The notes under the pieces: generated by a model
The model's database searches: none
Seen by the model: the letters and a program-made list of their open reading frames with translations, nothing else
Told to the model about the DNA's origin: nothing
Part shown: one piece after another, positions 1 to 64,000 of the stretch
Layout: each line of letters begins with the position of its first letter
How positions within the stretch are numbered: the first letter of the stretch is position 1
Virus record (IMG/VR): IMGVR_UViG_3300018080_004265
Location: 88,376-152,375 of that record
Source: a virus
Direction: 5' to 3' (one strand)
DNA: 64,000 bases
Program-made: the position numbers and the translations under genes

Positions 1-2
1 TT

Positions 3-140
3 TGGTATCCACAAGATGATGATAAATTTATTCATACTTCAATAAATTGGCCTGGAGTTTCCTATAAACATGAAGCGCGGGTAAAATGGAACGGTGAGTA
101 TATGTTAGCAAAAGATTTTTTTAAGGGAGGTTATGTATAA
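3..140 (+). CDS. C-terminal fragment of an unrecognised protein
   Basis: Only the last 45 codons lie in the window; the gene starts upstream. The tail has three Trp and several Phe/Tyr residues and ends KDFFKGGYV. I do not recognise the family. The stop overlaps the next ATG (TAATG), so translation is probably coupled to the small membrane protein that follows. An endolysin-like tail before a membrane gene is possible but unproven. Confidence 0.55.
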   Translation, partial: WYPQDDDKFIHTSINWPGVSYKHEARVKWNGEYMLAKDFFKGGYV

Positions 141-325
141 TGTGGGAGAAAATTAAAGAATGGGCAGGAATAATAGGTTCGATTTTGTTAATGATTCTAA
201 CATTGGGATTTTTCAAGAAGCAGGAGGATAAGAAAAATGTTGAAAAAAAGTCTAACGCGTCTGTTAATACTGCTGTTAATCGTAGCAAATCTGCAAGGCG
301 CAAGCGTCTCAAAAACCCTTTATGA
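140..325 (+). CDS. small membrane protein with basic tail
   Basis: A 61-residue protein. Residues about 8-25 (WAGIIGSILLMILTLGFF) form one membrane segment, followed by a Lys/Arg-rich tail ending RRKRLKNPL, which by the positive-inside rule should be cytoplasmic. The start has a GGGAGG site at 124-130 and overlaps the upstream stop. The last 89 bases overlap the next gene in another frame. A holin or lysis-associated role is possible from size and topology, but nothing in the sequence proves it. Confidence 0.6.
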   Translation: MWEKIKEWAGIIGSILLMILTLGFFKKQEDKKNVEKKSNASVNTAVNRSKSARRKRLKNPL

Positions 326-602
326 TGATACTATTGAACGATTGAAAGTTCGATATGGGTCAACTTATAATAGAAAAATAAATCCTCATTTTTTAGAGTA
401 TTCTTTAGTAACAGGAAATGTAGAATATTCAGCATTAATAGATGAAGATTATGAGATCTTTATTGATACATTAATGCAAAGAATGCAGGATATTGAAATG
501 GAAGATTTAGAACCAAAAAAAATTGAATGGTATGAATCAAAAGAATTTGGATTTGTAGTTGGAGTCTTGACGTCATATGCTATTTATAGCACTGTGAAAT
601 AA
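237..602 (+). CDS. secreted or membrane protein nested in the preceding gene
   Basis: A 121-residue protein starting inside the preceding gene in another frame, with its own strong AGGAGG site just upstream. The N-terminus is signal-peptide-like: basic MLKKSLTR, a hydrophobic LLILLLIVANL core and a small-residue LQGAS region. The middle is acidic, and the C-terminus (FGFVVGVLTSYAIYSTVK) could be a membrane anchor. There is no lipobox cysteine. The nested layout recalls spanin pairs, but the lipoprotein signal is missing. Function unknown. A hairpin follows the stop. Confidence 0.65.
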   Translation: MLKKSLTRLLILLLIVANLQGASVSKTLYDDTIERLKVRYGSTYNRKINPHFLEYSLVTGNVEYSALIDEDYEIFIDTLMQRMQDIEMEDLEPKKIEWYESKEFGFVVGVLTSYAIYSTVK

Positions 603-626
603 AGTTCCTTCTATTATATATTAACG

Positions 627-650
627 GGGAGGTAGTGTAAATTACCTCCC
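627..650 (+). terminator. terminator-like hairpin
   Basis: Perfect 8-bp inverted repeat GGGAGGTA / TACCTCCC with an 8-base loop, 25 bases after the preceding stop. The downstream bases are TTGTGGTGTCT, not a clean T-run, so it may be a weak terminator or an mRNA-end stabiliser. Confidence 0.5.
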
Positions 651-681
651 TTGTGGTGTCTATATGATCAGAAAATAGTTG

Positions 682-710
682 TTTAAATCCTTTCATTTTT
701 ACAGTATAAT
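682..710 (+). promoter_or_regulatory. class A promoter (TTTAAA-17-TATAAT)
   Basis: -35 TTTAAA (682-687) and -10 TATAAT (705-710) with a 17-bp spacer and the shared ACAG before the -10. One of six near-identical promoters in this window. It would drive the gene starting at 740. Confidence 0.75.
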
Positions 711-739
711 ATACTAACAAATTAAGAAAGGAGATCACA

Positions 740-1006
740 ATGACAGAACAACAAGAAAAAGAGATAAAAGTATTTGGAACAACAATAGAACATATAGAAG
801 ATTCTATTCAAAATTTTGATGGTAAGATATCATTTGCATTTTCAGTATTAAGTGATTCTCAAGAACTTATAGGGATGGGTGATCATGAATCTGCGAGACA
901 GCATATCAATATAGCAAAGTATCTTTTGGGTGATGTATTAGATGATGAAAAAGTTAAGAAATATGGTCCTGAATATTCAAGGTTATACGGGAGAGATAAA
1001 AAATAA
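740..1006 (+). CDS. hypothetical protein, 88 aa
   Basis: Not recognised. The soluble 88-residue product is predicted mainly helical and acidic in its first two thirds, with a charged end (YGRDKK). It has a clear AAAGGAG site and is the only gene between two class A promoters, so it is probably a monocistronic early gene. Confidence 0.65.
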   Translation: MTEQQEKEIKVFGTTIEHIEDSIQNFDGKISFAFSVLSDSQELIGMGDHESARQHINIAKYLLGDVLDDEKVKKYGPEYSRLYGRDKK

Positions 1007-1009
1007 CAG

Positions 1010-1038
1010 TTTAAATTGGAAAGAAAGCACAGTATATT
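1010..1038 (+). promoter_or_regulatory. class A promoter
   Basis: TTTAAA (1010-1015), 17-bp spacer, TATATT (1033-1038) preceded by CAG. It begins just after the preceding stop and would drive the four-gene run from 1064. Confidence 0.72.
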
Positions 1039-1063
1039 AAAGTAACAAAAAAAGGAGAGAACA

Positions 1064-1303
1064 ATGAGAAAAGGAATAGCACATTTATATTGGCCAGGGT
1101 TAAGTAGATGTGGAAATAAAAGAGGATATGATGTTGAATGTGAGATACTTAATTTTAAAAAATCTGGTTACGGAGAAGGCGGAAGAAATTATTATGGTGA
1201 TCGTTATCTTATTAAGTACAAACCGAAGACACATAGCACAAAAAATGGATATAGGAAACAATGGGTAGATACAAATCAAGTAAAAGAAATAAAGGAGATA
1301 TAA
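1064..1303 (+). CDS. hypothetical basic protein, 79 aa
   Basis: Not recognised. The product is basic and rich in Gly and Tyr, with a YWPGLSRCGNKRGYDVECEI segment near the N-terminus and a KYKPKTHSTKNGYRKQW stretch later. Small size and charge would fit a nucleic-acid or protein binder, but no known motif is visible. AAAGGAGAG precedes the ATG. It heads an operon with the 56-, 192- and 66-residue proteins. Confidence 0.65.
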   Translation: MRKGIAHLYWPGLSRCGNKRGYDVECEILNFKKSGYGEGGRNYYGDRYLIKYKPKTHSTKNGYRKQWVDTNQVKEIKEI

Positions 1304-1304
1304 A

Positions 1305-1475
1305 ATGAAAGTACTACATGTAAATATTGGATCAAGGAAAGCAACGAAAAGGTTTGATGATAGTGTAAGCGATGAAGCGATTATGAAGGAACTTAATGAA
1401 TTAATAGAAAAAGATTCTTGGGTAAGTTATGATGGTAATAGATTATTCAATGGAACTTTAATAACAAAGGAGTAA
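1305..1475 (+). CDS. hypothetical protein, 56 aa
   Basis: A 56-codon gene with AAAGGAG upstream, one base after the previous stop. It begins MKVLHVNIGSRKATKRF. The pattern suggests a small alpha/beta protein (VLHVNIG strand, EAIMKELNELIEKD helix, VSYDGNRLFNGTL strands). Family and function unknown. Confidence 0.6.
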   Translation: MKVLHVNIGSRKATKRFDDSVSDEAIMKELNELIEKDSWVSYDGNRLFNGTLITKE

Positions 1476-1479
1476 AACA

Positions 1480-2058
1480 ATGAAGAAAGTAAAAGTATTA
1501 GATTTAGAACAAGCAGTAGCACAAGTTTTGGATTGCAGAATGAATCACAGAGCTATGTATCCAGGAGAAAAAATATCTAAATTAATAGAATATATGTTAG
1601 ATGGTAAAGATAAAACTTTAAAAACTTTGAAAGAAAAAAAGAAAGAAGATGAACAAGATTTTAATTATTATTATGGCGAAGATTTTCTCGACAAATTAGA
1701 GACATTTTTTGATGTTTACGAAAATAGAAAAGTACTGAGTGGGAATAACGAGTTTGATATAGTTATTTCTAATTATCAATCTTTTAACTATGGGAATTAT
1801 CAAGAACTTAAAAAAGCTAATTTGCTTTATTTAATTAGAGAATTTGATGATTATTTTAGAGGGGATATTAAGAAAATTTATAAAGTGTATACTAAATGGA
1901 CTATAATTGAAACTTATAAAGATGATGAAGGAAAAAAGTTTTATAGTACAGAATATACTTCTAATTGTTTTGATAATTTCGAAGATGCTTTATTTTATGC
2001 AATGAATGAGCATCAAGCTGAAGCGATGGGAATACTTTATAAAGCAAAGGAGGTATAG
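1480..2058 (+). CDS. hypothetical acidic protein, 192 aa
   Basis: Not recognised. An acidic soluble protein with a Lys/Glu-rich stretch near residues 45-65 (LKTLKEKKKEDEQDFNYYYG) and many Tyr and Asp. No catalytic motif or membrane segment is visible. The start has an AAGGAG site and lies four bases after the 56-residue gene. Confidence 0.65.
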   Translation: MKKVKVLDLEQAVAQVLDCRMNHRAMYPGEKISKLIEYMLDGKDKTLKTLKEKKKEDEQDFNYYYGEDFLDKLETFFDVYENRKVLSGNNEFDIVISNYQSFNYGNYQELKKANLLYLIREFDDYFRGDIKKIYKVYTKWTIIETYKDDEGKKFYSTEYTSNCFDNFEDALFYAMNEHQAEAMGILYKAKEV

Positions 2059-2060
2059 TT

Positions 2061-2261
2061 ATGAGAAAGTCGGCAGCTGAAGCGATAGCAAATCATTTTA
2101 TGATGGAGGTAAAGTTGGCATCAGGAAGAGTAGAAGAGTGGTATAAAACAGCAACTCCCGCGGCAAAGTCAAAAGCACGAGATAGATTAGCACAATTATC
2201 AATTGAATTACATAAGTTAGCAGCATACTTAAAAGATCATGACATAAGAGATCGTAAATAA
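2061..2261 (+). CDS. small helical protein, 66 aa
   Basis: Not recognised. An all-helical, Ala/Lys-rich 66-residue protein (KSAAEAIANHF, PAAKSKARDRLAQLSIELHKL). AAAGGAGG sits seven bases before ATG. GC content is above that of neighbouring genes, a trait shared with a few other small genes here and possibly a sign of high expression. Confidence 0.6.
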   Translation: MRKSAAEAIANHFMMEVKLASGRVEEWYKTATPAAKSKARDRLAQLSIELHKLAAYLKDHDIRDRK

Positions 2262-2269
2262 AATAGTTA

Positions 2270-2298
2270 TTTAAGTTGAAAGAAATTTACAGTATATT
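2270..2298 (+). promoter_or_regulatory. class A promoter
   Basis: TTTAAG (2270-2275), 17-bp spacer, TATATT (2293-2298) preceded by ACAG. It differs from consensus at the last -35 base. It lies just after a stop and upstream of the gene at 2325. Confidence 0.68.
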
Positions 2299-2324
2299 TA
2301 AATATCAAATAATAGGAGAATAAA

Positions 2325-2462
2325 ATGTCAAGAACAATGGAATTATTAGATCAAATGAAATACTATTGTATTGATTTAAAAATAAGAGATGAAAGAACAG
2401 TAGCAAGTTTTATAAGGAAAATAAAACGAGCTGCAAAAAAGGAAATCAAAAATGTTAATTAG
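2325..2462 (+). CDS. small basic protein, 45 aa
   Basis: A 45-codon gene behind a class A promoter with an AGGAG site. The product is helical with a strongly basic C-terminal half (FIRKIKRAAKKEIKNVN). Family unknown. Its end overlaps the next start by 11 bases in another frame. Confidence 0.5.
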   Translation: MSRTMELLDQMKYYCIDLKIRDERTVASFIRKIKRAAKKEIKNVN

Positions 2463-2664
2463 TGCAAGATGTAAATGCGGGAATGATAATAAAAATAATT
2501 TTTTTGAATATGAAGGATCTCTTGGATATGAAGCAATAATTTGTAAAGAATGTTGTGGATATTTTGATAATGATGGAGAACATGAGGCTGATGAATGGAG
2601 CAAAGAATTTGTTAAAAATAGAAAAAAATATGAAGGGAGTAAAGACAATGAAAAAGCAAAGTAA
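2452..2664 (+). CDS. zinc-ribbon protein, 70 aa
   Basis: Starts inside the previous gene. Cysteines near the N-terminus (RCKCG) and at IICKECCGYF form a CxC...CxxC zinc-ribbon pattern; the rest is acidic then basic. Such small ribbons often bind nucleic acid or protein, but the partner cannot be told from sequence. The tail overlaps the next gene. Confidence 0.6.
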   Translation: MLISARCKCGNDNKNNFFEYEGSLGYEAIICKECCGYFDNDGEHEADEWSKEFVKNRKKYEGSKDNEKAK

Positions 2665-3211
2665 AAATTATACAGCAAAGGATATTCCAGTTTTAAAAGA
2701 ACAAAAAAAAGAAATGAAAAAACAAGCTCAAGAAACGAGGAATAAGATAAGAAAACTTGAAAAGAAAGTAGAAAAACTTGAAGAGAAAGCTGATAGTTTT
2801 GATGAAAAAGCAGAAAAAATACAAAATCTTATAGGGCAATTAAGGATTGGCGAAAGTGATGTAATTGTTGGCGATGTAGTAGCTTATATTGTAAATGATA
2901 AAGTTCGTTATGGTGTTGTTGAAAGTATAGCTTTCGATCCTTACGATAAAAAAATAGAATACAAAGTAGTTAGAATTAAGGTGAATATGGATATTCGCTA
3001 CAATAATAACTCATATGATAATTATGAGAATTTAAATCGTAAGGATTTTAAACGTTATATGACAGCTAGGCAACGCGATGAACATCTGCGAAAAATGGAA
3101 GTTGAGGAACGGGAAAAGAAATTAACTAAGCAGGAAAGAGCTCAAAAGAAATTTGATAATATTAAAGAAGCTAAAGATATGCCAGTTGAAATAAAGGATG
3201 AGGCTATCTAA
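2648..3211 (+). CDS. coiled-coil protein, 187 aa
   Basis: I chose ATG 2648 because GAAGGGAG lies eight bases upstream; an earlier in-frame ATG would overlap the zinc-ribbon gene extensively and lacks a site. Residues about 15-65 form a charged coiled coil (KLEKKVEKLEEKADSF). A beta-rich middle follows (GDVVAYIVNDKVRYGVVES), then a second charged helix. It may be a scaffold or regulator; family unknown. Confidence 0.6.
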   Translation: MKKQSKNYTAKDIPVLKEQKKEMKKQAQETRNKIRKLEKKVEKLEEKADSFDEKAEKIQNLIGQLRIGESDVIVGDVVAYIVNDKVRYGVVESIAFDPYDKKIEYKVVRIKVNMDIRYNNNSYDNYENLNRKDFKRYMTARQRDEHLRKMEVEEREKKLTKQERAQKKFDNIKEAKDMPVEIKDEAI

Positions 3212-3243
3212 AGCCAATATTACAGACACAGGGGGGGTGTGAG

Positions 3244-3387
3244 ATGATCATAATCAGGAGTTTATTAATAGTTTCATTAGCTTGGTTTGTTTACATTATA
3301 TATAAAAAGCCTGTTAAATTAAGTTATCTGATTGCGAGATGGTCGATTGTTGGAATACTGAGTGGATTATTAGTAAGTACATTTTAA
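3244..3387 (+). CDS. small two-helix membrane protein, 47 aa
   Basis: A 47-codon gene after GGGGGGGTGTGAG. Two hydrophobic segments (about residues 2-20 and 28-46) are joined by the short basic loop KKPVKL. Most likely a small inner-membrane protein. Function unknown. Confidence 0.55.
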   Translation: MIIIRSLLIVSLAWFVYIIYKKPVKLSYLIARWSIVGILSGLLVSTF

Positions 3388-3409
3388 GGAGCGGGAAAGG
3401 GGTAAAGTC

Positions 3410-3550
3410 ATGAAAAGTTATACACCAGTTATGATCAAGATCGCAGAAAAGTTAGGAAGAAGTCTGAGTAATATTAGAAAAACAAAGCAATTTGATTATG
3501 TAATGAAATTTGATTTTGTTGATATTAATGTAAAGTACGCACTTAATTAG
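3410..3550 (+). CDS. hypothetical basic protein, 46 aa
   Basis: A 46-codon gene following GAAAGGGG. The first part (MIKIAEKLGRSLSNIRKTKQF) could be a short helix-turn-helix, followed by a beta-like FDFVDINVKYAL tail. Its stop touches the next promoter. Function unknown. Confidence 0.5.
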   Translation: MKSYTPVMIKIAEKLGRSLSNIRKTKQFDYVMKFDFVDINVKYALN

Positions 3551-3579
3551 TTTAAATTTTAATTTTTTTGCAGTATATT
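3551..3579 (+). promoter_or_regulatory. class A promoter
   Basis: TTTAAA (3551-3556), 17-bp spacer, TATATT (3574-3579) preceded by CAG, starting directly after the previous stop codon. Drives the operon from 3598. Confidence 0.75.
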
Positions 3580-3597
3580 AATGAAGAGGTAAAAACA

Positions 3598-3663
3598 ATG
3601 ATTTATGAAGAAAAAGAAATTGATGAATATAATGAAGAAGAATTGAAAGCAATTTTTGGATAA
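3598..3663 (+). CDS. acidic micro-protein, 21 aa
   Basis: First open frame after a class A promoter, with GAAGAGG upstream. The product is 21 residues and strongly acidic (MIYEEKEIDEYNEEELKAIF). It could be a functional micro-protein or only a leader; the ribosome site and promoter favour translation. Confidence 0.4.
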   Translation: MIYEEKEIDEYNEEELKAIFG

Positions 3664-3674
3664 AGGAAAGTAAA

Positions 3675-3932
3675 ATGATAAAAGAAAAATATGAAAAAAT
3701 AACTGGAAAAGAGCTTCCTATAAAATCAAAGATGGAACCATATATTTCTTCAATAAAATTAACTCTTGATCAATTTTATAAAATACATAAAGGATTCACG
3801 GGTTGTGGATGGGGAAGAGTAATAAATTTACCTTGTGATTATTATTGTACAAAAAATGAAAACGAATTAATTGAAGTATATGGTACAAGAAATTTAGGAC
3901 ATAAAACTGATATTTTTTTACTTACAAAATAA
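3675..3932 (+). CDS. hypothetical protein, 85 aa
   Basis: Not recognised. Residues 45-60 contain GCGWGRVINLPCDYYC, with three cysteines that could bind metal or form a small ribbon. GGAAAG precedes the start. It lies between an acidic micro-protein and a widespread phage protein. Confidence 0.6.
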   Translation: MIKEKYEKITGKELPIKSKMEPYISSIKLTLDQFYKIHKGFTGCGWGRVINLPCDYYCTKNENELIEVYGTRNLGHKTDIFLLTK

Positions 3933-3943
3933 AGGAGAGTAAA

Positions 3944-4315
3944 ATGAGTACGCGAGCAAATATAATAATTAAAGATGAATATGAAGAATTAATTTTTTAT
4001 AGACATTCTGATGGATATCCCGAAGGAACAATGCCAACATTAAAGAAATTTCTTAATCTTGTTAAAAGTGGAAAAATAAGAGATGATGCAAGTCAAGCGG
4101 CTGGATGGTTAATAATAATTGGACATGAAGAATATTTAAAAGATTTTAGAGGAGAGACTAAACCATTTGGGACAAAATTATTTAATAGTGAAAATGATAG
4201 ACTTTCTGATTGGAAGGTTGGAGCATATGAACCAACTTCTCAAATTCATGGTGATATTGAATATCTTTATACGGTTGATCTTGAAAAGAAAGAAATAACC
4301 TATAAAAAAGTTTAA
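3944..4315 (+). CDS. conserved phage protein (MSTRANI / YRHSDGYPEG type), 123 aa
   Basis: Matches a pattern I know from many phage genomes: MSTRANIIIKD at the start, then a YRHSDGYPEG segment and an alternating alpha/beta body. Its biochemical role is not known. The gene has AAAGGAGAG and is followed by a tiny acidic ORF. Length is normal for the family and no defect is visible. Confidence 0.7.
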   Translation: MSTRANIIIKDEYEELIFYRHSDGYPEGTMPTLKKFLNLVKSGKIRDDASQAAGWLIIIGHEEYLKDFRGETKPFGTKLFNSENDRLSDWKVGAYEPTSQIHGDIEYLYTVDLEKKEITYKKV

Positions 4316-4328
4316 AGGAGGGATAAAT

Positions 4329-4394
4329 ATGAATGAAGATGTCGAATTACATGATATTGAAATTGAAAGCTTAACCCTATTTGATATTTTATAA
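4329..4394 (+). CDS. acidic micro-protein, 21 aa
   Basis: A 21-codon frame with a near-ideal AAAGGAGGG site. The product is acidic (MNEDVELHDIEIESLTLF). Its TAA is directly followed by the next promoter's -35. The quality of the ribosome site supports translation; function unknown. Confidence 0.4.
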   Translation: MNEDVELHDIEIESLTLFDIL

Positions 4395-4423
4395 TTGTAC
4401 TTTCCCGATAAAAGTGTTATAAT
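4395..4423 (+). promoter_or_regulatory. class B promoter (extended -10)
   Basis: -35 TTGTAC (4395-4400), 17-bp spacer, -10 TATAAT (4418-4423) preceded by TG one base upstream (TGtTATAAT). Same type as the promoters before 9299, 15669 and 57547. Confidence 0.75.
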
Positions 4424-4445
4424 ATCAAGCAAAGGGGGGATGGCA

Positions 4446-4700
4446 ATGAGACTAAACAAAGAGCAGTTGAAGATCATTGAAGAAGATATGTTAGAGATTG
4501 AAGAACCGCCATGTACAAAAGGAGGGAAATGTGAATATTTTGATAAGTGTAGTAATGAGGCTTTAGCATGTTTAAAATTTGTAGCATATGTTGCCAATAA
4601 AAAATTAGAGCAATATAAAATATATCAAAGAAAAGGGGAGGATGTGGTTAGAACACCAACAAGAAAATTATATTTAAAAATGGTTTCAAATGAAGATTAA
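4446..4700 (+). CDS. cysteine-rich hypothetical protein, 84 aa
   Basis: I chose ATG 4446: transcription should start near 4430, and the GGGGGG site is well spaced for 4446 but abuts the ATG at 4440. Cysteines at about 21, 27, 33 and 40 (PPCTKGGKCEYFDKC...LAC) suggest a metal-binding knot. The C-terminal half is basic. Family not recognised. Confidence 0.6.
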   Translation: MRLNKEQLKIIEEDMLEIEEPPCTKGGKCEYFDKCSNEALACLKFVAYVANKKLEQYKIYQRKGEDVVRTPTRKLYLKMVSNED

Positions 4701-4712
4701 ATGGGGGTATTT

Positions 4713-4874
4713 ATGAAAATGTTAAGAGGGATTGTAAGAGTGCGGCGAAGATGGTGGGAACAAGTTTTATATTTTTTTAAGATCATAAACCGTTTTAATT
4801 ATAAATATGAAACATTAGTTTTTTATGAAGGAGATCTTATAAATGTCGGTTATTGTGAAACAAAAAGAATCTAA
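4713..4874 (+). CDS. small basic protein, 53 aa
   Basis: A 53-codon frame after GGGGG. The start is very basic and aromatic (LRGIVRVRRRWWEQVLYFF), consistent with an amphipathic or membrane-associated helix. It overlaps the next gene by 32 bases in another frame. Function unknown. Confidence 0.45.
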   Translation: MKMLRGIVRVRRRWWEQVLYFFKIINRFNYKYETLVFYEGDLINVGYCETKRI

Positions 4875-5031
4875 TAAAACACGTGATATATTTGCTAAAA
4901 GTATACAACAATACAAAGTTGCGAGATCATTCGCAAAAAGTCCTCATGAAATATTAGTAGCAACAACATATAGACAAACAATTCTATTATTAATGAAGAA
5001 ATTTAAAAAAGCTGGATTATTAAAGAAATGA
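4843..5031 (+). CDS. small basic helical protein, 62 aa
   Basis: Starts after AAGGAG inside the previous frame. The product is basic and helical (IQQYKVARSFAKSPHEILVA, ending KKFKKAGLLKK). No known domain. The stop overlaps the next start as ATGA. Confidence 0.55.
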   Translation: MSVIVKQKESNKTRDIFAKSIQQYKVARSFAKSPHEILVATTYRQTILLLMKKFKKAGLLKK

Positions 5032-5126
5032 AAAAATATTCAGTGCAACTTTTAAAAAGGTGTACTAAAAAAACATTAATAAATATTGTTTTGAAATTAC
5101 AAAAGAAAGGAGATTGTGATGGCTGA
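5028..5126 (+). CDS. micro-protein, 32 aa
   Basis: A 32-codon frame linked to the previous gene by ATGA and overlapping the next gene. Basic and helical (KKYSVQLLKRCTKKTLINIV). Supported only by coupling and position, so it may be translational noise. Confidence 0.35.
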   Translation: MKKYSVQLLKRCTKKTLINIVLKLQKKGDCDG

Positions 5127-5292
5127 TTATATAAAAAATCCGGCCATAAGAGAGATTACAAAAGATATGCGCAAAAAGCCATGTAAGATTTGTGGTAAAG
5201 TAAAATTGATCCATAAATATGATGCTTTTTGTAAGCGATGTAAATCTGCGGCAAATAGAATAAGTCGTGCAAATTCAAGTATATTTTACTAG
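5119..5292 (+). CDS. zinc-ribbon protein, 57 aa
   Basis: A 57-codon frame with AAAGGAG upstream. It carries two CxxC knuckles (KPCKICGK at about 21-27 and AFCKRCKS at about 37-43) in a basic protein, a typical small treble-clef or ribbon. Probably a nucleic-acid or protein binder. The stop merges with the next promoter. Confidence 0.6.
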   Translation: MADYIKNPAIREITKDMRKKPCKICGKVKLIHKYDAFCKRCKSAANRISRANSSIFY

Positions 5293-5321
5293 TTTAAATT
5301 GCCCATAATTTACAGTATAAT
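5293..5321 (+). promoter_or_regulatory. class A promoter
   Basis: TTTAAA (5293-5298), 17-bp spacer, TATAAT (5316-5321), with TACAG before the -10. A consensus member of the family. Drives the DUF932 gene and its downstream operon. Confidence 0.78.
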
Positions 5322-5349
5322 AAGATATCAAATTAAGGGAGGGATTTAA

Positions 5350-6135
5350 ATGGCTGAAATAAGATTTTTATCAAAGGGAGATATAAGGAAGGTGGCACCA
5401 GCAGTTTTATCACATAATGCTGCTGATTATGTTTCAAGTAAATATTCTTTTGTTCCTACTGATACAATTATTGATACATTAAATAAAGAAGGATGGGGAG
5501 TTACTAGTGTAACTCAATCTAAACCTCTTAAGAAATATGTAGAACGTACAATGGTACAAAAACATATTGTAAGATTCAGAAATAAGGATGTTGATATTGA
5601 AGATAAAGAATATATACCTGAAATAGTATTAGTAAATTCTCATGATCGAACAAAGAAATTTATGTTCTATGCAGGAATATTTAGGCTTGTATGCGAAAAT
5701 GGATTAATAGTAGCAACATCAACACTCGAAAGATTTGAACTGATTCATAAAAGCATTGAAAAAAATGAACTGCTTGGCGCGATCGAAAAGGTAATAAAAA
5801 GACTGAATTTAGTTACTGGAAAAATTGATGAGATGAAAAAAGTAACATTGAGTCCTCAACAGCAATTAGCATTTGCAAAGAAAGCATTTGAAGTTAAATA
5901 TGGACATTGTGTAACTCCATTACAGTCAAAGCAGCTTTTAGAAATTCGCAGGCCAGAAGATAATAAGAACGATCTTTGGACAAAATTCAATGTTATTCAA
6001 GAAAATGTTATGAAAGGCGGGATTGTTGGTAATAAAGAGAATGGTCGAAAAATAACAGCAAAGCCAATTACTAATGTTTTACGTATAGTAAAAGTAAATG
6101 AGAAACTTTGGGAATTAGCTGAATCATATGCATAA
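5350..6135 (+). CDS. DUF932-family phage/plasmid protein, 261 aa
   Basis: Recognised by the DUF932 core: VPTDTIIDTLNKEGWGV, then YIPEIVLVNSHDRTKKF and the hallmark GIFRLVCENGLIV. The family is common in phages and plasmids; its molecular role is unknown, though it often sits among early or replication genes. The start follows GGGAGGG. It is the longest gene of the early region and directly follows a consensus class A promoter, so it is probably abundant early. Confidence 0.8.
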   Translation: MAEIRFLSKGDIRKVAPAVLSHNAADYVSSKYSFVPTDTIIDTLNKEGWGVTSVTQSKPLKKYVERTMVQKHIVRFRNKDVDIEDKEYIPEIVLVNSHDRTKKFMFYAGIFRLVCENGLIVATSTLERFELIHKSIEKNELLGAIEKVIKRLNLVTGKIDEMKKVTLSPQQQLAFAKKAFEVKYGHCVTPLQSKQLLEIRRPEDNKNDLWTKFNVIQENVMKGGIVGNKENGRKITAKPITNVLRIVKVNEKLWELAESYA

Positions 6136-6152
6136 ATAAAGGAGTGATAAAC

Positions 6153-6533
6153 ATGGGAAAAGTAAAGAAATACTATCAACTGAAACTTCAGGAAGATAAG
6201 ATCAAAACAGAAAAGAATGAGATCCGCAAAGAACTTATATCTGAGATCAAAAAGCTTCCAGGCAAAAATGAAGATAAATTTTTAATGGAAGATAATTTAA
6301 AAGCTGAAATTACTTATAAGCGTTCTACAGTTTATGATAATCCAACTGAAACAAAGAAATATTTTGAAAAACTTGGATTAGGTGAATTAGTCAATGTAGA
6401 AATTAAATTTGATAATAAAAAAATAGATGAACTTATTAAAAAAGGTAAGCTTAATAAAAAGGAAATAGACAAGATGCGTACAGTATCATGGACAAGTCCA
6501 ACTTTATTTGTAGATGTGGTGGAGAAAGGATAA
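6153..6533 (+). CDS. hypothetical charged protein, 126 aa
   Basis: I chose ATG 6153, eight bases after GGAG, rather than the GTG nine bases earlier that overlaps that site. The product is Lys/Glu-rich, with a helical N-terminal half (LQEDKIKTEKNEIRKELI) and an alpha/beta second half. Family not recognised. It lies in the DUF932 operon and may act with it. Confidence 0.6.
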   Translation: MGKVKKYYQLKLQEDKIKTEKNEIRKELISEIKKLPGKNEDKFLMEDNLKAEITYKRSTVYDNPTETKKYFEKLGLGELVNVEIKFDNKKIDELIKKGKLNKKEIDKMRTVSWTSPTLFVDVVEKG

Positions 6534-6538
6534 GATTA

Positions 6539-6850
6539 ATGGAAAACAAAAAAAATGAAGTTGCTCATGTGCTATCAACGGTTTTAGGAAAAGCAGTTAG
6601 TGATATTAATTTGGTAATTTTTTTAATGTTAATTATGTCTAATGATGAAAATCATAAAGATATAATAAATGAAATTACAAGTAATGTTAATAGGGATATT
6701 AATAATTTCACTAAGAAGCTTGTAAAAAATAAAGGGTTAATTCAAGTAGCTAGAGATATATTAGAGAATACAGAATTCGAAGATCATGATGAGAATAAAG
6801 TAATTGTTAAACTACACGATAATTTCTCTAATATGATAAGCTTTAATTAA
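6539..6850 (+). CDS. hypothetical helical protein, 103 aa
   Basis: I chose ATG 6539, after GAGAAAGGA. It has a hydrophobic helix near residues 22-33 (DINLVIFLMLIM), too short and interrupted to be a sure membrane segment, then polar helices. Not recognised. Confidence 0.55.
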   Translation: MENKKNEVAHVLSTVLGKAVSDINLVIFLMLIMSNDENHKDIINEITSNVNRDINNFTKKLVKNKGLIQVARDILENTEFEDHDENKVIVKLHDNFSNMISFN

Positions 6851-6901
6851 ATTGGAGGTGGCTCACTAATGAATTTTTGATCAATAATAAACGGGGGATT
6901 T

Positions 6902-7123
6902 ATGTGTATAATTTCATATGAAGAAAAAATCGGCAATGAATTATTAGTTATCTATCCAGAAGAATATGTATATAGTAATAGATTAAGAGAGTTCGTAAAG
7001 ATAAATAAAGAGAAAGCAGAACAGCATTTTAAAAAGCAAAAAGAATATATGAAGATCAGTAATTTTTTAGTATTTATTTGGTTTCAATTGGCAGAAAAAC
7101 CTAAAGAGGTGATAGTATTATGA
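6902..7123 (+). CDS. hypothetical protein, 73 aa
   Basis: A 73-residue product following CGGGGGA. Alternating charged and aromatic residues (IYPEEYVYSNRLREF) and a hydrophobic FLVFIWFQLA near the end. Not recognised. About 30 bases upstream, a strong GGAGGTGG site precedes only a three-codon frame (Met-Asn-Phe-stop), which might be a minimal leader. Confidence 0.55.
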   Translation: MCIISYEEKIGNELLVIYPEEYVYSNRLREFVKINKEKAEQHFKKQKEYMKISNFLVFIWFQLAEKPKEVIVL

Positions 7124-7206
7124 ATAATGAACATTGTGGTAAATATGCAAAATGTAATAATGCTGAGGGATGTGATGATTGTGAGTACAATGAAGAAGAA
7201 GAATAA
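7120..7206 (+). CDS. cysteine-rich micro-protein, 28 aa
   Basis: A 28-codon frame after AAAGAGGTG, overlapping the end of the previous gene. Four cysteines (HCGKYAKC, GCDDC) and an EEEE tail give a compact, probably metal-binding peptide. The regular spacing supports a real product, but it is short. Confidence 0.4.
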   Translation: MNNEHCGKYAKCNNAEGCDDCEYNEEEE

Positions 7207-7603
7207 TATTCACGAAGATAAATCGATACATTTAACAGATGAACAATATACTTTCATTTTAAAGAAAGCTCGTAAGAATCTTGATAAAATCAAAAAGATA
7301 AAAATGGAAGATTCTACTGAGATTGGTAATAAATATACTATAAGTAATGTAGGTCTATGTAACGACAGGCTTACCACCAGAGACACAGCGTTGCTGCCGG
7401 CTGAATTCCCCAGGACAAGGTGGATGTTATATAGGGGAATGTCCCACAAGTGCCCGCTGGACGGTCGACAAAAACCATGTGATGTACAGGGATGGGGTGG
7501 TGGATGTTTCTATGATTGTTTATTATTTAATAAGAAAGTAAAAACAATATCTGAGATCAAGGAATTATATGATAAAAGAATAAGGGAAATAAGTAATGGA
7601 TAA
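7190..7603 (+). CDS. hypothetical protein with GC-rich, Cys-rich segment, 137 aa
   Basis: Start 7190 limits overlap with the micro-protein; ATG 7127 is an in-frame alternative. Residues 1-55 are ordinary AT-rich coding sequence. From about base 7351 to 7500 GC rises to about 54% by hand count, with codons rare elsewhere here (AAC, GAC, ACC, CTG, CCG). That part encodes a cysteine cluster (KCPLDGRQKPC, then GWGGGCFYDC) resembling a zinc site. Codon usage returns to normal at the end. The segment may be a domain acquired from a GC-richer genome. Function unknown. Confidence 0.55.
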   Translation: MKKKNNIHEDKSIHLTDEQYTFILKKARKNLDKIKKIKMEDSTEIGNKYTISNVGLCNDRLTTRDTALLPAEFPRTRWMLYRGMSHKCPLDGRQKPCDVQGWGGGCFYDCLLFNKKVKTISEIKELYDKRIREISNG

Positions 7604-7787
7604 TGAGATAAAAACTTTACTTCAAGATATTATTAAAAGACCAAAAGAAATTGTAGAGATTATGAAAAAGCATAATATTATAATTGATAATTTAAATAAT
7701 AAAATGCAGAAATATGCTTTCACTTTATATACAGATTTAGTTGAATATTCTAGTAGGGCCGAAAATCTACTTAAAGAAGCGGAGTAA
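7596..7787 (+). CDS. small helical protein, 63 aa
   Basis: Overlaps the previous stop. A charged, helical 63-residue protein (IKTLLQDIIKRPKEIVEIMKK) with coiled-coil character. Not recognised. Confidence 0.55.
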   Translation: MDNEIKTLLQDIIKRPKEIVEIMKKHNIIIDNLNNKMQKYAFTLYTDLVEYSSRAENLLKEAE

Positions 7788-7795
7788 AAATAAAG

Positions 7796-7963
7796 ATGAA
7801 AAGAAAAACAATAAAAATAAACATTGAAGCTACTCTTTCATACGAGATAAATGAATTTGATGATCTTAAATATGCAATACAAGATATAGAAGAAAAAGTA
7901 GAATCTTTACAAGAACATGGAGAAACAAAAATTTCTATTAATATAAGTGACAGGAAAAAATAA
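7796..7963 (+). CDS. hypothetical protein, 55 aa
   Basis: A 55-codon gene linked to the next by TAATG. Pattern strand-helix-strand: KTIKINIEATLSYE, then DLKYAIQDIEEKVESL, then KISINIS. This would fit a small ferredoxin-like or dimeric fold. Family unknown. Confidence 0.5.
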   Translation: MKRKTIKINIEATLSYEINEFDDLKYAIQDIEEKVESLQEHGETKISINISDRKK

Positions 7964-8340
7964 TGAAATTTAAAATAAAAATGAGATTAATAAAATTACT
8001 TAATAAGTTTCCTAAACTTCCAAAAGATGAAAATTGTTCTTATGCAAATGGTAATGGATATATTCAATGGAGTAAAGAAGAATATAATAATTTAAGAAAT
8101 GAATTTTTAGATCTTGTAAAGGATAATCATCCTAGTTTAAAAAAGACAGTAAAAATAACTAAAGATATGGATTCTAATTTAGGAGTAATGGGAAGATGTC
8201 TTGATGATATGGATTCTATATTATATGCAGTATGGTGTAGATTTATGAAGATAGATAACCAACAAAGAGAATGGGGACAAACATATTATGCAATACATTC
8301 AGAGAAGGCAAGGAAAACAATATGTCTGAACAAAAATTAA
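7963..8340 (+). CDS. hypothetical protein, 125 aa
   Basis: Starts on the previous stop. A basic first helix (KFKIKMRLIKLLNKF), then a mostly polar body with FLDLVKDNHPSLKKTVKIT. No motif recognised. Its 3' end overlaps the next gene. Confidence 0.6.
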   Translation: MKFKIKMRLIKLLNKFPKLPKDENCSYANGNGYIQWSKEEYNNLRNEFLDLVKDNHPSLKKTVKITKDMDSNLGVMGRCLDDMDSILYAVWCRFMKIDNQQREWGQTYYAIHSEKARKTICLNKN

Positions 8341-8651
8341 TACCATTTCCTAGAAATTTAAAGATCAAATTTAGTCATGATTATCCTAAATTATGGGGAC
8401 AAACTGTAGGTTATTTAATGGCTGTAGAAAAAATATTTTATGAAGATATTATGCAAGATCTTATAGAATATGATACTAAAATAAATGATGGAGAATATTA
8501 TAAATTATATGGGAATGAATTTTTAATATTATATTTTAGGGGGGAGAAATTAATTCCATTTTGTACTATTAGACCTTATAACAAAGAAAAAGAAGAATAT
8601 TATAGATCAAATATAAATAGGTGGTTCGACATAATAATAAAAAGGGGGTGA
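8322..8651 (+). CDS. hypothetical protein, 109 aa
   Basis: I chose ATG 8322, preceded by AAGGCAAGG; an upstream in-frame start would lie deep in the previous gene. Rich in aromatic residues (FLILYFRGEKLIPF); looks like a compact alpha/beta protein. Not recognised. Confidence 0.55.
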   Translation: MSEQKLIPFPRNLKIKFSHDYPKLWGQTVGYLMAVEKIFYEDIMQDLIEYDTKINDGEYYKLYGNEFLILYFRGEKLIPFCTIRPYNKEKEEYYRSNINRWFDIIIKRG

Positions 8652-8654
8652 AAT

Positions 8655-8852
8655 ATGTTTAACTTCTTAAAGAAATTTGCAGAATCTAGAACTGCTTATA
8701 CTATTGGTATGGTTTGTAATGGATTATTATTTTTTATGTCGATATTAATAGTATTAGCAGCTAGTGATAGATTAGAGGGATTATCTATATGTTTATTATT
8801 TGGTCTTAATACACTTATATGTGTTAGTAATTTGGCAAGGATAGCTAAATAA
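8655..8852 (+). CDS. two-helix membrane protein, 65 aa
   Basis: Two hydrophobic segments (about residues 14-35 and 42-58), a basic N-terminal FLKKFAESR and a short loop SDRLEG. A small integral membrane protein that could act on the host envelope or in lysis timing; no family recognised. GGGGGTG precedes ATG. Confidence 0.6.
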   Translation: MFNFLKKFAESRTAYTIGMVCNGLLFFMSILIVLAASDRLEGLSICLLFGLNTLICVSNLARIAK

Positions 8853-9018
8853 GCTTATATGTGCAATTATATTAATAAGCTTATATATGCACATGATATA
8901 AAGCATAAGTATTAATTAATAGCTTATACTTTAATTAATATTTTATACTTTTACTAAATTTCTATACTCTTACTTAATTAGTAGCTTAATATTTAACGTT
9001 ATATATTAAGCATAATAA
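8851..9018. repeat. AT-rich region with repeated AGCTTATA elements
   Basis: The 176-base gap holds no gene. It has two near-copies of AAGCTTATATGTGCA (8851-8865; AAGCTTATATATGCA at 8877-8891), a third AGCTTATACTT at 8921 and AGCTTAATATTTAA at 8983, with TATACTTTTACT and TATACTCTTACT between. Inverted AAGCATAA (8901) and TAAGCATAA (9008) add to the pattern. Such iterons could form a replication origin or a regulatory site; which one cannot be decided here. Confidence 0.45.
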
Positions 9019-9028
9019 GGATAATAAG

Positions 9029-9235
9029 ATGAATGTAAAAATAAAGACAAGCAGAATATTTAAATATTATGAAAATGAAGGATATGACATCGAATATGAA
9101 AAAGACAATGAGATCAAGATGACAAAATTCTCTATCAAACAAGGATTTGGGATCGGGAATTTTAAAAAAAGAGCTCTTGATTCGATGTATTTGACAATAA
9201 CTTCCGATGGGGATGTGATTGATACACCATTTTAG
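9029..9235 (+). CDS. hypothetical protein, 68 aa
   Basis: Follows the AT-rich repeat region, with AAGGATAATAAG upstream. Acidic start, then KKRALDSMYLTITSDGDVI. Not recognised. The next promoter's -35 region begins just after its stop. Confidence 0.55.
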   Translation: MNVKIKTSRIFKYYENEGYDIEYEKDNEIKMTKFSIKQGFGIGNFKKRALDSMYLTITSDGDVIDTPF

Positions 9236-9238
9236 TTA

Positions 9239-9267
9239 TTTACAATAAAAAATTTTTGTGTTATAAT
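9239..9267 (+). promoter_or_regulatory. class B promoter (extended -10)
   Basis: TTTACA (9239-9244), 17-bp spacer, TATAAT (9262-9267) preceded by TGt. Drives the replication operon starting at 9299. Confidence 0.78.
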
Positions 9268-9298
9268 TCATTCACAATTTTAAATGGGGAGGAAAAAC

Positions 9299-9736
9299 AT
9301 GGCTGAAAAATTTTCAAAAATAACAACAAGGATTCCAAGACAACAATATTCATATATTGAAGTAGAGCGAGGGTGTAATGATGCTGATGAAGAAAAAATA
9401 ATAGTTGAATCAATGAAGAAAATGATTGAAGATAATGCTTTAGTAGAAAATGAAAATAAAGGGAATTTAGAAGTAATTGTTGATGGTCAAAATTGTGAAG
9501 TATGTGGTGGTAGAATTTTAGAACAAATTGGTATTTCAAAGAAAACAAATAAACCATATCATAAACTTTGTTGTGAACACAATATTCAGATTCCTAAAGA
9601 AGTAAAACCAAATATTAATAATGAAAAAGTAATTGAAACCCAAAAATTTGTTTCGGGGACTGTTACAATAAATAATGAACAAAAGAAATATTGTAATTAT
9701 CTCCGCTGGATTTCTGTAAGATCTCTTGAACAATAA
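9299..9736 (+). CDS. zinc-finger protein heading the replication operon, 145 aa
   Basis: ATG 9299 follows GGGGAGG at a good distance, downstream of the predicted transcription start. Two CxxC-like pairs (CEVCGG and, 23 residues later, KLCCEHN) bracket ISKKTNKPYHK, a zinc-finger arrangement. Residues 1-60 are acidic. It sits directly before the helicase loader and may help replication initiation, but the family is not recognised. Confidence 0.6.
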   Translation: MAEKFSKITTRIPRQQYSYIEVERGCNDADEEKIIVESMKKMIEDNALVENENKGNLEVIVDGQNCEVCGGRILEQIGISKKTNKPYHKLCCEHNIQIPKEVKPNINNEKVIETQKFVSGTVTINNEQKKYCNYLRWISVRSLEQ

Positions 9737-9748
9737 ATAGGGGTTAAT

Positions 9749-10483
9749 ATGAAGAAGCACAATGATGCAATTTGTCCTGCATGTGGATCATACAATAAAT
9801 TGTATAATGATATAACAATAAATGGTAATCAATTAAGATGTGATTGTAAAGAACAAAAAGAGAAAAGAAGACTTCTTTTAAAAGCAAATATTCCGTATGA
9901 ATATTGGTTTAAAGATTTTAATGATTATGAAGGAGATCAAACTGCTTTAAAGGAAGTAAAAGAATATATTCAAAATCTAGATAATTATTATCATGAGAAC
10001 ATTGGTTTATTTTTATATGGAAATAATGGTGTTGGAAAAACTTTAATGTTAGTTCAAGTATTAAGAGAGGCAAGTAGAAAAAAACATTCAATATTTTTTG
10101 TTCCATATTCTAAAGTAATTACAATGCTAACAAATTCATGGTATGATACGAAAGCAAAAAAAGATTTTGAAAGACAAATTGAACAAGTAGATTTTTTATT
10201 GGTTGATGATATTGGGAAAGCATATCATTCTCAAGGTGGATTAGCTGAAAGTACTTTCGAAAATTGTTTAAGATATAGATCAAATCCAACATTAATTTCT
10301 TCAAATAAAAATGTTGAAGAAGTTAGAAGAATGTATGAAGGAACTTGGGGAGAAAGTATAGCATCATTGATTTATGGAAAAAGTATTCAAATAGTTGTAC
10401 AAGGTAGAGATTATAGAAAAGATATGTCTTCTAAATTAAAACAGCGTGGTCAAACTGAGATACATTATAGACCTTTAATATAA
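9749..10483 (+). CDS. DnaC/IstB-like helicase loader ATPase
   Basis: A 244-residue AAA+ protein. An N-terminal zinc element (CPACGS...CDC) is followed by a Walker A motif GNNGVGKT near residue 90 and a Walker B LLVDDIGK near 152. The sensor region ISSNKNVEE and the overall order match DnaC/DnaI-type loaders, which place the replicative helicase on DNA. Length is normal. The DnaB-like helicase and primase follow 2-4 kb downstream in the same direction, supporting this role. Confidence 0.85.
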   Translation: MKKHNDAICPACGSYNKLYNDITINGNQLRCDCKEQKEKRRLLLKANIPYEYWFKDFNDYEGDQTALKEVKEYIQNLDNYYHENIGLFLYGNNGVGKTLMLVQVLREASRKKHSIFFVPYSKVITMLTNSWYDTKAKKDFERQIEQVDFLLVDDIGKAYHSQGGLAESTFENCLRYRSNPTLISSNKNVEEVRRMYEGTWGESIASLIYGKSIQIVVQGRDYRKDMSSKLKQRGQTEIHYRPLI

Positions 10484-10484
10484 T
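10455..10484 (+). promoter_or_regulatory. candidate promoter for the structured RNA
   Basis: -10 TATAAT (10479-10484) and -35-like CTGAGA (10455-10460) with an 18-bp spacer, in the end of the loader gene. Transcription would start near 10491, exactly where the long stem of the structured RNA begins. The -35 is weak, so confidence is moderate. Confidence 0.55.
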
Positions 10485-10490
10485 TTAAGG

Positions 10491-10641
10491 TGGGTAGTTA
10501 AGGAGCCCATGTTAATGAGGGCTGTCAAAATAATTTCATTACTGGTGGTAGGATTTGGTATTCTAATGACTAGATAGGAATGCCATCCCTCCCGAGTTAG
10601 CGAGAACTCGTTAAAAATTAACGCAAAAACTTAACTACCCA
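10491..10641 (+). ncRNA. structured noncoding RNA with pseudoknot, unknown class
   Basis: The 178-base gap between loader and RNA ligase encodes no protein but folds well by eye. A perfect 12-bp stem (10491-10502 TGGGTAGTTAAG with 10630-10641) closes it. Inside: AGCCC/GGGCT (504-508/519-523), whose loop TAATGA (513-518) is complementary to TCATTA (536-541), giving a pseudoknot; GGTATTC/GAATGCC (557-563/578-584) extended by GGAT/ATCC; and CGAGTT/AACTCG (593-598/605-610). Offsets are from 10000. The candidate promoter places the start at the first paired base. It matches no RNA class I know. Confidence 0.65.
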
Positions 10642-10661
10642 TTCTCAAAAAGGAGAATTAA

Positions 10662-11693
10662 ATGGAAAGAAAATTAGCAAGTATTCAAAAAATTGTAGAT
10701 GTTAAACCAATAGAAAATGCAGATGCTATTGAAAAAGTTCAGATATTAGGTTGGCAATGTGTTTCTAGAAAAAATGAATTTAAGCCCGGAGATCTAGCTA
10801 TATATTTTGAAATAGATTCCTTTCTTCCAATTGATGAAAGATATGAATTTTTAAGAAAAAGTTCTCATAAAATATTAACAGATGGAAGAGAAGGTTTTAG
10901 ATTACGAACAATAAAATTAAGAAAAACATTAAGTCAAGGATTATTATTGCCACTTAAAGAATTCCCTGAAATTGTCGATGCCAAAGAAGGACAAGATGTT
11001 ACTGAGATACTTAAAATAGAAAAATATGAACCTCCAATTCCAACAAATTTAAGTGGTCAAATATTTGGTAAATTTCCAACTCATATAGTACCTAAAACAG
11101 ATGAAATTAGAGTACAATCAATTCCAACAATTTTAGATGAAATGAAAGATAGACAATACTATATTACTACAAAAGTTGATGGTACAAGTTCTACATTTTA
11201 TTATAAAGATGGACATTTTGGAGTATGTGGAAGAAATTGGGAATATAAAGAAGATGAAACCAATACTTATTGGAAGATTGCTAAGAAATATAAATTAAAA
11301 GAATTAATGGAAGAAGATAAAAGAAATATTGCTATTCAAGGAGAAATAGTTGGTCCAGGAATACAAAAAAATCCGTTATTATTAAAAGAATTAGAGATAA
11401 GAGTTTTTTCAGTATATCTTATTGATGAACATCAATATGCGAGTATTAATGAAGCTCAAGAAATTTGTGAATCATTAGAATTACCATTTGTTCCTATTGA
11501 TGAGATGGGAGATTCATTTAATTATACATTAGATGAATTATTAGAAAAGGCTAAAGGTAAATATAAAAATACTGATCGTAATAGAGAAGGAATTGTTATA
11601 CGACCTCAAATTGAGGCTGTATCTGTGATCCTCGAAGGTCGCATGTCATTCAAAGTTATAAATAACGATTTTTTACTTGGTAATAATGAATAA
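10662..11693 (+). CDS. RNA ligase, DRB0094 (Rnl5-like) family
   Basis: A 343-residue nucleotidyltransferase that seals RNA ends through a lysine-AMP intermediate. The catalytic motif KVDGT is at residues 171-175, with later QGEIVGPG, NREGIVIRP and FKVIN motifs in family order. An N-terminal region of about 120 residues (GDLAIYFEIDSFLP) matches the OB-like extension of the DRB0094 group. All nucleotidyl motifs are present, so it should be active. It directly follows a structured RNA and fits with the tRNA and end-repair genes downstream. Confidence 0.85.
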   Translation: MERKLASIQKIVDVKPIENADAIEKVQILGWQCVSRKNEFKPGDLAIYFEIDSFLPIDERYEFLRKSSHKILTDGREGFRLRTIKLRKTLSQGLLLPLKEFPEIVDAKEGQDVTEILKIEKYEPPIPTNLSGQIFGKFPTHIVPKTDEIRVQSIPTILDEMKDRQYYITTKVDGTSSTFYYKDGHFGVCGRNWEYKEDETNTYWKIAKKYKLKELMEEDKRNIAIQGEIVGPGIQKNPLLLKELEIRVFSVYLIDEHQYASINEAQEICESLELPFVPIDEMGDSFNYTLDELLEKAKGKYKNTDRNREGIVIRPQIEAVSVILEGRMSFKVINNDFLLGNNE

Positions 11694-11767
11694 AAAAGGA
11701 CAAAGTAGTAGTAATAGTTATATATAATACAATATATATAATTTGTAATACATAAAGGAGGTAAATT

Positions 11768-11908
11768 ATGTCAGAAATGAAGACAATACAAGTAAAGTTA
11801 AAAGATAAAGATATAAAAGAATTAAAAATTTTATCTAAGAATAGTGGGCTATCATTAAGTGCTTATATTAGAATGAATTTAAGGAGAATGTTAAAAAAAT
11901 GCCAATAG
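11768..11908 (+). CDS. ribbon-helix-helix DNA-binding protein, 46 aa
   Basis: A 46-codon gene with an ideal AAAGGAGG site. The strand-helix-helix pattern (KTIQVKLKDKDIKELKILSK, then GLSLSAYIRMNLRRML) is that of CopG/Arc-type repressors, which bind DNA as dimers. It overlaps the next gene, a homing endonuclease, by 10 bases, so it probably regulates that gene or travels with it. Confidence 0.65.
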   Translation: MSEMKTIQVKLKDKDIKELKILSKNSGLSLSAYIRMNLRRMLKKCQ

Positions 11909-12642
11909 GAATATATAAAAGAACTAAAGAACATTGTAAAAACATTTCTGAAGCTAAAAAAGGCTACATTGTTACTAAAAAAACTAAGTCATTAATTAGT
12001 AAAGCAAATATAGGAAAAAAACGCACAAAAAAACAAATAGAAAATATGAGCAAGAGTCGTAAAAAATATTTTCAAATTCACGATGCTCCAATGAAAGGTA
12101 AAAAATTCACAAAAGATCATATAGAAAAATTACGACAAGCAAAATTAGGAACAAAACATTCAAAGAAAACAAAATTAAAGATGAGTAAATCTCGAAAAGG
12201 AAGAAAAATAATATTTTCGAAAAAAGCAAAAGAAAATATGAGTTTAGGTGCTATAAAAAGATTAATGAATGGAAAAGATAATTATGCGAGGGGGAAAAGA
12301 GGATATTTTTATTCAAAGAAGAATTGTAAAAAGGTATATTATCGATCATCATGGGAATTACAGGCATACAAAATATTGGAATTAATGAAAGAAGTAAAGA
12401 ATTATTTTATAGAACCACTTAGAATCCCTTATCTATTTAATGGAACTATTCACAATTATCTTCCAGATATACTAATAAAATATAAAAATGGAATAAAAGA
12501 ATTAATAGAAATAAAACCTAAATTTAAATTGCAAGATAAAAAAACAATATATAAGTTAAATGCTGGTATGCAATATGCATTGGCAAATAATATAAAATTT
12601 AATATTTGGGATAATGATTACTTATTAAAAGACGAAAACTAA
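11899..12642 (+). CDS. free-standing homing endonuclease (NUMOD3 repeats + PD-(D/E)XK nuclease)
   Basis: A 247-residue mobile endonuclease. The start MPIGIYKRTKEHCKNIS and several basic KKTKxxISKANIGKK / KMSKSRKGRK repeats are NUMOD3-type DNA-binding modules. The C-terminal half has YRSSWELQAYKIL, then YLPDILI and ELIEIKPK, a PD-(D/E)XK catalytic core. It lies between RNA ligase and helicase genes without splitting either, so it is intronless and free-standing. Likely acquired with its small RHH partner. Confidence 0.8.
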   Translation: MPIGIYKRTKEHCKNISEAKKGYIVTKKTKSLISKANIGKKRTKKQIENMSKSRKKYFQIHDAPMKGKKFTKDHIEKLRQAKLGTKHSKKTKLKMSKSRKGRKIIFSKKAKENMSLGAIKRLMNGKDNYARGKRGYFYSKKNCKKVYYRSSWELQAYKILELMKEVKNYFIEPLRIPYLFNGTIHNYLPDILIKYKNGIKELIEIKPKFKLQDKKTIYKLNAGMQYALANNIKFNIWDNDYLLKDEN

Positions 12643-12659
12643 TTTAAAAGGGGGGCGCC

Positions 12660-13901
12660 ATGAAAGCCGAATATTCTCTACTTAATGCAATATTAACACA
12701 AAATAGAATTGCTTTTGTTATTAAAAAATTAAAGCCATATCATTTTGGGGATGATTATGCTCGTGAAGTTTATAAGTTCTTTTGTAAATTTTTTAAAGAA
12801 TATCATAAGACACCAAGCTCCAGTATTACAAGACAAAAATTCAGAGAATATGATTATCAAGAAGAAAATGGAGATATTAATTATTTAGTAAATGAAGTGA
12901 TGAATAAATATAGTGAATATAAATTATTAGGTATTTTAAATGATGCAGCAAATAAATTAAAAGAAAATTCAAGTGAAGAAGTTCTTAATTATGTAATAAG
13001 TAATGGATTGAAATTAAGATCAGAATCTCAAAAAGAAGAGGATCTTGATTTGCTTAATATTACTGATGAAATAATAAAAGATTATCAAGTTAGAAAAGAA
13101 AGAGGAGCAATTTCAGGCATTCCATCTGGAATTCCGAGTTTAGATAATTTAATATGTGGATGGCAAAATGGAGAATTAATTAATATAATGGCTGGTACAG
13201 GAATTGGCAAATCATTTTTAGCAACTCATTTTGCAACTCATGCATGGAGAAATGGATATAAACCATTATATATTTCTTTTGAAATGTCTCCTAAACAAAT
13301 TTATACTCGAGTATTAGCATTACAATTAAATTTAAATCCTAGAGATATTAAACATGGACAATTAACTGAAGAGAATGAACAAAGATTAAAAGAATATTTA
13401 AATAATTTAAAAAATGCTACAGATGGAAGAACAAGTTTTATTGTATCTTCACCACATAATGCAACACAATCTTCAGTATTAGCTGCAATTAATAACCATA
13501 ATCCAGATATTGTTTTTGTAGATTATATTACTTTAATGAAAGATGAAAATGGAGATAAAAGCTGGGAAGCTGTAAAAAATATTTCAAGAGATTTGAAGAA
13601 TTTTGCTCGTAAATGTAATATTCCTGTTATTTCATTATGTCAAGCGAATAGAGAATTTGATGTTGGCGGAAGTGAACCGCCGGAATTAGATAATGTTGGG
13701 TATTCTAGAGCAATAGCTCAAGATTCAGATATAATTATTTCTATACATCAAAACAATGATCAAAGAAATGATGGGGTAATGAAAGCAAAAGTTGTAAAAA
13801 TGAGAGATGGTGAAGTTGGATTACTTATTGATTTAATGTGGTATCTTAATGATGGTATTATTAGGGAAAATATACATGACTTTGGATATAGACCTGCTTG
13901 A
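12660..13901 (+). CDS. DnaB-like replicative DNA helicase
   Basis: A 413-residue RecA-fold (SF4) hexameric helicase. The N-terminal helical domain (1-140) leads to the ATPase core with Walker A AGTGIGKS near residue 180, the SFEMSPKQIYTR motif, Walker B IVFVDYITLM and ISLCQANRE, all in DnaB order. A good GGGGGG site precedes ATG. It is followed, with overlap, by the primase gene, a classic helicase-primase pair. Confidence 0.88.
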   Translation: MKAEYSLLNAILTQNRIAFVIKKLKPYHFGDDYAREVYKFFCKFFKEYHKTPSSSITRQKFREYDYQEENGDINYLVNEVMNKYSEYKLLGILNDAANKLKENSSEEVLNYVISNGLKLRSESQKEEDLDLLNITDEIIKDYQVRKERGAISGIPSGIPSLDNLICGWQNGELINIMAGTGIGKSFLATHFATHAWRNGYKPLYISFEMSPKQIYTRVLALQLNLNPRDIKHGQLTEENEQRLKEYLNNLKNATDGRTSFIVSSPHNATQSSVLAAINNHNPDIVFVDYITLMKDENGDKSWEAVKNISRDLKNFARKCNIPVISLCQANREFDVGGSEPPELDNVGYSRAIAQDSDIIISIHQNNDQRNDGVMKAKVVKMRDGEVGLLIDLMWYLNDGIIRENIHDFGYRPA

Positions 13902-14796
13902 ATTATTAACATCATATGGAATAGATAATATCAAACTAAAAGGACATTATATACAATTATCCTGTCCTTTTCATGATGATAATAATCCTTCAGCAGCTTT
14001 TTATTTAGACAACCAAAGATTCGTATGTTTTGGATGTAGAACAAGCGTTAATATATATGAATTTATTGCTTTATTAGAAGATATTCCGGTTAGTGAAGTA
14101 AAATCTAGATATAGAGTAGAATTAAGTAAAGATATTATAATAAATAAATTAAGAACTAAGATTAATGATTTTTATAATAAAGAATCAGAAAGATCTGTAA
14201 CAAAAGTATATGATGAAAGTATATTAAATAATTTTACATCTGAATATGATTATATGTTTAATAGAGGATTTAATATTGAGACATTAAAAAAATTTGAAGT
14301 TGGATATTATGCTGCTAAAAGTATGGTGTCATTACCATTTCGAGATAGGCATGGAAATTTAATTGGAGTATATGGGAGAAAAACATACCCAACTAGTAGA
14401 GCAAAATATAAACCAATAGTTCCAATAGATTCTGGATATCCAAAGTATGATCATTTATATGGATTACATCTTGTTAGGGGAGATACATTAATGTTAGTTG
14501 AAGGGAATCTTGTTGTATTAAAAACACATCAAGAAGGATTTCCATTTTCTGCAGCAATACAAAGTACTAATTTAACATTGCCTCATGAAAAATTGGTATC
14601 TAAATATTTTGATAATGTTATTTTAGCTTTAGATAATGATGAACCAGGGAAAGAAGCGAGTAAAGATATATATAATAGATTAAAGAATAAAGTTAAAATA
14701 TCAATTTTTAATTATGATGCAGCTGGAAAACACGATATTGATGATATGAATAGTGATGAAATAGGAAAAGGAATAGGAGAAGCAAAATTATTATGA
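13876..14796 (+). CDS. DnaG-like primase
   Basis: A 306-residue primase. I chose ATG 13876, which overlaps the helicase end by 26 bases. The CHC2-type zinc site is CPFH...CFGC at about residues 31-50. The TOPRIM catalytic core has LMLVEGN and LALDNDEPGKEA. The usual C-terminal helicase-binding domain is absent, so it is a compact phage primase. It makes RNA primers for the PolIII-type polymerase encoded downstream. Confidence 0.85.
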   Translation: MTLDIDLLELLTSYGIDNIKLKGHYIQLSCPFHDDNNPSAAFYLDNQRFVCFGCRTSVNIYEFIALLEDIPVSEVKSRYRVELSKDIIINKLRTKINDFYNKESERSVTKVYDESILNNFTSEYDYMFNRGFNIETLKKFEVGYYAAKSMVSLPFRDRHGNLIGVYGRKTYPTSRAKYKPIVPIDSGYPKYDHLYGLHLVRGDTLMLVEGNLVVLKTHQEGFPFSAAIQSTNLTLPHEKLVSKYFDNVILALDNDEPGKEASKDIYNRLKNKVKISIFNYDAAGKHDIDDMNSDEIGKGIGEAKLL

Positions 14797-15608
14797 AAAA
14801 TATATTACTTATTGATGCCTATCATTTAGCACATCGAGCATATTCAAAATTTTATAATCTTAAATTAGATGAGGATACATCAGTTGGATTAATTTATGGA
14901 GTTATTAATATATTGCTTTCATACAAAAAACGCTTTCATCCTTGTGATATTGTTATGTGTTATGATACTGGACATAGTAGAAGAAGTAAAATTTGTTCAG
15001 ATTATAAAGCGAATCGAACAGATACTCATAATGGATTTTTTCAACAACTTTTTATTTTAAAATGTTTATTAAAAGATATAGGGATTAAATGTGCAGAATT
15101 ACCAGATACAGAGGCGGATGATATAATTGGAAGTTTGTCGATAAAAAATAAAGATGGACTTAATATAATAGTAAGTGGTGATCATGATTACTTTCAATTA
15201 ATTAATGATAATACAGCATTTTTTAAAGTTGGGAAGAATGATAAATTATATGATAAAAAAACTTTTATTGATGAATTTGGTATTTCTCCAGATCGTTATG
15301 TCGAAACAATGTATATTTCCGGAGATAAAAGTGATAATGTGCATGGAATTGCCGGAATTGGAGATAAGAAAGCACTTACTATTGTAAAATCAACAGATAA
15401 TTTTGATGAAGTTCTAAAACATGAGAAAGTGAAAGATTTTATTGATATTGTGAATATTAATCGTCAAGTTCTTACTATTAATAAGTCTCTCGATGTAAAG
15501 ATACAAACACCAGAAAAGCATTTAGATATTGTAAAACATTTATTCGACAATTATCTTAAATTCAAATCATTTTTAAAAAGATGGGAGGAAATAGAAAATT
15601 TTTCATAG
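14793..15608 (+). CDS. 5'-3' exonuclease / flap endonuclease
   Basis: A 271-residue member of the FEN-1 / PolI 5'-nuclease family. Metal-binding acids are in LLIDAYHLAHRAY, DTEADDIIG, IVSGDHDYFQL and GDKSDNVHG, followed by the helix-hairpin-helix GIAGIGDKKAL. It removes RNA primers and flaps, complementing the polymerase, which lacks this domain. The start overlaps the primase stop (ATGA). T5 and T7 have comparable stand-alone nucleases. Confidence 0.87.
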   Translation: MKNILLIDAYHLAHRAYSKFYNLKLDEDTSVGLIYGVINILLSYKKRFHPCDIVMCYDTGHSRRSKICSDYKANRTDTHNGFFQQLFILKCLLKDIGIKCAELPDTEADDIIGSLSIKNKDGLNIIVSGDHDYFQLINDNTAFFKVGKNDKLYDKKTFIDEFGISPDRYVETMYISGDKSDNVHGIAGIGDKKALTIVKSTDNFDEVLKHEKVKDFIDIVNINRQVLTINKSLDVKIQTPEKHLDIVKHLFDNYLKFKSFLKRWEEIENFS

Positions 15609-15637
15609 TTTACAAACTAAGATGTTCATGTTATAAT
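15609..15637 (+). promoter_or_regulatory. class B promoter (extended -10)
   Basis: TTTACA (15609-15614), 17-bp spacer, TATAAT (15632-15637) preceded by TGt. It starts directly after the nuclease stop and drives the SSB-like gene. Confidence 0.78.
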
Positions 15638-15668
15638 GTCATCTCATTTTACTACAAAGGGGGTCCGC

Positions 15669-16346
15669 ATGAAGGGTTTATTAAGATACAAAACAATAAA
15701 GAATCAGGGAACAAGTAATGCACTTCAAATCAAGGATGGTGAGACTAAACAAATAAGGTTTTTAGAGGATGGAGCAGAAATTCATTTTGTAAGAAGACAT
15801 TGGGTTGATTTAAATGGATTTAAAGGATTTGTTAATTGTTTAAATAATCCAGATGGGGGGGTTGTTGATGAATGTCCCCTTTGTGATCGTGCCAGTACAA
15901 ATTGGGGATCGCCAATTTCTACAGCTCAGATCAGAATGTTAACGAAAGTTATTGATAGAGCTGATGGGAAAGCAAAATTATTTGAAGCAACACATTCAGT
16001 TATTGATAAATTAGCAAAAGATTATGATGCTAATAAGACAATTACTGATGTTGATTATTCTTATTCTAGAAGTATTGAAATAAAAGGTAAACGCAAAAGA
16101 ACAAGATATGATCTTGATGCTTTAAGAAATACTGCTAGTCCTTTGTCTGATGATGATAAAAAGAAAGGGTTAGAAGTAGATGTTGATGGAGAAATCAAAA
16201 GAACAGGTAAAAGCAAAGAAGAAATAATTGACATTATAAATAAAATTCAAATAAGTAAAAATCCACAAGAAAATAATTCATCACCACAAGGGGGATCAGA
16301 ATCTCAAGGAGTTAAAGAAGAAAAGACAAAATCTTTTCCTATATAA
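15669..16346 (+). CDS. probable phage single-stranded-DNA-binding protein
   Basis: A 225-residue protein. I chose ATG 15669, downstream of the predicted start site and after AAAGGGGG. It has an OB-like N-terminal region (IRFLEDGAEIHFVRRHW), a zinc-knuckle pair CPLC, and a low-complexity Ser/Gln/Glu/Lys tail. This layout resembles gp32-like phage SSBs, though the tail is not strongly acidic. Its own promoter and place between replication and nucleotide genes fit. Recognition is by pattern only. Confidence 0.55.
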   Translation: MKGLLRYKTIKNQGTSNALQIKDGETKQIRFLEDGAEIHFVRRHWVDLNGFKGFVNCLNNPDGGVVDECPLCDRASTNWGSPISTAQIRMLTKVIDRADGKAKLFEATHSVIDKLAKDYDANKTITDVDYSYSRSIEIKGKRKRTRYDLDALRNTASPLSDDDKKKGLEVDVDGEIKRTGKSKEEIIDIINKIQISKNPQENNSSPQGGSESQGVKEEKTKSFPI

Positions 16347-16373
16347 ATATCTATTTGGGAAAGGGGGTGTGAC

Positions 16374-16580
16374 ATGACAACAAGTGTAACTGAATTTGTA
16401 AAATCTCAGCTGCATAGCGGCAATAGGGATGCTGAGGCTGTTTTTGATTTAGTTAATAAAGAAATCCAAAGTGGAAATGTGAGAAAGATGCGCGGTGATG
16501 GGGATCTTAAGAGCTACATCAATTACATGATTAGGCCGATGAGAAAGAAAGCAGAACAGAGTGAGGGGACTGATGAGTAA
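16374..16580 (+). CDS. hypothetical protein, 68 aa
   Basis: Follows GGGGGTGTGAC. A small polar protein (VKSQLHSGNRDAEAVFDLVN) with a basic MIRPMRKKAEQ tail. GC is somewhat higher than in neighbours. It overlaps the dehydrogenase start. Not recognised. Confidence 0.55.
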   Translation: MTTSVTEFVKSQLHSGNRDAEAVFDLVNKEIQSGNVRKMRGDGDLKSYINYMIRPMRKKAEQSEGTDE

Positions 16581-17772
16581 AATAGCAGTAATTGGATTGG
16601 GGCGTGTTGGTTTACCACTAGCTTTATTATTATCTTCAGAAGGACATGAAATAATGGGCATTGATAGGGATGGGAAAATTGTATCCTCTCTTATGCACAG
16701 ACATATGCCTTTTGATGAACCCCAATGCAAGGAATTGCTAAGTTCTTCGACCGCCGTCTTTAGTGATGATATTTCATTAGCGAGTTTTTGTGATACTATT
16801 ATTATCACTGTTGGCACTCCATTTTTGCCGCACATCGAAATGGATTTAAATCATTTAAGGACGGCCATCGAATCTATTATCCCATCATTAGAAAAAGGAA
16901 AGTTGGTGATCTTAAGAAGCACAATAGCTCCAAATACAACTAAATTTGTTAAAAATTTAATTGAAAAACATTCTGGATATATAGTTGGAAAAGATATATT
17001 TTTAGCATTTTGTCCAGAAAGACTTGCTGAAGGTGTTGCTATAGAAGAATTACAAACTTTACCTCAAATTATCGGAACAGAAGATGAAAAGAGCAAAGAA
17101 TTAGCATATGAGATATTTAAATTTACTGAATGCATTCCTACAGATTATATAACAGCAGAATTAATAAAATTATTTACTAATATTTTTAGATATATACAAT
17201 TCTCGATTCCAAATTATTTTATGTATATTGCAGAAAATTATAATGCTAATATATTTAAAATTATAGAACTTATTAATTATCGATATCCACGCGGTGGACT
17301 TAAAAGACCAGGATTTGTTGCTGGGACTTGTTTAAGAAAAGATTTTGCTCCAATTTCTATGGATAGTTTTGGTGTAGATTTAGGAATGTTGTCATGGAAG
17401 ATTAATGAATATTCTCCTTTGTTCTTAATTAAAGCAATTAAAAAATATACTACATTAACTAATAAAGAAATACTTGTATGTGGATATTCATTTAAAGCAA
17501 ATACTGATGATATTAGAGATTCATTATCTGAAAAATTTGTTAGATTATTAAAAAATGAAGTACCAAAAAACTTATCAATATATGATCCATATGTAGAGGG
17601 ATATAAAACTTATCTTAATATAGATTATGATATTATTTTTATAACAACTTGTCATGATCAATTTAATAAAGAATATTTTAAAAATCTTGGCGTTGATGAT
17701 AATACATATATTGTAGATATATGGAATGTTTGTAAAACTAATAAATTAATTTTTAAGAAAGGGGAAATATAA
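16573..17772 (+). CDS. UDP-sugar / UDP-GlcNAc-type 6-dehydrogenase
   Basis: A 399-residue NAD-dependent nucleotide-sugar dehydrogenase of the UDP-glucose / UDP-ManNAc dehydrogenase family. The Rossmann motif is GLGRVGLPLA; FCPERLAEG, the ELIKLFTN helix and the catalytic-cysteine segment FVAGTCLRKDF follow, with a C-terminal domain GYSFKANTDDIRDS. It oxidises a sugar C6 to the uronate. It starts a three-gene sugar operon with an epimerase and a glycosyltransferase. The exact substrate cannot be told. Confidence 0.82.
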   Translation: MSKIAVIGLGRVGLPLALLLSSEGHEIMGIDRDGKIVSSLMHRHMPFDEPQCKELLSSSTAVFSDDISLASFCDTIIITVGTPFLPHIEMDLNHLRTAIESIIPSLEKGKLVILRSTIAPNTTKFVKNLIEKHSGYIVGKDIFLAFCPERLAEGVAIEELQTLPQIIGTEDEKSKELAYEIFKFTECIPTDYITAELIKLFTNIFRYIQFSIPNYFMYIAENYNANIFKIIELINYRYPRGGLKRPGFVAGTCLRKDFAPISMDSFGVDLGMLSWKINEYSPLFLIKAIKKYTTLTNKEILVCGYSFKANTDDIRDSLSEKFVRLLKNEVPKNLSIYDPYVEGYKTYLNIDYDIIFITTCHDQFNKEYFKNLGVDDNTYIVDIWNVCKTNKLIFKKGEI

Positions 17773-18791
17773 TGAAAGTATTAGTTACTGGATCAGAAGG
17801 GTTTATTGGAGGATATATAGTAGATAAATTATTAAAAGAAGGTCATCAAGTAAGAGGATTAGATAATTATAGTAAGTATGGTAAAGTTGTTCGTTCATTT
17901 CATGATAATTATAATTATACATTTGTTGAAGGCGATGCAAAAGACTATAATAAAGTAGTAGAAATTTTAGAAGGGTGTGATCATTTTATAGCAAATGCCG
18001 CATTGATTGGCGGAATATCAATGTTCCATGAATTTGCATATGATCTTTTAGAAGAGAATGAAAGAATACTAGCTGCTGGATTTAGAGCCGCAATCAATGA
18101 ACATCTTCATGGAAAATTAAAGAAAATAACAGTAATGTCTTCTAGTATGGTATTTGAAAGTACAGCTACATACCCCACACCCGAGGGGGAGCAATTTAAA
18201 TGCCCCCCTCCTTTATCTACATATGGCTTTCAAAAGTTAGCTACTGAATATTGGGCTAAAGGGGCATGGGAACAACATAAATTACCATATACTATAATAA
18301 GACCATTTAATTGTATTGGTATAGGAGAGACTCGTGCGGTATGTGATAAAGATATTATGTCAGGTAACATAAAGCTCGCCATGAGTCACGTGGTGCCTGA
18401 TTTGATACAAAAAATAGTTAAAGGGCAAGATCCATTGCATATTTTAGGTAATGGTGAACAAATAAGACATTATACACATGGTAAAGATATAGCTAGAGGA
18501 ATATATATGTCATTAGAAAATGAGAATGCAATTAATAATGATTTTAATATTTCAAATGATGTTTCAACAACTGTATTGGAATTATCAAAAATGATATGGG
18601 AAAAAATAAAAGGAGATAAACCATTTTCATATATTCCAGACGATCCATTTAAATATGATGTACAAAAGAGAATACCAAATGTTAATAAAGCAAAAGAATT
18701 GCTTGGATTTGAAGCAGAAGTTTCATTAAATGATGCTCTTGATGAAGTCATTCCATGGGTAAAAGAGGAAATTGAAAAAGGGGTATTGTAA
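17772..18791 (+). CDS. NAD-dependent nucleotide-sugar epimerase/dehydratase
   Basis: A 339-residue extended SDR enzyme. Glycine motif GSEGFIGGY at the N-terminus, SSS at the active site and YGFQK (YxxxK) in the middle. It acts on a nucleotide sugar, with substrate undetermined. It overlaps the dehydrogenase stop by one base and the glycosyltransferase start, indicating one operon. A G/C-rich hairpin occurs in the coding sequence near 18183-18210. Confidence 0.83.
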   Translation: MKVLVTGSEGFIGGYIVDKLLKEGHQVRGLDNYSKYGKVVRSFHDNYNYTFVEGDAKDYNKVVEILEGCDHFIANAALIGGISMFHEFAYDLLEENERILAAGFRAAINEHLHGKLKKITVMSSSMVFESTATYPTPEGEQFKCPPPLSTYGFQKLATEYWAKGAWEQHKLPYTIIRPFNCIGIGETRAVCDKDIMSGNIKLAMSHVVPDLIQKIVKGQDPLHILGNGEQIRHYTHGKDIARGIYMSLENENAINNDFNISNDVSTTVLELSKMIWEKIKGDKPFSYIPDDPFKYDVQKRIPNVNKAKELLGFEAEVSLNDALDEVIPWVKEEIEKGVL

Positions 18792-19963
18792 TGAAGAAAA
18801 TATTGTATATACTTCAACAGTCGATCTATAACAAAAATGAGAAATGGTTAACTGCAGATTCAAATATTCAGATGATGAGAGGGCTATTAAAAGAAATTCA
18901 TCACGATTTTAAATGGGATATTTTAATAGCTCCGATTAAAGATTTTGCTGATATAAAATCTTATAAAGAAATATTTAATTCTCCAAATGTAAAATTTATT
19001 CCATGGAAAAGACCAATATCTGCTTTTGATAATCGCTATCATTTTGATACAGTTGAATTTAAAAAGATCATAGAAAAGGGTAAATATGATATTGTATGGA
19101 GCAATATTTCTGAATTGACAAGAAATATTAAAACTGTTTTAACATATGCAAAATCACAAGCTAAAATAATTCATGCTTGTTATTGGATGGATTGCCCATG
19201 TATTGGGGAAGAAAAAGTATCTAAAACTATTTCATATGATTGGAGGCAATTTGATGGAGCTGAATGCGCTGATGTGGTTGCTTTTACATGCGGATCAACT
19301 AAGCAAGCTTTTTTTGATAATGCTAAACGAAAATTTAATAAGAAATATATTAATAATATAAAGAAAAAATCTATTATTTTTGATTTTGGATTTTCATTAA
19401 GAGAAATATTAGATAATTATAATCCAGAAAAATTTAATAAAGCAACTATTGTATTTGGTAATAGATTAAGTGAAATAAATTATACTCATCATGAAGAAGT
19501 AATTGAAGCAGTTAATAAGCTTTATAAAAGAAGAAAAGATTTTCAAATAATATTTACTAATCCATCACAAAAAGTAAAATGGAGCGACTTAAAAAAGAAA
19601 GTAAAACCTTTATTTGTATATTCAGAAAAACCATTAAATAGAAAAGAATATTTTGATATGCTAACGAGATCAGATATTAGTGTTAGTTTATATTTTATTG
19701 AAAGATATGGTGGATGTTTTAGTAGAGAAGCAATAGGAGCTGGGTTATTGCCAGTAGTTCCAAAAGTTTATGAATACAAAAGAATATTAGGTAATAGATA
19801 TCCATTTTATACAAAATTAAATAATTTAGAACGAGTATTAGAAAAAGCAATTATTGCTATAAAAGATGGGTATAAAGTAAAAGGGGAAATACGAAAGAGG
19901 AATGCTGAATCTTCTTTTGAGGAAGTTGGTGAAGTAGTAAAACAATGTCTATTGAAACTTTAG
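18791..19963 (+). CDS. GT-B type glycosyltransferase
   Basis: A 390-residue protein with two Rossmann-like halves. The C-terminal donor-site region has IVFGNRLSEIN, a later DMLTRSDISVSLYF segment, then GGCFSREAIGAGLLPVVP, typical of GT4-like enzymes where an acidic EA pair follows a loop. Likely transfers the sugar made by the two preceding enzymes; acceptor unknown. It overlaps the uracil-glycosylase gene. Confidence 0.7.
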   Translation: MKKILYILQQSIYNKNEKWLTADSNIQMMRGLLKEIHHDFKWDILIAPIKDFADIKSYKEIFNSPNVKFIPWKRPISAFDNRYHFDTVEFKKIIEKGKYDIVWSNISELTRNIKTVLTYAKSQAKIIHACYWMDCPCIGEEKVSKTISYDWRQFDGAECADVVAFTCGSTKQAFFDNAKRKFNKKYINNIKKKSIIFDFGFSLREILDNYNPEKFNKATIVFGNRLSEINYTHHEEVIEAVNKLYKRRKDFQIIFTNPSQKVKWSDLKKKVKPLFVYSEKPLNRKEYFDMLTRSDISVSLYFIERYGGCFSREAIGAGLLPVVPKVYEYKRILGNRYPFYTKLNNLERVLEKAIIAIKDGYKVKGEIRKRNAESSFEEVGEVVKQCLLKL

Positions 19964-20538
19964 AACAAGATATTTACAATTGCAATAAATGTAAAGAAAT
20001 GGTTGAAGCTAGATTGTATCCTATGCCAAATCTTCGTATTGGGGATAAAATACAAAGATCATTTATGTTTATTGGAGAAAATCCAGGCGCACCACTTCCA
20101 AATGAGAGAGAAATAATAAAATCACATAATGATTTTAAAAAAAGTTATGAACAAACATTTCAAATGTGTAAAATGGGGAAATTTATTAAATATATACTTG
20201 ATGATCTTGGGTATGGATGGGAAGATATTATAATGACTAATATTTGTAAATGTGCAACTCCCAATAATAGAAAGATTAATGAAGAAGAAATTCAAAATTG
20301 TTCATTATATTTAGATAAACAAATAAGTATATTTAATCCAAAATATATAGTTACATTAGGGTCAATTCCATTAAAAAGATTTATTTCTCATGCAACAATA
20401 TCAGAATATTTTGGTAAAGCAATTAATATTAGTCAGCATATTTTAATACCATTATATCATCCCTCATATATATCAAGACAGGAAAATAAAGTGGAAATTG
20501 TTAATCAATGTATTGAAAGTATTAGGAGAGTATTATGA
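19945..20538 (+). CDS. family 4-like uracil-DNA glycosylase (Fe-S)
   Basis: A 197-residue base-excision enzyme. Cys13/Cys16 (CNKC) and the later C-15 residues-C pair in KCATPNNRKINEEEIQNC would hold a 4Fe-4S cluster. GENPGAP near residue 45 is the water-activating loop and LYHPSY near the end the intercalation motif. It removes uracil from DNA and complements the dUTPase. Oxygen-sensitive clusters suit an anaerobic host. Confidence 0.8.
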   Translation: MSIETLEQDIYNCNKCKEMVEARLYPMPNLRIGDKIQRSFMFIGENPGAPLPNEREIIKSHNDFKKSYEQTFQMCKMGKFIKYILDDLGYGWEDIIMTNICKCATPNNRKINEEEIQNCSLYLDKQISIFNPKYIVTLGSIPLKRFISHATISEYFGKAINISQHILIPLYHPSYISRQENKVEIVNQCIESIRRVL

Positions 20539-21059
20539 TTATTATTATTGAAGGGGTTGATAAGACTGGAAAAACAACATTAGCTAAAGAACTTGCTAAA
20601 AAATTAGGATTACAATATTTTAAAAGTAATTTACAAAAAGGGCATTTTAATAATAATGATTTTAAGAATGCTTTGAAATATGAAGGATTATTTATGATTG
20701 ATTTTTTAGAGCAAGTAAATATAAATCTTATTATCGACAGAAGTTATCCAAGCGAATTTGCATATGCGCGTGCATACGAAAGAGAGACTGATGATAAAAT
20801 ATTATTCGAATTAGATGATCGATGCGCAAAACTTGGAGTACTTATGATTTATTGCTATAAGACAGATAATGATCAGTATTTAAATGAACTTACTGATGAA
20901 ATTATAATTGATCATACGAAAATGGATTTAATAAAACATTGTTATGATTCTTTTTTTAAAATGACTGCTTGTAAACATTTGTATTTAAATATGGATTCTA
21001 GAGATCTTGATAAACAAATATACGCTGTAAAGGAGTGGTTAAAAGGTGTTGAAATTTAA
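20535..21059 (+). CDS. deoxynucleoside monophosphate kinase, thymidylate-kinase-like
   Basis: A 174-residue P-loop kinase. Walker A GVDKTGKT sits near the start and the DRS motif in NLIIDRSYPSEFAYAR, as in thymidylate kinases. It phosphorylates dNMPs; specificity cannot be told and could include a modified dCMP given the neighbouring enzyme. Overlaps both neighbours, indicating one nucleotide-metabolism operon. Confidence 0.75.
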   Translation: MIIIIEGVDKTGKTTLAKELAKKLGLQYFKSNLQKGHFNNNDFKNALKYEGLFMIDFLEQVNINLIIDRSYPSEFAYARAYERETDDKILFELDDRCAKLGVLMIYCYKTDNDQYLNELTDEIIIDHTKMDLIKHCYDSFFKMTACKHLYLNMDSRDLDKQIYAVKEWLKGVEI

Positions 21060-21474
21060 GAAATTACGTGATGATGTTAAATTACCAACAAGAGCAAAGG
21101 CAGGCGATGCAGGTTTAGACGTATATTCTGCAGAAGAATTTACAGTTAATATAAAATCTGGCAGAATGCATAAATTTGCATTGGGATTAGCATGTGAATT
21201 TCCCGATGGGCATGTATTATTAACACAAGCGAAATCGGGATTAGCTGCAAGATATGGAGTTACAACGCTTGGCAATGTTATTGATTCTGGATATCGCGGA
21301 GAAATTCATGCAATATTGTTAAATACTGGGAATGATAATGTTATAATAGATCCAGGAGAAAAAATTGCCCAATTAATATTAATGCCTTGCTGGACTGGAC
21401 AACCTAAAGAAGTAAAAAATCTAAGTGATTCTGAAAGAGGATCAGGAGGATTTGGGAGCACTGGTAACAAATGA
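21046..21474 (+). CDS. dut: dUTP diphosphatase
   Basis: A 142-residue trimeric dUTPase with its motifs: AGDAGLDVYS, AKSGLAARYGV, GNVIDSGYRGEI, EKIAQLIL and the C-terminal arm GSGGFGSTG. It splits dUTP to dUMP plus pyrophosphate, preventing uracil in DNA. The likely start is GTG 21046, ten bases after AGGAG; TTG at 21049 is the alternative. It overlaps the kinase gene. Confidence 0.93.
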   Translation: MLKFKKLRDDVKLPTRAKAGDAGLDVYSAEEFTVNIKSGRMHKFALGLACEFPDGHVLLTQAKSGLAARYGVTTLGNVIDSGYRGEIHAILLNTGNDNVIIDPGEKIAQLILMPCWTGQPKEVKNLSDSERGSGGFGSTGNK

Positions 21475-22253
21475 AAAATTATTTTGATTTATTAAAAAGA
21501 ATTGATAAAAAAGGTAAGATCATTACTACTCGTGGTCATAAGACGAAGGAATTGATTAATGAGCAATTAAAAGTTGATGATATTTGTTTATATTCAGTAG
21601 ATAATGTTAGAGAAGATTATGATATTCAAAAATATTTATTTGGTGAAATGTGTTGGTATCTTGCAGGAAATATATTAGTTGACGGGATATTACCATATTC
21701 TAAATTTTGGAAAAAAGTAGCGAATAAAGATGGTACAGTTAATTCTAATTATGGATATCTTGTTTTTCATAAAGTGACTAAAAAGACAACACAATATAAT
21801 TGGTGTTTAAAGTCTCTATTGAATGATGAATATTCAAGACAAGCAGTTATTCTATATAACGATAAAGATTATTATTTTAAAGATAATAAAGATTTTGTAT
21901 GTACTCAATTGCAACAATTTTTTATTAGAGATAATAAATTAATCTCTATTGTTTATATTAGAAGTTCAGATTGTATTAGAGGAATAACATTTGATGTTCC
22001 ATGGTGGAGATTAGTTCAAAAACAATTATGTGCAGAATTAAAAAGTAAATATAAAAATCTAACGGAAGGAGATTTAATCATTAATTTTGGTAGCGTGCAT
22101 TTTTATGAAGAACATTTTGATCTAGTAAAGAAAATGTTGCGCGGGAAGAAAAGATTCTATGAATTAGAATTAAGAAGTAAAATAATACTTGGCAAAGACC
22201 AAAAGTATTATGAAGACCATTATAATGATTTTATAGCATTCAATGAGAAATAA
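21471..22253 (+). CDS. thymidylate-synthase-family enzyme, probably dCMP hydroxymethylase
   Basis: A 260-residue ThyA-fold protein. Cys144 (DFVCTQ) is the nucleophile, followed by RSSD (164-167) and GITFD (171-175). Spacing matches E. coli TS C146, R166, D169 and N177 with a constant offset of two, so Asp175 stands where TS has Asn177. In T4 dCMP hydroxymethylase the same Asn-to-Asp change switches recognition from uracil to cytosine. Y94 and the GSVHFY motif are also kept. I infer a dCMP hydroxymethylase or methylase, hence possible cytosine modification. Plain TS activity is the alternative. Confidence 0.72.
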   Translation: MKNYFDLLKRIDKKGKIITTRGHKTKELINEQLKVDDICLYSVDNVREDYDIQKYLFGEMCWYLAGNILVDGILPYSKFWKKVANKDGTVNSNYGYLVFHKVTKKTTQYNWCLKSLLNDEYSRQAVILYNDKDYYFKDNKDFVCTQLQQFFIRDNKLISIVYIRSSDCIRGITFDVPWWRLVQKQLCAELKSKYKNLTEGDLIINFGSVHFYEEHFDLVKKMLRGKKRFYELELRSKIILGKDQKYYEDHYNDFIAFNEK

Positions 22254-22686
22254 AGATAGATTATTCATGAACATTGCAAAAGAAATGCAGACGCAATCTA
22301 CGTGTCTGCGCCGTTGGGTTGGTGCTGTACTCGTAAGAGATAATATTATATTATCTACTGGATATAATGGAACTCCAAGTAAATTAAACCATTGTAAAGA
22401 TCATGGATGTCTTAGACAAAAATTAAAGATACCAAGTGGCAGTAAATCTGAATTATGTCGCGGGGTTCATGCTGAAATAAATGCTATCATTCAATGTGCG
22501 ATTAAGCATACCAATCCACAAAATTCTGTGTTATATTGTACTACTCATCCATGTATATGGTGCGTGAAAACATTAATAAATGCCGGAGTAAAGGAAGTTG
22601 TTTATTTAGAAGAATATGATGATGATCTTGCTAAAGAAATGTTAAAAGAAGCAGGGATAAAAGTAAGGAAATATAGCGATGAATGA
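22243..22686 (+). CDS. deoxycytidylate (dCMP) deaminase
   Basis: A 147-residue zinc deaminase with GVHAEINAI and THPCIWCVKTL (HAE...PCxxC), which bind zinc and the catalytic water. Converts dCMP to dUMP. It starts 10 bases inside the TS-like gene. With dUTPase and kinase it completes a pyrimidine-nucleotide cluster. Confidence 0.9.
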   Translation: MRNKDRLFMNIAKEMQTQSTCLRRWVGAVLVRDNIILSTGYNGTPSKLNHCKDHGCLRQKLKIPSGSKSELCRGVHAEINAIIQCAIKHTNPQNSVLYCTTHPCIWCVKTLINAGVKEVVYLEEYDDDLAKEMLKEAGIKVRKYSDE

Positions 22687-23275
22687 ACAATTAGAATTTG
22701 ATATGTTACAAAATACTTCAGTTGATATTATTGAAGAACCCAAATTAACTATTGAAGATATGTATAAATTTGGTAATGATGGAGAAAAGCAATTTTATAA
22801 TTGTTTATCAGAAGATTTAAAAAAAATTATTAGACCATATAATACAATTATTAAAACTAACCCAGATCTTGCTATGTTTTATAATAATCAACCATTAATA
22901 TATATTGAAATTGAAACATTAAAACGGGAACTTAGTGACCCATTTGATGTATTAGCGGATACAACAGCATTTAAATTAAGATGTTTTAAAAGAAGAGAAT
23001 GGGAGTTAACTCAAAATCCTACTAAAACTTTTTATATTTGTCAAGATTTAATATCGAGATTTTTTCTTGGAATAAAAGCTATTCATATTATAGAAAATTG
23101 TAACATTTATACAGAAAAAGTAAAGAAATATAATGGGATGAAAGATACAGCATTTTATGATTTAAGAGGAGTACGGGATAAAATAATTTTTGATTCTTAT
23201 AAACCAATAAATTTAGAAAAAGAATTATTAAAAGAATATAATTTATTAATTGAAAAAATGAAGATAAAAATATGA
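22679..23275 (+). CDS. hypothetical protein, possible nuclease fold, 198 aa
   Basis: Not firmly recognised. The segment NPDLAMFYNNQPLIYIEIE puts an acidic residue before an ExE pair, loosely resembling PD-(D/E)XK nucleases, but the last lysine is not evident. It overlaps the deaminase and the polymerase genes, so it is expressed with them. Confidence 0.5.
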   Translation: MNEQLEFDMLQNTSVDIIEEPKLTIEDMYKFGNDGEKQFYNCLSEDLKKIIRPYNTIIKTNPDLAMFYNNQPLIYIEIETLKRELSDPFDVLADTTAFKLRCFKRREWELTQNPTKTFYICQDLISRFFLGIKAIHIIENCNIYTEKVKKYNGMKDTAFYDLRGVRDKIIFDSYKPINLEKELLKEYNLLIEKMKIKI

Positions 23276-26200
23276 ATAATTTTGTACATTTACATGTTCA
23301 TACAGATTATAGTGTTTTAGATGGGGCTTCAAAATCTCAAGATTATGCTAAATTAGCAAAATATTATAATATGCCTGGTCTTGCAATAACAGATCATGGT
23401 AATTTAATGGGATGGATAAATCATTATAATGTATGTAAAGAATATAATATAAAACCAATTTTTGGGGTTGAAGCATATATTTTAGAAAATCCAGAATTTT
23501 ATGAAGATATAAATAAAAAAATAGCTAAAAAAGAACAAGAAAGTGAATCTCTTACCGGAACAGATAAAACAAAAGCTCGGGCAAAATTAAAAGAATTGAA
23601 AGCAAAAAAGAAAAATGAAGTTATTATTAATCATATTGTTTTATTAGCAAAAAATATACAAGGATTTAAAAATATAATAAAGATCTCATCAGAAGCTTAT
23701 TTAAATCGTGTATATAGAAAGCCTTTAACTACATATGATATTATAAGGCAAAATAAGGAAGGGATTATCCTGCTCACTGCCTGTGTCGCTGGCAGGCTAC
23801 CACAATTAATATTAGCTGATGAATTTGATAAAGCTAATGAATATGTACAGAAATATAAGAAAGAATTTGGTGATGATTTTTATATAGAATTAGAACCAAA
23901 TGATATAAAAGAACAATTTATTGTAAATAAAGAATTAGTTAAGATTGCTAATAATAATAATGTGCAATGTGTTATTACGAATGACTGTCATTATTCCGAA
24001 AAACAAGATTATGATATTCATAATAAACTATTATTATTGCAAACCAAAGCTACTGTTCAAGATATAGATGACGGCAAAGATGTTTTCCAATTTAGTACTC
24101 AAGGATTCTATTTAAAAAATTATGACGATATTGTTGAGACAATGAAAACAAATCATTATGAAATTCATACAAATGATATTCTTAAAGCATGTGAAAATAC
24201 TATTAAGATTTACGATAAAATTGATCAAATTGATATAAAAAAAGAAAAAATATTTCCTAAATTTGAATGTGAAGATAGTATTGCTTTATTAAGAGAAGAA
24301 TGTTTAAAAGGATGGAATAGAATAGAAAAACAAGAAGAAGTTAAAGATAATATTGAAGAATATCAAGAACGTTTGAAATATGAATTTGATATTATTAAAA
24401 AATTTGGATTTGCTGATTATTTTTTGATTGTACAAGATATTATTCAACAACATTATAAAGAAGGATATATTTGTGGTCCAGGTAGAGGATCTGTTGGTGG
24501 GTCATTAATCGCCTATTTATTGGGAATTACAACAATTGATCCCATAAAATATGATTTATATTTTGAAAGATTTTTGAATCCACAAAGAATAAAAATTCCA
24601 GATATTGATATTGATTTTGAAAATAGAGATAAAGCGCAAGAATATATTCAAAATAAATATGGTAAAGAATATGTCGCTCCAATTGTTGCCTTACAAAGAT
24701 TAAAAACTAGAAATCTTATAAGAGATATTTCTAGAGTTTTAAATATTCCATTAAATGAAGCTGATCGAGTTGCTAAAGATTTTTATTCTAATGAAACTAT
24801 TGAAGATGGATATGAGAGAAGTTGTAATACAATGGGTATAAAAGTAATAAAAGATTTTTTTGATAAATATCCAGATGTTAGAACTATAGCAAATAAATTA
24901 TATGATCAAGTTCGCAATATTAGTAGACATGCTTCAGGAATTGTTGTGACTTCAGAGCCAATGTATAATCATATTCCAATGTTAGTTACAAATAATATGA
25001 TATTAACTCAATGGGAAATGTCCGCTTTAGATCAAATTGGAGCTTTAAAAATTGATGTTCTTGGATTAAATAATTTGTCTATAATCCATAAAACAATTGA
25101 TCTTATTAAAGAAAAAAGAAATATTGAAATTGATATAGATAATATTGATTTAGAAAACAAAGAATTATTAAATGAATTTTCACAAGGTAAAACACTGGGG
25201 ATATTTCAATTTGAAAGTGAAGGAATGGTTAATTTATTGAGATCAATAAAACCAAATTCATTTAATGATATTATTGCAGCAAATGCGCTTTATAGACCAG
25301 CTGCTTTAATATCTGGATTTGCATATGAATATGGTAAAAGAAAACGTAGTGGTAAATTCGAAAATTATCATAAAGATTTTGATGAAATACTTTCACAAAC
25401 ACACGGTATATTGGTTTATCAAGAACAATTTATGTATATTGTAAAACAAATTACAGGAATGAGTCTTGGCGAAGCGGATTTATTAAGAAGAGAATTAGAT
25501 AGTGTTGCTGTTACTAAAGAAGAAAAAATAAAGAAAGCACGAAAAATTAATAAGATTAAAGATTTAATTATAGAAAAAGGATCGCAAAAAAAATATTCAT
25601 TAGAGATGTTAGAAAAATTATGGAAAAGTTTAGAAGGTGTAGGACAATATGCATTTAATAAAAGTCACGCTACAGCTTATGCTAAAATTGCTATGCAAAC
25701 TATGTATTTGAAATATTATTATCCATTAGAATATTTTTCTGTATTATTATCAAGTTTAAAAAATGTTGATGATAAAAAGAAAGAAGAGAATAAAATAGAA
25801 AAAGCTGTTAAAGATTCTAAAAAATATAATATAGAAATACTTCCATTGGATGTACGTTATAGTAAAACGCATTTTGATATTCAAGATGATCGTCTTCGGT
25901 ATTCTTTATCATTAATTAAAGGTATCAGTGAAACTTCAGCAGATATTATTTCAAATAATCAAGATAAATTTACTAATTTTGTTGAGTTTTATAAAAATGT
26001 TATAGAATCAAATGCACGTATTATTAATAAAAGAGTTGTTGATGCTTTAATTTTATCTGGTGCTTGTGATAATATGCCAATAGGTTTAGATGGGTTTGTT
26101 CATCATAATCGAGCAGATATTCTTAATTGTTATTATTATTTAAAAGGAGATGTAAATAAAAGTATATTTGATCAATATTATTTTAATAATAGAGATAAAT

Positions 26201-26670
26201 TTAAAATTGATTACGATAAAAAAAAGAAAAGTTCTTTAAAACAAGTAGAAATATTGAGAGATGAATTAAATAATGCTGAAATGATAAATTTAGAGAATGA
26301 ATATTGTGGATTTTTAACTTCTGTTGATTTATTTGATATAAATAATAGAAGAGAACGTATTAGAAAGATGGTAAATTATAGAACAAAATATTTATCTGAT
26401 TTTACTCGAGATCAAGATAGTGGATGTGCTATTGTCTATGTAGCTTCGAAACATGAAATGGAATCAAAAAAGAGTGGTGGCAGAAAAAAATATTATATTG
26501 TTTATGTATCAGATGAACACGGTAATACAGCAAAATGTATGTTATTTGGTCAAGATAAACTTTTATATGAAACTTTACGGGTTGCTGATAGAATCTATAT
26601 TTTACGGTTATCTTTTAACGCAGAATACAATAATTTCAATATTAAGAAGCTTGAGGGAGAAATTGAATAA
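23272..26670 (+). CDS. dnaE: DNA polymerase III alpha subunit, DnaE type
   Basis: A 1132-residue C-family replicative polymerase. The PHP domain begins HLHVHTDYSVLDGAS and AITDHGNLMGW. The catalytic palm has GPGRGSVGGS and PDIDIDFE, followed by the ISRHASG, AANALYRPAAL and FNKSHATAYA motifs, and ends with an OB-like domain (CAIVYVASKHEM). No PolC exonuclease domain is inserted. Full length for DnaE, so it should be active. A phage using a PolIII-type enzyme probably uses the host sliding clamp, since none is seen here. Confidence 0.93.
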   Translation: MNNFVHLHVHTDYSVLDGASKSQDYAKLAKYYNMPGLAITDHGNLMGWINHYNVCKEYNIKPIFGVEAYILENPEFYEDINKKIAKKEQESESLTGTDKTKARAKLKELKAKKKNEVIINHIVLLAKNIQGFKNIIKISSEAYLNRVYRKPLTTYDIIRQNKEGIILLTACVAGRLPQLILADEFDKANEYVQKYKKEFGDDFYIELEPNDIKEQFIVNKELVKIANNNNVQCVITNDCHYSEKQDYDIHNKLLLLQTKATVQDIDDGKDVFQFSTQGFYLKNYDDIVETMKTNHYEIHTNDILKACENTIKIYDKIDQIDIKKEKIFPKFECEDSIALLREECLKGWNRIEKQEEVKDNIEEYQERLKYEFDIIKKFGFADYFLIVQDIIQQHYKEGYICGPGRGSVGGSLIAYLLGITTIDPIKYDLYFERFLNPQRIKIPDIDIDFENRDKAQEYIQNKYGKEYVAPIVALQRLKTRNLIRDISRVLNIPLNEADRVAKDFYSNETIEDGYERSCNTMGIKVIKDFFDKYPDVRTIANKLYDQVRNISRHASGIVVTSEPMYNHIPMLVTNNMILTQWEMSALDQIGALKIDVLGLNNLSIIHKTIDLIKEKRNIEIDIDNIDLENKELLNEFSQGKTLGIFQFESEGMVNLLRSIKPNSFNDIIAANALYRPAALISGFAYEYGKRKRSGKFENYHKDFDEILSQTHGILVYQEQFMYIVKQITGMSLGEADLLRRELDSVAVTKEEKIKKARKINKIKDLIIEKGSQKKYSLEMLEKLWKSLEGVGQYAFNKSHATAYAKIAMQTMYLKYYYPLEYFSVLLSSLKNVDDKKKEENKIEKAVKDSKKYNIEILPLDVRYSKTHFDIQDDRLRYSLSLIKGISETSADIISNNQDKFTNFVEFYKNVIESNARIINKRVVDALILSGACDNMPIGLDGFVHHNRADILNCYYYLKGDVNKSIFDQYYFNNRDKFKIDYDKKKKSSLKQVEILRDELNNAEMINLENEYCGFLTSVDLFDINNRRERIRKMVNYRTKYLSDFTRDQDSGCAIVYVASKHEMESKKSGGRKKYYIVYVSDEHGNTAKCMLFGQDKLLYETLRVADRIYILRLSFNAEYNNFNIKKLEGEIE

Positions 26671-26677
26671 AATGGTA

Positions 26678-26706
26678 TGTACTTTTGAGGGTATTTGTTA
26701 TATAAT
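26678..26706 (+). promoter_or_regulatory. class B-like promoter
   Basis: TGTACT (26678-26683), 17-bp spacer, TATAAT (26701-26706). The ATGTAC core of the -35 is shared with the promoter at 57494. Drives recA. The -10 could also be read two bases earlier (TGtTATATA). Confidence 0.6.
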
Positions 26707-26727
26707 TAGTGGTGAGGAGGGCGCATA

Positions 26728-27717
26728 ATGTCTAAAAAATCTGATAAATTAAATTCAGCCTTAAAAGAAATTCGTAGTAAATATGGTGAAGATGTTATTC
26801 ATAAAGGTAATGAAAAAGATTTTAATGTGAGGTTTTTAAGTACAGGTATTGCCGCTTTAGATCAAATTATGAGTGGTGGTGTTGCTGAAGGTCGCATTCA
26901 TGAATTTTATGGTGTTCCATCATCTGGGAAAAGTACCGTTTGTTTAAAGATAATAAAGAATGCTCAGGATTCTGGATATAATTGTGCATATATAGATTCT
27001 GAAAAAGCATATGATCCAACATGGGCAAAAACATTAGGTGTTGATACTGAAAATTTAATATATATTCCATTTAGTAAAGCAGAAAATGTATTTGATATAA
27101 TTAGAACTCTTATAAAAACAAAAGATGTAAAACTTATTATTGTTGATTCGGTTGCTGCATTAACTCCCCAAAAGGAATTAGAAAATGATATAGATAAACT
27201 CAGTGTCGCTGAAGTCGCTCGAATTATCAGTAAAGGTTTGCGCATTATGAACACAGAGAATGAAGTTAATGGTACTACAACTATTTTTATTAATCAGCTA
27301 AGAAGCAAAATAGGAGTATTTTTTGGGTCTCCAGATGTAACTCCTGGTGGTAGAGCATTAGGATTTTATTCTACATCAAGAGTAAATTTTCGACGGGGTA
27401 AAGATATAAAAGAAAAAGACAATCCAATTGGATATACAATGCATTGTAGAGTAGAAAAAAATAAAGTTGGAATTCCTAAACTTTCTACAGAATTTCCTAT
27501 AATGAATGATGGGCATATTGATAAGGAAGAAATGTTAGTTACTGTTGCTAGCACATTAGGTTATTGGGGAGAAAATATAAATCTTACAGGTAGAACATAT
27601 ACATATAAAGCAGAAAAAGTTGCCAGTAGTAAAGATGATTTTATAAAATATTTAAAAGCTAACCCAAAAGTATGCGAAGAAATGGAAAAAGATATTGTTA
27701 CAAAAGCGAGGAAATAA
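26728..27717 (+). CDS. recA: RecA recombinase
   Basis: A 329-residue RecA. Walker A GVPSSGKST; AYIDSEKAYDP; Walker B LIIVDSVAAL; loop L1/L2 region INQLRSKIGVFFGSP and TPGGRALGFYS. It promotes strand exchange. Shorter than host RecA, with a reduced C-terminal domain. Own promoter and GGAGG site; followed by resolvase-like and RecB-like nucleases, forming a recombination operon. Confidence 0.9.
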   Translation: MSKKSDKLNSALKEIRSKYGEDVIHKGNEKDFNVRFLSTGIAALDQIMSGGVAEGRIHEFYGVPSSGKSTVCLKIIKNAQDSGYNCAYIDSEKAYDPTWAKTLGVDTENLIYIPFSKAENVFDIIRTLIKTKDVKLIIVDSVAALTPQKELENDIDKLSVAEVARIISKGLRIMNTENEVNGTTTIFINQLRSKIGVFFGSPDVTPGGRALGFYSTSRVNFRRGKDIKEKDNPIGYTMHCRVEKNKVGIPKLSTEFPIMNDGHIDKEEMLVTVASTLGYWGENINLTGRTYTYKAEKVASSKDDFIKYLKANPKVCEEMEKDIVTKARK

Positions 27718-27727
27718 TAAGTAAATT

Positions 27728-28183
27728 ATGGGGGATATTGGTAGAGATTTTGAAAAAAAATGGTGTAAATTAACAGGATCAAAACCAACAATTGCTTCTG
27801 GAGCTTTTTGGTTTTCCAAAGAAGATACTATTTGCGATAGATTTTTATACCAATGTAAAGCTACAAATGCTAATGGATATGTTTTAAAATATACTGATCT
27901 AAAGCAACTTATTAAACATTCAAATAAAAAAGGATTAGATTGGGCTTTTGTAATTAGTTTTAAAAAATACGATAAAATTTATGTAATAGTTGATGCATAT
28001 ACTGTGAATTCTAGTAAAGAAGTTTGTTATATACAAGCAGAAAAAAGTAAAAAAATAAGATTAGATTTATTAGAAGAATTATGGATTGATGATATACAAT
28101 TAGGAATAGAAATGAAAGAAATTGATTGTGTAGTAATGAATTTCTTAGATTTTAAAAAGTTTTTGGAGGAAAATAATGGTTAA
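27728..28183 (+). CDS. probable PD-(D/E)XK nuclease (Holliday-junction-resolvase-like)
   Basis: A 151-residue protein with GDIGRDFEKKW at the start, then TICDRFLYQCKAT, a D...QxK pattern like archaeal/phage Hjc-type nucleases (Gln in place of Glu), followed by a helix DLKQLIKHSNKKGLDWAFVIS. It lies directly after recA. The family call rests on pattern; catalytic residues should be checked by modelling. Confidence 0.6.
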   Translation: MGDIGRDFEKKWCKLTGSKPTIASGAFWFSKEDTICDRFLYQCKATNANGYVLKYTDLKQLIKHSNKKGLDWAFVISFKKYDKIYVIVDAYTVNSSKEVCYIQAEKSKKIRLDLLEELWIDDIQLGIEMKEIDCVVMNFLDFKKFLEENNG

Positions 28184-28997
28184 TATATTTGAAAAGCCAA
28201 AAGAAAGGTACTTAAGCATTTCACAAATTAATACTTATATGAGATGTCCTATGCAATGGAAATTTCGTTATATAGATGGACTTATAAAACCACCAAATTT
28301 CAATTTAGTTATTGGAAGTGCAGTTCATAAAGGAATTGAAACTAATTTTGAACAAAAAATAAAATCAAAAGAAGATTTAGCTATTGATGTTATTAAAGAC
28401 GCGTATAGTGACGAATTTGAAAAAAGAAAAGTAGAAATTGAAGATAAAGAAGAAAAAACAAAAGAAGGTAAATCAAAAGATCTTGGGTATAAATTATCAG
28501 AATTACATCATCAGGAATTAGCTCCAAGAATTCAACCAAATTATGTTGAAAAAGAATTTTATTTTAAAATACCTAAAACAGAAATAAAAGATAACAAAAT
28601 AAATAAGATTATAGAAATTGATATTCCATGGGCATTTAAAGGATATATTGATTTAATTGATGATTTGCATTATGTAATAGATAATAAAACATCTGGAAGA
28701 AAATATTCTGATGATTCAGCAGATGAAAGTTTACAGTTAATTGGATATTCTTATGCATATAAACAAGAATTTGGTCAATTACCACAAGGAATTAGATATG
28801 ATGTATTGATAAAAACTAAAATTCCAGTAACACAACAAGTGTATGGAAAAATAAATCAAGATAAAATAAATCAATTTTTATTATCTACTTTTAATATATA
28901 TAAAGCAATAACTTCAGGAATATTTTATCCTAGAAAGGGGACTGACTGCTCTTGGTGCGGTTATAAAGAAGAATGTTCAAAAACTAAAGTTTGGTAG
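28176..28997 (+). CDS. RecB/Cas4-like PD-(D/E)XK exonuclease with Fe-S cysteines
   Basis: A 273-residue nuclease. SISQINTYMRCPMQWKFRY at the start and GSAVHKGIE form the RecB-family N-terminal motifs; GYIDLIDD and VIDNKTSG supply the D...DxK catalytic core, and QLIGYSYAY the downstream helix motif. Cysteines at CPMQ and a C-terminal CSWCGYKEEC could hold a 4Fe-4S cluster. Processes DNA ends for recombination. Overlaps the previous gene. Confidence 0.82.
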   Translation: MVNIFEKPKERYLSISQINTYMRCPMQWKFRYIDGLIKPPNFNLVIGSAVHKGIETNFEQKIKSKEDLAIDVIKDAYSDEFEKRKVEIEDKEEKTKEGKSKDLGYKLSELHHQELAPRIQPNYVEKEFYFKIPKTEIKDNKINKIIEIDIPWAFKGYIDLIDDLHYVIDNKTSGRKYSDDSADESLQLIGYSYAYKQEFGQLPQGIRYDVLIKTKIPVTQQVYGKINQDKINQFLLSTFNIYKAITSGIFYPRKGTDCSWCGYKEECSKTKVW

Positions 28998-29008
28998 GGG
29001 GAGATAAG

Positions 29009-30310
29009 ATGATTGACAATGCAATGCAACTACTTGGAAGTCATTATACAGATGAACAAATAACATTTATAGGTGAATTGCGCAACAAGGGAAAAACATG
29101 GAATGAAGTCGCTCAACATTTTAATAAAAAATATAAACAATTGGGTATTAAAACTTGTGATGCATTACGAAATGCTTATAAAAAATATAGCAATATTGAT
29201 TTTAGCGATGATAGTTTTATACAAAATGCTAAAACAACTTTTTTAACAAAAAAAAGAAATTCTCGATTAGTAAAAGAAAATAAAAAGATACTTGAACATA
29301 TTATTACTTTGGATGATATTCGAGAGACATTTGATATTATATTAGATAAAATTGAATTTAAATTACATAGTCCAGTAAAATTCCCTAAAAGCAGCAAACC
29401 TATTGAAAGAACATTAGTAGCTCATTTATCTGATACACATTATGGAAATAATGTTTCAAGCGGGGAATTAGGCGGATTAAATTCTTATAATAATGTTATT
29501 GCTGCCAGAAGAACAGCTTTATTTTTTCAAAATATAGCAAATTTTAAACCTCAATATAGGGATATTACAGATTTAGTTTTAATTCTTAATGGGGATCTTG
29601 GTGCGGGAATAATTCATAATCAAGAACACGCTGTTGATCTAATGACGAGACAATTTGCAACAATATTATCGATTATAGGACAAGGAGTTACATATTTAGC
29701 GCAACATTTTAAAAAGATTACAGTATATTGTACTCCAGATAATCATATGAGATTTCAACATAAACAAAGTAAAGATAGGTCAACAGTTCATAAATGGGAT
29801 TCATTTGCTACAATGGCGCATGTTGCATTAAAAAGAGAATTTAATAATTATAAAAATATAAATTTTATTATACCAGAATCTCCATATGCTATTTTTGATA
29901 TACAAGGACATAAAGCATTTGCGACACATGGGGATAATGTTTTTGAAGTTGGTAATGCAAGTAAAGTAATTAAAGTTGGTGATATTGCAAGTCAAGTAGA
30001 TAAAATAAACAATAGTGATCTTTCACAAAATAAGAAATTTGAATTATTTTTTATAGCACATGTTCATGCTCCAATGATTTTATTATTGGATAATGGTTCA
30101 TATGTATATATTAATGGATGTTTATCTGGATTAGATGCATTTGGTAATTCAATAGGTATTTTTGGGAATCATCCAACACAACAACTTATAGAAATTACTA
30201 AGGAACATATTGGCGATTGTAGATTAGTAAGAGTCAAAGAAGCTGATAATAATAAATCTTTAGATAAAATTATTACTATGGAAGAAGATTTATTTACAGA
30301 AAGGACGTGA
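29009..30310 (+). CDS. metallophosphoesterase with N-terminal HTH
   Basis: A 433-residue protein; ATG 29009 follows GGGGGAG. Residues 15-60 form a Myb-like helix-turn-helix (KGKTWNEVAQHFNKKYKQLG). The catalytic domain has HLSDTHYG, LNGDLG, CTPDNHMR, ATHGDN and FIAHVHAP, the calcineurin-type two-metal motif set. It probably hydrolyses phosphoesters in DNA or nucleotides, perhaps as an Mre11-like partner in the recombination operon. Specificity unknown. Confidence 0.75.
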   Translation: MIDNAMQLLGSHYTDEQITFIGELRNKGKTWNEVAQHFNKKYKQLGIKTCDALRNAYKKYSNIDFSDDSFIQNAKTTFLTKKRNSRLVKENKKILEHIITLDDIRETFDIILDKIEFKLHSPVKFPKSSKPIERTLVAHLSDTHYGNNVSSGELGGLNSYNNVIAARRTALFFQNIANFKPQYRDITDLVLILNGDLGAGIIHNQEHAVDLMTRQFATILSIIGQGVTYLAQHFKKITVYCTPDNHMRFQHKQSKDRSTVHKWDSFATMAHVALKREFNNYKNINFIIPESPYAIFDIQGHKAFATHGDNVFEVGNASKVIKVGDIASQVDKINNSDLSQNKKFELFFIAHVHAPMILLLDNGSYVYINGCLSGLDAFGNSIGIFGNHPTQQLIEITKEHIGDCRLVRVKEADNNKSLDKIITMEEDLFTERT

Positions 30311-30313
30311 GAA

Positions 30314-30964
30314 ATGTTTAATATAAAGTACGGTGATAAAGTTGCTGAATATTGTACAGTTGATAAATGTAAAGCTTATCCATATATTGTTGCATTAAGT
30401 AATTTAGCAGAATTAAAAGGCGCTATTAAATGCCCAAAACAATTTTGTGATAGAATGAAATTGGGTGTTATTACTTGCAGTAATTGTGGGAATACTGTAC
30501 ATGTATTTGAAGGGTATTATGATAAAGATAAATTTTATTGTTTTCGATGCGATAAAAAAGAAGAAGGTCCAAAAATAGAAGATAAAAAAGAAATTAATAA
30601 TCAAACAATTGATGATAAAATGAAGATATTAAAAGAATTTCTAGAAGATAAATCAAGCAAGTTTGTATTTGAAAATTACTTTTCTATTGATGAAAAACAA
30701 CAAAAAATTGTTATACATAATCCAATGAATACAAGTCATTTACCATTAGTATGGGATTTTACATATATGCAAATAACAGATACTTCAAAATTAAAGAAAG
30801 AAATGGGTGAGTTTTTTAAAAGTTTTTTTGATCAATTTAAAGAAGATAAATGTTCTGGATGTAAATTAGAAGAACATAAACATGCACATATGACATGTAT
30901 TGATTGCTCACGAAATCCTTCAAGCGCTGCTATGATTAAAAAAGATAGGTTTGTTCCCTTATGA
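30314..30964 (+). CDS. double zinc-finger protein, 216 aa
   Basis: Two cysteine modules: TCSNCGNTVHVFEGYYDKDK followed by FYCFRCDK near the middle, and CSGCKLEEHKHAHMTCIDC at the end. A charged linker separates them. Probably binds DNA or protein; no enzyme motif seen. Ends overlapping the next gene. Confidence 0.55.
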   Translation: MFNIKYGDKVAEYCTVDKCKAYPYIVALSNLAELKGAIKCPKQFCDRMKLGVITCSNCGNTVHVFEGYYDKDKFYCFRCDKKEEGPKIEDKKEINNQTIDDKMKILKEFLEDKSSKFVFENYFSIDEKQQKIVIHNPMNTSHLPLVWDFTYMQITDTSKLKKEMGEFFKSFFDQFKEDKCSGCKLEEHKHAHMTCIDCSRNPSSAAMIKKDRFVPL

Positions 30965-31224
30965 AGATAGAAGTATATTATGATAGCAATGATAAAGATT
31001 TTAAAAAACACGAGATAGAAGGATGTGATTTTGTATATATAGACTGTAGTTTAGAAAAAAATAAAAAAATTTTTAAAGAATATGTATTTAGAAAGGATAA
31101 TTTACCTACTTATTATTTTTATTCTGAAGATAAATTAAGGAATCAATTTAAAACAAAATATATTGCATATGGTTATTATTTAACTAATAGAGAAATAAAA
31201 AGGCTGGTGAAAAAGTATGAGTAA
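30961..31224 (+). CDS. hypothetical protein, 87 aa
   Basis: Starts on the previous stop. Begins with a strand-like KIEVYYDSND and is Lys/Tyr-rich. Not recognised. Overlaps the next gene. Confidence 0.5.
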   Translation: MKIEVYYDSNDKDFKKHEIEGCDFVYIDCSLEKNKKIFKEYVFRKDNLPTYYFYSEDKLRNQFKTKYIAYGYYLTNREIKRLVKKYE

Positions 31225-31498
31225 AGAAGTTCAAAAAATGATTATGGATGAATGTATAGATATTGCCAATGTTCTTATTGATAAAAATAGAAAATATGGG
31301 GATTCAGTACTTAATCCAGTAAGACTTTTTTCTAAAGCAAGTACAATAGAGCAAATTAATGTTAGATTAGATGATAAAATGAGTAGAATTGTTCGTGGAG
31401 ATCGAAATGGAGACCATGAAGATCCAGAATTTGATATAATTGGATATTTAGTATTAAAAAGAATTCATAAAAAATTACATATGGAAGGGGGTGAGTAA
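31217..31498 (+). CDS. phage protein similar to Nmad1/DUF1599, 93 aa
   Basis: Contains NRKYGDSVLNPVRLFSKAS, EQINVRLDDKMSRI and EDPEFDIIGYLVLKR, a pattern I associate with a phage family linked to nucleotide or base modification (DUF1599-like). The link is by memory of the motif only. If right, it would fit the proposed cytosine modification. Confidence 0.5.
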   Translation: MSKEVQKMIMDECIDIANVLIDKNRKYGDSVLNPVRLFSKASTIEQINVRLDDKMSRIVRGDRNGDHEDPEFDIIGYLVLKRIHKKLHMEGGE

Positions 31499-31501
31499 AG
31501 T

Positions 31502-31645
31502 ATGGCTACAGCAGTGAAAATGCCTACTAAAGCAGAGTTGAAGCGCGTGTTGAAGAAGTCAGAAACCTACGAAGAAGCAGCAGATTATTTTGATGTTCAT
31601 GTAGAAACTCTCCGTAAATGGAGAAAGAAAACAAGACTTAATTAG
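31502..31645 (+). CDS. small HTH protein, 47 aa
   Basis: A 47-codon gene after GGGGGTG. The second half (ETYEEAADYFDVHVETLRKW) is a helix-turn-helix like those of resolvases and small regulators. GC is higher than around it, and its leader GGTGAGTAAAGTATGGC is identical to that of the ubiquitin-like gene at 48843. Likely an abundant regulator. Confidence 0.65.
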   Translation: MATAVKMPTKAELKRVLKKSETYEEAADYFDVHVETLRKWRKKTRLN

Positions 31646-31653
31646 TTTTGTGA

Positions 31654-31847
31654 GGATAGATAGAGCACCGAAAAGAGGTTTATTATGCGGGTTATGGCGA
31701 TAGATCCTGGCAGCAATCAAATTGGGATTGCTGTATTTAAAGGAAAGCGTTTATTAAACAGTGGAACATTTGAAGTTATTAAAACAGATTTGGCTTACTC
31801 AAAGTTATTATACATTCATAACCTTATTAAAAGTGCTCTATCTATCC
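31654..31847. repeat. perfect 15-bp inverted repeat spanning the RuvC-like gene start
   Basis: GGATAGATAGAGCAC (31654-31668) is the exact reverse complement of 31833-31847. The arms enclose the ribosome site and first 50 codons of the resolvase gene. In mRNA it would form a long-range stem just upstream of the ribosome site. Confidence 0.7.
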
Positions 31848-32143
31848 ACTATCCTGATATTATAATTATTGAATCATTAAAAAGTATGAGAAATGCTAAA
31901 ACAACAAGAATTTTATCAGAAATTATAGGAGCAATTAAACTTACAATAATATTAGATAATAAAGTGTACGATGAGGTTCATCCTAAAACAATGAAAAAAG
32001 TTATTACTGGTAATGGAAATGCGGATAAAGAAATGGTAAAAAAAGTTATTATAAAAAAATTTAAAAAGAAAAAAGATATTAGTTATGATGAATCTGATGC
32101 AATAGGACTTGGATATACTTATATAATTAATAATGACAATTGA
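31685..32143 (+). CDS. RuvC-like Holliday junction resolvase
   Basis: A 152-residue RNase H-fold protein. Acidic residues in MAIDPGSNQIGIAV, IIIIESLK and YDESDAIGLGY match the catalytic tetrad of RuvC. It cleaves four-way junctions formed during replication and recombination. Size is close to RuvC. Its start region is framed by a 15-bp inverted repeat. Confidence 0.83.
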   Translation: MRVMAIDPGSNQIGIAVFKGKRLLNSGTFEVIKTDLAYSKLLYIHNLIKSALSIHYPDIIIIESLKSMRNAKTTRILSEIIGAIKLTIILDNKVYDEVHPKTMKKVITGNGNADKEMVKKVIIKKFKKKKDISYDESDAIGLGYTYIINNDN

Positions 32144-32438
32144 TATTAATATTAAATGTGATGAATGTAATGAAACTTTAGAAAATGATGACAAGGTTTT
32201 TTGTTATAAATGTTTTAAAGAATATGCAGAAAAAATAGAAGAATTAGAAGAACAAGTAGAAGAGTTAGAAAAAGAAGTTGCTCAAGTAAGATCAGAAGTT
32301 GAAGATGAAGAATATGAAAAATATCAATTGCAAGAAGAATATGAAAAATTAGAATCAAAATATGAAGAATTAACAATTGATTATGGACAATTAGAAAGAA
32401 GTTTAGAAAAAACGCAAATAGTAGATGAAAGTGTATAA
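32133..32438 (+). CDS. zinc-finger coiled-coil protein, 101 aa
   Basis: N-terminal ribbon CDECNETLENDDKVFCYKC followed by a long acidic coiled coil (about residues 30-95; EELEEQVEELEKEVAQV). A likely scaffold or adaptor that dimerises through the coil. Overlaps the resolvase gene. Family unknown. Confidence 0.6.
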   Translation: MTIDINIKCDECNETLENDDKVFCYKCFKEYAEKIEELEEQVEELEKEVAQVRSEVEDEEYEKYQLQEEYEKLESKYEELTIDYGQLERSLEKTQIVDESV

Positions 32439-32447
32439 GGTGAAAAT

Positions 32448-32849
32448 ATGAGAGAAATATCTGAAGTAGATAGTTTTTTACAAACAATGGGACCTGGAAA
32501 ATCAAGAATTCCAGTAGTATATCCAGCTAGATCATCATCCGTAATTATTGAGGATGGGATAAAAACAGATTTAACAAGAAAAATGAGATATGAACGCGGG
32601 AGAGATGTTATTTTTAAATGTCTTGATTGTAATGATATTATAGGTCAAGGAAAAGAAACTACAGATAATAGAGATCAAGTAAAAATATATTGTTTTAAGT
32701 GTAGGAATTATCATATAGCAAATGGAGCTCTAATATGGAATCAAAATCCTTTATGGCATAAACCAGAAGAAGGAAAACAAAGACAAGATTATGAAAAATT
32801 AATGGAAGAATATATTAAAAATAATAAGCCAAAGGTGGTTGGTATATAA
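32448..32849 (+). CDS. zinc-ribbon protein, 133 aa
   Basis: Carries one ribbon, FKCLDCNDIIGQ ... IYCFKCRN, in the middle, with an acidic-basic C-terminal helix. Not recognised. One of several zinc-ribbon genes in a row. Its stop overlaps the next start. Confidence 0.55.
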   Translation: MREISEVDSFLQTMGPGKSRIPVVYPARSSSVIIEDGIKTDLTRKMRYERGRDVIFKCLDCNDIIGQGKETTDNRDQVKIYCFKCRNYHIANGALIWNQNPLWHKPEEGKQRQDYEKLMEEYIKNNKPKVVGI

Positions 32850-33094
32850 TGGGATGTTTTGATACATTACTTTTTACATGCCCTAAATGTGGGAAAAAAG
32901 ATGCTATATATGAACAATTAAAACCAGATATTTATGGGATGGAAACATTTAGAGATAAAGAAATACCAGATCCACTTATTTTAATGTGCAAAGATGATGA
33001 ATTTGTATGTTCTGAATGCAGTACATGGTTTAGATTAAAAGTAAAAAGTAAAATTGAATGGAAATTAGTTAAGATGAGAAATCAAAATGGATAA
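32849..33094 (+). CDS. zinc-ribbon protein, 81 aa
   Basis: Two CxxC pairs, FTCPKCGK and FVCSECSTW, separated by about 40 residues, form a zinc ribbon. Not recognised beyond that. Overlaps the next gene. Confidence 0.6.
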   Translation: MGCFDTLLFTCPKCGKKDAIYEQLKPDIYGMETFRDKEIPDPLILMCKDDEFVCSECSTWFRLKVKSKIEWKLVKMRNQNG

Positions 33095-33494
33095 TGCTGT
33101 GCAACCATGGATTGCATTAATATATATAGTACCAGCATTAATTTTATGTGGAGCATTAGCATTCTTTATTATGAAGATGATAAAACCTTTTACTAAATTT
33201 CTTGAAGAAAGGGGGAAGAGCCACGACATTGTGACCCCACCAATATTTCCACAAGGCCTTGTATGGCCATTTCAGCAACCAAACTCTTCCCCTCAAGAAA
33301 TAAAAAAAACAAAAGAAGAAATAGAAAAAGAAGAATTACAAAAATTTGAAGAACGTAAAGCACAATTTATAGCTCCAAATATAAAAAAGAAAGTAAAAGT
33401 TAATTTTGATAATTTGGGAGAAAAAATTGTTAGTAGCAGTAAAGATGTAAATAAAGCAGTAAAATACTTAAAAAAAAAGAAAGGTGAAAAGTAA
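33087..33494 (+). CDS. single-span membrane protein, 135 aa
   Basis: Residues about 6-28 (WIALIYIVPALILCGALAFF) form one membrane helix. A Pro-rich stretch (TPPIFPQGLVWPFQQPNSS) and a long Lys/Glu helix follow, probably cytoplasmic. The Pro-rich coding stretch is flanked by the inverted repeat GGGGAAGAG / CTCTTCCCC. Function unknown. Confidence 0.6.
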   Translation: MDNAVQPWIALIYIVPALILCGALAFFIMKMIKPFTKFLEERGKSHDIVTPPIFPQGLVWPFQQPNSSPQEIKKTKEEIEKEELQKFEERKAQFIAPNIKKKVKVNFDNLGEKIVSSSKDVNKAVKYLKKKKGEK

Positions 33495-33745
33495 TGAGAA
33501 AAGAAATAACAAAAGGATTTGAACAATTAAGAAATATTGTTTTAGAGTCTTCTTTTGATCAAAAAAGCGACTTGGCTGATGATATAACTGATTTAGAATT
33601 TAAATTATTAGATATAGCTAAAAAATATCGTGATGATATACGCGATAAAGTAATGTCTATTAGAGAATCTTATCGTCCAATTAGAAGCCAAGTTGAAACT
33701 ATTTCAAGAGCTTGTGATAAAGCTGAAAAATGTATTAGGGATTGA
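33494..33745 (+). CDS. helical protein, 83 aa
   Basis: An all-helical charged protein (GFEQLRNIVLESSFDQ..., RPIRSQVETISRACDKAEKC). Overlaps the membrane-protein stop by one base. No family recognised. Confidence 0.55.
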   Translation: MRKEITKGFEQLRNIVLESSFDQKSDLADDITDLEFKLLDIAKKYRDDIRDKVMSIRESYRPIRSQVETISRACDKAEKCIRD

Positions 33746-33751
33746 TTATGA

Positions 33752-33940
33752 ATGATAAAAACATATTGGATTAATTGTAAACATTTTTGTTGTAGTGCCG
33801 ATGTTGAAAATGGTATAGTAATAGATTCTGCTCCAATTATTAAATGGGGTAAAGGGAAAAAAGTAATGGATGTTATAGATTTTTATAGAAAAAAGGGATC
33901 GTTAATAAATTATACAATTTTAGAGGGAGAATATGAGTAG
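33752..33940 (+). CDS. hypothetical protein, 62 aa
   Basis: A short protein with WINCKHFCCSADVENG near the start (three cysteines) and a basic middle. Likely small metal-binding or structural protein. It overlaps the glycosyltransferase gene. Not recognised. Confidence 0.5.
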   Translation: MIKTYWINCKHFCCSADVENGIVIDSAPIIKWGKGKKVMDVIDFYRKKGSLINYTILEGEYE

Positions 33941-34628
33941 AATTTGTGTATTAATACCAGTTTATAATAGAGAAGATACAATAGAACGTGCTATTAATTC
34001 ATTAAAAGAACAGACTAATAAAAACTTTGATGTATATATTTGTAATGATGGATGTACCGATAAAACGATGGAAATTATCAATAAGACTTTGGGGAATAAT
34101 CCCGGGTTTAAAGTAACTATAAAAAATTTAGAAAATAATATGGGCCAAAATAAAGCAAGAAATATAACATTAAAAATGGCAAAAGATAGTGGGATAAAAT
34201 ATGATTATGTTGCTGGGCTTGATGCAGATGATAAATTTATGCCAAATCATATAGAAGATAATATTAAATATTTAGACGAACATCAGGATATAGATATTAT
34301 ATATTCTGATTGTAGTGTTGGAGATGGAACACCTAAATGGGATTGGGTTTGTAGGGAATTTAACGCCCCATTTTTAAAAGCATTAAATTATATTCCTCAT
34401 TATGCAGTATATAAAGCAAAATATTTAGAGATTCCTTATGATGAAAATATTAAAAGATTAACTGATTGGGATAGATGGTTAAATTTACTTTTAAATCATA
34501 ATGCTAAATTTGCACATTTATGCAAAGTAACATACCATATTTTTAGGGATAAGAATTCTGTAAGTAATAATAATACGGAAAATTTAGATGAGGCAGTAAA
34601 AAAAGTTAAGGGGAAATATAAAATATGA
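33933..34628 (+). CDS. GT2 glycosyltransferase
   Basis: A 231-residue GT-A enzyme. CVLIPVYNREDTIERAINSL opens the nucleotide-sugar fold, YICNDGCTDKT follows, and the metal-binding DxD-like LDADDKF lies near residue 92. First of six GT2 domains in the 34-43.6 kb locus. It probably transfers a sugar to a phage product; acceptor unknown. Confidence 0.82.
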   Translation: MSRICVLIPVYNREDTIERAINSLKEQTNKNFDVYICNDGCTDKTMEIINKTLGNNPGFKVTIKNLENNMGQNKARNITLKMAKDSGIKYDYVAGLDADDKFMPNHIEDNIKYLDEHQDIDIIYSDCSVGDGTPKWDWVCREFNAPFLKALNYIPHYAVYKAKYLEIPYDENIKRLTDWDRWLNLLLNHNAKFAHLCKVTYHIFRDKNSVSNNNTENLDEAVKKVKGKYKI

Positions 34629-35296
34629 TAACAAGGAAAGAATTAGCAGATTTTTTAAAAGTAGCTGAAAAAGATATAGAGAAAATGTATCATGAAGAAA
34701 TGAAGACTGGTATTCTTTTTAATACTAAATATAAAAATAACCCTAAACAATATTATACAGATTATGCTGATGTCTTTATGGCACAACTTTACCATTATAA
34801 TTTGGTATTGAACAATAGGGATTTATCATGGGGGACAGTGCTTAATGAATTTCCTCAAAATGGTAAATGGTTAGATTTTGGAGCAGGTATTGGGGTGTTT
34901 ACTGATTATATTTTAGATAGAAGACAAGATTTACAAGCTTCTGTTTTTGAAGTATCTCCTAAATGTATAGAGTTTTGTAAGCAACATTTTGGGGACAAAG
35001 TAAAAGTATTATCAAAAATAGAAGATTTTGAGAATGACTATGATATTATTACTTGTAATTCTGTATTAGAACATATTCCTGATCCTAAAACAACTGCTTA
35101 TGAAATAATTAAACATATAAAATCTACAGGAACTTTTGTAACTAATTTTGTATATGATGCAGGAGTTGGGCATTTAGATGGAAAACCTAGAGAATTATTA
35201 AAAGAATTAGAAAAAGAATTAAAAGAAAAATATGAATATAAATCATGGTGGCATCCATCTTTAATAGCATTTAGTTTGGGAGGAAACAATGGATAA
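34625..35296 (+). CDS. SAM-dependent methyltransferase
   Basis: A 223-residue class I methyltransferase. The SAM-binding loop is WLDFGAGIGVFTDY, followed by an acidic FEVSPKC and ITCNSVLEHIPDP. It may methylate a sugar, given its glycosyltransferase neighbours. Overlaps genes on both sides. Confidence 0.78.
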   Translation: MITRKELADFLKVAEKDIEKMYHEEMKTGILFNTKYKNNPKQYYTDYADVFMAQLYHYNLVLNNRDLSWGTVLNEFPQNGKWLDFGAGIGVFTDYILDRRQDLQASVFEVSPKCIEFCKQHFGDKVKVLSKIEDFENDYDIITCNSVLEHIPDPKTTAYEIIKHIKSTGTFVTNFVYDAGVGHLDGKPRELLKELEKELKEKYEYKSWWHPSLIAFSLGGNNG

Positions 35297-36623
35297 AAAA
35301 GAATACGAACAGTTACAAAAAGAAACTTCATCTTGGTCAAGAAATAGTGATGGATCTTTTACAAATTATGGAAAAGATTGTTATGAGAGAGTTAAAAAAG
35401 CAATAAAGGAATTCCTCCCAGATAATTTTTATGTTCCTAGCGAAACAAATGTTTTGGTGGTTGGGTGTGGTGAAGGAGTTGAGCTTGAGGAATTTAAAAA
35501 AGAAGGATATCAAGTTACGGGATTAGACATTAATCCTGAAAAAGTTGCTAAAGCTAAAAGTAATGGATTACGAGCCTTGAAGGGAACGATAGAAAGTATG
35601 TTTATTCGTTCTGATATTTATCCAAGACAGGAAATTGTTTATGCTTCTCATGTGCTAGAACATGCTTTAAATTTAAAAGAATCTATAGATATTCTTAAAG
35701 AGTATGTCGGAAGAACTTTTTATATAGTTGTGCCAATTCAACATATTCCGAATAAGTCACATACTTCTCCAATAACAAAAGAGGAAGATATTACTAAATT
35801 TTTTGAACCACAGTATTGGAATGTGAGAACGTGGAGGGAAAGTCATTGTGATGATGAAATTCATGTTCTTGCTACAAGAAAAAAGATAGGAGTTTATACA
35901 GTAACTTGGGATAGGTTAAATGTTACTAAAGAATGGTTTGAAATAATGTATAGAATGATAAAATACCCAATCTATCAGCATATTATTGTGGATAATGGAT
36001 CAAAGGATGGTACAGCAGAATGGTTAAAGGAAATAGAAAAAGATCGCAGTTTTGGGTCAAATATAAAGGTGATTTTGAATGATAAAAATAAAGGAACTGG
36101 ATTTGCAATGAATCAAGCATTTGAAATTTTAGATGCAGATTATCATATAAAAATAGATAACGATTGTGAATTTCAAACCGAAAATTTGTTTAAGCAAATG
36201 TTGGATATTGCTTATGAGCAAGAAAAAAATAATCAAGACTATATGATGTCACCATATGTAAATGGATTGGTAGTAAATAAAGGGGGAGTTCCTAGAAGTA
36301 GGTATTCAACTATAGCAGGGCATAAAATTGGAATTACTAGTGCATTAGGCGGGATATTTAGATGGATGCCTAAAAGTACTCAAATAAAATATTTAGGTAA
36401 AATAATTCCGTGGTTAAATGAAACAAGACTTCATTCAACAGAAGATATGGATATTTCTGCAATAATGAGAAAAAATAACATTCCTATCTTTTATATTGAG
36501 GATATTTTTGTCAATCATATGGATAATGAATTTAAAAGGCCCGATGCAGAATATTTTAAAAGAAGAGAGATTACTTTTAAGAATAAATATGATAAAGAAA
36601 CTGGAGAATATAAACCTTTATGA
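35289..36623 (+). CDS. methyltransferase-GT2 glycosyltransferase fusion
   Basis: A 444-residue two-domain protein. Residues about 1-190 are a class I methyltransferase (VLVVGCGEGVELEEF, GLDINPEK, YASHVLEHAL). From about 195 a GT2 domain starts: GVYTVTWDRLNVTKEW, HIIVDNGSKDGTAEW, and the DxD-like KIDNDCEF. The fusion implies sugar transfer and methylation of one acceptor. Supported by domain order and length. Confidence 0.78.
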   Translation: MDKKEYEQLQKETSSWSRNSDGSFTNYGKDCYERVKKAIKEFLPDNFYVPSETNVLVVGCGEGVELEEFKKEGYQVTGLDINPEKVAKAKSNGLRALKGTIESMFIRSDIYPRQEIVYASHVLEHALNLKESIDILKEYVGRTFYIVVPIQHIPNKSHTSPITKEEDITKFFEPQYWNVRTWRESHCDDEIHVLATRKKIGVYTVTWDRLNVTKEWFEIMYRMIKYPIYQHIIVDNGSKDGTAEWLKEIEKDRSFGSNIKVILNDKNKGTGFAMNQAFEILDADYHIKIDNDCEFQTENLFKQMLDIAYEQEKNNQDYMMSPYVNGLVVNKGGVPRSRYSTIAGHKIGITSALGGIFRWMPKSTQIKYLGKIIPWLNETRLHSTEDMDISAIMRKNNIPIFYIEDIFVNHMDNEFKRPDAEYFKRREITFKNKYDKETGEYKPL

Positions 36624-37138
36624 TAGTTGTGGATTTTGATGATTTTTGCGAAGAAGAAAATAAATTAGATTTACTTTATAAATTAAAAGAAAAAATTCCC
36701 AATTTTAAAGTAACTCTTTTTACTATTCCAGGTAAATCATCGAATAAATTTCTTGAAAATTTAAAAAAGAATGATTGGATGCAATTTGGAATTCATGGGG
36801 AATATCATACTTATTTAGAATGCGAAAAATGGGATAAAAATAAGATCAATCAAGTATTAGATAAATATGAACCATTAGGTTATTATGAGAAACTATTTAA
36901 AGCTCCATATTGGAGAGGAAATGAAGAAATCTATAAAGTACTGGATGAAAGAGGATATATAATTGCTGAAAATAAGCCGATTGAGTATGTAAAAAATAAG
37001 TATTTGTTATATAATTATTCAGTACATGGACACATATCTAATGTTTGTGATAATGGAATTGAAGAGAAATATGATTATTATAGCTCTTTAAATGGAGATT
37101 TTAAATTTATAACGGAGTTATTTAATGAAATTAAATAA
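36620..37138 (+). CDS. polysaccharide deacetylase-like (NodB) protein
   Basis: A 172-residue protein with VVDFDDFCEE, IHGEYHTY (HxxxH-like) and APYWRGNEEIYKVL, resembling the NodB carbohydrate-esterase core. It would remove acetyl groups from sugars. Shorter than most family members. Lies among glycosyltransferases, consistent with tailoring a glycan. Confidence 0.6.
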   Translation: MIVVDFDDFCEEENKLDLLYKLKEKIPNFKVTLFTIPGKSSNKFLENLKKNDWMQFGIHGEYHTYLECEKWDKNKINQVLDKYEPLGYYEKLFKAPYWRGNEEIYKVLDERGYIIAENKPIEYVKNKYLLYNYSVHGHISNVCDNGIEEKYDYYSSLNGDFKFITELFNEIK

Positions 37139-37706
37139 AAAAGAAATAGCTTTTATTTATAATTCTAATAAAATAGAACAGATTATGTATCCCCTTAAGG
37201 AATATTCTAAAGATCCAGATAAATCAGATCCTCATGTTGGGGGGCATATAAAAGCATTTTTATATATGAAAGAGAATTGTAAAAAAGATTTAACTGAAAA
37301 AGATATTCTTATAATGCATAGGCTTTTAACAAAGGATATTTTACGTCCAAAAGACAGCGGTGCATATAGAACTTGTGCTGTTTATATTAGCGGCAGACAA
37401 GCTCCTATGTATTATTCTGTAAAACCAATGATGGAAACTTTAATAGAATTTGCAAAAAGAGTTGGTTATGAGAATGATATATGGAATGTACATCATGAAT
37501 TTGAAATTATTCATCCATTTGTTGATGGGAATGGTAGAACTGGCCGTTTAATTCTTAATTGGCTTAGATTTAAAAATGATCTTCCATTAGAAATTGTTCT
37601 ATATAAAGATAGAATGGAATACTATACATCTATTGAAAAATATAGAATAGGTAAAATAGTAAGTAAAAAATTGGGGGAATTGAATGGAGATAAGGCATTA
37701 TATTGA
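37125..37706 (+). CDS. Fic-domain protein (AMPylase-like)
   Basis: A 193-residue Fic protein. The catalytic motif HPFVDGNGRTGR is complete, with the upstream EFEII helix. Near the N-terminus SNKIEQ resembles the (S/T)xxxE(G/N) inhibitory helix of class II Fic enzymes. It likely transfers AMP or another nucleotide to a protein. It lies in the sugar-decoration locus; target unknown. Confidence 0.85.
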   Translation: MKLNKKEIAFIYNSNKIEQIMYPLKEYSKDPDKSDPHVGGHIKAFLYMKENCKKDLTEKDILIMHRLLTKDILRPKDSGAYRTCAVYISGRQAPMYYSVKPMMETLIEFAKRVGYENDIWNVHHEFEIIHPFVDGNGRTGRLILNWLRFKNDLPLEIVLYKDRMEYYTSIEKYRIGKIVSKKLGELNGDKALY

Positions 37707-38073
37707 TGATATAGATGAAAAATTATTCTTTTCTAAAAAGAAAATTAAAGATGAATTTACTAGAATAGCGGCAAATTTATGGATTCAATTTGGTGTTGAT
37801 TTAACAAAAAATAAAACTGGTAAAAAATATAATGTGACAGATTTTATTTGGTCTACTAAAGCAAAAAAAAGATTTTATGAATTAAATTTTGATATAATTG
37901 ATAAAATGAGAAAAAAACAACAATATGGTTGGTTTATTTTACAAGTAGAACCAAAAGATGAAACAGCTAATGAAGCAAGAAATATATTTGAAGAAATAGA
38001 AGAAGAACAAAGAAAATATTTAAAAAATAAAAAAAAGATAAATAAATATAAAATAACAGAAGAGAGTTTATGA
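37684..38073 (+). CDS. hypothetical protein, 129 aa
   Basis: Lys/Glu-rich helical protein (FEEIEEEQRKYLKNKKKINK at the end) with an aromatic LWIQFGVDLT segment. Overlaps the Fic gene and the next gene, so it is co-expressed. Not recognised. Confidence 0.5.
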   Translation: MEIRHYIDDIDEKLFFSKKKIKDEFTRIAANLWIQFGVDLTKNKTGKKYNVTDFIWSTKAKKRFYELNFDIIDKMRKKQQYGWFILQVEPKDETANEARNIFEEIEEEQRKYLKNKKKINKYKITEESL

Positions 38074-38411
38074 AAAAAAGAATTAGAAAAGAAAAAGATG
38101 TTTTTATTCTTCTTAATGAAGATTATGCAAAAAGCATAAAAAAAATAATCAATAAAAAAATTAGACAATCTAATAGAACCTTAAGAAGAGATAGATTTTA
38201 TCATGAAGAATTAAATGAATTAATAGATAATAGAAAGTGGTCTTGGTTAAGAGAACGAAGAGTGACTCCGGAATATGATGGAGAATCTGTTAGTAGAGCA
38301 CATAGAAGAATGTATGTACATGGGATAAATGATATTTTAAAGTGGTTAACAAATCAAATAGCATCTGATAAAGATATTGATGTTATTTCAATAAAAAACG
38401 AATCATTATAA
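38070..38411 (+). CDS. hypothetical basic protein, 113 aa
   Basis: Basic helical protein (MKKRIRKEKDVF, IINKKIRQSNRTLRRDRF). Not recognised. It overlaps the preceding stop by four bases. Confidence 0.5.
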   Translation: MKKRIRKEKDVFILLNEDYAKSIKKIINKKIRQSNRTLRRDRFYHEELNELIDNRKWSWLRERRVTPEYDGESVSRAHRRMYVHGINDILKWLTNQIASDKDIDVISIKNESL

Positions 38412-38422
38412 GGAGGAAAACA

Positions 38423-39058
38423 ATGATAATTTACAATGATTATAAAGAGAATGATTTTTATGTAAATGTTGATAAAATTAAAGGAAAAAAAATAATTATC
38501 AATAATGTAAAAGCTACTGCAAAATTAGTAGATTTTATGGATAAGAATTGTGATAAATGGTGGTATTGTGTTAAATTATATAAAGGTGAAGAAAATTTAG
38601 CTAAAGAAGTAGAATTAATTCATGATCTTGCAATTAAAAATATTGCAGTAGATGCTGAGAATTATACAGTTGAAGGACAATCATATATGGAATATTCATC
38701 TAAATTTGGGGATAATGTAAGAAAATTATTAACTTTAGACGGAAAAGCAAAAGAATTAATATTACTTCCCGAGAATTTAGGTGGGGATAGATATAAAAAT
38801 TATGATAAATTCGCATATGCTTTAAAACCAAAAGCAATTTTAATGGAGCGCACTTATCAACAACCTGAACCATGGAATATGTTTTATTATTATTGGTTAA
38901 ATAAAATACGTTATTTCTTTTTATTTCCAATTATATATTTAGGTGTATGGCCAGAAGAAACTACAGGCGGATGGGCCGACAAGCAAATGGAAACAGCAAA
39001 ATGGATTGCAGGAGATAAAATTTTTTGGTATAGCGAAACAAAGAATATGCCTAGTTAA
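38423..39058 (+). CDS. hypothetical protein, 211 aa
   Basis: Has its own GGAGG site. The pattern of strands and helices (NVKATAKLVDFMDK, IAVDAENYT, LILLPENLGG, KAILMERTY) could be a TIM-barrel-like enzyme, and VDAEN recalls glycan-active folds, but I cannot name a family. A hydrophobic WLNKIRYFFLFPIIYLGV is near the end. Confidence 0.5.
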   Translation: MIIYNDYKENDFYVNVDKIKGKKIIINNVKATAKLVDFMDKNCDKWWYCVKLYKGEENLAKEVELIHDLAIKNIAVDAENYTVEGQSYMEYSSKFGDNVRKLLTLDGKAKELILLPENLGGDRYKNYDKFAYALKPKAILMERTYQQPEPWNMFYYYWLNKIRYFFLFPIIYLGVWPEETTGGWADKQMETAKWIAGDKIFWYSETKNMPS

Positions 39059-39067
39059 GGGGGAATA

Positions 39068-39847
39068 ATGAATAAAGTATTAATATGTGTTACAAGTTGT
39101 AATAGACAACCATATACAAAACAATGTTTAGAATCTTTATTAAATAATACAGATGAGCCATTTGATTTAATCATTATTGATAATGGGTCTGCACAACCAT
39201 CATTAGATTTATTAAAGAATTTTGAAGGTAAAGTTTTTAAAAATGGAACAACATGTGATGTAGTTTATAATAAAACAAATAGAGGTGTTGCACCAGCTCT
39301 TAATCAAGGTTTAAGAAAAATAAAACCTAATCAACACTTTATGAAACTGGATAACGACATGGTAATTCCAGATAATCATAGAACTTGGTTAACTGAAATG
39401 ATTGATATTTTAGAAAATAACCAAGAGAATATTAGAATAGTTGCATTATCCCCGTTTGTTTATGAAAGAAAAGATCACTTTAGAAGACGTAATATTATTT
39501 TAAATAATAATCATGAATATAAAATTGAAGATCCAACAGGATCTCCAGTATTAGGTCCAGGAAAACTTGTTCATAATGAAGTGATAAGAGCAATTGGAGC
39601 ATATAATGAAACATTTGGTAAATATGGATATGAAGATACTGATTATGCGTTGAGAGCATTAAGAATGGGATTTAGAAATATTTATTATTCTGAATGTAAA
39701 GCAAAACATATTGATGATGAGCAATTGCCAGAAAGTAAAGATTGGAGGGGATTTAAAGATTCTCAATTAAGAAGATCTGCACAGAAAGTAAGTGCAGCTA
39801 GAATTGAATATGCTCATGATAGGAGTAAAGTAAGAATACCGCTATAA
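39068..39847 (+). CDS. GT2 glycosyltransferase
   Basis: A 259-residue GT-A enzyme: VLICVTSCNRQPYTKQCLES, LIIIDNGSAQPS and metal site KLDNDMVIP, then TFGKYGYEDTDYALR, the acidic acceptor helix. Similar in layout to the genes at 40764 and 41864, suggesting duplication within the locus. Confidence 0.82.
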   Translation: MNKVLICVTSCNRQPYTKQCLESLLNNTDEPFDLIIIDNGSAQPSLDLLKNFEGKVFKNGTTCDVVYNKTNRGVAPALNQGLRKIKPNQHFMKLDNDMVIPDNHRTWLTEMIDILENNQENIRIVALSPFVYERKDHFRRRNIILNNNHEYKIEDPTGSPVLGPGKLVHNEVIRAIGAYNETFGKYGYEDTDYALRALRMGFRNIYYSECKAKHIDDEQLPESKDWRGFKDSQLRRSAQKVSAARIEYAHDRSKVRIPL

Positions 39848-39859
39848 AGGGGGAAAGTA

Positions 39860-40384
39860 ATGCCAAGATTAGAAAATTGCATTGATATGCCAGTAAAGCG
39901 CTTAGTTGCATTAATGAATTTATATGGACTTGAAACGACATGGTCTTGTTGCGGATTTAATAATGGAGAACAAAATAAAGATCATGTTTTAGGATTACCA
40001 CAAATTTGGGTAAAATTAGATAATGAAAGTTATAATAAAATAATAAGATTATTAGATAGTGAAATATTTGGTGCTACAGGTGAATGGAATATAATGATCA
40101 GAAAAATGGGGTATCAACAACCATTAGGATTCTTTCATTGTAATTATCAAAATAGAACACAACAATTTTGGAATGATCCAAGTTCTCCGCATTATCATGA
40201 AAGAATGAATGTTGCAATTAGGCATTTAGAAGATAAATTATTAGAATTTAAAAATGAATTTAGAGATGAAGCAATTATTAAAGATCAAAATACGCATATG
40301 AGACAACAAATGCCAGGATGGAATGCTAAACCAGCTCGAGATTGGGTAGTCAATAAAGAGCAGATATTGAGGTTATTTAAATGA
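39860..40384 (+). CDS. hypothetical protein, 174 aa
   Basis: GGGGG site before ATG. Contains LYGLETTWSCCGFNNGEQ (a Cys pair) and LGFFHCNYQNRTQQFW. It may bind metal. The gene ends overlapping the YopX-like gene. Not recognised. Confidence 0.5.
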   Translation: MPRLENCIDMPVKRLVALMNLYGLETTWSCCGFNNGEQNKDHVLGLPQIWVKLDNESYNKIIRLLDSEIFGATGEWNIMIRKMGYQQPLGFFHCNYQNRTQQFWNDPSSPHYHERMNVAIRHLEDKLLEFKNEFRDEAIIKDQNTHMRQQMPGWNAKPARDWVVNKEQILRLFK

Positions 40385-40764
40385 AAAGATTAGTACAATA
40401 TAGAATTTGGATTTATGAAACAAAACAAATGATTCCACTTCCTCCAATTGGTGAAGAAAAATGTGATGGGCATAGAACTGGATATGCTTCTTATACTGGT
40501 AAGTATACAGATATGGAATGGTTACAAAATACTGGATTACAAGATAAAAATAATGAATATATATATGAAGGAGATATAGTTGAATATGAATTTATTGATG
40601 GGCATGGAATAGGGTATATAGAATGGATAGATGAAAAAGCAAGATTTGTATGGATTGATATAAAAGATTGCGGAGATGGATATGGGATTCATCAACCAGA
40701 TAAAAATAGAATGGAAATATTAGGTAATATTTATGAACATCCTGAAATGTTAGAAGGAGCATAA
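40381..40764 (+). CDS. YopX-family phage protein
   Basis: A 127-residue protein with the YopX signature: MEWLQNTGLQDKNNEYIYEG followed by DIVEY, and the closing MEILGNIYEHPEML. Widespread in Firmicute phages; function unknown. Its presence supports a Gram-positive phage origin. Confidence 0.8.
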   Translation: MKRLVQYRIWIYETKQMIPLPPIGEEKCDGHRTGYASYTGKYTDMEWLQNTGLQDKNNEYIYEGDIVEYEFIDGHGIGYIEWIDEKARFVWIDIKDCGDGYGIHQPDKNRMEILGNIYEHPEMLEGA

Positions 40765-41513
40765 TGAATAAAATTCTTATTGGGATGTTAACTTATAATA
40801 GAATAGAAATGACGAAAAAAGCTATAGAAGCTTTATTTAAATGTACAAATCCAATATTTGATTTATATATTTTTGATAATGGGTCTATAGATGGGACTCT
40901 TAAATATTTAGAGAGCCTAAAATATAATTTTAAAGTTCTTAGCCAACCAATTAATATTGGTGTAGCAAAAGGGTTAAATTTTATTCTAGAACATAGAAAA
41001 CCAGAACAGCACTTTATGAAATTAGATAATGATATGGTGTTAGAAACAGATGATAAAGATTGGTTAAATAAAATGTGCGATATTTTAGAAGCTCCTTGGA
41101 ATGCAAAAACCCCAGATCATAAAGATGTTAAATTAGGAGCGCTTGGATTAAAACCTTATAAATTAGTTCCAGAACATAAAAATAAAGTTACAATAAATGG
41201 ATATACATTAGAACTTCCACCAGAAGGGACATTAGGATGTGCTACTGTTTGGAAAAATGAAGCTTTAAATAGAATAGGAAAATTTGTTGAAGATTTTGGT
41301 ACATATGGATATGAAGATTCTATTCAAAATACAAGATTAGGAGTTGTTGGATATATTACTGCTTTTTGGCCAGATATAAAAATAGTTCATATAGATCCAG
41401 GTGGAGAAACTGATTATATGAAATCTAAACATAAAGCTGCAAGAGATAATTATCAAAAATACCTTGAAGTACATAAAGCATTTGTTAATAAAACAAGATC
41501 AGTAAAAATATGA
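40764..41513 (+). CDS. GT2 glycosyltransferase
   Basis: A 249-residue GT-A enzyme: KILIGMLTYNRIEMTKKAIE, YIFDNGSIDGTL, QHFMKLDNDMVLE and later FGTYGYEDSIQNTRLG. Close in layout to the gene at 39068. Overlaps the YopX gene and the small basic gene downstream. Confidence 0.82.
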   Translation: MNKILIGMLTYNRIEMTKKAIEALFKCTNPIFDLYIFDNGSIDGTLKYLESLKYNFKVLSQPINIGVAKGLNFILEHRKPEQHFMKLDNDMVLETDDKDWLNKMCDILEAPWNAKTPDHKDVKLGALGLKPYKLVPEHKNKVTINGYTLELPPEGTLGCATVWKNEALNRIGKFVEDFGTYGYEDSIQNTRLGVVGYITAFWPDIKIVHIDPGGETDYMKSKHKAARDNYQKYLEVHKAFVNKTRSVKI

Positions 41514-41701
41514 AGAAAAAAACTAAAAGAAAATATGATGGATTATTTTTTGAAACAATGTATGATCTTTTAGATCTTTTTGGAAAAACTAATAATAAAT
41601 GGCATATCTTACTAGTTGGTAAATGGATCTTTTGGAAATTTAAAGTTAAGTTATTTTTTAAAGATATAGTATACAAATGGAAGAAAAGAAAAAAAAGATA
41701 A
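41510..41701 (+). CDS. small basic protein, 63 aa
   Basis: ATGA-coupled to the preceding gene. Very basic and aromatic (KKKTKRKYDGLFFETM, ending WKKRKKR) with a hydrophobic middle HILLVGKWIFWKF, possibly membrane-associated. Overlaps the next gene in another frame. Function unknown. Confidence 0.45.
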   Translation: MKKKTKRKYDGLFFETMYDLLDLFGKTNNKWHILLVGKWIFWKFKVKLFFKDIVYKWKKRKKR

Positions 41702-41871
41702 AAAATTTAATAATGCGGCCATTAGGTAAGTTGATAAAAAAATATCAACAAAAAATGAAAGCATGTGTATTTTATGAATCTTTTATATATCATAGCCTTG
41801 TATATGATTTAGAACAGGTTATAAAAAAGTATCAAGAAGATTTTGAAAAATGGAGTAAGAATAATGAGTAA
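41677..41871 (+). CDS. small basic protein, 64 aa
   Basis: Starts in the lysine-rich end of the previous gene. Basic helical N-terminus (EEKKKKIKNLIMRPLGKLIK), then a Tyr-rich part. Not recognised; likely a small helper of the glycosyltransferase cluster or an uncharacterised accessory. Confidence 0.45.
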   Translation: MEEKKKKIKNLIMRPLGKLIKKYQQKMKACVFYESFIYHSLVYDLEQVIKKYQEDFEKWSKNNE

Positions 41872-42718
41872 TGTTATTAGATACTGTCATAAATGCATAA
41901 AAGCTGTTGATATAAATAATGAAGATCAAGTTGAATATCGATTAATGGGTGAAGGATGGGGAAATCTTAAAGCTTATTATTGCAAAGATTGCGGCACTAT
42001 AATAGCTGCAACTAGATATTGGCCAATGAAAAAGGAGTTGTTAGAATTGGATAAAATTAAATGTGATATTATAATCCCTTCCGGAAAAACATCAGCCCTA
42101 ACTCAACGTTGTGTCGATAGTATTCTACAAAATAATAATGGAATGGATTATGAAATTACTATTGTTGATAATGGTAGTAACCCAAAATTAGAAATTAATC
42201 ATCCTAAAGTAAAGATCTTAAGATATGAAGAAAGTTTATATTTTTCTAAAGCAGTTAATGAGGGAATAATTAATACTAAAAATGAATGGATGGTTATTTT
42301 AAATAATGACACCCAGATAAAGACAGTTAATTGGCTATATAACTTATATAAATGTTTTAATCATGTCCCCGGCGTTGGTATTGTGTCTCCTATGACTAAT
42401 TTTATAGCTATTAATGAAGCTAGATGCCAAAGCATTCAAGAATTGCCACATGAATACAGAGAAGGAACTGTTATAGCTGCAGTATGTTGGTTTACTAATA
42501 GAAAAGTATTTGATGATATTGGGTTATTTGATGATCAATTTAAAAATTCACATGATGATGCAGATATGTGTGCTAGATTGAGAGAGAAAGGGTACAGAAT
42601 GTTTATTGACGGATTCACTTGGATTCATCATATAGGTAGTCAAAGTGTTATAAGAGTTCCTGGATATGCAAAAGATTTTATGGATAATGCTACTAAATTT
42701 AAAAAGAAATGGGGATGA
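41864..42718 (+). CDS. GT2 glycosyltransferase with N-terminal zinc ribbon
   Basis: A 284-residue protein; I chose ATG 41864 after GGAGTAAG. A zinc ribbon (CHKCIK...YYCKDCG) occupies residues 5-45. The GT-A domain begins near 65: CDIIIPSGKTSALTQRCVDS, ITIVDNGSN and the metal site MVILNNDTQIK. The ribbon is unusual for GT2 enzymes and may dock the enzyme to an acceptor. Confidence 0.78.
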   Translation: MSNVIRYCHKCIKAVDINNEDQVEYRLMGEGWGNLKAYYCKDCGTIIAATRYWPMKKELLELDKIKCDIIIPSGKTSALTQRCVDSILQNNNGMDYEITIVDNGSNPKLEINHPKVKILRYEESLYFSKAVNEGIINTKNEWMVILNNDTQIKTVNWLYNLYKCFNHVPGVGIVSPMTNFIAINEARCQSIQELPHEYREGTVIAAVCWFTNRKVFDDIGLFDDQFKNSHDDADMCARLREKGYRMFIDGFTWIHHIGSQSVIRVPGYAKDFMDNATKFKKKWG

Positions 42719-42720
42719 AC

Positions 42721-42831
42721 ATGACAGTAGAACCATTATTTGCATTGGGATTTTTGTTTGGAGTTATTTGTGGTATTATTTTAGCGCTTCTTAGTATAGT
42801 TGCTGTAGTGAGAAAATCATTAGGGACATAA
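42721..42831 (+). CDS. single-span membrane micro-protein, 36 aa
   Basis: A 36-codon frame between two glycosyltransferases, after GGGGATGAAC. Nearly all of it is one hydrophobic helix (FALGFLFGVICGIILALLSI). Probably a real small membrane protein, but it has no family. Confidence 0.4.
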   Translation: MTVEPLFALGFLFGVICGIILALLSIVAVVRKSLGT

Positions 42832-42832
42832 T

Positions 42833-43600
42833 ATGAAAGAAATAGATATAATAGTAGGATATTGTGAAAAAGTTAATAGCACAATAAGGCTTTTAAAAAG
42901 CTTAGAAAATATTTACACTAATCATTTGATATTAGTTGATAATGCAACATCAAAAGAAGAAAATGATAAACTAGATAATTATTTAAAAGATAAATGGAAA
43001 GATATAACAAAAATTAGATTAGAAACATTAATTGGTATTCCTGCTACATATAATAAAGCATTAGAGAAAATAAAATATAAATATGCTTTCTTTATTCATA
43101 ATGATATGGAATTATTTGATTCAGAATGGCAAAATAAAATGTTTGATTTTATTAATAATAATGAAAGAGTTGGTTTATTAGCTTTAGCGGGGAGACAAAC
43201 AATTTTAAATTGGGGTGTAGCAGATGAAGGAACAACAAAACATAATATGCGTCATTTAATTCAAGCAAAAATTCATTATCCAATGAAAGCACCATTTGAA
43301 AAAGTTGCAGTGATTGATGGTTGTGGTTTTATAATGAATACAGAAATGAATTTAAAATTTGATGAGCGTTATTTAGTGCATCATTATTATGATCTTGATA
43401 TTTCTATGCAAGTATATGAAAGGGGATTTGAATGTTGGGCATGTAATGTCGAATGTGAACATTGGGGTGATATAGAGGGGAGTACTCGGCATGTCAAACA
43501 GTATAAGGATGCAATTAATAATGATTCAGGATTGCTTATAAACAATCGACAAAAATTTGTCGAAAAATGGAAAGGTAAATTACCTTTTAGCGTAAAATAG
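42833..43600 (+). CDS. GT2-like glycosyltransferase
   Basis: A 255-residue GT-A protein: IDIIVGYCEKVNSTIRLLKS, HLILVDNATSKE, FFIHNDMELFD (DxD-like) and LVHHYYDLDISMQVYERGF. Last of six GT2 domains. Closes the sugar locus; a promoter follows. Confidence 0.75.
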   Translation: MKEIDIIVGYCEKVNSTIRLLKSLENIYTNHLILVDNATSKEENDKLDNYLKDKWKDITKIRLETLIGIPATYNKALEKIKYKYAFFIHNDMELFDSEWQNKMFDFINNNERVGLLALAGRQTILNWGVADEGTTKHNMRHLIQAKIHYPMKAPFEKVAVIDGCGFIMNTEMNLKFDERYLVHHYYDLDISMQVYERGFECWACNVECEHWGDIEGSTRHVKQYKDAINNDSGLLINNRQKFVEKWKGKLPFSVK

Positions 43601-43620
43601 TTTTTTAAACTAAAAAAATG

Positions 43621-43629
43621 TGATATAAT
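43621..43629 (+). promoter_or_regulatory. extended -10 promoter
   Basis: TGaTATAAT (43621-43629) in a 53-base gap before the next operon. No clear -35 at 17 bp; the upstream T-rich tract may help. Drives the redoxin and RNR genes. Confidence 0.5.
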
Positions 43630-43653
43630 ACCAAACTTCTGAAAGGGGTTTTT

Positions 43654-44163
43654 ATGAGACTGAACGAGTATGCAGGATTTGTAGAAGTTGATACAGAATT
43701 TAATTATGAAGCCCGCGTAGAAATTTATGATTCTATAGATATTCCACAATATATAATTGATATAGAAAACGAATATGACCAGTTAATGGAAGAACAAAAT
43801 TATGTTTTAGCTCAGGGGGAATATGATCGTTTTACTGCAAAGTGGGCAAGAGTACACGATTGGTTTTCAATGAAGAGATCTCAATCAGAATATTTAGTTG
43901 CATTAATTGAATCTCAAATAGAAGAAATGAAAACCCAAGGAAGAATAGAGGCTCCACAGCAACGTAAATCATTAAGAGATAAAGAAAGGTGGTTAGAAGA
44001 AACTAATACAGAATTTAGTAAATTAAAAAAACTTTTACCAAGAGCAAAAGGTTATCATGGATTTTTTATTAATAAATTAGAAAGTGTAAAGATAAAACAT
44101 TATAATTGTAAATCAATGAGCAGATCAATTGATGGCGATAGGGGAATTGAAAGTCATCCATGA
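43654..44163 (+). CDS. hypothetical protein heading the RNR operon, 169 aa
   Basis: Helical, charged protein with coiled-coil stretches (LIESQIEEMKTQGRIEAP, RKSLRDKERWLEETNTEF). Good AAAGGGG site. Not recognised. First gene after a promoter and followed by overlapping small genes and RNR. Confidence 0.55.
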   Translation: MRLNEYAGFVEVDTEFNYEARVEIYDSIDIPQYIIDIENEYDQLMEEQNYVLAQGEYDRFTAKWARVHDWFSMKRSQSEYLVALIESQIEEMKTQGRIEAPQQRKSLRDKERWLEETNTEFSKLKKLLPRAKGYHGFFINKLESVKIKHYNCKSMSRSIDGDRGIESHP

Positions 44164-44360
44164 ATACACAGTTAAAAGAAAAAATAGCACTCGAGCTTGA
44201 ACCATATATTGATGAGTGGTTCGCGAGAATTAAAAAAGTAAAAGATAAAAAAGGATTTGCAACAATCCAATTAAACGCAAAGGCTATAATACAAGATGGA
44301 AAAGTAACTCAATTAACTTTTAATGATGAACATTTAAAAATCAAGGAGGAAGATGCATGA
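44160..44360 (+). CDS. hypothetical protein, 66 aa
   Basis: Overlaps genes on both sides. Contains FATIQLNAKAIIQDGKVTQL, a beta-like stretch with a charged helical start. Not recognised; probably an early accessory in the RNR operon. Confidence 0.5.
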   Translation: MNTQLKEKIALELEPYIDEWFARIKKVKDKKGFATIQLNAKAIIQDGKVTQLTFNDEHLKIKEEDA

Positions 44361-44575
44361 TCACTATTTATACTTTACCTGGTTGCGGGAAATGTACTGA
44401 TATAAAAAAAATAATGAAAAGTAAAAAAATAGAATTTGAAGAAATTGATATGAGTAATCCAGATAATTTAACTGATTTAGTTATAGAGGGCATTGATATT
44501 TCTCATGCTCCAATTATAAAAAAAGATGGTAAATTTATAACGAGCAAACAAGGAATATTTAAAGAATTAACATAA
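44357..44575 (+). CDS. glutaredoxin/NrdH-like redoxin
   Basis: A 72-residue thioredoxin-fold protein with the active site PGCGKCTDI (CxxC) and cis-proline segment HAPIIKKDG. It would supply electrons in ribonucleotide reduction. Its stop lies nine bases before the RNR gene. Confidence 0.85.
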   Translation: MITIYTLPGCGKCTDIKKIMKSKKIEFEEIDMSNPDNLTDLVIEGIDISHAPIIKKDGKFITSKQGIFKELT

Positions 44576-44584
44576 GGAGAAATA

Positions 44585-46798
44585 ATGCCCAAAAAACTTA
44601 AAGTCGTTAAAAAACAACGAAAAACATCAGATACCACAGATTTATCTTTAAATGTCGAATCTCTTTCAGAATATGAAATGATTACCGAATGGGATAGAGA
44701 ACGTGTTGTTGAAAGTTTAAAAAAGGAAGCCAATATTGGAGAAAAATTAGCAAATAAAATTGCTGATACAATTGAAGATAAATTATTAAAATTAGAAGTC
44801 AAAAAAGTAACAACAGATTTTATTAGATCTTTGATAGATGAAGAATTATTGATAAGAGGCGAAAAGAAAAAATTATTAAAACAAAAATCTCTTTCAATAC
44901 CTACTTATGATTTAGAACAATCTCTTTTTAGTAAAACAAATGAGAATAGTAATGTTCAGGCAAATAATCCTGAAGCAGTTAATATGTTTATTGCTGAAAG
45001 CGTTTTAAAACAATATGCTTTAAACAGAGTATTTTCACAAGAAGTATCTAATGCTCATTTAGAAGGGGAAGTACATATTCATGATCTTGGGTATATAACA
45101 AGAACATATTGTAGTTCTCATAGTTTAGAATATATAAAAAAGTATGGATTAAATCTTATTAATCTTTCAACTAAATCTGCTCCACCAAAACATGCATTAA
45201 CTTTAACTGGTCATCTTAATACTTTTTTAGCAAGTATACAAGCTTATTATGCGGGAGCACTTGGGTTAGGATTTTTAAATATTTTTTATGCACCATTATT
45301 AATTGGAATGGGGATAAAAGAATTAAAACAACAAGCTCAATATTTGATTTTTAGTTGTTCACAAAATGCATTTAGTCGCGGTGGACAAACCTTATTTATT
45401 GATTTTAATATTCATTTAGGAATACCAACTACTTTAAGAAATGTTCCTGCTATTGTAAGAGAAGGTAAATATTGCAATGAGATTATAATTGAAGATGATC
45501 ATTTTAATGAATATTGTAAAGATGAAAAAGGATATCGAAGAGTAATGAGAGATGAAGAATCATTTCGTCGTGATTGTTGGATTTTGACTCCCGAAAGAAG
45601 AGAATTAACTCATGAAGAGATTTTAAAATATTATGAGTTATTTCCATTAAGTTATACGCCAACTGAGACAATGGCTGATTTAATAAGACAAAAAAAATAT
45701 AGAGTAAAATTATTAACTTATGATGATTTTGAAGTTCAAGCTAGAGCTTTTGCATTAGCATTAATGAAAGTATGGCATGAAGGGGATTTTAATGGAAGTA
45801 TTTTTCCATTTCCTAAATTTGATTTACATATAAATCAAGAATGTTACGATAATCAAATTCAACGCGATGCTTTAATGTATGCATGTGAAATGGCAGCAGA
45901 TAAAGGAATTCCATATTTCTTTTTTGATAGAAGTGAAACCCAACTTGCTCAATGTTGTAGATTAAGGGAGACAGTTAATGATATGAGTATGTTAGAAATG
46001 CCTGAAAAATTAAGATTTACTGGATTTCAAAATGTTACTATTAATTTACCTCAATGTGCTTATCGAGCAAAAGGTGATCTAAAGAAGACTATTGAAGAAA
46101 TTAAATATTGTATGGATATTGCCATGAAAGCGCATGAACAAAAAAGAAAATTTATACAAGCTTTAATGGAAGATGAACATCGACCAATGTGGCAAGTTGG
46201 TAAAATTTCATTAGATGGTGAAAGATATGTAAATTTAGATAAAGCTACTTATATTATTGGAGTAATTGGATTAAATGAATGTGTGAAAAAAATAATAGGT
46301 AGCCAATTACATGAATCAGATGAAGCATATAAAATGGGTATACAAATTATTTCTCATATGTATTCTTATACTAAAAATTTAGCTAAAGAATATGAAATGA
46401 AAGTTGTTTTAGAAGAATCACCAGCTGAAAGTGCGGCTGCGAGATTGGCAAAAATTGATGTAGTTAAATATGAAGAAGCTAAAGATTATGTTAAAGGAAA
46501 TCAAGAAAATGGAGATATATATTACTCCAATTCTGTTCATTTTGCAGCAGAAGCAGACATTGATATTTTAGAAAGAATTGAAAAACAGGGGAAATTTCAT
46601 CAATTGATTGAAGCTGGGGCTATTACTCATGTTTTCTTAGGGGAACAAAGACCAACTAAAGAAGCTATTTTTAATTTAATAGAAAAAACATGGAGTAATA
46701 CACAAACTGCGCAATTAACTATAAGCCCAGAATTAATTGTATGTCATGATTGTGGAAGAATAACAAGGGGATTTTCATCTGAAGACGAAGAAGAATAA
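44585..46798 (+). CDS. nrdD: anaerobic ribonucleoside-triphosphate reductase, main chain (split)
   Basis: A 737-residue class III RNR that turns NTPs into dNTPs by radical chemistry without oxygen. Residues 20-110 resemble the ATP-cone; the barrel follows (EVHIHDLGYITRTYC, SRGGQTLFIDFN, GFQNVTINLPQ). The chain stops after one CxxC pair (VCHDCGRITRGF). The other CxxC and the glycyl-radical motif are on the next gene. An in-frame TAA directly precedes that gene's ATG, so frameshifting cannot join them: the enzyme is genuinely split. Confidence 0.9.
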   Translation: MPKKLKVVKKQRKTSDTTDLSLNVESLSEYEMITEWDRERVVESLKKEANIGEKLANKIADTIEDKLLKLEVKKVTTDFIRSLIDEELLIRGEKKKLLKQKSLSIPTYDLEQSLFSKTNENSNVQANNPEAVNMFIAESVLKQYALNRVFSQEVSNAHLEGEVHIHDLGYITRTYCSSHSLEYIKKYGLNLINLSTKSAPPKHALTLTGHLNTFLASIQAYYAGALGLGFLNIFYAPLLIGMGIKELKQQAQYLIFSCSQNAFSRGGQTLFIDFNIHLGIPTTLRNVPAIVREGKYCNEIIIEDDHFNEYCKDEKGYRRVMRDEESFRRDCWILTPERRELTHEEILKYYELFPLSYTPTETMADLIRQKKYRVKLLTYDDFEVQARAFALALMKVWHEGDFNGSIFPFPKFDLHINQECYDNQIQRDALMYACEMAADKGIPYFFFDRSETQLAQCCRLRETVNDMSMLEMPEKLRFTGFQNVTINLPQCAYRAKGDLKKTIEEIKYCMDIAMKAHEQKRKFIQALMEDEHRPMWQVGKISLDGERYVNLDKATYIIGVIGLNECVKKIIGSQLHESDEAYKMGIQIISHMYSYTKNLAKEYEMKVVLEESPAESAAARLAKIDVVKYEEAKDYVKGNQENGDIYYSNSVHFAAEADIDILERIEKQGKFHQLIEAGAITHVFLGEQRPTKEAIFNLIEKTWSNTQTAQLTISPELIVCHDCGRITRGFSSEDEEE

Positions 46799-46823
46799 AA
46801 AAAAAAATATGGGGGTGAAATAA

Positions 46824-46964
46824 ATGGTAAAATGTAAGGAATGCGGATCAACAAATGTGAGTTTATTTACAAGAATTGTAGGATATTTTAGTAATATTAA
46901 AGTTTGGAATAAGTCAAAGAAAGAAGAATTAAATGCAAGACAAAAAGGGAATTATAAGTTGTAA
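46824..46964 (+). CDS. separate glycyl-radical domain of anaerobic RNR, 46 aa
   Basis: A 46-residue protein with its own GGGGGTG site. It contains CKECGS (CxxC), then TRIVGYF, the RxxGY glycyl-radical site where NrdG abstracts hydrogen, and NKSKKEELNARQKG, the closing helix of NrdD. It is the missing C-terminus of the preceding 737-residue chain. The two must assemble, completing the four-cysteine zinc site between chains. The closest idea is GrcA/YfiD, a stand-alone radical domain for pyruvate formate-lyase. Confidence 0.85.
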   Translation: MVKCKECGSTNVSLFTRIVGYFSNIKVWNKSKKEELNARQKGNYKL

Positions 46965-47110
46965 TGCACGATATGATTTACCTCGCAATGGTAGTATTAT
47001 TATTACTAGGGGTAATTTTGTATACAATTGTAGAAGCTTTTTGGAGCGGATCAATATGTTTTACTCTGTATGTAATTCTTCTATTTGTAAGTAAATTTAT
47101 AAAAAAATAA
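46964..47110 (+). CDS. small two-helix membrane protein, 48 aa
   Basis: Starts on the preceding stop (TAATG). Two hydrophobic helices (IYLAMVVLLLLGVILYTIV and ICFTLYVILLFVSKF) with a short turn and a basic end. Not recognised. Its place inside the RNR operon is unexplained. Confidence 0.5.
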   Translation: MHDMIYLAMVVLLLLGVILYTIVEAFWSGSICFTLYVILLFVSKFIKK

Positions 47111-47122
47111 AGAGGTGCTAGA

Positions 47123-47668
47123 ATGGCTGTGTTAGAAAAAGAAATAAATATGATTGAAGATGAAGAAATTAGGGAAAATACAAGAAAAATATTAAGTAAA
47201 TATGAAGAAAAGATAAAAACACAGCCAACTAGTCTTAGTGGTAAGTATCATAAAAGTGATCCAATTGTAGAGATTCATTTGAAACGGGCTTTTTGGTTTG
47301 TTGTTGAATTATGTAGAGAATTTAAAATTGAAGATATTCAAAAAGATATTTTATTTTCAGCTATTTTATTACACGATATAGGTGTTTATGAATATGCTCA
47401 TAAGGGGAATGTTGAAGGATGTATTGCATATTTCCCTGAAACTGGATGGTGTAAAATGAAAGATTCGTCAACACATCCATTAGATGGACAACTATTAATT
47501 GCTCAAACTCCTTTTAAATATTCTGATAAAATAGGTAAATTAATATCTGAACATATGAGTCATTGGTATAGAGGGATATCTCCAGAACCAGATTGTTTAT
47601 GTAGTTATATTATTTGCATCGCTGATTATTTAGCTTCAAGAGAAAGCATAAAAATAGAGGGGATCTAA
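47123..47668 (+). CDS. HD-domain phosphohydrolase
   Basis: A 181-residue metal-dependent hydrolase. HLKRAFW, LLHDIGVYEY, HPLDGQ, HMSHWYR and ICIADYLASRE fit the H...HD...D pattern. HD proteins cleave nucleotides or phosphoesters; one between RNR and its activase may adjust dNTP or signalling nucleotide pools. Substrate unknown. Confidence 0.75.
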   Translation: MAVLEKEINMIEDEEIRENTRKILSKYEEKIKTQPTSLSGKYHKSDPIVEIHLKRAFWFVVELCREFKIEDIQKDILFSAILLHDIGVYEYAHKGNVEGCIAYFPETGWCKMKDSSTHPLDGQLLIAQTPFKYSDKIGKLISEHMSHWYRGISPEPDCLCSYIICIADYLASRESIKIEGI

Positions 47669-48349
47669 ATGGAAATAAAAGGTTGGCATAAAGTAAGTCT
47701 CATTGATTATCCGGAAAAAGTAAGTACTTTAATATTCACTTATGGATGTAATTTAAGATGTCCTTATTGTCATAATCCGGAATTAGTTTTAAAGCGTTAT
47801 AAAAAGCATTTACAAAATATAAAGGAATGTGATATAATAGAATTTATTAAAAAGAAGAATGCAAACAAAAAATGGATTGATGGAATTTCTATATGCGGAG
47901 GGGAACCAACAATCCAAAATGATTTAATAAACTTCTGTAAAAAAATTAAAGATGAATTGGGGATAAAAATAAAGATAGATACAAACGGAACGAATCCCAC
48001 TGTATTAAAAAAATTAATAGATAATAAATTGGTTGATTATATTGCTATGGATGTAAAAGTTGATTTATTAAAAGATAAGAAATACAAAAAAAGTGTCGAA
48101 TTAGTAAAAGAAATGAAAGATTATGAATTTAGGTTAACAGTTGTTCCTAAATTAATAACAGAAGAAAATATTGAAAAGATCATTGAAAATTTTAAAAATG
48201 CTAAAAGATTTTATTTGCAGAAATTTGAAAAGAGAGGCAATTTATTAAGTAATAGTTATAAAAATATAACCAATTATAAGAAAAATGATTTAGAAAAGAT
48301 GTGTAAAAAAATAAGTAAATATTTTAAGAAATGCGAGGTACGGGGGTAA
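47669..48349 (+). CDS. nrdG: anaerobic RNR-activating radical-SAM protein
   Basis: A 226-residue radical-SAM enzyme. CNLRCPYC (CxxxCxxC) binds the 4Fe-4S cluster and CGGEPT is the SAM-binding GGE motif; the start WHKVSLIDYPEKVSTLIF is typical of this group. It makes the glycyl radical on the 46-residue domain. The start abuts the HD-protein stop. It is closer to the pyruvate-formate-lyase/RNR activase type with a longer tail. Confidence 0.85.
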   Translation: MEIKGWHKVSLIDYPEKVSTLIFTYGCNLRCPYCHNPELVLKRYKKHLQNIKECDIIEFIKKKNANKKWIDGISICGGEPTIQNDLINFCKKIKDELGIKIKIDTNGTNPTVLKKLIDNKLVDYIAMDVKVDLLKDKKYKKSVELVKEMKDYEFRLTVVPKLITEENIEKIIENFKNAKRFYLQKFEKRGNLLSNSYKNITNYKKNDLEKMCKKISKYFKKCEVRG

Positions 48350-48825
48350 TGAAAGCAATAGTTGTCGACATAGATGGAACAATTGCAGATGACAGCAAAA
48401 GATTTGAACTCGCTAAAAATGATAATTATGATGAGAAAGAAGATAATAGTAGAACAGATTATACCGGGATTAATTGGGATAAATACTTTGATGAGATATT
48501 AATGTTTAAAGATAAACCAAATATAGTTTTAAAAGAGAAAATTGTACAGTATAATAATAATGGTAATAAGATTGTATATTTGACTGGAAGAATGGGAAAA
48601 CATAGAAATGTAACAGAGGCATGGCTCGACAAGCATAATTTCCCAAAAGGATTGCTTGTCATGAGAGATAATGGGAATTATGAACATGCCTATGATTATA
48701 AGACTAAGAAATTAAAAAATATAGTACAAATGTATGATGTTGTACATGCTTATGGTGATCGAGATGATGATATACAGGCGTATAAGGATTTTAAAATTCC
48801 TTGTACATTAATTAAATTCGAATAA
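48349..48825 (+). CDS. HAD phosphatase, polynucleotide 3'-phosphatase-like
   Basis: A 158-residue HAD protein; ATG 48349 follows CGGGGG. VVDIDGTIADD is the nucleophile motif, VYLTGRMGKHRNVTEAWLD carries the Thr motif, and the acidic GDRDDDIQAY closes the site. The TGR...WLxxH arrangement resembles the phosphatase half of T4 polynucleotide kinase. It may remove 3' phosphates from RNA ends before ligation. A nucleotide phosphatase is the alternative. Confidence 0.75.
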   Translation: MKAIVVDIDGTIADDSKRFELAKNDNYDEKEDNSRTDYTGINWDKYFDEILMFKDKPNIVLKEKIVQYNNNGNKIVYLTGRMGKHRNVTEAWLDKHNFPKGLLVMRDNGNYEHAYDYKTKKLKNIVQMYDVVHAYGDRDDDIQAYKDFKIPCTLIKFE

Positions 48826-48842
48826 GAGGAGGTGAGTAAAGT

Positions 48843-49058
48843 ATGGCGAATGTACGTTTCTACAGACTAGGCGGAGATCCAGTTGACACAGAAATCACAG
48901 AGAAGATGACAGTTAGAGCAGCACTGAAAAAGAGTGGAATCAAGTACCAAGAAGGTGATGAAATCCGGGTACAGAACAGCAAAGTTGATTTAGACACAAT
49001 GATCACTCCTGATCAGGCACAGTTTGTTACTGCGATCCCGAAAGTACGAGGAGGTTAA
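48843..49058 (+). CDS. ubiquitin-like protein with free C-terminal Gly-Gly
   Basis: A 71-residue beta-grasp-like protein. VRFYRLGG is the first strand pair, ITEKMTVRAALKKSG the helix start, DEIRVQNSKVDLDTMI the later strands, and it ends PKVRGG, the last residues of the gene. The exposed Gly-Gly needs no trimming and can be adenylated by an E1. GC is about 44% (95 of 216 bases) against the AT-rich surroundings. E2-like, JAMM and E1-like genes follow at once. A MoaD/ThiS-like sulfur carrier is the alternative. Confidence 0.8.
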   Translation: MANVRFYRLGGDPVDTEITEKMTVRAALKKSGIKYQEGDEIRVQNSKVDLDTMITPDQAQFVTAIPKVRGG

Positions 49059-49064
49059 TGAGGG

Positions 49065-49116
49065 TAATATATTGGGGGGGGTGGAACCCTTATTAGCACA
49101 CCCCCTTAATATATTA
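49065..49116 (+). other. strong hairpin between Ubl and E2-like genes
   Basis: TAATATATT (49065-49073) pairs with AATATATTA (49108-49116), and the following G-run with CCCCC (49101-49105), around a GTG/CAC inner pair. No T-run follows. It may protect the 3' end of a short, abundant Ubl message or mark an RNase cut. Confidence 0.6.
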
Positions 49117-49132
49117 TAAAAAGGAGAAAAAT

Positions 49133-49753
49133 ATGGCAGTAAAGTTAAGTGAAGCAAAAGAACAAGAAAAATATGTTGAAATTTGTGCAATGAGGCATAA
49201 AGTTCAAGTTAAAAATCTTAAAGAGAAATTAAAAAAAATTGAAAAAGAAACTGCAGATGCTAGTAAGCAATTAATGCTGTTTGTCCGCGCGGAATCTGAT
49301 ACTAGAGAACAACTTAACGCGCTCGAGGAAGGCTTTGAAAAACATAAAAATAGATATCAAGAAGAATTTAAAGCTTTAAAAGCTTTAGAGAATTATGAAC
49401 ATATTGATATAACTGAAATACATGGAAAAGCAGCTCTAATTGGTTATACAGATGAAATTCAAATTGAACATGAAGGCGATATTTATAAAATTGGTAAATT
49501 TAGAGTTACAGTTCAAGATGCACAAATTTTAATTGAAAATATAACTAATAAGAGAAATGGATGTGATCATCCTCATGTTAGAGATGGTCGACCGTGTCTT
49601 GGGGATTTAGGCTCAACTTTACCAAAATTAATGGGTAAGCATGAATACGCTTTAGTTTTTAATGTTGTTTATAAATACTTAACAAGTTATAATAAGCAAA
49701 GTCCTTATCAAAAAATTGAAGCTTGGACAAAAAGCAGAAAGAAGGCAAAGTAA
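49133..49753 (+). CDS. E2-like ubiquitin-conjugating protein
   Basis: A 206-residue protein with a coiled-coil-like N-terminal helix (about 1-85) and a UBC-like C-terminal half. The active-site segment is CDHPHVRDGRPCLGD: HPH at 146-148 takes the place of the E2 HPN motif and Cys155 that of the catalytic cysteine, spaced as in E2 enzymes. GKHEYALVFNVVYKYLTSYN follows, like the E2 C-terminal helix. It would carry the Ubl thioester. The stop overlaps the JAMM gene start. Confidence 0.75.
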   Translation: MAVKLSEAKEQEKYVEICAMRHKVQVKNLKEKLKKIEKETADASKQLMLFVRAESDTREQLNALEEGFEKHKNRYQEEFKALKALENYEHIDITEIHGKAALIGYTDEIQIEHEGDIYKIGKFRVTVQDAQILIENITNKRNGCDHPHVRDGRPCLGDLGSTLPKLMGKHEYALVFNVVYKYLTSYNKQSPYQKIEAWTKSRKKAK

Positions 49754-50316
49754 TGTTACAAGTTATTTTTAAAGAAAAGGCTATTAAAAAAATTGAATAT
49801 TTTACCCAATTGGCTCCAGGAGAAATTTCTGGATTAGGTAAAGTAGAAAAACAAGGTGATAAATTTATTATTGAAGATGTTTACTTACTTAAACAAACAA
49901 ATTCTGCAGCTTATACAGAATTAGATTCTGAAGCAATTAATGATTTTCTTATTGATATGATGAGTAAAGGAGAAGATCTTTCTAAGATAAAGTTATGGTG
50001 GCATACTCATGCTAATTTTTCTGTTTTTTGGAGTGGGACAGACAAAGATACAATAGATAAATTTGCAAATGAATCTTATTTTATTTCTTTAGTAACAAAC
50101 AAAGCTGGAGATTATAAAATTAGATTTGATTTTCACGCACCGGATAGACTGACATTTGATGATATTCCTCATGTAGTAGATTTTACAGATGATAATGATC
50201 TAAAAAGACAATGTGAAGAAGAATTTAATCAAAAAGTTAAAACTAGATTATATTGGGATGAACAGCCGCAATATGTTGAAAATAATGAACAAGAAATTGT
50301 GGAGCATGTAGTATAG
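49753..50316 (+). CDS. JAMM/JAB metalloprotease (deubiquitinase-like)
   Basis: A 187-residue protein; ATG 49753 overlaps the previous stop. Glu24 in PGEISGLG and WWHTHANFSVFWSGTD (His84, His86, Ser94, Asp97) form a full JAMM zinc site (E...HxHx7SxxD). It would cut isopeptide bonds and recycle Ubl from targets. Maturation seems unneeded because the Ubl already ends in GG. Its acidic tail is of unknown role. Confidence 0.85.
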   Translation: MLQVIFKEKAIKKIEYFTQLAPGEISGLGKVEKQGDKFIIEDVYLLKQTNSAAYTELDSEAINDFLIDMMSKGEDLSKIKLWWHTHANFSVFWSGTDKDTIDKFANESYFISLVTNKAGDYKIRFDFHAPDRLTFDDIPHVVDFTDDNDLKRQCEEEFNQKVKTRLYWDEQPQYVENNEQEIVEHVV

Positions 50317-50334
50317 CGGTAAAGGGGTTAAGCA

Positions 50335-51000
50335 ATGTCAGATGCACAAAGATTTTGGAGACAATTAGATATTGTCGATAGTGATAAATTAAATATCCCA
50401 ATTACTATTATTGGAGCCGGCGCAATTGGATCATTTACTTGTTTAGCATTAGCTAAAATGGGATGTTCTAATATTACAGTATATGATATTGATAAAATTG
50501 AAGATTATAATCTACCAAATCAATTTTATAGAGAAAGTGATGTTGGTAAATTAAAAGTAAATGGGCTTTATGATCTTATAAAAGATTTTACTGGAGTTAA
50601 AATAAATATTAAAAATGAAAAATATAAAAAACAAAATGTTGAAGGAATAGTTATATCTGCAGTTGATAATATGGAAACAAGAAAAGATTTATGGAAAAAA
50701 GTTGAATATAATCCTCAAGTAAAATTATTTGTAGATGGACGCATGGGCGCAGAAGTCATGAGAATTTATACTGTAAAACCTCATGATATAGATGAAGTAA
50801 AGATATTTGAAGATAATTTATATACCGATAAAGAAGCTGCAGAAGAAAAATGTACAGAAAAAGCAATTATATATAATGTAACTGTAATAGGAGGTTTAAT
50901 TGCTTCTAATATTAAGAAATATGTAATGGATCAAAAATATATAAAAGAAATAATATTTGATTTAAAAAATCTATATTTATTAGCGAGTGAAACAAAATAA
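50335..51000 (+). CDS. E1-like (ThiF/MoeB) activating enzyme
   Basis: A 221-residue Rossmann protein. ATP loop GAGAIGS (27-33), acidic DIDKIED (51-57) and NLPNQFYR (59-66) correspond to the E1 NLNRQ signature, though its first Arg is Asn. VISAVDNMETRKDLW follows. Cys173 in EKCTEKAI could receive the Ubl. Compact, without a rhodanese domain. It would adenylate the Ubl and pass it to the E2-like protein. Confidence 0.82.
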   Translation: MSDAQRFWRQLDIVDSDKLNIPITIIGAGAIGSFTCLALAKMGCSNITVYDIDKIEDYNLPNQFYRESDVGKLKVNGLYDLIKDFTGVKINIKNEKYKKQNVEGIVISAVDNMETRKDLWKKVEYNPQVKLFVDGRMGAEVMRIYTVKPHDIDEVKIFEDNLYTDKEAAEEKCTEKAIIYNVTVIGGLIASNIKKYVMDQKYIKEIIFDLKNLYLLASETK

Positions 51001-51004
51001 TGTT

Positions 51005-51334
51005 ATGTCTAAAAATAAAAAACTTGATAATGTATTACTTGAAATAGCGAAAAAAAAGGAGCTAATTGCAAAGATAAACACAATTAATTATAATAGTTTT
51101 GAGAAAGATGCTTCTAAAGTTATAGATATTCTTCCTCAATTGACTAATAATGATGATTTTAAAGTATTAAATGTGTTTAATGTTGATAAAAAAGTACAGT
51201 ATAAAAAATATAGCTTATATAAGAAATTTAATATATTTATGTATATTGAAGGATTTAAAAGGGCTTTAGAAATAATGGGTGAAACTTTTATTAGTGATGC
51301 AATAAAAGATGATTTATATGAACAATCAATATGA
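51005..51334 (+). CDS. hypothetical protein in the Ubl cassette, 109 aa
   Basis: Starts five bases after the E1 stop. Mainly helical, basic and acidic stretches (NVLLEIAKKKELIAKINTIN; FMYIEGFKRALEIMG). No RING or zinc motif, so no obvious E3. It may be an adaptor or target. Not recognised. Confidence 0.5.
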   Translation: MSKNKKLDNVLLEIAKKKELIAKINTINYNSFEKDASKVIDILPQLTNNDDFKVLNVFNVDKKVQYKKYSLYKKFNIFMYIEGFKRALEIMGETFISDAIKDDLYEQSI

Positions 51335-51600
51335 GTGATTATGTAATTGGGATTTTAAGTAATGAATTAGATAAATTAAAAACAATAGCATCACGACTTG
51401 AGGGCGAATTAACAGAACATGAAGTATATGCTAATCAAACGAGGGATAGTTTAATATTAATAAGGCAAGCTATTAAAGAAATTGAAGATGAATTAAAAGG
51501 AGAATATATAGAACTTAACGAAGGAGTATCACCGATATCGTTACTTAAAATAAGTGAAATTATAAGAAAAGAAAATAATATATCGGAGGAAAGTTTATGA
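51331..51600 (+). CDS. coiled-coil protein in the Ubl cassette, 89 aa
   Basis: Overlaps genes on both sides. LSNELDKLKTIASRLEGELT and a following charged helix form an amphipathic coiled coil. Possibly an adaptor linking Ubl-modified targets to the ClpE-like unfoldase encoded next. That is inference from position only. Confidence 0.5.
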   Translation: MSDYVIGILSNELDKLKTIASRLEGELTEHEVYANQTRDSLILIRQAIKEIEDELKGEYIELNEGVSPISLLKISEIIRKENNISEESL

Positions 51601-54128
51601 GTTTATGTCAAGAATGCGGTAGAAATGAAGCTCAATATACTGCAATTTTTAATGTTAATGGCCAAGATATTCAAAAGCCAGTATGTGAACAATGTTATAA
51701 TAAACTTCAATTAAGTGTTGATGACGCCACAAAAGAAGTATATCATAAATTAAGCGAATCTACAAAATTAGTAATTTATTATGCTCGCAGACAAGCAAGA
51801 GAACGAAGACATAAATTTGTTTTAAATGATCATTTAGTTTATGGTATAATTTTAGAGAATGGAACTGGATATTCGACATTAGAAAGTGCTGGAGCAAATG
51901 TTGACCAATTAAAAGGGCAAATTGATTGGGCTTTAAATTCAGTTACTGATCTAGTACCTAGAAATAGTGGAGAAGAGCCTCAATTATCAGATGAAATAAA
52001 AGGCACTTTAAAAAGATCTCTTGAGATTATTAATAAAATAGAATTTCCAGAAATAGAACCTGAACACATATTATTATCTATTACAGAAGATAGAAATTCA
52101 GCAATATCTAAAAATTTAAAAAGAAATTTTAATATTGATACAATAAAACTTTTAAGAGAATTAGAATCTCAATTACCAGAGTCAGTAGATCTCGTTAAAA
52201 AATATAAAGAAAATGATATTAAAAAATCTGCTTTAGAAAAATATAGTAGAGATTTAACTAAATTGGCTAAAATGGATAAACTAGATCCATGTATTGGTCG
52301 AGCAGATGAAATAGAACGAGTTGTACATATACTATCAAGAAGAAGAAAAAATAATCCAGTGCTTGTAGGAGAAGCTGGAGTTGGTAAAACAGCTATTGTT
52401 GAAGGATTAGCAAGAAGAATTGTTGAAGCTGATGTACCAGCTTGTTTATTAACTAAAAGATTATTAGCTTTAGATTTAAATGCTATGTTAGCAGGAACTC
52501 GCTTTAGAGGTGAATTTGAAGAAAGAATTAAAAAAGTAATTGATGAAGTTAAAGCTAAAAGTGGAGAGATCATATTATTCATTGATGAATTACATAATTT
52601 AATTGGAGCTGGTGCTGGCGGCGGTCAAGGTATGGATGCTGCTAATATTTTAAAACCAGAACTTGCTCGCGGTGAATTACAATGTATTGGAGCAACAACT
52701 CATGATGAATATAGTATGTATATTGAACATGATAAAGCTCTAGAAAGACGTTTTCAATTAGTTGAGGTTATTGAACCATCAGTTTCAGAAGCTAAACAAA
52801 TATTACATGGAGTACAAGATCGTTATGCAAATTATCATCATGTTAAAATAAATAAAGATGCGATAGATGCTGCAGTTGATTTATCAGTTAAATATATTTC
52901 AAATAGATATTTACCCGATAAAGCAATTGATCTTATGGACGAAGCAGGAGCAAAAGTAAAATTAACAGCTCAAAAATTACCTAAAGAAATAATTGAATTA
53001 AAGAAAGAAATAATTAAAGGTAAAAGAGAAAAAAAAGATGTTACTAAACAAGAAGTTGAAGCTAAAAAGTTAATGGATGAATGGAGAGAAAAAAATAATA
53101 AATTATCTCTTATAGTTAATAAAAATGATATTGCTATGGTAGTAAGTAAATGGACAAAGATACCAGTAACAGATTTAATAAAAGAAGAAAAAATAAAATT
53201 ATTGCATTTAGAAGATAAATTACATGAAAAAGTTGTTGGTCAAGATCAAGCAATTAAATCTTTATGTAATGCTATAAGAAGAGCAAGAGTTGGGATTAAA
53301 GATCCCAAAAGACCAATTGGTTCTTTCATATTTGCTGGTAAGACTGGTGTAGGTAAAACATTAATAGCTAGAACTCTTGCTGAATACTTATTTGGGTCAC
53401 CAGAACACTTTATAAAGATCGATATGTCTGAATATATGGAGAAACATACAGTATCAAGATTAATTGGCGCTCCGCCTGGATATGTAGGTTATGATCAAGG
53501 TGGACAATTAGTTGAACATGTAAGAAAACATCCTTATACAGTTATATTATTAGATGAAGTAGAAAAAGCTCATCCAGATATATTTAATGTTCTTTTACAA
53601 GTTATGGAAGATGGTGTATTAACAGATGGAAGGGCAAGAAAAGCAGATTGTAGAAATGCTATTATAATTATGACTACAAATATTAGTGCAACTCAAAGAG
53701 ATTATCATATTGGATTTAATAGTACAAACATTGAAACAGAAGAAGAATATGAGAAATTAAAATCTACTCAAGAAAAGGCTTTAAAAAATCATTTTAAACC
53801 TGAATTTTTAAATCGTGTAGATGATATTATTGTATTTCATAACCTTAATAAAACTCATATGACTTATATAGTTGATTTAATGATCAAAGAATTGGCAGAA
53901 AGAATGAAAGAACAAGAATTGAAATTACAAATTAATAAAGAAGTAAAAGAATTATTAGTAAAAGAAGGCTTTAATAAAGAATATGGAGCAAGATCTTTAA
54001 GAAGATATATAGTAAAGAAAATTGAAAATCCTTTGGCTGAAGAATTGTTAACTGATAAATTTAAGCCAAAAGATACAATTATTGTTAAAAAAGAAAAAGA
54101 AGATATTCTATTTGATATAGAAAAATAA
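51597..54128 (+). CDS. ClpE/ClpC-like AAA+ unfoldase
   Basis: An 843-residue Hsp100 protein. Residues 4-33 form a ClpE-type zinc finger (CQEC...CEQC), followed by a Clp N domain (LSESTKLVIYYARRQA). AAA1 has GEAGVGKT near 258 and LFIDELHNLIGAG; a short middle coiled coil follows; AAA2 has FAGKTGVGKT near 577 and VILLDEVEKAHPD. HIGFNS near 705 holds the IGF tripeptide used to dock ClpP. It unfolds proteins for host ClpP. The E1 cassette directly upstream suggests Ubl-tagged substrates. Confidence 0.85.
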   Translation: MSLCQECGRNEAQYTAIFNVNGQDIQKPVCEQCYNKLQLSVDDATKEVYHKLSESTKLVIYYARRQARERRHKFVLNDHLVYGIILENGTGYSTLESAGANVDQLKGQIDWALNSVTDLVPRNSGEEPQLSDEIKGTLKRSLEIINKIEFPEIEPEHILLSITEDRNSAISKNLKRNFNIDTIKLLRELESQLPESVDLVKKYKENDIKKSALEKYSRDLTKLAKMDKLDPCIGRADEIERVVHILSRRRKNNPVLVGEAGVGKTAIVEGLARRIVEADVPACLLTKRLLALDLNAMLAGTRFRGEFEERIKKVIDEVKAKSGEIILFIDELHNLIGAGAGGGQGMDAANILKPELARGELQCIGATTHDEYSMYIEHDKALERRFQLVEVIEPSVSEAKQILHGVQDRYANYHHVKINKDAIDAAVDLSVKYISNRYLPDKAIDLMDEAGAKVKLTAQKLPKEIIELKKEIIKGKREKKDVTKQEVEAKKLMDEWREKNNKLSLIVNKNDIAMVVSKWTKIPVTDLIKEEKIKLLHLEDKLHEKVVGQDQAIKSLCNAIRRARVGIKDPKRPIGSFIFAGKTGVGKTLIARTLAEYLFGSPEHFIKIDMSEYMEKHTVSRLIGAPPGYVGYDQGGQLVEHVRKHPYTVILLDEVEKAHPDIFNVLLQVMEDGVLTDGRARKADCRNAIIIMTTNISATQRDYHIGFNSTNIETEEEYEKLKSTQEKALKNHFKPEFLNRVDDIIVFHNLNKTHMTYIVDLMIKELAERMKEQELKLQINKEVKELLVKEGFNKEYGARSLRRYIVKKIENPLAEELLTDKFKPKDTIIVKKEKEDILFDIEK

Positions 54129-54390
54129 AATAATCATAGATGATTTAGCAATATCAATAAACCACAATAATGGTGACAAACATACCAATATTTTAATACC
54201 TTTCATTGCTAGTTTTACTGATGTTTATAAAAAAGATAGAACTTATCATTTTGATGTCAATATGATCAATGGAGAAAATCACACTATTGGAGGAAGAAAT
54301 AAACAGGATATTGAAGATTCTCATAAATATTTAGTAAAAAGATTAAGAAAATATTATGAGTCTAAAATATTTTTTGAACAAACTTTATGA
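54121..54390 (+). pseudogene. 89-codon open frame without a start, overlapping the clpE-like stop
   Basis: After the unfoldase stop an open frame runs 89 codons (reading on as IIIDDLAISINHNNGDKH) to a TGA that overlaps the next ATG. It has phage-like codon use but no start before ATG 54262. It could be reached by +1 slippage at AAA-TAA, or be a remnant of a gene that lost its 5' end. The ATGA junction suggests ribosomes do arrive there. Confidence 0.5.
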
Positions 54391-54854
54391 TAAAACCAAG
54401 TAAAGAATTTAATTTTGATGATTGGATAGATGAAACAACTGTTTTAGCGGAGATCTATTATTTTTTTTATAGATTATTTCATAAAATAGGGAGAATACCT
54501 ATACATATTAAATGGATTTTTCAAAAGATATTTAGAGGATATTCAGATAATGATCTTTGGGCATTAGATTATACATTATCAAAAGTGATATTACCATATT
54601 TAAAAGGATTTAGAAAAACTAATAAAATGGGATATCCAATGGGTATGAAAGGTAAAATGAAAGAATGGCATAAAACAATAGATAAAATGATATGGAGTTT
54701 TGAACAAGCATTAGAAGATCATAGTTACTGTCCAGATTATTTATGGGATAAAAAAATGAAAAATTTTAAAAAAGATAAACTTGAAGAATATAATAAAAAA
54801 TTACAAGAGGGATTTGATTTATTTGCAAAATACTTTACAAATTTATGGGATTAA
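54387..54854 (+). CDS. conserved phage protein, 155 aa
   Basis: Contains IFRGYSDNDLWALDYTLSKV and YLKGFRKTNKMGYP, a pattern I know from many phage hypotheticals that share a GYSDxDxWxLDxT core. Helical; function unknown. Directly upstream of the leader peptide and attenuator. Confidence 0.65.
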   Translation: MIKPSKEFNFDDWIDETTVLAEIYYFFYRLFHKIGRIPIHIKWIFQKIFRGYSDNDLWALDYTLSKVILPYLKGFRKTNKMGYPMGMKGKMKEWHKTIDKMIWSFEQALEDHSYCPDYLWDKKMKNFKKDKLEEYNKKLQEGFDLFAKYFTNLWD

Positions 54855-54856
54855 AA

Positions 54857-54910
54857 ATGAAAGATAAACTTTTTAGGTGGTTTATTCAATGTCAGGTCGC
54901 CAGACTATGA
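54857..54910 (+). CDS. leader peptide (17 aa) before tRNA cluster
   Basis: Two bases after the preceding stop, an ATG frame encodes MKDKLFRWFIQCQVARL. Every residue but Met, Lys and Leu is an amino acid served by tRNAs of the cluster downstream, including Trp, Cys, Ile, Phe, Val, Ala, Asp, two Gln and two Arg. GGGA lies six bases upstream. The stop sits directly before an antiterminator-like arm. Proposed to sense charged tRNA; see the attenuator entry. Confidence 0.55.
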   Translation: MKDKLFRWFIQCQVARL

Positions 54911-54966
54911 CGCCTGGTTAGTATATATTTTACTTACCAGGTGTGATATAATAGTCACACCTTTTT
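54893..54966 (+). promoter_or_regulatory. attenuator: overlapping alternative hairpins and terminator
   Basis: Arm 1 (CAGG-T-CG, 54893-54899, inside leader codons) can pair with arm 2 start (CGCCTG, 54911-54916). Arm 2 (54911-54923) pairs with arm 3 (54931-54943), 12 of 13 positions. Arm 3's end (AGGTGTGA, 54939-54946) pairs with TCACACCT (54955-54962), followed by TTTT: a terminator. 2:3 and 3:4 exclude each other. A TATAAT with upstream TGa (54944-54952) also sits in the terminator loop and could be an extra promoter. Confidence 0.65.
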
Positions 54967-54979
54967 AGTCTATATGTAC

Positions 54980-55054
54980 GGGGGAATGGTGCTAGTGGTA
55001 ACACATTTGACTTGCAATCAAAAGTCTCGGGTTCGATTCCCGGTTCCTCCACCA
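54980..55054 (+). tRNA. tRNA-Ala (TGC)
   Basis: Full cloverleaf. Acceptor GGGGGAA/TTCCTCC includes the G3-U70 pair that marks alanine. Anticodon loop CTTGCAA between TTTGA/TCAAA. Discriminator A and CCA are encoded. First tRNA after the attenuator. Confidence 0.93.
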
Positions 55055-55055
55055 G

Positions 55056-55126
55056 TGGGAGGTCGTCTAACGGCAGGACACGGGGCTTTGAACTCCGGAA
55101 TGATGGTTCGATTCCATCCCTCCCAG
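55056..55126 (+). tRNA. tRNA-Gln (TTG)
   Basis: Acceptor TGGGAGG/CCTCCCA with U1-A72 and discriminator G, as usual for glutamine. Anticodon loop CTTTGAA. CCA is not encoded (G then CAA), so it needs the CCA-adding enzyme. Confidence 0.93.
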
Positions 55127-55140
55127 CAAAGGATAATTTA

Positions 55141-55677
55141 ATGACAAAAGTTATAAATTTATTAGGTGGTTCTAGTGTTGGTAAATCAACAACAAGTTGT
55201 GGGTTGTATTATAATATGAAATTAAAGAAGATCAATGTTGAATTAGTTAGAGAATATGTAAAAATGTGGGCGTGGCTTGGAAGAGAAGTTCATCCTTATG
55301 ATCAAATATATATATCAGGGAAACAGGCTCAATTAGAGTCATCTTTATATAATAAAGTTGATTATATTATAACAGATTCTCCGTTATTATTAGGACCAAT
55401 ATATGAATTATTTTATACAAAGAATTCTATTGTATTACCATCTGTACAAAGACAATTAAATTATGCAAAAGAAAATGCAGTAGAACATATAAATTATGTA
55501 TTAGAAAGACACCAAAAATATTCTCAATTAGGAAGATTTCAAAATGAGGAATCAGCAAAAGCATTTGATAAATTTTTAATAGAATGGTTAAATAATTTAA
55601 ATATTAAATATAAAATATGTAAAGTACCCGACTTAGAAAGAGTCGATTGGATACTAAGTGATTTGAAAATTAAATAA
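55141..55677 (+). CDS. P-loop kinase-like NTPase inside the tRNA cluster
   Basis: A 178-residue protein beginning at ATG 55141; any earlier start would lie inside tRNA genes. Walker A GGSSVGKS sits near residue 9, and YIITDSPLLLG supplies the Walker B/DSP element of NadR- and dNK-like kinases. The place between tRNAs suggests a role in RNA or nucleotide phosphorylation, perhaps 5'-end repair, but the substrate is not shown. Confidence 0.65.
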   Translation: MTKVINLLGGSSVGKSTTSCGLYYNMKLKKINVELVREYVKMWAWLGREVHPYDQIYISGKQAQLESSLYNKVDYIITDSPLLLGPIYELFYTKNSIVLPSVQRQLNYAKENAVEHINYVLERHQKYSQLGRFQNEESAKAFDKFLIEWLNNLNIKYKICKVPDLERVDWILSDLKIK

Positions 55678-55680
55678 TTC

Positions 55681-55960
55681 TCCTGCTCAGTAGATACTAT
55701 GTGTCGCTCGTGCAGGAATCCCCGTTAGCCAATAGGTTAGCGGTGTAAAAAGATGTGGCAGAAGGTATTGCATTTTCTTAACATACTTGGGCCGTGACTG
55801 TCCGTTAAGAAAAGTCCTCGATCATCACGGTGCGATGGAGGTATAAGGTCACTATACAAGTCAACGGACAAGGCTCTGGCGGGTTAAGGCCTACTTAGTG
55901 GTAATAAAGTCCCGATGGGTAGCGAGTGGTTGAAAATCTTGTCAAATCCTTATCATCTTT
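55681..55960 (+). ncRNA. structured RNA of unknown class within tRNA cluster
   Basis: The 285-base gap between the kinase and tRNA-Gly holds no gene but many stems (offset 55000): TCCTGC/GCAGGA 681-686/712-717; CCGTTAGCC/GGTTAGCGG 722-730/735-743; TTTTCTTAAC/GTTAAGAAAA 773-782/804-813; CCTC plus CATC / GATG plus GAGG 816-841; CACTA/TAGTG 850-854/896-900. TGTCCGTT (799-806) can instead pair with AACGGACA (863-870), excluding the third stem, so two folds compete. GC is above the coding background. Confidence 0.6.
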
Positions 55961-55962
55961 AA

Positions 55963-56038
55963 GCGGGATTGGTGTTAATGGCTAGCACGCCTGGCTTCCA
56001 ACCAGGAGGTATCGGTTCGAATCCGATATCCCGCTCCA
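55963..56038 (+). tRNA. tRNA-Gly (TCC)
   Basis: Acceptor GCGGGAT/ATCCCGC, anticodon stem CCTGG/CCAGG with loop CTTCCAA, discriminator U, CCA encoded. Confidence 0.93.
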
Positions 56039-56039
56039 A

Positions 56040-56112
56040 GGGGATGTAGACAAGTGGTCAAGTCATTGCCTTTTCAAGGCGACATTCGCAGGTTCGAATC
56101 CTGTCATCCCTA
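56040..56112 (+). tRNA. tRNA-Glu (TTC)
   Basis: Acceptor GGGGATG/CATCCCT (first pair G-U), anticodon stem TTGCC/GGCGA with loop TTTTCAA. Discriminator A; CCA not encoded. Confidence 0.9.
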
Positions 56113-56115
56113 CAG

Positions 56116-56189
56116 CGGAGTGTAGCTCAATTGGTTAGAGCGTTCGACCGATAATCGAGAGGTAGATGGTTCGACTCCATCCACTCCGA
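56116..56189 (+). tRNA. tRNA-Ile (GAT)
   Basis: Acceptor CGGAGTG/CACTCCG, anticodon stem TTCGA/TCGAG with loop CCGATAA. Discriminator A followed by CCG, so full CCA is not encoded. Confidence 0.9.
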
Positions 56190-56197
56190 CCGAAATA

Positions 56198-56273
56198 GGG
56201 AGTATGGTGTAATTGGTTAATAACATCTTTGGCTCCAAACCAAAGGATTAGAGTTCGAATCTTTATACTCCCG
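56198..56273 (+). tRNA. tRNA-Trp (CCA)
   Basis: Acceptor GGGAGTA/TACTCCC, anticodon stem TTTGG/CCAAA with loop CTCCAAA; discriminator G as in tryptophan tRNAs. CCA absent (GCA). Reads UGG only; no sign of UGA recoding. Confidence 0.93.
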
Positions 56274-56281
56274 CAAAGAAT

Positions 56282-56353
56282 GGTCCCATAGTGTAGTGGT
56301 CAGCACGCCACTCTGTCACAGTGGTAGCACGGGTTCGAGTCCCGTTGGGACCG
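56282..56353 (+). tRNA. tRNA-Asp (GTC)
   Basis: Acceptor GGTCCCA/TGGGACC, anticodon stem CCACT/AGTGG with loop CTGTCAC, discriminator G. CCA absent (GCAT). Confidence 0.93.
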
Positions 56354-56358
56354 CATAG

Positions 56359-56433
56359 AGCTCTGTAGCTCAGTGGAATAAGAGCAGCTCCCTACGAAGG
56401 AGAAGGTCGTAGGTTCGAATCCTATCAGGGCTG
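56359..56433 (+). tRNA. tRNA-Arg (ACG)
   Basis: Acceptor AGCTCTG/CAGGGCT, anticodon stem GCTCC/GGAGA (outer pair mismatched) with loop CTACGAA. ACG normally needs A34 to inosine. CCA absent. Confidence 0.88.
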
Positions 56434-56439
56434 CAAAGA

Positions 56440-56514
56440 GGGTCTGTAGCTCAGTGGTAGAGCGCTAGCTTGAAGCGCTAGGCGTTGGAAGTTCGATTCT
56501 TTCCAGGCCCACCA
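56440..56514 (+). tRNA. tRNA-Phe (GAA)
   Basis: Acceptor GGGTCTG/CAGGCCC. Anticodon stem CTAGC/GCTAG with loop TTGAAGC puts GAA at 34-36. Position 37 is G, unusual for bacterial Phe tRNAs. Discriminator A and CCA are encoded. Confidence 0.8.
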
Positions 56515-56515
56515 A

Positions 56516-56593
56516 GTGGCTGTAGCTCAGTCTGGACAGAGCATCGGCCTTCTAAGCCGAATGTCGCAGGTTCAAATCCTGCCAGCCACGCCA
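56516..56593 (+). tRNA. tRNA-Arg (TCT)
   Basis: Acceptor GTGGCTG/CAGCCAC, anticodon stem TCGGC/GCCGA with loop CTTCTAA, discriminator G, CCA encoded. Serves AGA, the favoured Arg codon in this AT-rich genome. Confidence 0.93.
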
Positions 56594-56594
56594 G

Positions 56595-56666
56595 GGCGGG
56601 GTAGCCAAGTGGTAAGGCAGCGGTCTGCAAAACCGTTCATCGGAGGTTCAAATCCTCTCCCCGCCT
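56595..56666 (+). tRNA. tRNA-Cys (GCA)
   Basis: Acceptor GGCGGGG/CCCCGCC, anticodon stem GCGGT/ACCGT with loop CTGCAAA, discriminator U as in cysteine tRNAs. CCA not encoded. Confidence 0.92.
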
Positions 56667-56671
56667 CATAG

Positions 56672-56747
56672 AGCCCTTTAGCTCAGTTGGGAGAGCGCTT
56701 CCCTTACAAGGAAGATGTCGGCGGTTCAAACCCGTCAAGGGCTACCA
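56672..56747 (+). tRNA. tRNA-Val (TAC)
   Basis: Acceptor AGCCCTT/AAGGGCT, anticodon stem CTTCC/GGAAG with loop CTTACAA, discriminator A, CCA encoded. Last tRNA of the cluster. Confidence 0.93.
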
Positions 56748-56766
56748 AAAAAAGGAGTAAAAAAAA

Positions 56767-57135
56767 ATGAAAGTAATATATGTAGCAGGTAAATATTCAG
56801 GAAAGGGATATTCTGAGATAGAAGATAACATAAAGAGAGCAGAAAAAGCATCTATAAAATTATTTAGAAAAGGATGGGCTGTAATTACCCCACATAAAAA
56901 TACTGCCCATTATGAGATATATGAAGATGAGACTCTTACTTATGAAATGTGGTTAGCTGCAGATATGGAAATGTTAAAAAGAAGCGATGCAATATTTCTT
57001 TTGAATGGATGGCAGAATTCCCACGGAGCAGTGAAAGAACAACAATATGCATTAGGAAATAATATGCCTGTATTTTATGAAGATGAAGGAATTCCCGAAC
57101 CAAACATGATTGAAAAAGAGGTTGTAAAAGTATGA
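56767..57135 (+). CDS. DUF4406 / nucleoside 2-deoxyribosyltransferase-like protein
   Basis: A 122-residue protein: YVAGKYSGKG at the start, EDNIKRAEKASIKLFRKGWA, then MLKRSDAIFLLNGWQNSHG and KEQQYALGNNMPVF, the pattern of DUF4406, a branch of nucleoside 2-deoxyribosyltransferases. It probably binds a nucleoside or nucleotide; its reaction is unknown. Confidence 0.75.
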   Translation: MKVIYVAGKYSGKGYSEIEDNIKRAEKASIKLFRKGWAVITPHKNTAHYEIYEDETLTYEMWLAADMEMLKRSDAIFLLNGWQNSHGAVKEQQYALGNNMPVFYEDEGIPEPNMIEKEVVKV

Positions 57136-57485
57136 AAGCAATAATTGCTGGATCTAGAAGAATATATAAAGATAATACAGTAAATTTTATACAAGAAATT
57201 GTAGATAAATCTGGATTTAATATAGAAATATTAGTATGCGGTATGGCCCATGGTGTTGATATGATGGCACATTTTTGGGCTAGAGAGACTGGTATTCCTA
57301 TTAAAGAATTTCCAGCTGATTGGGATAAATATGGTAAAAGCGCTGGACCTATAAGGAATCAAGAAATGTTAAAATATGCAGATGCATTAATTGCTATTTG
57401 GGATGGAGAGAGTAAGGGAACCAAACATATGATCTCAATAGCAAAAAAGAAAGGTATTAAAGTTTTTATATATGATTATAAATGA
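57132..57485 (+). CDS. YspA/DUF2493 SLOG-fold protein
   Basis: A 117-residue protein with IAGSRRIYKD, VCGMAHGVDMMAHFWARE and GPIRNQEMLKYADALIAIWD, SKGTKHM, the YspA-type SLOG signature. SLOG proteins bind nucleotide-derived ligands. It overlaps the DUF4406 gene, so they may act together. Confidence 0.8.
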   Translation: MKAIIAGSRRIYKDNTVNFIQEIVDKSGFNIEILVCGMAHGVDMMAHFWARETGIPIKEFPADWDKYGKSAGPIRNQEMLKYADALIAIWDGESKGTKHMISIAKKKGIKVFIYDYK

Positions 57486-57493
57486 GAAAAAGT

Positions 57494-57523
57494 ATGTACC
57501 TTTAAAAGAAAAAATGTTATAAT
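57494..57523 (+). promoter_or_regulatory. class B promoter (extended -10)
   Basis: ATGTAC/TGTACC (57494-57500) with a 17-18 bp spacer and TATAAT (57518-57523) preceded by TGt. Drives the operon ending with the second E1-like gene. Confidence 0.72.
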
Positions 57524-57546
57524 ATCCCAATCTACGGAGGTGTTAT

Positions 57547-57792
57547 ATGCCTGTAATAGAAAAAGTTAAAAGAGTTATGAATATTTTAAATTATAAAGGC
57601 CATTCAGAACTTGAATGGGATGCTAATAATGAAATTGAAATTAAAAATATGGAAAAGAAATTTGAAGAAATGATTGATAAAGGTTATACTGCATTTAAAG
57701 TAGATCCTAAAACAAAAGAATCTAAAAAAATCACAAAATTTGATCCATTAGCTGAAGAAATAACAATGACTCCGCCTGCACGAAAGGGGTAA
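57547..57792 (+). CDS. conserved phage protein of a second E1-like locus, 81 aa
   Basis: ILNYKGHSELEWDANNEIEI and AFKVDPKTKESKKITKFDP recall a family I have seen in phage genomes, with a closing FDPLAEEITMTPPARKG. The short extended end with a terminal Gly invites comparison with E1 substrates, but no Gly-Gly is present. First gene after a strong promoter. Function unknown. Confidence 0.55.
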   Translation: MPVIEKVKRVMNILNYKGHSELEWDANNEIEIKNMEKKFEEMIDKGYTAFKVDPKTKESKKITKFDPLAEEITMTPPARKG

Positions 57793-57795
57793 GTA

Positions 57796-58650
57796 ATGGC
57801 AGCTTCAGTTTGTGCCGCTGAAGATAGAGGTACTTATACTCAATTATATTGGGAAGATACAAATACTAATTCTACTGCAAATTGGATTTGTGGGTCAACT
57901 GAAGATTTAACTTCTACTGGAACTTATACTGGCAATACTATGCGTTTTTATTCTACAGGAAGTTCTACTACATGGGCAGGTGTGGATTGGACAGGGGATA
58001 CTACAACATCAGCAACAGGATATATTACTTTTAATACTTATGATTATGATTTACATGATGAACATTATTATGTTTATGCTAATGGGGAATTAATAAAAAC
58101 AAAGAATGAAATTGTTACTGAAGATTCTATTGAGGAGATTATTAAAGAAAAACGTAGACAGAAATGGATACAACAATTAAGAGAAAAACGACTTACCATT
58201 AAACTGCAAAAAGCTGAGAATAGAGGATTAACTTTATTAGAAAGATTAATTGATCAACAACAAGTAAAAAGTTATTTAGAAAAAGGATATATAGATATTA
58301 ATAGTCTTGATAATACAAAAGTTTATAGAATATTTAAAGATGATAGTCAATTTATCAAAGTATACGAGAAAAAACCACAACTTGTTGTATCAAAAAATAT
58401 AAAAGAAGCATTAACTACAGCTCAAAAAATGAAAAAAATGGATGAGTTTGTTCTTAATGGCGAAACATTTATATTAAAAAGAACTGTATGTACCCATCAT
58501 CGAAATCAACAAGAAATACCACAAGTTGATGCAGTTATTTCTAAAATAATTCATTTAAGATCTAATATGCAATTAAAAGATTTTGGAAATGTGTATGAAA
58601 AAGGTGAATTAACTTGTGCTCAAAATGAACCAATAAGGATAGCCGCATAA
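57796..58650 (+). CDS. hypothetical two-part protein, 284 aa
   Basis: Residues 1-85 are Ser/Thr/Gly-rich and beta-like with Trp (TGSSTTWAGVDWTGDTTTSA). After a basic helix (KEKRRQKWIQQLREKR) the rest resembles a phage family with a SYLEKGYIDI, KVYRIFKDDSQF and VCTHHRNQQEIPQVDAVISK layout. It may be a virion or DNA-associated protein. I cannot name it. Confidence 0.5.
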   Translation: MAASVCAAEDRGTYTQLYWEDTNTNSTANWICGSTEDLTSTGTYTGNTMRFYSTGSSTTWAGVDWTGDTTTSATGYITFNTYDYDLHDEHYYVYANGELIKTKNEIVTEDSIEEIIKEKRRQKWIQQLREKRLTIKLQKAENRGLTLLERLIDQQQVKSYLEKGYIDINSLDNTKVYRIFKDDSQFIKVYEKKPQLVVSKNIKEALTTAQKMKKMDEFVLNGETFILKRTVCTHHRNQQEIPQVDAVISKIIHLRSNMQLKDFGNVYEKGELTCAQNEPIRIAA

Positions 58651-59108
58651 TGATAGCAACTACTGATGATAGGTTATATATAAGGGGTGGAGAAGGACAA
58701 TTATATGTTAATGCAAATCCAGTTTCTATAAAAAAAGATTCAATTACAGGAGATCAACATTTAAGATTCCCTAAAATATGCGCTAATTTTAATAAAGAAG
58801 TAAATTTAAAATCTTTGAGTAATTTTATAGAACAATTTAGACATATTGTAAATAAAGAATTTAATAGAATACAGGGATTTAAAGATTTTTATTTTATTTT
58901 AAAAGAAGATTTATTTCATAAAGTTGTTGATGAACATCATGAAAAAAATAAAGCAATGATAATTAATCAATTTAGAATATGTGATGTTAATATAAAAGAA
59001 GGAAAACAAGATCAACAATATGATATTATGACAGACAATACAACTTATTATTGGATTAATTTATTAAGGAAAACAGAAGATGAAATTCAAAATAGGCGAG
59101 AAAGTTAG
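58650..59108 (+). CDS. hypothetical protein, 152 aa
   Basis: Starts on the previous stop. Begins MIATTDDRLYIRGGEGQLYV, then a helical part (LSNFIEQFRHIVNKEFNRI). No motif recognised. Member of the operon leading to the second E1-like gene. Confidence 0.5.
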   Translation: MIATTDDRLYIRGGEGQLYVNANPVSIKKDSITGDQHLRFPKICANFNKEVNLKSLSNFIEQFRHIVNKEFNRIQGFKDFYFILKEDLFHKVVDEHHEKNKAMIINQFRICDVNIKEGKQDQQYDIMTDNTTYYWINLLRKTEDEIQNRRES

Positions 59109-59526
59109 AACTCGCTGGGATTTTAAATATGGTGGGTGTGATGGAGTTGTATTAGATTATAATTCTAAAGGACGTTATTTAATAGAATTTGATCATGATA
59201 TTGGTAGTCATGATTTATATGGAAAAGGTAAAAAAGGCCATTGTTATATGATTGATGAGAAATATTTATATAATTGTTCATGTAAAACATGTAAAGTAAA
59301 TTTAAAAGAAAAGAAAGGAGGAGTAAAGATGAGTGTATTTGATTTTCTATTGTCTCCAGATGATAAGTTGATTCGTGAAAAAGCAACAGACGATTGTGGT
59401 AATTTGGATCTGAATAACGTCCATGTACAGCAAGCTATTTTGTTGACAATTAAACCTCAACTTATTAAATTATTACGAGATAAAAAGGCTGATGAAAAAG
59501 CTAAGAAGAAAAAAAAGAAGAAGTAA
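59080..59526 (+). CDS. hypothetical protein with internal start, 148 aa
   Basis: Residues 1-75 are a beta-rich domain (GEKVRTRWDFKYGGCDGVVL, CSCKTCK). A strong AAGGAGGAG site sits before in-frame ATG 59329 (residue 84), so a 65-residue form (starting MSVFDFLLSPDDKL, ending in seven lysines) is likely also made. The two parts may have been separate genes that fused. Function unknown. Confidence 0.55.
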   Translation: MKFKIGEKVRTRWDFKYGGCDGVVLDYNSKGRYLIEFDHDIGSHDLYGKGKKGHCYMIDEKYLYNCSCKTCKVNLKEKKGGVKMSVFDFLLSPDDKLIREKATDDCGNLDLNNVHVQQAILLTIKPQLIKLLRDKKADEKAKKKKKKK

Positions 59527-59528
59527 TA

Positions 59529-60257
59529 ATGAAAAGATTTGATCAAAATCTTAAAACAAAGTTGATCGGCAATAAAGGACAACTTAAGCTAAATAAGGCC
59601 AAAGTTTGTTTAGTTGGTCTAGGCGGCACAGGTTGTCCTATTTTTGTCTATTTACATAATGCTGGTGTAGAAAATATTTGTTCAGTCGATGATGATAGGG
59701 TTGAAGAATCAAATTTAAATAGACAGTTTATATATAATGAAGATGATGTTGGGAATAAAAAAGTAGATGTTATTCTTGAAAAATATGGTCATAATATGAA
59801 ATTCGATGGAAAATCTATGAAAGGACAAATAAGCGTAGTTGAAAATAGTTTTCAAGGATGGTTAGAATTTTTAAAAAAACATGATGAAAATCCTCCAAAA
59901 TTTGATTTAATAATAGAAGCAACTGATAACTTTGAGACAAAAAAAGCGGTGCAAGAATTTGCTTTCAAACAAAGTATTCCATGTTTAATATGTGGAGTTC
60001 ATGGCTATCAAATAAATATGTTTGCATGGCATCCTAAATATTCTAAAAATAGATATGCAGATTTAATTAATTGTGATGACAATATATCTGAAAAATCAGA
60101 AGGAACATTTCCTACAGCTACTGGAATACTTGGAACTCTTGTTGCAAATGAAGCCATAAAAATATTATTAGAATTACATGAGAAAGTAATTTATAATAGA
60201 ATATGGTTTTATGATATTCTTCATAATCAATTAAAAGATCTTAAAATTTCAGTTTAA
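59529..60257 (+). CDS. second E1-like (ThiF/MoeB) activating enzyme
   Basis: A 242-residue Rossmann protein with textbook E1 motifs: VGLGGTGCPIFVYL, SVDDDRVEESNLNRQFIY, DLIIEATDNFETK and the closing GTFPTATGILGTLVANEAIK. It lacks zinc CxxC pairs. It is not closely like the E1 at 50335, whose NLNRQ motif has diverged. Its partner is unknown; small upstream proteins are candidates. The last bases carry a promoter. Confidence 0.85.
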   Translation: MKRFDQNLKTKLIGNKGQLKLNKAKVCLVGLGGTGCPIFVYLHNAGVENICSVDDDRVEESNLNRQFIYNEDDVGNKKVDVILEKYGHNMKFDGKSMKGQISVVENSFQGWLEFLKKHDENPPKFDLIIEATDNFETKKAVQEFAFKQSIPCLICGVHGYQINMFAWHPKYSKNRYADLINCDDNISEKSEGTFPTATGILGTLVANEAIKILLELHEKVIYNRIWFYDILHNQLKDLKISV

Positions 60258-60281
60258 AAATTTAAGGAAATACAGTATAAT
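60253..60281 (+). promoter_or_regulatory. class A promoter giving a leaderless mRNA
   Basis: TTTAAA (60253-60258), 17-bp spacer, TATAAT (60276-60281) preceded by ACAG, overlapping the E1 gene's stop. Transcription should start about 60288, the A of the next ATG, so the message would have no leader. Confidence 0.75.
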
Positions 60282-60287
60282 ATAACA

Positions 60288-61598
60288 ATGATAAGAGATA
60301 TATTAAAACATGAATTTACTGAGGTTTACCAGGTCGGCGGATCTGTAAGAGATACTTTATTAAAAAAGTCTCCTAAAGATATTGACTTTATTGTTGTTGG
60401 AGATAAGTATGATAATATAGTTAATAAACTATCTAAACATGGCAAATGTGATATAGTGGGCAAATCATTTGGAGTTGTTAAATTCCAATATAAAGATGAA
60501 ATATACGATATTACAATTCCCAGAAAAGAAAGAAGTACCGGTAATGGACATTGTGATTTTTCAATTGAAACTGAAAATGTTACTTTATTAGAAGATCTGC
60601 AAAGAAGAGATTTTACAATTAATGCCATATTAATGACATTAGATGGGAAGGTTGTAGATCCCTTAAAAGGGACACAAGATTTATCGCAGCGATTAATTAA
60701 ACCAGTCTTTGATAATTGCTTTAATGAAGACCCATTAAGAATGTTAAGGGCTATACGATTTGCATGTCAATTGAATTTTGAATTAGATGAATATACAATA
60801 GAAAAAATACGAGAAAATGCTTCTCTTATAAACACTGTGTCAGTTGAAAGGATAAGAGAAGAATTAAATAAGATTTTATTATCCGACACGCCAGATGATG
60901 GGGTCTGGCTGTTGGATGAATTAGATTTATTAAAATATATACTTCCAGAATTAGAGAAATTAATTCGCATAGAACAAAATAAAAAATACCATATTTATAA
61001 TGCTTTCAATCATACTTTATCTGCATTAAGATATTGTGAAAGTAAAGACTTAGATGTAAGATTAGCTGTATTATTACATGATATTGGTAAAGCAAAAACA
61101 AAAACTATTGGTGATGATGGTGAAATTCATTTTTATAATCATGAAGAAGTTGGAGTTGATATAGCTAAAGATATAATGAAACGATTAAAATATTCAAATG
61201 AAACAATTAATCTTGTTTGTATACTTATAAGAGAACACATGTTTGATCTTTTTTCTAAAGAACGAGCAATGAAAAGATTAATAGCTCGCGTTGGAAAAGA
61301 AAATATTTGGAAATTATATGATCTTCGAATTGCAGATAGAAAAGCTGCCGGAAGAGAAGATATTAGTATGGAAAAAGTAGAAAGAAGTAAACAATTAGTA
61401 AGAGATATTTTTGAAAAAGAAAACGCTTTTAAAGTTACAGATTTAAAAATAGATGGGCATGATGTAATGACTGAATTAGAAGTTGGTCCAGGTCGCCACA
61501 TAGGGGATATATTAAGATCTATATTTGAAGAAGTATTAGATGAAAAAATAGAAAATAATAGAGAAGTTTTAATGCAAAGAATAAAAGAATTTGCATAA
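60288..61598 (+). CDS. cca: CCA-adding tRNA nucleotidyltransferase
   Basis: A 436-residue class II enzyme. QVGGSVRDTLL and KDIDFIVVG form the catalytic head; RRDFTINAI, DPLKGTQDL and EDPLRMLRAIRFACQL follow; an HD domain (LAVLLHDIGKAK, HEEVGVD) sits behind, as in bacterial CCA enzymes with 2'-phosphodiesterase/phosphatase activity. It finishes tRNAs lacking CCA, as seven of the twelve phage tRNAs do. Predicted leaderless start at ATG 60288. Confidence 0.92.
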   Translation: MIRDILKHEFTEVYQVGGSVRDTLLKKSPKDIDFIVVGDKYDNIVNKLSKHGKCDIVGKSFGVVKFQYKDEIYDITIPRKERSTGNGHCDFSIETENVTLLEDLQRRDFTINAILMTLDGKVVDPLKGTQDLSQRLIKPVFDNCFNEDPLRMLRAIRFACQLNFELDEYTIEKIRENASLINTVSVERIREELNKILLSDTPDDGVWLLDELDLLKYILPELEKLIRIEQNKKYHIYNAFNHTLSALRYCESKDLDVRLAVLLHDIGKAKTKTIGDDGEIHFYNHEEVGVDIAKDIMKRLKYSNETINLVCILIREHMFDLFSKERAMKRLIARVGKENIWKLYDLRIADRKAAGREDISMEKVERSKQLVRDIFEKENAFKVTDLKIDGHDVMTELEVGPGRHIGDILRSIFEEVLDEKIENNREVLMQRIKEFA

Positions 61599-61623
61599 GT
61601 TTAAAGTAAAGGAGGTGACATGA

Positions 61624-61899
61624 ATGAGGTCAACTTTGACAGATGAGCAAGTTAAGACTGTGATGAAATTGAAGGACACGACGAGTGCTGCAGAAATTTC
61701 TCGCAGGATTGGTGCCCCAGCTCATAAGATTCGTTACTTCCTATGGAAGAGTAATCCCCCGCGTAAACGGCTTATGAACAAAGGACCAAGAATTATTACA
61801 TCTAAGTCTAAACCGCAGAAAGAAGTCATAACTCTTACTGTGAATGGATTTGATGTAAAAGGCAAAGTAAAACACTTTGCTGCTCTTTTGAGCAAGTAG
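61624..61899 (+). CDS. small HTH protein, 91 aa
   Basis: ATG 61624 is eight bases from AAAGGAGG. TTSAAEISRRIGAPAHKIRY is a helix-turn-helix. The C-terminal part (VITLTVNGFDVKGKVKHFAA) is beta-like. GC is higher than around it, like the other small HTH gene and the Ubl gene. Likely a highly expressed regulator. Confidence 0.65.
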   Translation: MRSTLTDEQVKTVMKLKDTTSAAEISRRIGAPAHKIRYFLWKSNPPRKRLMNKGPRIITSKSKPQKEVITLTVNGFDVKGKVKHFAALLSK

Positions 61900-61921
61900 T
61901 TTTTATTATTCATTAGATCAA

Positions 61922-61951
61922 GTAGCTGGAATGCAATAGTGTTCCAGCTAC
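61922..61951 (+). terminator. terminator-like hairpin
   Basis: Perfect 10-bp inverted repeat GTAGCTGGAA / TTCCAGCTAC with a 10-base loop, in the 73-base gap after the HTH gene. No T-run follows, so it may end or stabilise the upstream message. Confidence 0.55.
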
Positions 61952-61972
61952 ATTCTAAGAAAGGGGAAGATA

Positions 61973-62374
61973 ATGAAAATTGAAGAATATATAGAAATTA
62001 TAAATGCAAGTAATATTTCTGATGCAAAAAAAAGAATATTAATTGAAGATTATCAAAAATTAAAAGAACGTCCAATTTTAAAACAAAATTGTAAATGTAT
62101 TTATCCAATACATAAAGTTGTAAAAGAAAACGGAAAATATAGAAAATTATTAGAACTTGATAAAAATAGACATGAAGGATTAATAAATTTTATTGAAAAT
62201 CATCAAGAACTTGGAGTAAAATGGACTTTATCATGGTCAAATTTAATGCCAAAAATTGTTAATAATAAATTTGATTGGGGGGAAATATATCAACAATTTA
62301 TTTGGATGCAAAATATGGATATATTAAATATTCAATTGATTAATGAGGGATATTATAAAGCATCAGATGAATAA
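61973..62374 (+). CDS. hypothetical protein, 133 aa
   Basis: A helical protein with a cysteine pair (LKQNCKCIYPIHKVVKENGK) near the middle and a Trp-rich WTLSWSNLMPKIV region. Good GGGGAAG site. It precedes the split RNA ligase gene; not recognised. Confidence 0.55.
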   Translation: MKIEEYIEIINASNISDAKKRILIEDYQKLKERPILKQNCKCIYPIHKVVKENGKYRKLLELDKNRHEGLINFIENHQELGVKWTLSWSNLMPKIVNNKFDWGEIYQQFIWMQNMDILNIQLINEGYYKASDE

Positions 62375-62391
62375 AATTAAAGATTAAAAAC

Positions 62392-62790
62392 ATGAAACAT
62401 TTTGAAACAAATAAATTACATATAAAAAGTTGGTGTAACGAACCAGAAGAAGGGGCATTAAAACAAGCTGAGAATTTAGCTCAATTGCCATTTGCTTTTC
62501 ATCATATTGCTTTAATGCCTGACACCCATCAAGGATATGGTATGCCAATTGGTGGAGTATTAGCTACAGAAGGAGTAGTTGTTCCAAATGCTGTAGGGGT
62601 AGATATTTTTTGTTCAGTTAGTGCATTAAAAACAAACATAAAAGCATCAGATTTATCTGTGGAAAAATTAAAAGAAATAATGGGAGAAATAAGAAAGCAA
62701 GTTCCTTTTGGTGAAGGTAATTACCCAGAGTATGATAAAGAAATTGGAGAATATTTAGAAAATTTAGAAAAAGAGATGAATAATGAGTAA
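62392..62790 (+). CDS. rtcB: RtcB RNA ligase, N-terminal half
   Basis: A 132-residue fragment with FHHIALMPDTHQGYGMPIGG and VVVPNAVGVDIFCSVSA, the metal-binding and catalytic-cysteine region (GVDIxC) of RtcB, which joins RNA 3'-phosphate or 2',3'-cyclic phosphate ends to 5'-OH ends. It stops after EKEMNNE where a homing endonuclease begins. The remainder starts at 63535 in the same reading frame. Confidence 0.85.
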   Translation: MKHFETNKLHIKSWCNEPEEGALKQAENLAQLPFAFHHIALMPDTHQGYGMPIGGVLATEGVVVPNAVGVDIFCSVSALKTNIKASDLSVEKLKEIMGEIRKQVPFGEGNYPEYDKEIGEYLENLEKEMNNE

Positions 62791-63538
62791 ATATAAATTA
62801 AATAAAAGATGTATAAAATGTAATAAATTACTTTTAGATAAAAATAAAAGTGGCTTTTGTAATTCTCATAGAGATAGAACTGGATCAAATAATTCATTTT
62901 TCGGGAAACATCATTCAAAAGAAACAATTGATGGAATAAAGGCAAAGAATCGTAAAAAAAGTAAAGAAAATTGGAAAAAAAAAGAATATAGAGATAAAGT
63001 TATAAAAGGCACATCTAAACCAAGAAAAGAATCTTTTAAGAAAGAACAAAGCGATAGAATAAAATTGTGGTACAAAGATAATCCAAAACAAAAAGATATT
63101 CGTTCAATACATATGAAAAAGTCTTGGAAAAATGGATTAATTCCTAAAAGTAAACACACACAAATGAATAAAAGTAAAATACAAAATGAATTTTTTAATG
63201 ACATTAAAGATATTTATCCATTTGTTAGTGATAATACAACAATAAAATACGACAGTAAATGGTTATTCCCAGATATTTCTATTATTAAAGATGGAATTAT
63301 TGTAGAGTTTTTAGGTGACTATTGGCATGCAAATCCAAATAAATATAAAGAAAATGATATTGTTCATCACGAACTAACAGCATTGGAAATTTGGAAAAAT
63401 GATGAAAGAAGAAAATCAACTTTTGAGAGACTTGGGTTTTTTGTTTATACTGTTTGGGAAAGTGATTATAAGAAAGACAAAAGGCATGTATTGAATACAT
63501 TTGATTCAATTTTAAATTGGGAAGGATGTTCTATATGA
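62783..63538 (+). CDS. homing endonuclease inserted in rtcB
   Basis: A 251-residue endonuclease. A short zinc-like RCIKCNKLLL region and HNSxxGKHHSKETIDGIKAK-type NUMOD3 repeats precede a nuclease core with KWLFPDISIIKDGIIVEFLG (PD...ExxG) and GFFVYTVWESDY, resembling Vsr-like endonucleases. It overlaps the two rtcB halves at both ends (8 and 4 bases). Direct repeats ATGAAT (62776 and 63535) flank it. Confidence 0.82.
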   Translation: MSKYKLNKRCIKCNKLLLDKNKSGFCNSHRDRTGSNNSFFGKHHSKETIDGIKAKNRKKSKENWKKKEYRDKVIKGTSKPRKESFKKEQSDRIKLWYKDNPKQKDIRSIHMKKSWKNGLIPKSKHTQMNKSKIQNEFFNDIKDIYPFVSDNTTIKYDSKWLFPDISIIKDGIIVEFLGDYWHANPNKYKENDIVHHELTALEIWKNDERRKSTFERLGFFVYTVWESDYKKDKRHVLNTFDSILNWEGCSI

Positions 63539-64000
63539 ATTATCAAAAAATGAAAGACTGGATTATGTCTGATGAATTTAAAGAATTATACAAAAAATTT
63601 AATCCAGAACTGAGAAAGTTTATTAGACATCAATTTAGTAGATTGCCTAGTGGTGGCGGAGGGAACCACTTTTCCGAGATACAAAAAGACAAAGAAGGGA
63701 ATATTTGGGTTATGTTACATTTTGGGAGTAGAAATCTAGGTCAACAATTCGGAAAATATTATAATAAATTAGCTAAAGACTTAAATAATAAGTGGTTTTC
63801 AAGTGTTCCAAAAGAGTATGACTTGGCTTTTTTACCAATAGATACTAAAGAAGCACAAGAATATCTCTCTGCCTTAGAAATATGTAAACAATATGCTAAG
63901 TATAATCACTTAATTGCTATGGATAAAATTAAAGAGATTTTTAAACAAAGAACAAATTGCTCTTTTTTAGAGTATTATTATGTCCCACACAATTATGCAA
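63535..64000 (+). CDS. rtcB: RtcB RNA ligase, C-terminal half (runs off the window)
   Basis: Begins MNYQKMKDWIM and continues RLPSGGGGNHFSEIQ, VMLHFGSRNLGQQ, AQEYLSALEICKQYAKYNH: the GGGNHF and HxGSR metal sites and the following helix of RtcB. It is in the same frame as the N-terminal half and coupled to the endonuclease stop by ATGA. The GMP-binding histidine region lies beyond the window. Confidence 0.85.
   Translation, partial: MNYQKMKDWIMSDEFKELYKKFNPELRKFIRHQFSRLPSGGGGNHFSEIQKDKEGNIWVMLHFGSRNLGQQFGKYYNKLAKDLNNKWFSSVPKEYDLAFLPIDTKEAQEYLSALEICKQYAKYNHLIAMDKIKEIFKQRTNCSFLEYYYVPHNYA

Follow-up and report, generated by a model that had tools for sequence, protein, structure and literature searches.

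A probable ubiquitin-like conjugation cassette in a contractile-tailed phage, adjoined by a ClpE/ClpC-type unfoldase gene

Organization of the locus

The locus described here lies in a window of 64,000 bases, the whole stretch of DNA that was analysed, which spans positions 88376-152375 of a viral record of 152 kb. Its source is a contractile-tailed phage, as shown by the terminase, portal, tail sheath and baseplate genes of the same record. Seven co-directional genes run from 48843 to 54128 on a single strand (Table 1); all of the reading frames lie where the first-pass annotation had placed them, and every residue it had named in the ubiquitin-like protein (Ubl), E2, JAB and Clp products is present in the translations. 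The genes are closely packed, with six junctions of 74, -1, 18, -14, -4 and -4 bases (gaps positive, overlaps negative), and Shine-Dalgarno-like sequences precede the Ubl, E2 and Clp genes. The JAB gene has an alternative TTG start upstream of its ATG, at 49723. The HAD/PNKP-type phosphatase gene upstream, which is conserved in a related phage contig (L060), probably lies outside the conjugation machinery. A cluster of tRNA genes is found downstream of the cassette in the window.

Table 1. Features of the cassette region, in window coordinates.
Feature	Coordinates	Strand	Evidence or remarks
HAD/PNKP-type phosphatase	48331..48825	+	Pfam HAD_PNKP 4e-13; 41% identical in L060
Ubl, 71 aa, beta-grasp, PKVRGG end	48843..49058	+	AF2, Foldseek, family profile
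E2-like, 206 aa, coiled coil and E2-like domain	49133..49753	+	HPH 146-148, Cys155
JAB/JAMM metallopeptidase	49753..50316	+	E24, H84, H86, S94, D97
Minimal E1, 221 aa	50335..51000	+	Adenylation domain, Pfam ThiF, Cys173-Thr174
Small protein, 115 aa	50987..51334	+	No significant family match
Small coiled-coil-like protein, 89 aa	51331..51600	+	4-base overlap with Clp start
ClpE/ClpC-type AAA+ unfoldase	51597..54128	+	Zinc finger, Clp_N, two AAA modules, IGF loop

A beta-grasp modifier and its predicted conjugation enzymes

The first gene of the run encodes a short protein that does end in Gly-Gly, as had been claimed for it, and for which the family libraries (Pfam, PHROG, NCBIfam and PADLOC) gave no match. 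Its AF2 model (pLDDT 86.8) has ubiquitin, NEDD8 and MoaD as best Foldseek matches (E 1.9e-3 to 3e-3, probability 1.00), in agreement with the fold that had been expected, and a profile of its family (23 members) matches PF1061 (2e-8) and SAMP2 (5e-8) in the PDB. Model, profile and terminus together describe a beta-grasp modifier with a C-terminal glycine, whose closest PDB sequence relatives, SAMP2, ThiS and MoaD, include sulfur carriers. The end of the protein resembles the PKIRGG of bacterial relatives. A terminal Gly-Gly is not universal in the family: many phage relatives end in ..G-N, ..G-A or ..SG-R, and the Ubls of other phages carry either GG with 1-21 extra residues behind it or one Gly and then N, A, R, S or Q. 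The residues beyond the glycine in these other phage families make processing by the JAMM enzyme plausible there, and unnecessary for the Ubl of the window. A candidate second Ubl system at 57547-60257 was dropped on the grounds that its 81-residue protein matches a phage protein that does not end in Gly-Gly.

The E2-like protein carries the motif reported for it, and His146, Pro147, His148, Gly152, Cys155, Gly157 and Trp198 are among the residues invariant in 22 aligned sequences. There is no matching model in Pfam, PHROG or NCBIfam. When the whole E2 alignment was used as a profile against the PDB, matches to coiled coils dominated, and the core alone was therefore used; eight of the nine matches to this core profile are to UBE2L3, at a sub-significant E of about 0.2 and with HPN and the cysteine aligned. 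Comparison of the family with UBC enzymes by HMM-HMM alignment (hhalign) across the HPx..Cys region, for which three human E2 sequences served as yardsticks, gave a score of 28.2; the best of 200 column shuffles reached 16.8 and the reversed control 11.3. The AF2 model is confident (pLDDT 93.3) and shows a coiled coil at the N-terminus besides the E2-like domain, but a Foldseek search of the PDB with it found no relative of UBC fold. The first-pass annotation had made its reading depend on a UBC fold for this protein; the profile evidence speaks for UBC kinship and the structural search does not bear it out. We read the protein as a putative divergent E2.

Foldseek comparison of the same model with viral structures returned one strong match to an unnamed protein (E 3e-4) and a weak one to a phage protein labelled 'Type II CBASS E2' (E 0.16).

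The third protein contains a complete JAMM motif (E-HxH-x7-S-x2-D), as the annotation had stated, and the motif residues are conserved across its relatives, although its scores against family models are weak (PADLOC JAB 7e-4, Pfam Prok-JAB 0.08). The fourth is a ThiF-family protein (Pfam ThiF 8e-20), in which both the GxGAxG motif and the Cys-Thr pair of the predicted E1-like enzyme are present; the pair is invariant in 11 aligned sequences, and the family profile matches ThiF, UBA1, UBA5 and UBA6. On its sequence, this protein is an E1 adenylation domain with a candidate catalytic cysteine.

Conservation of the gene set

Single-sequence searches of viral contigs with the E2 and E1 found nothing, nor did a tblastn search of named phages with the E2; the productive searches used a degenerate DNA pattern for the HPH..C active site of the E2 and an alignment of the E1. 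The active-site pattern retrieved 23 viral contigs, most of them with E2-JAB-E1, and 24 genome contigs, many of which have the same three genes, while the E1 alignment found relatives in 118 viral contigs, 80 of which were kept. JAB adjoins E1 in 78 of the 80 kept viral loci, with E2 found in 61, Ubl in 52 and all four parts in 49; these counts are approximate, as contig ends truncate some of the loci and the threshold for the Ubl profile was loose (E 0.3), and, the searches having been seeded by the window family, they describe relatives of this cassette and not phages at large. The commonest gene order is Ubl-E2-JAB-E1. Conservation of the gene set in relatives, the check that had been proposed for the locus, is thus clear, and the invariance of HPH, G152 and C155 in the 22 E2 sequences, along with the recurrence of the set in many unrelated contigs, argues that the motif set is not a product of chance.

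The cassette is also found in Flavobacterium and crAss-like phages, where it is annotated 'thiamine biosynthesis ThiF'. In Fipvunavirus and the crAss-like Steigviridae the ThiF clusters have the order of the window (Ubl-like, E2-like, JAB, ThiF, with the Ubl and E2 assigned by inspection), but differ from it in that the Ubl-like domain is part of a longer protein (226-308 aa), the E2 motif is divergent, the E1 is about 30% identical and there is no Clp in the stretches examined. Uncharacterised bacterial cassettes, from records of Methylomirabilota, Rubrobacter, Nitrospinae, Paceibacterota and Ignavibacteria, comprise the same four families, with identities to the window proteins of 41-52% for E1, 32-43% for JAB and 23-37% for E2, and most of their Ubls end in PKIRGG or similar. 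They differ from the window in the longer N-terminal part of most of their E2s, in the Ubl gene often being last and in having no Clp in the flanks examined. A plasmid search with the E1 of one locus (L053) gave partial matches only. Cellular and phage rows are intermixed in a tree of E1 sequences, which needs approximately four to five label changes.

The flanks of other cassettes, taken as three genes per side, often encode proteins of DNA replication or recombination, among them DNA polymerase, primase, ligase, RecA/UvsX, SbcC/D and a PCNA-type clamp; this is a qualitative observation, made without a background set. A sulfur carrier system of the ThiS/MoaD/SAMP2 kind, acting for instance in tRNA thiolation or cofactor synthesis, would account for the closest PDB relatives of the Ubl, for the ThiF-like E1 and for the tRNA cluster downstream, and yet we consider it improbable. 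An E2-like gene is part of the set in most loci, which argues against a sulfur carrier alone; neither of the two contigs with Clp beside the cassette has an ATP_bind_3 gene (PF01171, TtuA/Ncs6-type), although a partner enzyme might come from the host; and the neighbour families listed include no cofactor genes, a link to which had been named as evidence against conjugation.

The small genes and the Clp unfoldase

Two small genes follow the E1. The 115-residue protein has no significant match in Pfam, PHROG or NCBIfam (PADLOC gives a weak one, 0.003) and no convincing counterpart in L060, where it shows a similarity of E 0.004 to a 101-residue protein. The same 101-residue protein is the positional counterpart of the 89-residue protein, to which it is weakly similar (25% across 84 residues, E 1e-4 without composition correction). 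The last gene of the run encodes an unfoldase of the ClpE/ClpC type, with zinc-finger cysteines C4/C7/C30/C33, a Clp_N domain, two AAA modules with two Walker A/B sets, and the IGF tripeptide that had been reported, which is at residues 705-707. Its Pfam matches are AAA_2, AAA_lid_9, ClpB_D2-small and Clp_N, and its best PDB relatives are ClpC proteins. It shares with known ClpE/ClpC unfoldases the zinc finger, Clp_N domain, AAA modules and IGF loop, and differs from them in being phage-borne and in adjoining a Ubl cassette.

The closest parallel to this arrangement is in L060, a 178-kb phage contig with the order HAD, Ubl, E2, JAB, E1, small gene, Clp. Identities between the two are 61% for Ubl, 50% for E2, 51% for JAB, 65% for E1 and 67% for Clp, and the 4-base overlap of the small gene with Clp is the same in both. 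Related NrdD and HD-domain genes lie upstream in window and L060 alike, and genes further downstream differ. A ClpB/C small domain occurs in three of the 50 cassette-bearing contigs searched, L060 included; one of the three, the Clp fragment of contig L061, is an unrelated ClpB-like piece at a contig end and was discounted as a case of Clp beside a cassette. The link between cassette and unfoldase drawn by the first-pass annotation therefore stands as a real adjacency, and a narrow one, found in the window and one related phage only.

Two accounts of this adjacency have to be weighed. According to one, the Ubl would mark host or phage proteins and the phage Clp, perhaps recognising them through the 89-residue protein, would thread them into host ClpP for degradation. 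The position of Clp downstream of the cassette in two phages, with an overlap onto the preceding small gene, and the retention of IGF and both Walker motif sets in both Clp proteins are consistent with this account, which we hold to be somewhat less likely than not; most cassettes have no Clp. Since neither the window's contig nor that of L060 carries a ClpP gene (four of the 50 cassette-bearing contigs do), it is something we infer that tagged proteins would be fed to the ClpP of the host. The window and L060 share neighbouring genes, so that co-inheritance in one lineage would explain the adjacency. According to the other account, which in our judgement has close to an even chance, Clp is an independent early gene, acting as chaperone, disaggregase or in host takeover, and functionally unlinked to the Ubl. 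Clp ATPase genes do occur in cassette-free phage records, some of which resemble host DNA, and relatives of the cassette mostly lack Clp; against this account stands the retention of the adjacency in two diverged phages whose genes further downstream differ. Degradation of tagged proteins by Clp and host ClpP is for these phages an unproven, lineage-specific hypothesis.

Discussion

Protein families, motifs and gene order lend good support to the core of the initial reading, namely that a phage carries a full Ubl-E2-JAMM-E1 cassette, and we consider it likely that the genes from 48843 to 51000 form a working ubiquitin-like conjugation cassette, an assessment that covers these four genes and leaves the Clp step aside. 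The cassette is distinct from Bil, type II CBASS and PRTRC. It has in common with BilABCD a four-gene set of Ubl, E2, JAB and E1, but Bil has two Ubl domains, an E1 with inactive and active domains and an E2 with a CEHH motif (PMC11354881), whereas the window encodes a single 71-residue Ubl, a 221-residue E1 and an E2 of HPH-C type; C155 is followed neither by Glu at +6 nor by His at +8 or +13, and HPH lies upstream of it instead. Type II CBASS (Cap2/Cap3) likewise combines E1/E2 chemistry with a JAB isopeptidase, but its E1 and E2 domains are in one protein, Cap2, which acts on a cGAS-like enzyme (PMC10097602, PMC12355090). In the window the E1 and E2 are separate genes and a beta-grasp Ubl is added; the best PADLOC E1-E2 match spans residues 21-103 of the E1 only, and no cGAS-like nucleotidyltransferase is among the PADLOC matches of the seven cassette proteins. 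The type 6d operons (Iyer 2006) and the PRTRC systems also have a Ubl with C-terminal Gly, an E2, a JAB and an E1, but the type 6d E2, which is paired with an alpha-helical protein, is without the classical His (PMC1779556), unlike the E2 of the window, which retains HPH; the score against the PRTRC ThiF model is 41.4 bits, with a curated cut-off of 144.75. The open-access papers searched describe bacterial Ubl operons and defence systems and no such phage cassette; an earlier mention in a subscription journal or preprint is possible.

Host defences of the Ubl type exist (PMC10097602, PMC11354881), so that competition with a phage Ubl is conceivable, and the phage might turn its Ubl chemistry against E1/E2-type defences of the host, Bil or CBASS for example, by modifying or jamming them. 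We regard a counter-defence role of this kind as very unlikely, given that replication genes often adjoin the cassettes and that bacterial genomes carry them too.

From the protein families, their motifs, the beta-grasp model of the Ubl and the conserved gene order we infer how the conjugation cassette might act, on which targets, with what timing and with what part for Clp. The E1 would adenylate the Ubl at its C-terminal glycine and load it onto Cys173, from which it would pass to Cys155 of the coiled-coil E2, and the E2 would attach it to target proteins. The JAMM enzyme would take the Ubl off these targets, so making conjugation reversible, and in relatives with residues after the Ubl glycine it may also mature the precursor; as the Ubl of the window already ends in Gly-Gly, deconjugation is the likelier role here. 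The gene neighbourhoods of other phages suggest that the cassette is tied to phage genome replication or recombination. The lineage of the window and L060 plausibly gained a ClpE/ClpC-type unfoldase that would remodel tagged proteins or hand them to host ClpP. That the Ubl cassette, a dedicated AAA+ unfoldase and host ClpP amount to the phage's own tag-and-destroy pathway, a viral counterpart of the ubiquitin-proteasome system, is, in our estimate, rather unlikely.

What is known of ubiquitin-like conjugation in bacteria comes mainly from host defence. If our reading of the cassette is correct, a conserved set in many phages, including crAss-like phages of the gut, makes viruses users of Ubl chemistry, and it would explain phage genes that are now labelled 'thiamine biosynthesis ThiF'. 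The system is compact enough for reconstitution, and the presence of an unfoldase in one lineage would make the coupling of tagging to degradation directly testable.

Other genes in the window

The second ThiF-family protein encoded in the window is MoeB-like and lacks the Cys-Thr of the cassette E1, and a search of the contig of L060, a related phage with the same gene set including Clp, found no second ThiF gene. A cluster of tRNA genes lies downstream of the Clp gene; L060 likewise has tRNA genes close by.

Features in the window and in loci of cassette relatives
Feature	Sequence	Coordinates	Basis or source
ThiF-family gene, second, MoeB-like	Window	59529-60257	Pfam 5e-45
tRNA gene cluster (n = 12)	Window	54980-56747	
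Fic/DOC-family protein	Window	37125-37706	Pfam 1.6e-14
E2-like protein, cysteine-rich tail	L031	3238-4551	
E2-like protein, cysteine-rich tail	L044	3232-4269	
E2-like protein, cysteine-rich tail	L046	549-1856	Heimdallarchaeota record
E2-like protein, cysteine-rich tail	L047	5220-6302	

Variation among the relatives

Inserted sequence apparently breaks up the NrdD and NrdG-like genes of L060 (863-4978), and these insertions are possibly inteins. In Flavobacterium phage Fpv1, a reverse-strand ORF seems to divide the JAB gene (L002 3988-4983), an interruption that is possibly an intron with an endonuclease. On the phage contig L147, which carries a cassette elsewhere, ClpP-like and Clp ATPase genes lie near each other (2565-6570).

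In loci L093, L109, L120 and L130, at least two E2-profile matches lie next to a single E1. The cysteine-rich, zinc-finger-like tails of the four tabulated E2-like proteins might be built-in ligase domains.

Follow-up and report, generated by a model that had tools for sequence, protein, structure and literature searches.

Phage tRNAs are thought to counter the cleavage of host tRNAs, and the control of their expression has been little studied. We here asked how transcription would enter the tRNA cluster of an uncultivated virus, immediately upstream of which lie a short open frame and overlapping hairpins that an initial annotation had read as a leader peptide and attenuator sensing the tRNAs under its own control. 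The window, as the term is used below, is the whole 64,000-nt stretch of DNA analysed, corresponding to positions 88,376-152,375 and thus to the end part of a 152,375-base virus record.

Layout of the tRNA locus and its relatives

The window has a G+C content of 28%, and one strand carries nearly all genes of the record. Using ARAGORN, we found 12 tRNAs for 11 amino acids (A, Q, G, E, I, W, D, R, R, F, C and V) from 54980 to 56747, with the 17-codon frame present just ahead of them, as had been proposed (Table 1). This frame lies at the 3' end of a densely packed operon, and its ATG follows the stop of the last, 155-aa gene by only 2 nt. That it might instead encode the C-terminus of the upstream protein was considered and rejected, because the weak homologues of that protein found with tblastn in a 176 kb faecal phage and in Aeromonas phages stop at the same place.

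Table 1. Predicted features at the start of the tRNA cluster (window coordinates).
Feature	Position	Strand	Basis and remarks
Upstream gene, 155 aa	54387-54854	+	Last gene of upstream operon; stop 2 nt before short frame
17-codon open frame, MKDKLFRWFIQCQVARL*	54857-54910	+	Sequence; translation putative
Local hairpin in frame, GTCAGGTC/GACTATGAC	54891-54911	+	Folding, -8.6 kcal/mol; compatible with 2:3
Hairpin 2:3, CGCCTGGTTAGTA...TACTTACCAGGTG	54911-54943	+	12/13 pairs including one G-U, -16 kcal/mol; invades terminator base
Intrinsic terminator, AGGTGTGATATAATAGTCACACCT then T-run	54939-54967	+	Hairpin 54939-54962 (3:4), 9 pairs, -12.4 kcal/mol, then TTTTT
Extended -10 element, TGTGATATAAT	54942-54952	+	Within terminator hairpin; no good -35
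tRNA-Ala(TGC) and tRNA-Gln(TTG), cluster start	54980-55127	+	ARAGORN
AAA_28-type P-loop protein, 178 aa, possibly nucleotide kinase	55141-55677	+	Between second and third tRNA
Ten further tRNAs: Gly, Glu, Ile, Trp, Asp, Arg, Phe, Arg, Cys, Val	55963-56747	+	ARAGORN

Between the P-loop gene and tRNA-Gly is a gap of 285 nt (55678-55962) having 45% G+C, as compared to 28% for the genome, and a modest folding z-score of -1.9, in which neither an Rfam match nor, using ARAGORN, a tmRNA or intron-split tRNA was found. By analogy with the T4 species 1 and 2 RNAs, likewise located at the tRNA cluster of that phage, this gap may encode a stable non-coding RNA. Elsewhere in the window, an apparent ubiquitin-like modification system is encoded at 48843-51000 and 59529-60257, comprising a 71-aa small protein and two ThiF/E1-type proteins (Pfam ThiF) together with possible E2-like and JAB-like proteins, the latter two recognized by eye and having no Pfam match. 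At 62392-63538, only some 110 aa of an RtcB RNA ligase are encoded before the frame passes into that of a NUMOD3-motif protein, suggestive of a homing-endonuclease gene located, together with its intron or intein, inside rtcB.

Relatives of the locus were sought among viral contigs using the 155-aa protein, the P-loop protein (alone and as an alignment), the CCA transferase, the ClpB-like protein, the terminase and two DNA patterns as queries, and among genome contigs using the P-loop protein; no contig covering the locus was found in either collection. Relatives of the terminase with 76-100% identity are present as fragments in IMG/VR, and the phage therefore has close but fragmentary kin. 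The nearest relatives of the P-loop protein (47-50% identity) had no tRNAs in the stretches that were read, and 27 matches to the pattern CCTGGT-N-ACCAGGTGTGA looked like chance and were discarded as relatives. Two different phage contigs, L226 (10379-10400) and L229 (7992-8013), share GGTGTGATATAATTGTCACACC, a dyad around TATAAT that is near-identical to that of the window but lacks a T-run and is placed at the end of a gene, ahead of a new unit; the element is possibly a palindromic promoter that recurs.

The short frame and the folding of its transcript

The residues encoded by the short frame agreed with the initial annotation, with 11 consecutive residues and 12 of 16 in total being served by the tRNAs of the cluster, and with only Gly and Glu of the cluster's set being absent. 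A run of 11 occurred in 0.13% of composition-matched shuffles (p ~0.0013) and a total of 12 of 16 had p ~0.03, both statistics having been picked after the sequence had been seen. Among 2,262 short ATG frames in the record, such a run was reached by five, two of which were the short frame itself read from two starts. The agreement did not extend fully to the level of codons, where only 10 of 16 are read by the cluster (p ~0.05) and the longest run is 8 (p ~0.003, the statistics again being post hoc), with GTC and GCC being poorly matched by the cluster anticodons UAC and UGC. The Shine-Dalgarno match of the ATG is middling (-4.0 kcal/mol) and equalled by 20% of random ATGs.

Further downstream, the stop codon (54908-54910) is indeed placed directly 5' of arm 2, which begins at 54911. 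When 54857-54970 was folded, it did so better than all of 200 dinucleotide shuffles (z -4.2), and the proposed 2:3 and 3:4 hairpins were both predicted, the former having its stated 12 of 13 pairs if one G-U pair is counted and the latter being a G+C-containing hairpin with an immediate T-run, as expected for an intrinsic terminator. Frame, 2:3 and terminator with its T-run together lie 12-17 nt ahead of the tRNA genes. The 1:2 hairpin of the initial annotation, however, proved weak, having at best 6 pairs of which two are G-U, and the leader forms the local hairpin at 54891-54911 instead. Scanning the whole 152 kb record, we found the segment at 54939-54967 to be its single strong intergenic hairpin with a T-run, intrinsic terminators being almost absent elsewhere.

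Hairpins 2:3 and 3:4 overlap by only ~5 nt, with the conflict located at the base of the terminator. To mimic ribosome positions, the RNA was folded in silico with different 5' cut-offs. With a ribosome at the stop codon, covering arm 2, the terminator pair probability was ~1, whereas with a ribosome edge at 54893 or 54902 the 2:3 hairpin dominated and terminator pairs formed at 1-9%; with the edge at 54908, 2:3 persisted and the upper terminator pairs reformed. These folds switch in the manner proposed for a stalled ribosome, but 2:3 also dominated with no ribosome at all, leaving the terminator base mostly open. The untranslated state is therefore not the 1:2 plus 3:4 combination of a trp-type attenuator and, because 1:2 is weak, read-through would be favoured over termination in the absence of translation. 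What stood of the proposed trp-type geometry was the mutual exclusion of 2:3 and 3:4 at the terminator base, but not a useful 1:2, nor does the position of the frame at the 3' end of an operon fit that geometry.

The mean basal pairing of the terminator was 0.30 with the native upstream sequence, as compared to 0.95 with shuffled upstream DNA, and 7 of 500 shuffles gave values as low; when random 82-mers from the genome were placed upstream, 6 of 500 weakened the base as much. The terminator base is thus undermined by its own upstream sequence above chance.

The promoter candidate and the readings of the locus

The initial annotation had overlooked an extended -10 promoter within the terminator. 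The element TGTGATATAAT is a perfect match to TRTGNTATAAT, the extended -10 of sigma-70/SigA, and ends 27 nt before the first tRNA; only 4 of 304,650 positions in the record, counting both strands, score as high. We estimate the probability of having one of these four sites within a 45-nt stretch by chance at ~6e-4. The predicted start, at about 54958-54960, would lie past every part that could serve in sensing and some 20 nt short of tRNA-Ala. TRTGNTATAAT occurs in total six times, about as expected for such an AT-rich genome, and the site stands out only by its intergenic, coding-strand position. The sequence TGTGNTATAAT has four occurrences in the record, all on the coding strand and three of them intergenic, with the two other intergenic sites (9257 and 43619) being followed by ribosome-binding-like sequence. 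At a spacing of 16-18 nt the -35 position is occupied by TATATT (at 17 nt), such an element being optional with an extended -10, and when -35 and -10 are scored together the site drops to rank ~22 or lower. Other probable promoters, all intergenic and before genes and either of TTTACA-17-TGTTATAAT-like or of extended -10 type, were noted at 9257-9267, 15629-15637, 43619-43629 and 57515-57523.

The locus thereby presents three unlikely coincidences, these being the promoter (~6e-4, an estimate), the residue run (~1e-3, post hoc) and the interference with the terminator (~1e-2). We consider it somewhat better than even, at a probability of about 0.55, that a terminator with an embedded promoter marks the boundary between the upstream operon and the tRNA operon. 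Transcripts of the upstream operon would then reach the terminator and mostly end there, and host RNA polymerase would start anew from the extended -10 with little or no use of a -35, giving a transcript that spans the first two tRNAs (Ala and Gln), the P-loop gene and the remaining ten tRNAs, the short 5' leader of which would be trimmed by RNase P. Hairpin 2:3 would weaken the terminator and thereby allow part of the upstream transcripts to extend into the tRNAs, and the short frame would be incidental or, at most, tune this read-through by way of ribosomes covering arm 2. We infer the working terminator, the working promoter and its start site from the sequence. The boundary is ranked ahead of tRNA sensing and of coupling to translation because a promoter is a priori far more probable and provides a separate transcript for the tRNAs; if this is true, the tRNAs need no sensor. 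Counting against the boundary are the poor -35 with the low rank in the full score, the near absence of terminators elsewhere in the record, which leaves the need for one here unexplained, and the presence of 2:3, a hairpin that weakens the terminator and for which a plain insulator would have no need. Directly observed are the sequence features, how rare they are in the genome, and the competition between folds in silico.

The attenuator originally proposed is unlikely. In that mechanism, scarcity of Phe, Arg, Trp, Ile, Gln or Cys tRNA (and perhaps of Val and Ala tRNA) would stall the ribosome within the frame, whereupon 2:3 would form and transcription continue into the tRNAs, and otherwise the stop codon would be reached, arm 2 covered and the terminator formed. 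The stop codon immediately 5' of arm 2, the switch between predicted folds, the disruption of the terminator above chance, the post hoc runs of 11 residues and 8 codons and the singularity of this strong intergenic terminator in the record would all suit such a device, and its trigger would make sense since a role of phage tRNAs in countering the cleavage of host tRNAs has been reported (PMC10264068, PMC11555353). The strong extended -10 downstream of all sensing parts would, however, feed the tRNAs past the attenuator, and the frame is placed at the end of an operon with a middling ribosome-binding site. Its mixed codons for nine amino acids would moreover lower sensitivity (PMC1183508), GTC and GCC fall outside the codons of the Val and Ala tRNAs in the cluster, the weak 1:2 would let untranslated RNA read through, and no phage tRNA attenuator was found in the literature searches made. 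The anatomy of an attenuator that would act on read-through from the upstream operon nonetheless remains. It is conceivable, if improbable, that a frame of many codons at the end of an operon lets depletion of any of several host tRNAs cause read-through into the phage tRNAs, atop a basal promoter in the terminator, thereby acting as a general sensor of tRNA damage. Were translation of the short frame to control the terminator, the phage would be able to detect damage to tRNAs and to respond to it.

The same folds could serve a terminator that is coupled to translation with no sensing of tRNAs, which we likewise regard as improbable. Ribosomes ending the upstream gene would re-initiate 2 nt further on, complete the short frame and mask arm 2, so that a well-translated operon leads to termination and a poorly translated one to read-through, the encoded residues being coincidental; the position of the ATG, the contrast between the ribosome-free fold (2:3) and the fold with a ribosome at the stop codon (terminator), and the interference at the terminator base agree with this. 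Its dependence on a putatively translated frame with a Shine-Dalgarno match no better than that of 20% of random ATGs, and the bypass offered by the internal promoter, argue against it. We hold it to be quite unlikely that the overlapping dyads at 54911-54943 and 54939-54962 act at the level of DNA, as a putative site for a phage or host regulator at the -10 of the tRNA promoter. The dyad is symmetric around TATAAT, and unrelated phage contigs (L226/L231 and L229/L230) carry GGTGTGATATAATTGTCACACC at a gene end just before a new unit and without a T-run; here, however, a T-run starts exactly where the dyad ends, which resembles a terminator, the dyad is absent from the other promoters of this phage, and a few chance matches are expected in a collection of such size. 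Least probable is an element for RNA processing or stability, in which the 13-bp hairpin would be cut by RNase III, or would shield the 3' end of the upstream mRNA and free the tRNA precursor. Stable hairpins do recur beside phage tRNA clusters, but as an RNase III site 2:3 is short, the T-run is that of a terminator, and nothing specific speaks for processing.

Comparison with other phages and known systems

As a baseline, phage records were examined at 16 further sites of tRNA clusters or sub-clusters, taking the 120 nt upstream and a cut-off of -9 kcal/mol or better. Terminator-like hairpins were found at 4 of the 16, as compared to 0.23 expected from shuffles, and a terminator directly ahead of phage tRNAs is therefore a recurring and ordinary arrangement. 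At the T4 tRNA-Gln, the tRNA-Trp of Stenotrophomonas phage Mendera and in Acinetobacter phage Berthold, a hairpin with a T-rich tail lies 7-11 nt before the tRNA, an arrangement resembling the one described here, and in phage G001 the tRNA cluster is preceded at 61 nt by a strong terminator, the two being separated by sequence that includes a TTGACA hexamer. The hairpins of T4, Berthold and G001, in contrast to that of the window, do not have their base weakened in this way by an upstream arm, and that of Mendera is partly weakened.

With the E. coli trp and Salmonella his attenuators the locus shares a short frame, a stop codon beside arm 2 and the competition between 2:3 and 3:4, but it differs from them in having no useful 1:2, mixed codons for nine amino acids, a frame at the end of an operon and a strong -10 inside the terminator. 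Absence of translation leads to termination via 1:2 in trp (PMC1183508), whereas here it leads to 2:3, and in models of attenuation control depends on a single regulatory codon being highly represented (PMC1183508). The T-box riboswitch (RF00230) is alike in principle, having a tRNA-responsive logic of terminator and antiterminator, and neither it nor other Rfam families matched the region at curated or relaxed thresholds.

Promoters next to tRNA genes or terminators have precedents. T4-like phages are reported to have early promoters 5' of their tRNA genes (PMC1524935), and in Kayvirus 515A1 RNA-seq identified late promoters that lack a -35 and have a long -10, TGTTATATTA, as well as an early promoter immediately past a terminator, t97/p98 (PMC7698491). 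The putative -10 of the window is placed within the terminator hairpin, whereas that of 515A1 comes after it; shared with 515A1 (PMC7698491) are a -10-dominated promoter directly at a terminator and, as a candidate in the window, non-coding RNA beside the tRNA genes.

Follow-up and report, generated by a model that had tools for sequence, protein, structure and literature searches.

The division of genes into pieces by free-standing homing endonucleases is a kind of arrangement that is already known. Its published precedent is the split nrdA gene of Aeromonas phage Aeh1 with mobE (PMC2988022; PMC3653736), which is arranged as nrdA-a / mobE / nrdA-b and whose NrdA product was found to be active in two pieces (PMC2988022). 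The mobE gene is located beside nrdA in T4 and inside nrdA in Aeh1, overlaps of starts and stops are known for the free-standing endonucleases of T4, and translational coupling has been suggested for mobE (PMC2988022). In phage 25 the 43A and 43B products were found to co-purify and to be active, and the endonuclease may have entered a gene 43 that was already split (PMC2988022).

The viral rtcB locus described here resembles that of Aeh1 in that the gene of an enzyme is broken into two cistrons by a free-standing homing endonuclease, with neither an intron nor an intein, in that relatives of the endonuclease occur beside the intact gene in other phages, and in that the location inside or directly upstream of rtcB mirrors that of mobE in Aeh1 and T4. 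It differs in the enzyme (RtcB instead of NrdA) and in the nuclease (Vsr/EDxHD instead of HNH). Activity in two pieces was shown for NrdA whereas it is proposed for RtcB, and the rtcB gene is split in two divergent viruses. The T4 39/60 genes with mobA and the 43A/43B genes of Aeromonas phage 25 with seg likewise contain a two-chain enzyme adjoining a free-standing endonuclease, whereas the enzymes are others (the topoisomerase in T4, the gene 43 product in phage 25) and the nucleases are of the HNH (mobA) and GIY-YIG (seg) types.

Fractured genes with split inteins share with the present locus the nuclease fold and the position of the endonuclease between the gene halves. Dassa et al. 2009 reportedly described such fractured genes, with split inteins and a Vsr-like free-standing endonuclease between the halves. 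The arrangement is cited in PMC10448857 and PMC12350094. No earlier report of a split rtcB was found among open-licence papers, and what appears to be new within that literature is rtcB as the divided gene, its pairing with a Vsr/EDxHD endonuclease in the absence of inteins, and a split that is conserved in two viruses.

The divided rtcB gene of the window

The window, that is the whole stretch of 64,000 nucleotides that was analysed, represents the last 64 kb of a viral record of 152,375 bases. The N-part of rtcB (62392..62790, plus strand) was found to encode 132 amino acids matching positions 1-86 of the Pfam RtcB model (99.4 bits, E 4e-28), and contained the DxxC metal/Cys motif as VDIFC and the tail EKEMNNE*. 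The C-part (63535..64000, plus strand) matched positions 138-283 of the model (98.5 bits, E 7e-28) and contained the GGGGNHF and HFGSR motifs and the PHN histidine; 155 amino acids of it are visible (63535-63999) before the contig end cuts it, and since the window ends there, the final approximately 125 RtcB residues lie out of view. Both parts scored above the Pfam cut-off for RtcB (PF01139). They share one frame at a distance of 759 bp, across which the rtcB frame contains 43 stops, and no read-through frame was found between the two halves. The separate N-terminal and C-terminal frames with their respective motifs, the common frame at 759 bp and the NUMOD3/Vsr-like endonuclease between the halves had all been proposed in the preliminary description and were borne out by the Pfam matches, the coordinates and the structural model. 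A second rtcB was found neither in the record of the window nor in that of the second virus described below, both of which are fragments. Upstream of rtcB (54980-61598), 12 clustered tRNA genes were observed together with a gene for a CCA-adding enzyme, and the region of the tRNA cluster also contained a ThiF/E1-type-like protein (59529-60257).

The gene between the halves (62783..63538, plus strand) encodes a free-standing homing endonuclease of 251 amino acids with a zinc finger, a NUMOD3 and a Vsr/EDxHD-type nuclease domain. The NUMOD3 scored over the curated Pfam cut-off, the zinc finger/NUMOD region resembled the DNA-binding domain of I-TevI (profile E 6e-6), and D164, E175 and H182 were found among the conserved columns of the nuclease domain. 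The fold was predicted with a mean pLDDT of 84.8. The C-terminal domain of the model matched Vsr (1cw0, Z 11.7) as the best structural match and the catalytic domain of I-Bth0305I (3r3p, Z 10.6) among the best, with alignments covering 96-114 residues. Foldseek alone again ranked the Vsr and I-Bth0305I families at the top, but with weak scores (best E 0.012). By its predicted fold and its DNA-binding modules the protein is an EDxHD/Vsr-like homing endonuclease.

A second split rtcB and the junctions of the insert

When IMG/VR was scanned with aligned sequences of the endonuclease and its relatives, a separate viral contig of 98 kb (L101) with an identical arrangement was identified. It was found to contain an rtcB N-part (2583-2999, 138 aa) with the same EKEMNNE* tail, followed by an endonuclease (2992-3738) with the same 8-nt overlap with the N-part and by a complete C-part (3735-4583, 282 aa) with a TTG start on the TGA of the endonuclease. 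Both rtcB parts scored above the Pfam RtcB cut-off. Between the window and L101 the rtcB halves were each about 52% identical and the endonucleases 46%. In a phylogeny that comprised 84 RtcBs the two split proteins grouped together with an SH-aLRT of 99, and their clade branched from within the intact viral sequences; given this identity and the supported clade, the split is probably older than the divergence of the two viruses. The shared tail and overlap make a single insertion before the lineages parted the simplest reading, and that an independent contig contains the same split speaks against a chimeric assembly of the window. No close relatives of the C-part were found in IMG/VR with the window sequence alone as query, a search with the two split sequences recovered only L101 and three more distant rtcBs, and the clade-specific pattern HFGSRNLG also matched only L101. 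In L101, tRNA genes were observed upstream and another RNA ligase downstream of the split rtcB.

At the 5′ junction of the window the endonuclease starts 8 nt ahead of the end of the N-part (ATGAGTAA). A 22-bp stretch covering the end of the N-part and the start region of the endonuclease (TAGAAAAAGAGATGAATAATGA; 62765..62786, plus strand) was found to be identical in L101 and was the longest identical run between the two viruses in codon alignments. At the 3′ junction the endonuclease stop (TGA) and the C-part start (ATG) share bases, as ATGA. A possible ribosome-binding site for the C-part (GGGAAGGA; 63519..63526, plus strand) was found within the final endonuclease codons, 8 nt before the C-part ATG, with an anti-Shine-Dalgarno energy of -6.4 kcal/mol. 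Judged against the ATGs of the window (median -1.8 kcal/mol, 5% quantile -7.8), this candidate site is stronger than most without being exceptional. The C-terminus of the endonuclease was observed to be conserved as NWE[S/G]C[S/T][I/F] (window 63517-63538; L101:3717-3738; L003:5732-5753; L102:3754-3774) though disordered in the model (pLDDT about 32), and the DNA TGGGAGAGTTGT at the 3′ end was identical in L101, L003 and L102. This 3′ end may perhaps have been retained as the ribosome-binding site of the next gene; the start of the next gene in L102 was observed about 33 bp further downstream of it.

The repeats ATGAAT had been noted at the flanks of the insert; they are indeed present, but they are attributed to chance and were rejected as a target-site duplication, since an equally long word was shared in 931 of 1000 cases when the flanks of 50 bp each were shuffled. 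In the window the word is met on average every 653 bp, and the sister gene in L101 contained no ATGAAT on the 3′ side of the insert.

The common frame of the rtcB halves in both viruses is what would be expected if the insert were removed at the RNA level as an intron, or bypassed by the ribosome, to give one RtcB chain. This is very improbable. The absence of intron and intein sequences, as first described from the window, held in Rfam and Pfam searches of the window and L101: Rfam gave no intron match to the window even with E values of up to 5, and none to L101 at the gathering score. The endonuclease ORF fills 756 bases of the 759-bp insert and therefore leaves no room for a ribozyme core, and the C-part contains its own start and a possible ribosome-binding site. 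That the halves are joined as protein by split inteins, as in a fractured gene, is of negligible probability. Members of the same endonuclease superfamily were indeed observed between ORFs resembling split-intein halves in two other loci (L008:3129-6984, with a terminase-like gene, and L009:3498-5739), a layout that corresponds to the fractured-gene arrangement. Against this, the rtcB N-part reaches its stop within a few codons of entering the loop and has no intein segment, the C-part opens directly with RtcB sequence, and no intein domain was found in the window or in L101. Since no split intein is located at the rtcB halves, the two chains could not be joined by protein splicing, unlike those of fractured genes.

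Position of the break and the endonuclease lineage

The break was found in the loop that separates the VPxGF motif from the LGTLGGGNHF motif. This loop is free to vary in both length and sequence among 72 distinct intact viral RtcBs, which represent intact relatives without an endonuclease inside the gene. Because of this variation the insertion can be assigned to the loop and not to an exact base. The uninterrupted EMNYQKM-like junction suggested earlier for intact relatives was absent from all of the 72. When an intact relative was modelled (mean pLDDT 91.7), the structure matched that of the Pyrococcus enzyme with Z 41, and the loop was among the regions of lowest confidence, with block means of 74 and 84.

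The rtcB genes of the phages PS119XW (L193:762-2966) and Lederberg (L194:753-2864) were observed to contain an in-frame intein-like insert at the catalytic cysteine (DIG^C), and their records annotate the genes merely as RNA ligase. Pfam named no intein domain in the two inserts; their Cys start and GN|C end support a reading as putative inteins. They are alike to the present case in that rtcB is interrupted by a selfish element, and differ in that their frame is continuous at DIG^C whereas the insert of the window is a separate frame in a variable loop. A spliceable element can occupy the most conserved motif, and the unspliced insert of the window is located where a break may be tolerable. 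The Pyrococcus RtcB PH1602 is titled extein protein in 1uc2. A sample of 60 from 651 annotated phage records, taken without the aim of a census, contained two rtcBs with large inserts (H138 and H143), both in continuous frames, and no endonuclease-split rtcB. In Mycobacterium phage Rando14 (L195:459-2000) the annotated rtcB was observed to leave the RtcB frame in its last third, and the unrelated-looking tail would correspond to a frameshift or a sequencing error.

Five close relatives of the endonuclease were found outside the window (L101, L185, L003, L102 and L184). Those of L003 and L102 are located directly upstream of intact rtcBs, in L003 with an ATGA overlap, and that of L184 is located between two genes resembling recombination-nuclease genes. 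In L185 (2194-4698), a phage-like contig of a Treponema MAG, an rtcB of another kind contained an endonuclease of 36% identity between its parts, again in the loop region, and its C-part was thrown out of frame at GGG|NH by an insertion of 5 nt behind GGTGG; this C-part may be broken, or the shift may be an assembly error. The endonuclease was inside or directly upstream of rtcB in four of the five close relatives and in 0 of 86 other family loci (Fisher p 2e-6, with some near-duplicate contigs among the 86), and no rtcB was found nearby in those 86. The branching order of the endonuclease tree gave no reading on movement of the insert between sites.

Two other rtcB loci were observed to be irregular. 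In L071 (2280-4167) a small HNH-like ORF, for which no Pfam match was found, separates a complete rtcB from a 5′ rtcB fragment of 53 aa, a layout that would be consistent with invasion of rtcB by another endonuclease and later restoration of an intact copy next to it. In L181 (3699-4726) rtcB begins at GGNHF and overlaps the end of an unrelated gene, and no N-part was found in the 95-kb record.

State of the halves and the two-chain reading

The chance of the open frames arising from base composition was 3e-6 for the N-part and 3e-7 for the C-part of the window, and 2e-5 and 2e-11, respectively, for those of L101. Between the two viruses pN/pS was 0.33/0.64 in the N-part and 0.31/0.73 in the C-part, with synonymous sites near saturation. 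The equivalents of Pyrococcus D95, C98, N202, H203, H234 and H329 were present in both split proteins, followed in L101 by those of H404 and K480, sites that in the window lie beyond the contig end. Departures from near-invariant columns amounted to about 17% in both split proteins, with a mean of 2.8% in the intact ones and 16% in the truncated intact protein of L003. Eight departures were found at the same column in both split proteins. The residue after C98 was changed from G to S in both, with G in 72/72 intact proteins, and the residue after H234 from S to F, with S in 70/72. The split RtcB is thus altered in its sequence, yet unchanged in its catalytic residues, and both halves have probably stayed open and under constraint since the split.

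Relaxed constraint is another possible cause of the high rate of departures at conserved columns, as would apply if the insertion had inactivated rtcB and left halves that decay as passengers of the endonuclease. Decay seems to have happened in the third split rtcB, that of L185 with its frameshift, and L181 contains a truncated remnant. However, two lineages that are about half identical have kept open frames and all visible catalytic residues, and departures that coincide at eight columns are unlike random decay, so that decay is regarded as unlikely, while being the least improbable of the alternatives. The two substitutions beside the cysteine and the histidine, common to both split proteins, would also suit chains that fold together with a changed function, either on another substrate or in binding RNA without ligation. 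This is considered improbable: all catalytic residues remain, and tRNA genes, a CCA-adding enzyme or another RNA ligase are located nearby in both viruses, as in ordinary RNA repair.

The preferred reading, to which a probability of about 0.7 is given, places the locus with nrdA/mobE of Aeh1, as a split gene whose two chains would arise by coupled initiation and assemble into a ligase. A gene for a free-standing Vsr/EDxHD-type homing endonuclease would have entered a phage rtcB at the loop of variable length and remained in place. Three overlapping cistrons would be translated from the message by coupled or independent initiation: RtcB-N terminates shortly after the endonuclease start, RtcB-C begins at the endonuclease stop (ATGA), and the last endonuclease codons would provide a ribosome-binding site for RtcB-C. 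RtcB-N would contribute the Mn/Cys segment and RtcB-C the Asn-His, the metal and guanylate histidines and the Lys. The conservation of the halves and their retained residues suggest that the two chains may assemble without a peptide bond into an RNA 3′-phosphate/5′-OH ligase, which would serve tRNA repair, and the endonuclease would home to rtcB genes that lack it.

Under this two-chain reading an RNA-repair enzyme would join the short list of enzymes split by a selfish endonuclease without splicing, and the complete halves of L101 make the two-chain hypothesis directly testable. The break site shows where RtcB may tolerate interruption and would help in the design of split or switchable RtcB. 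The persistence of the split in two divergent viruses is unusual evidence, and one endonuclease lineage is found to be tied to rtcB, either within it or immediately before an uninterrupted copy. A stronger proposal is offered tentatively, with clearly less confidence, namely that RtcB ligases made of two chains by nature may form a stable lineage in these viruses, that residues next to the active-site Cys and His are altered in them, and that the 3′ end of the endonuclease has come to act as the translation signal of the second chain. If true, a selfish gene would have become locked into the expression of a two-chain RtcB.
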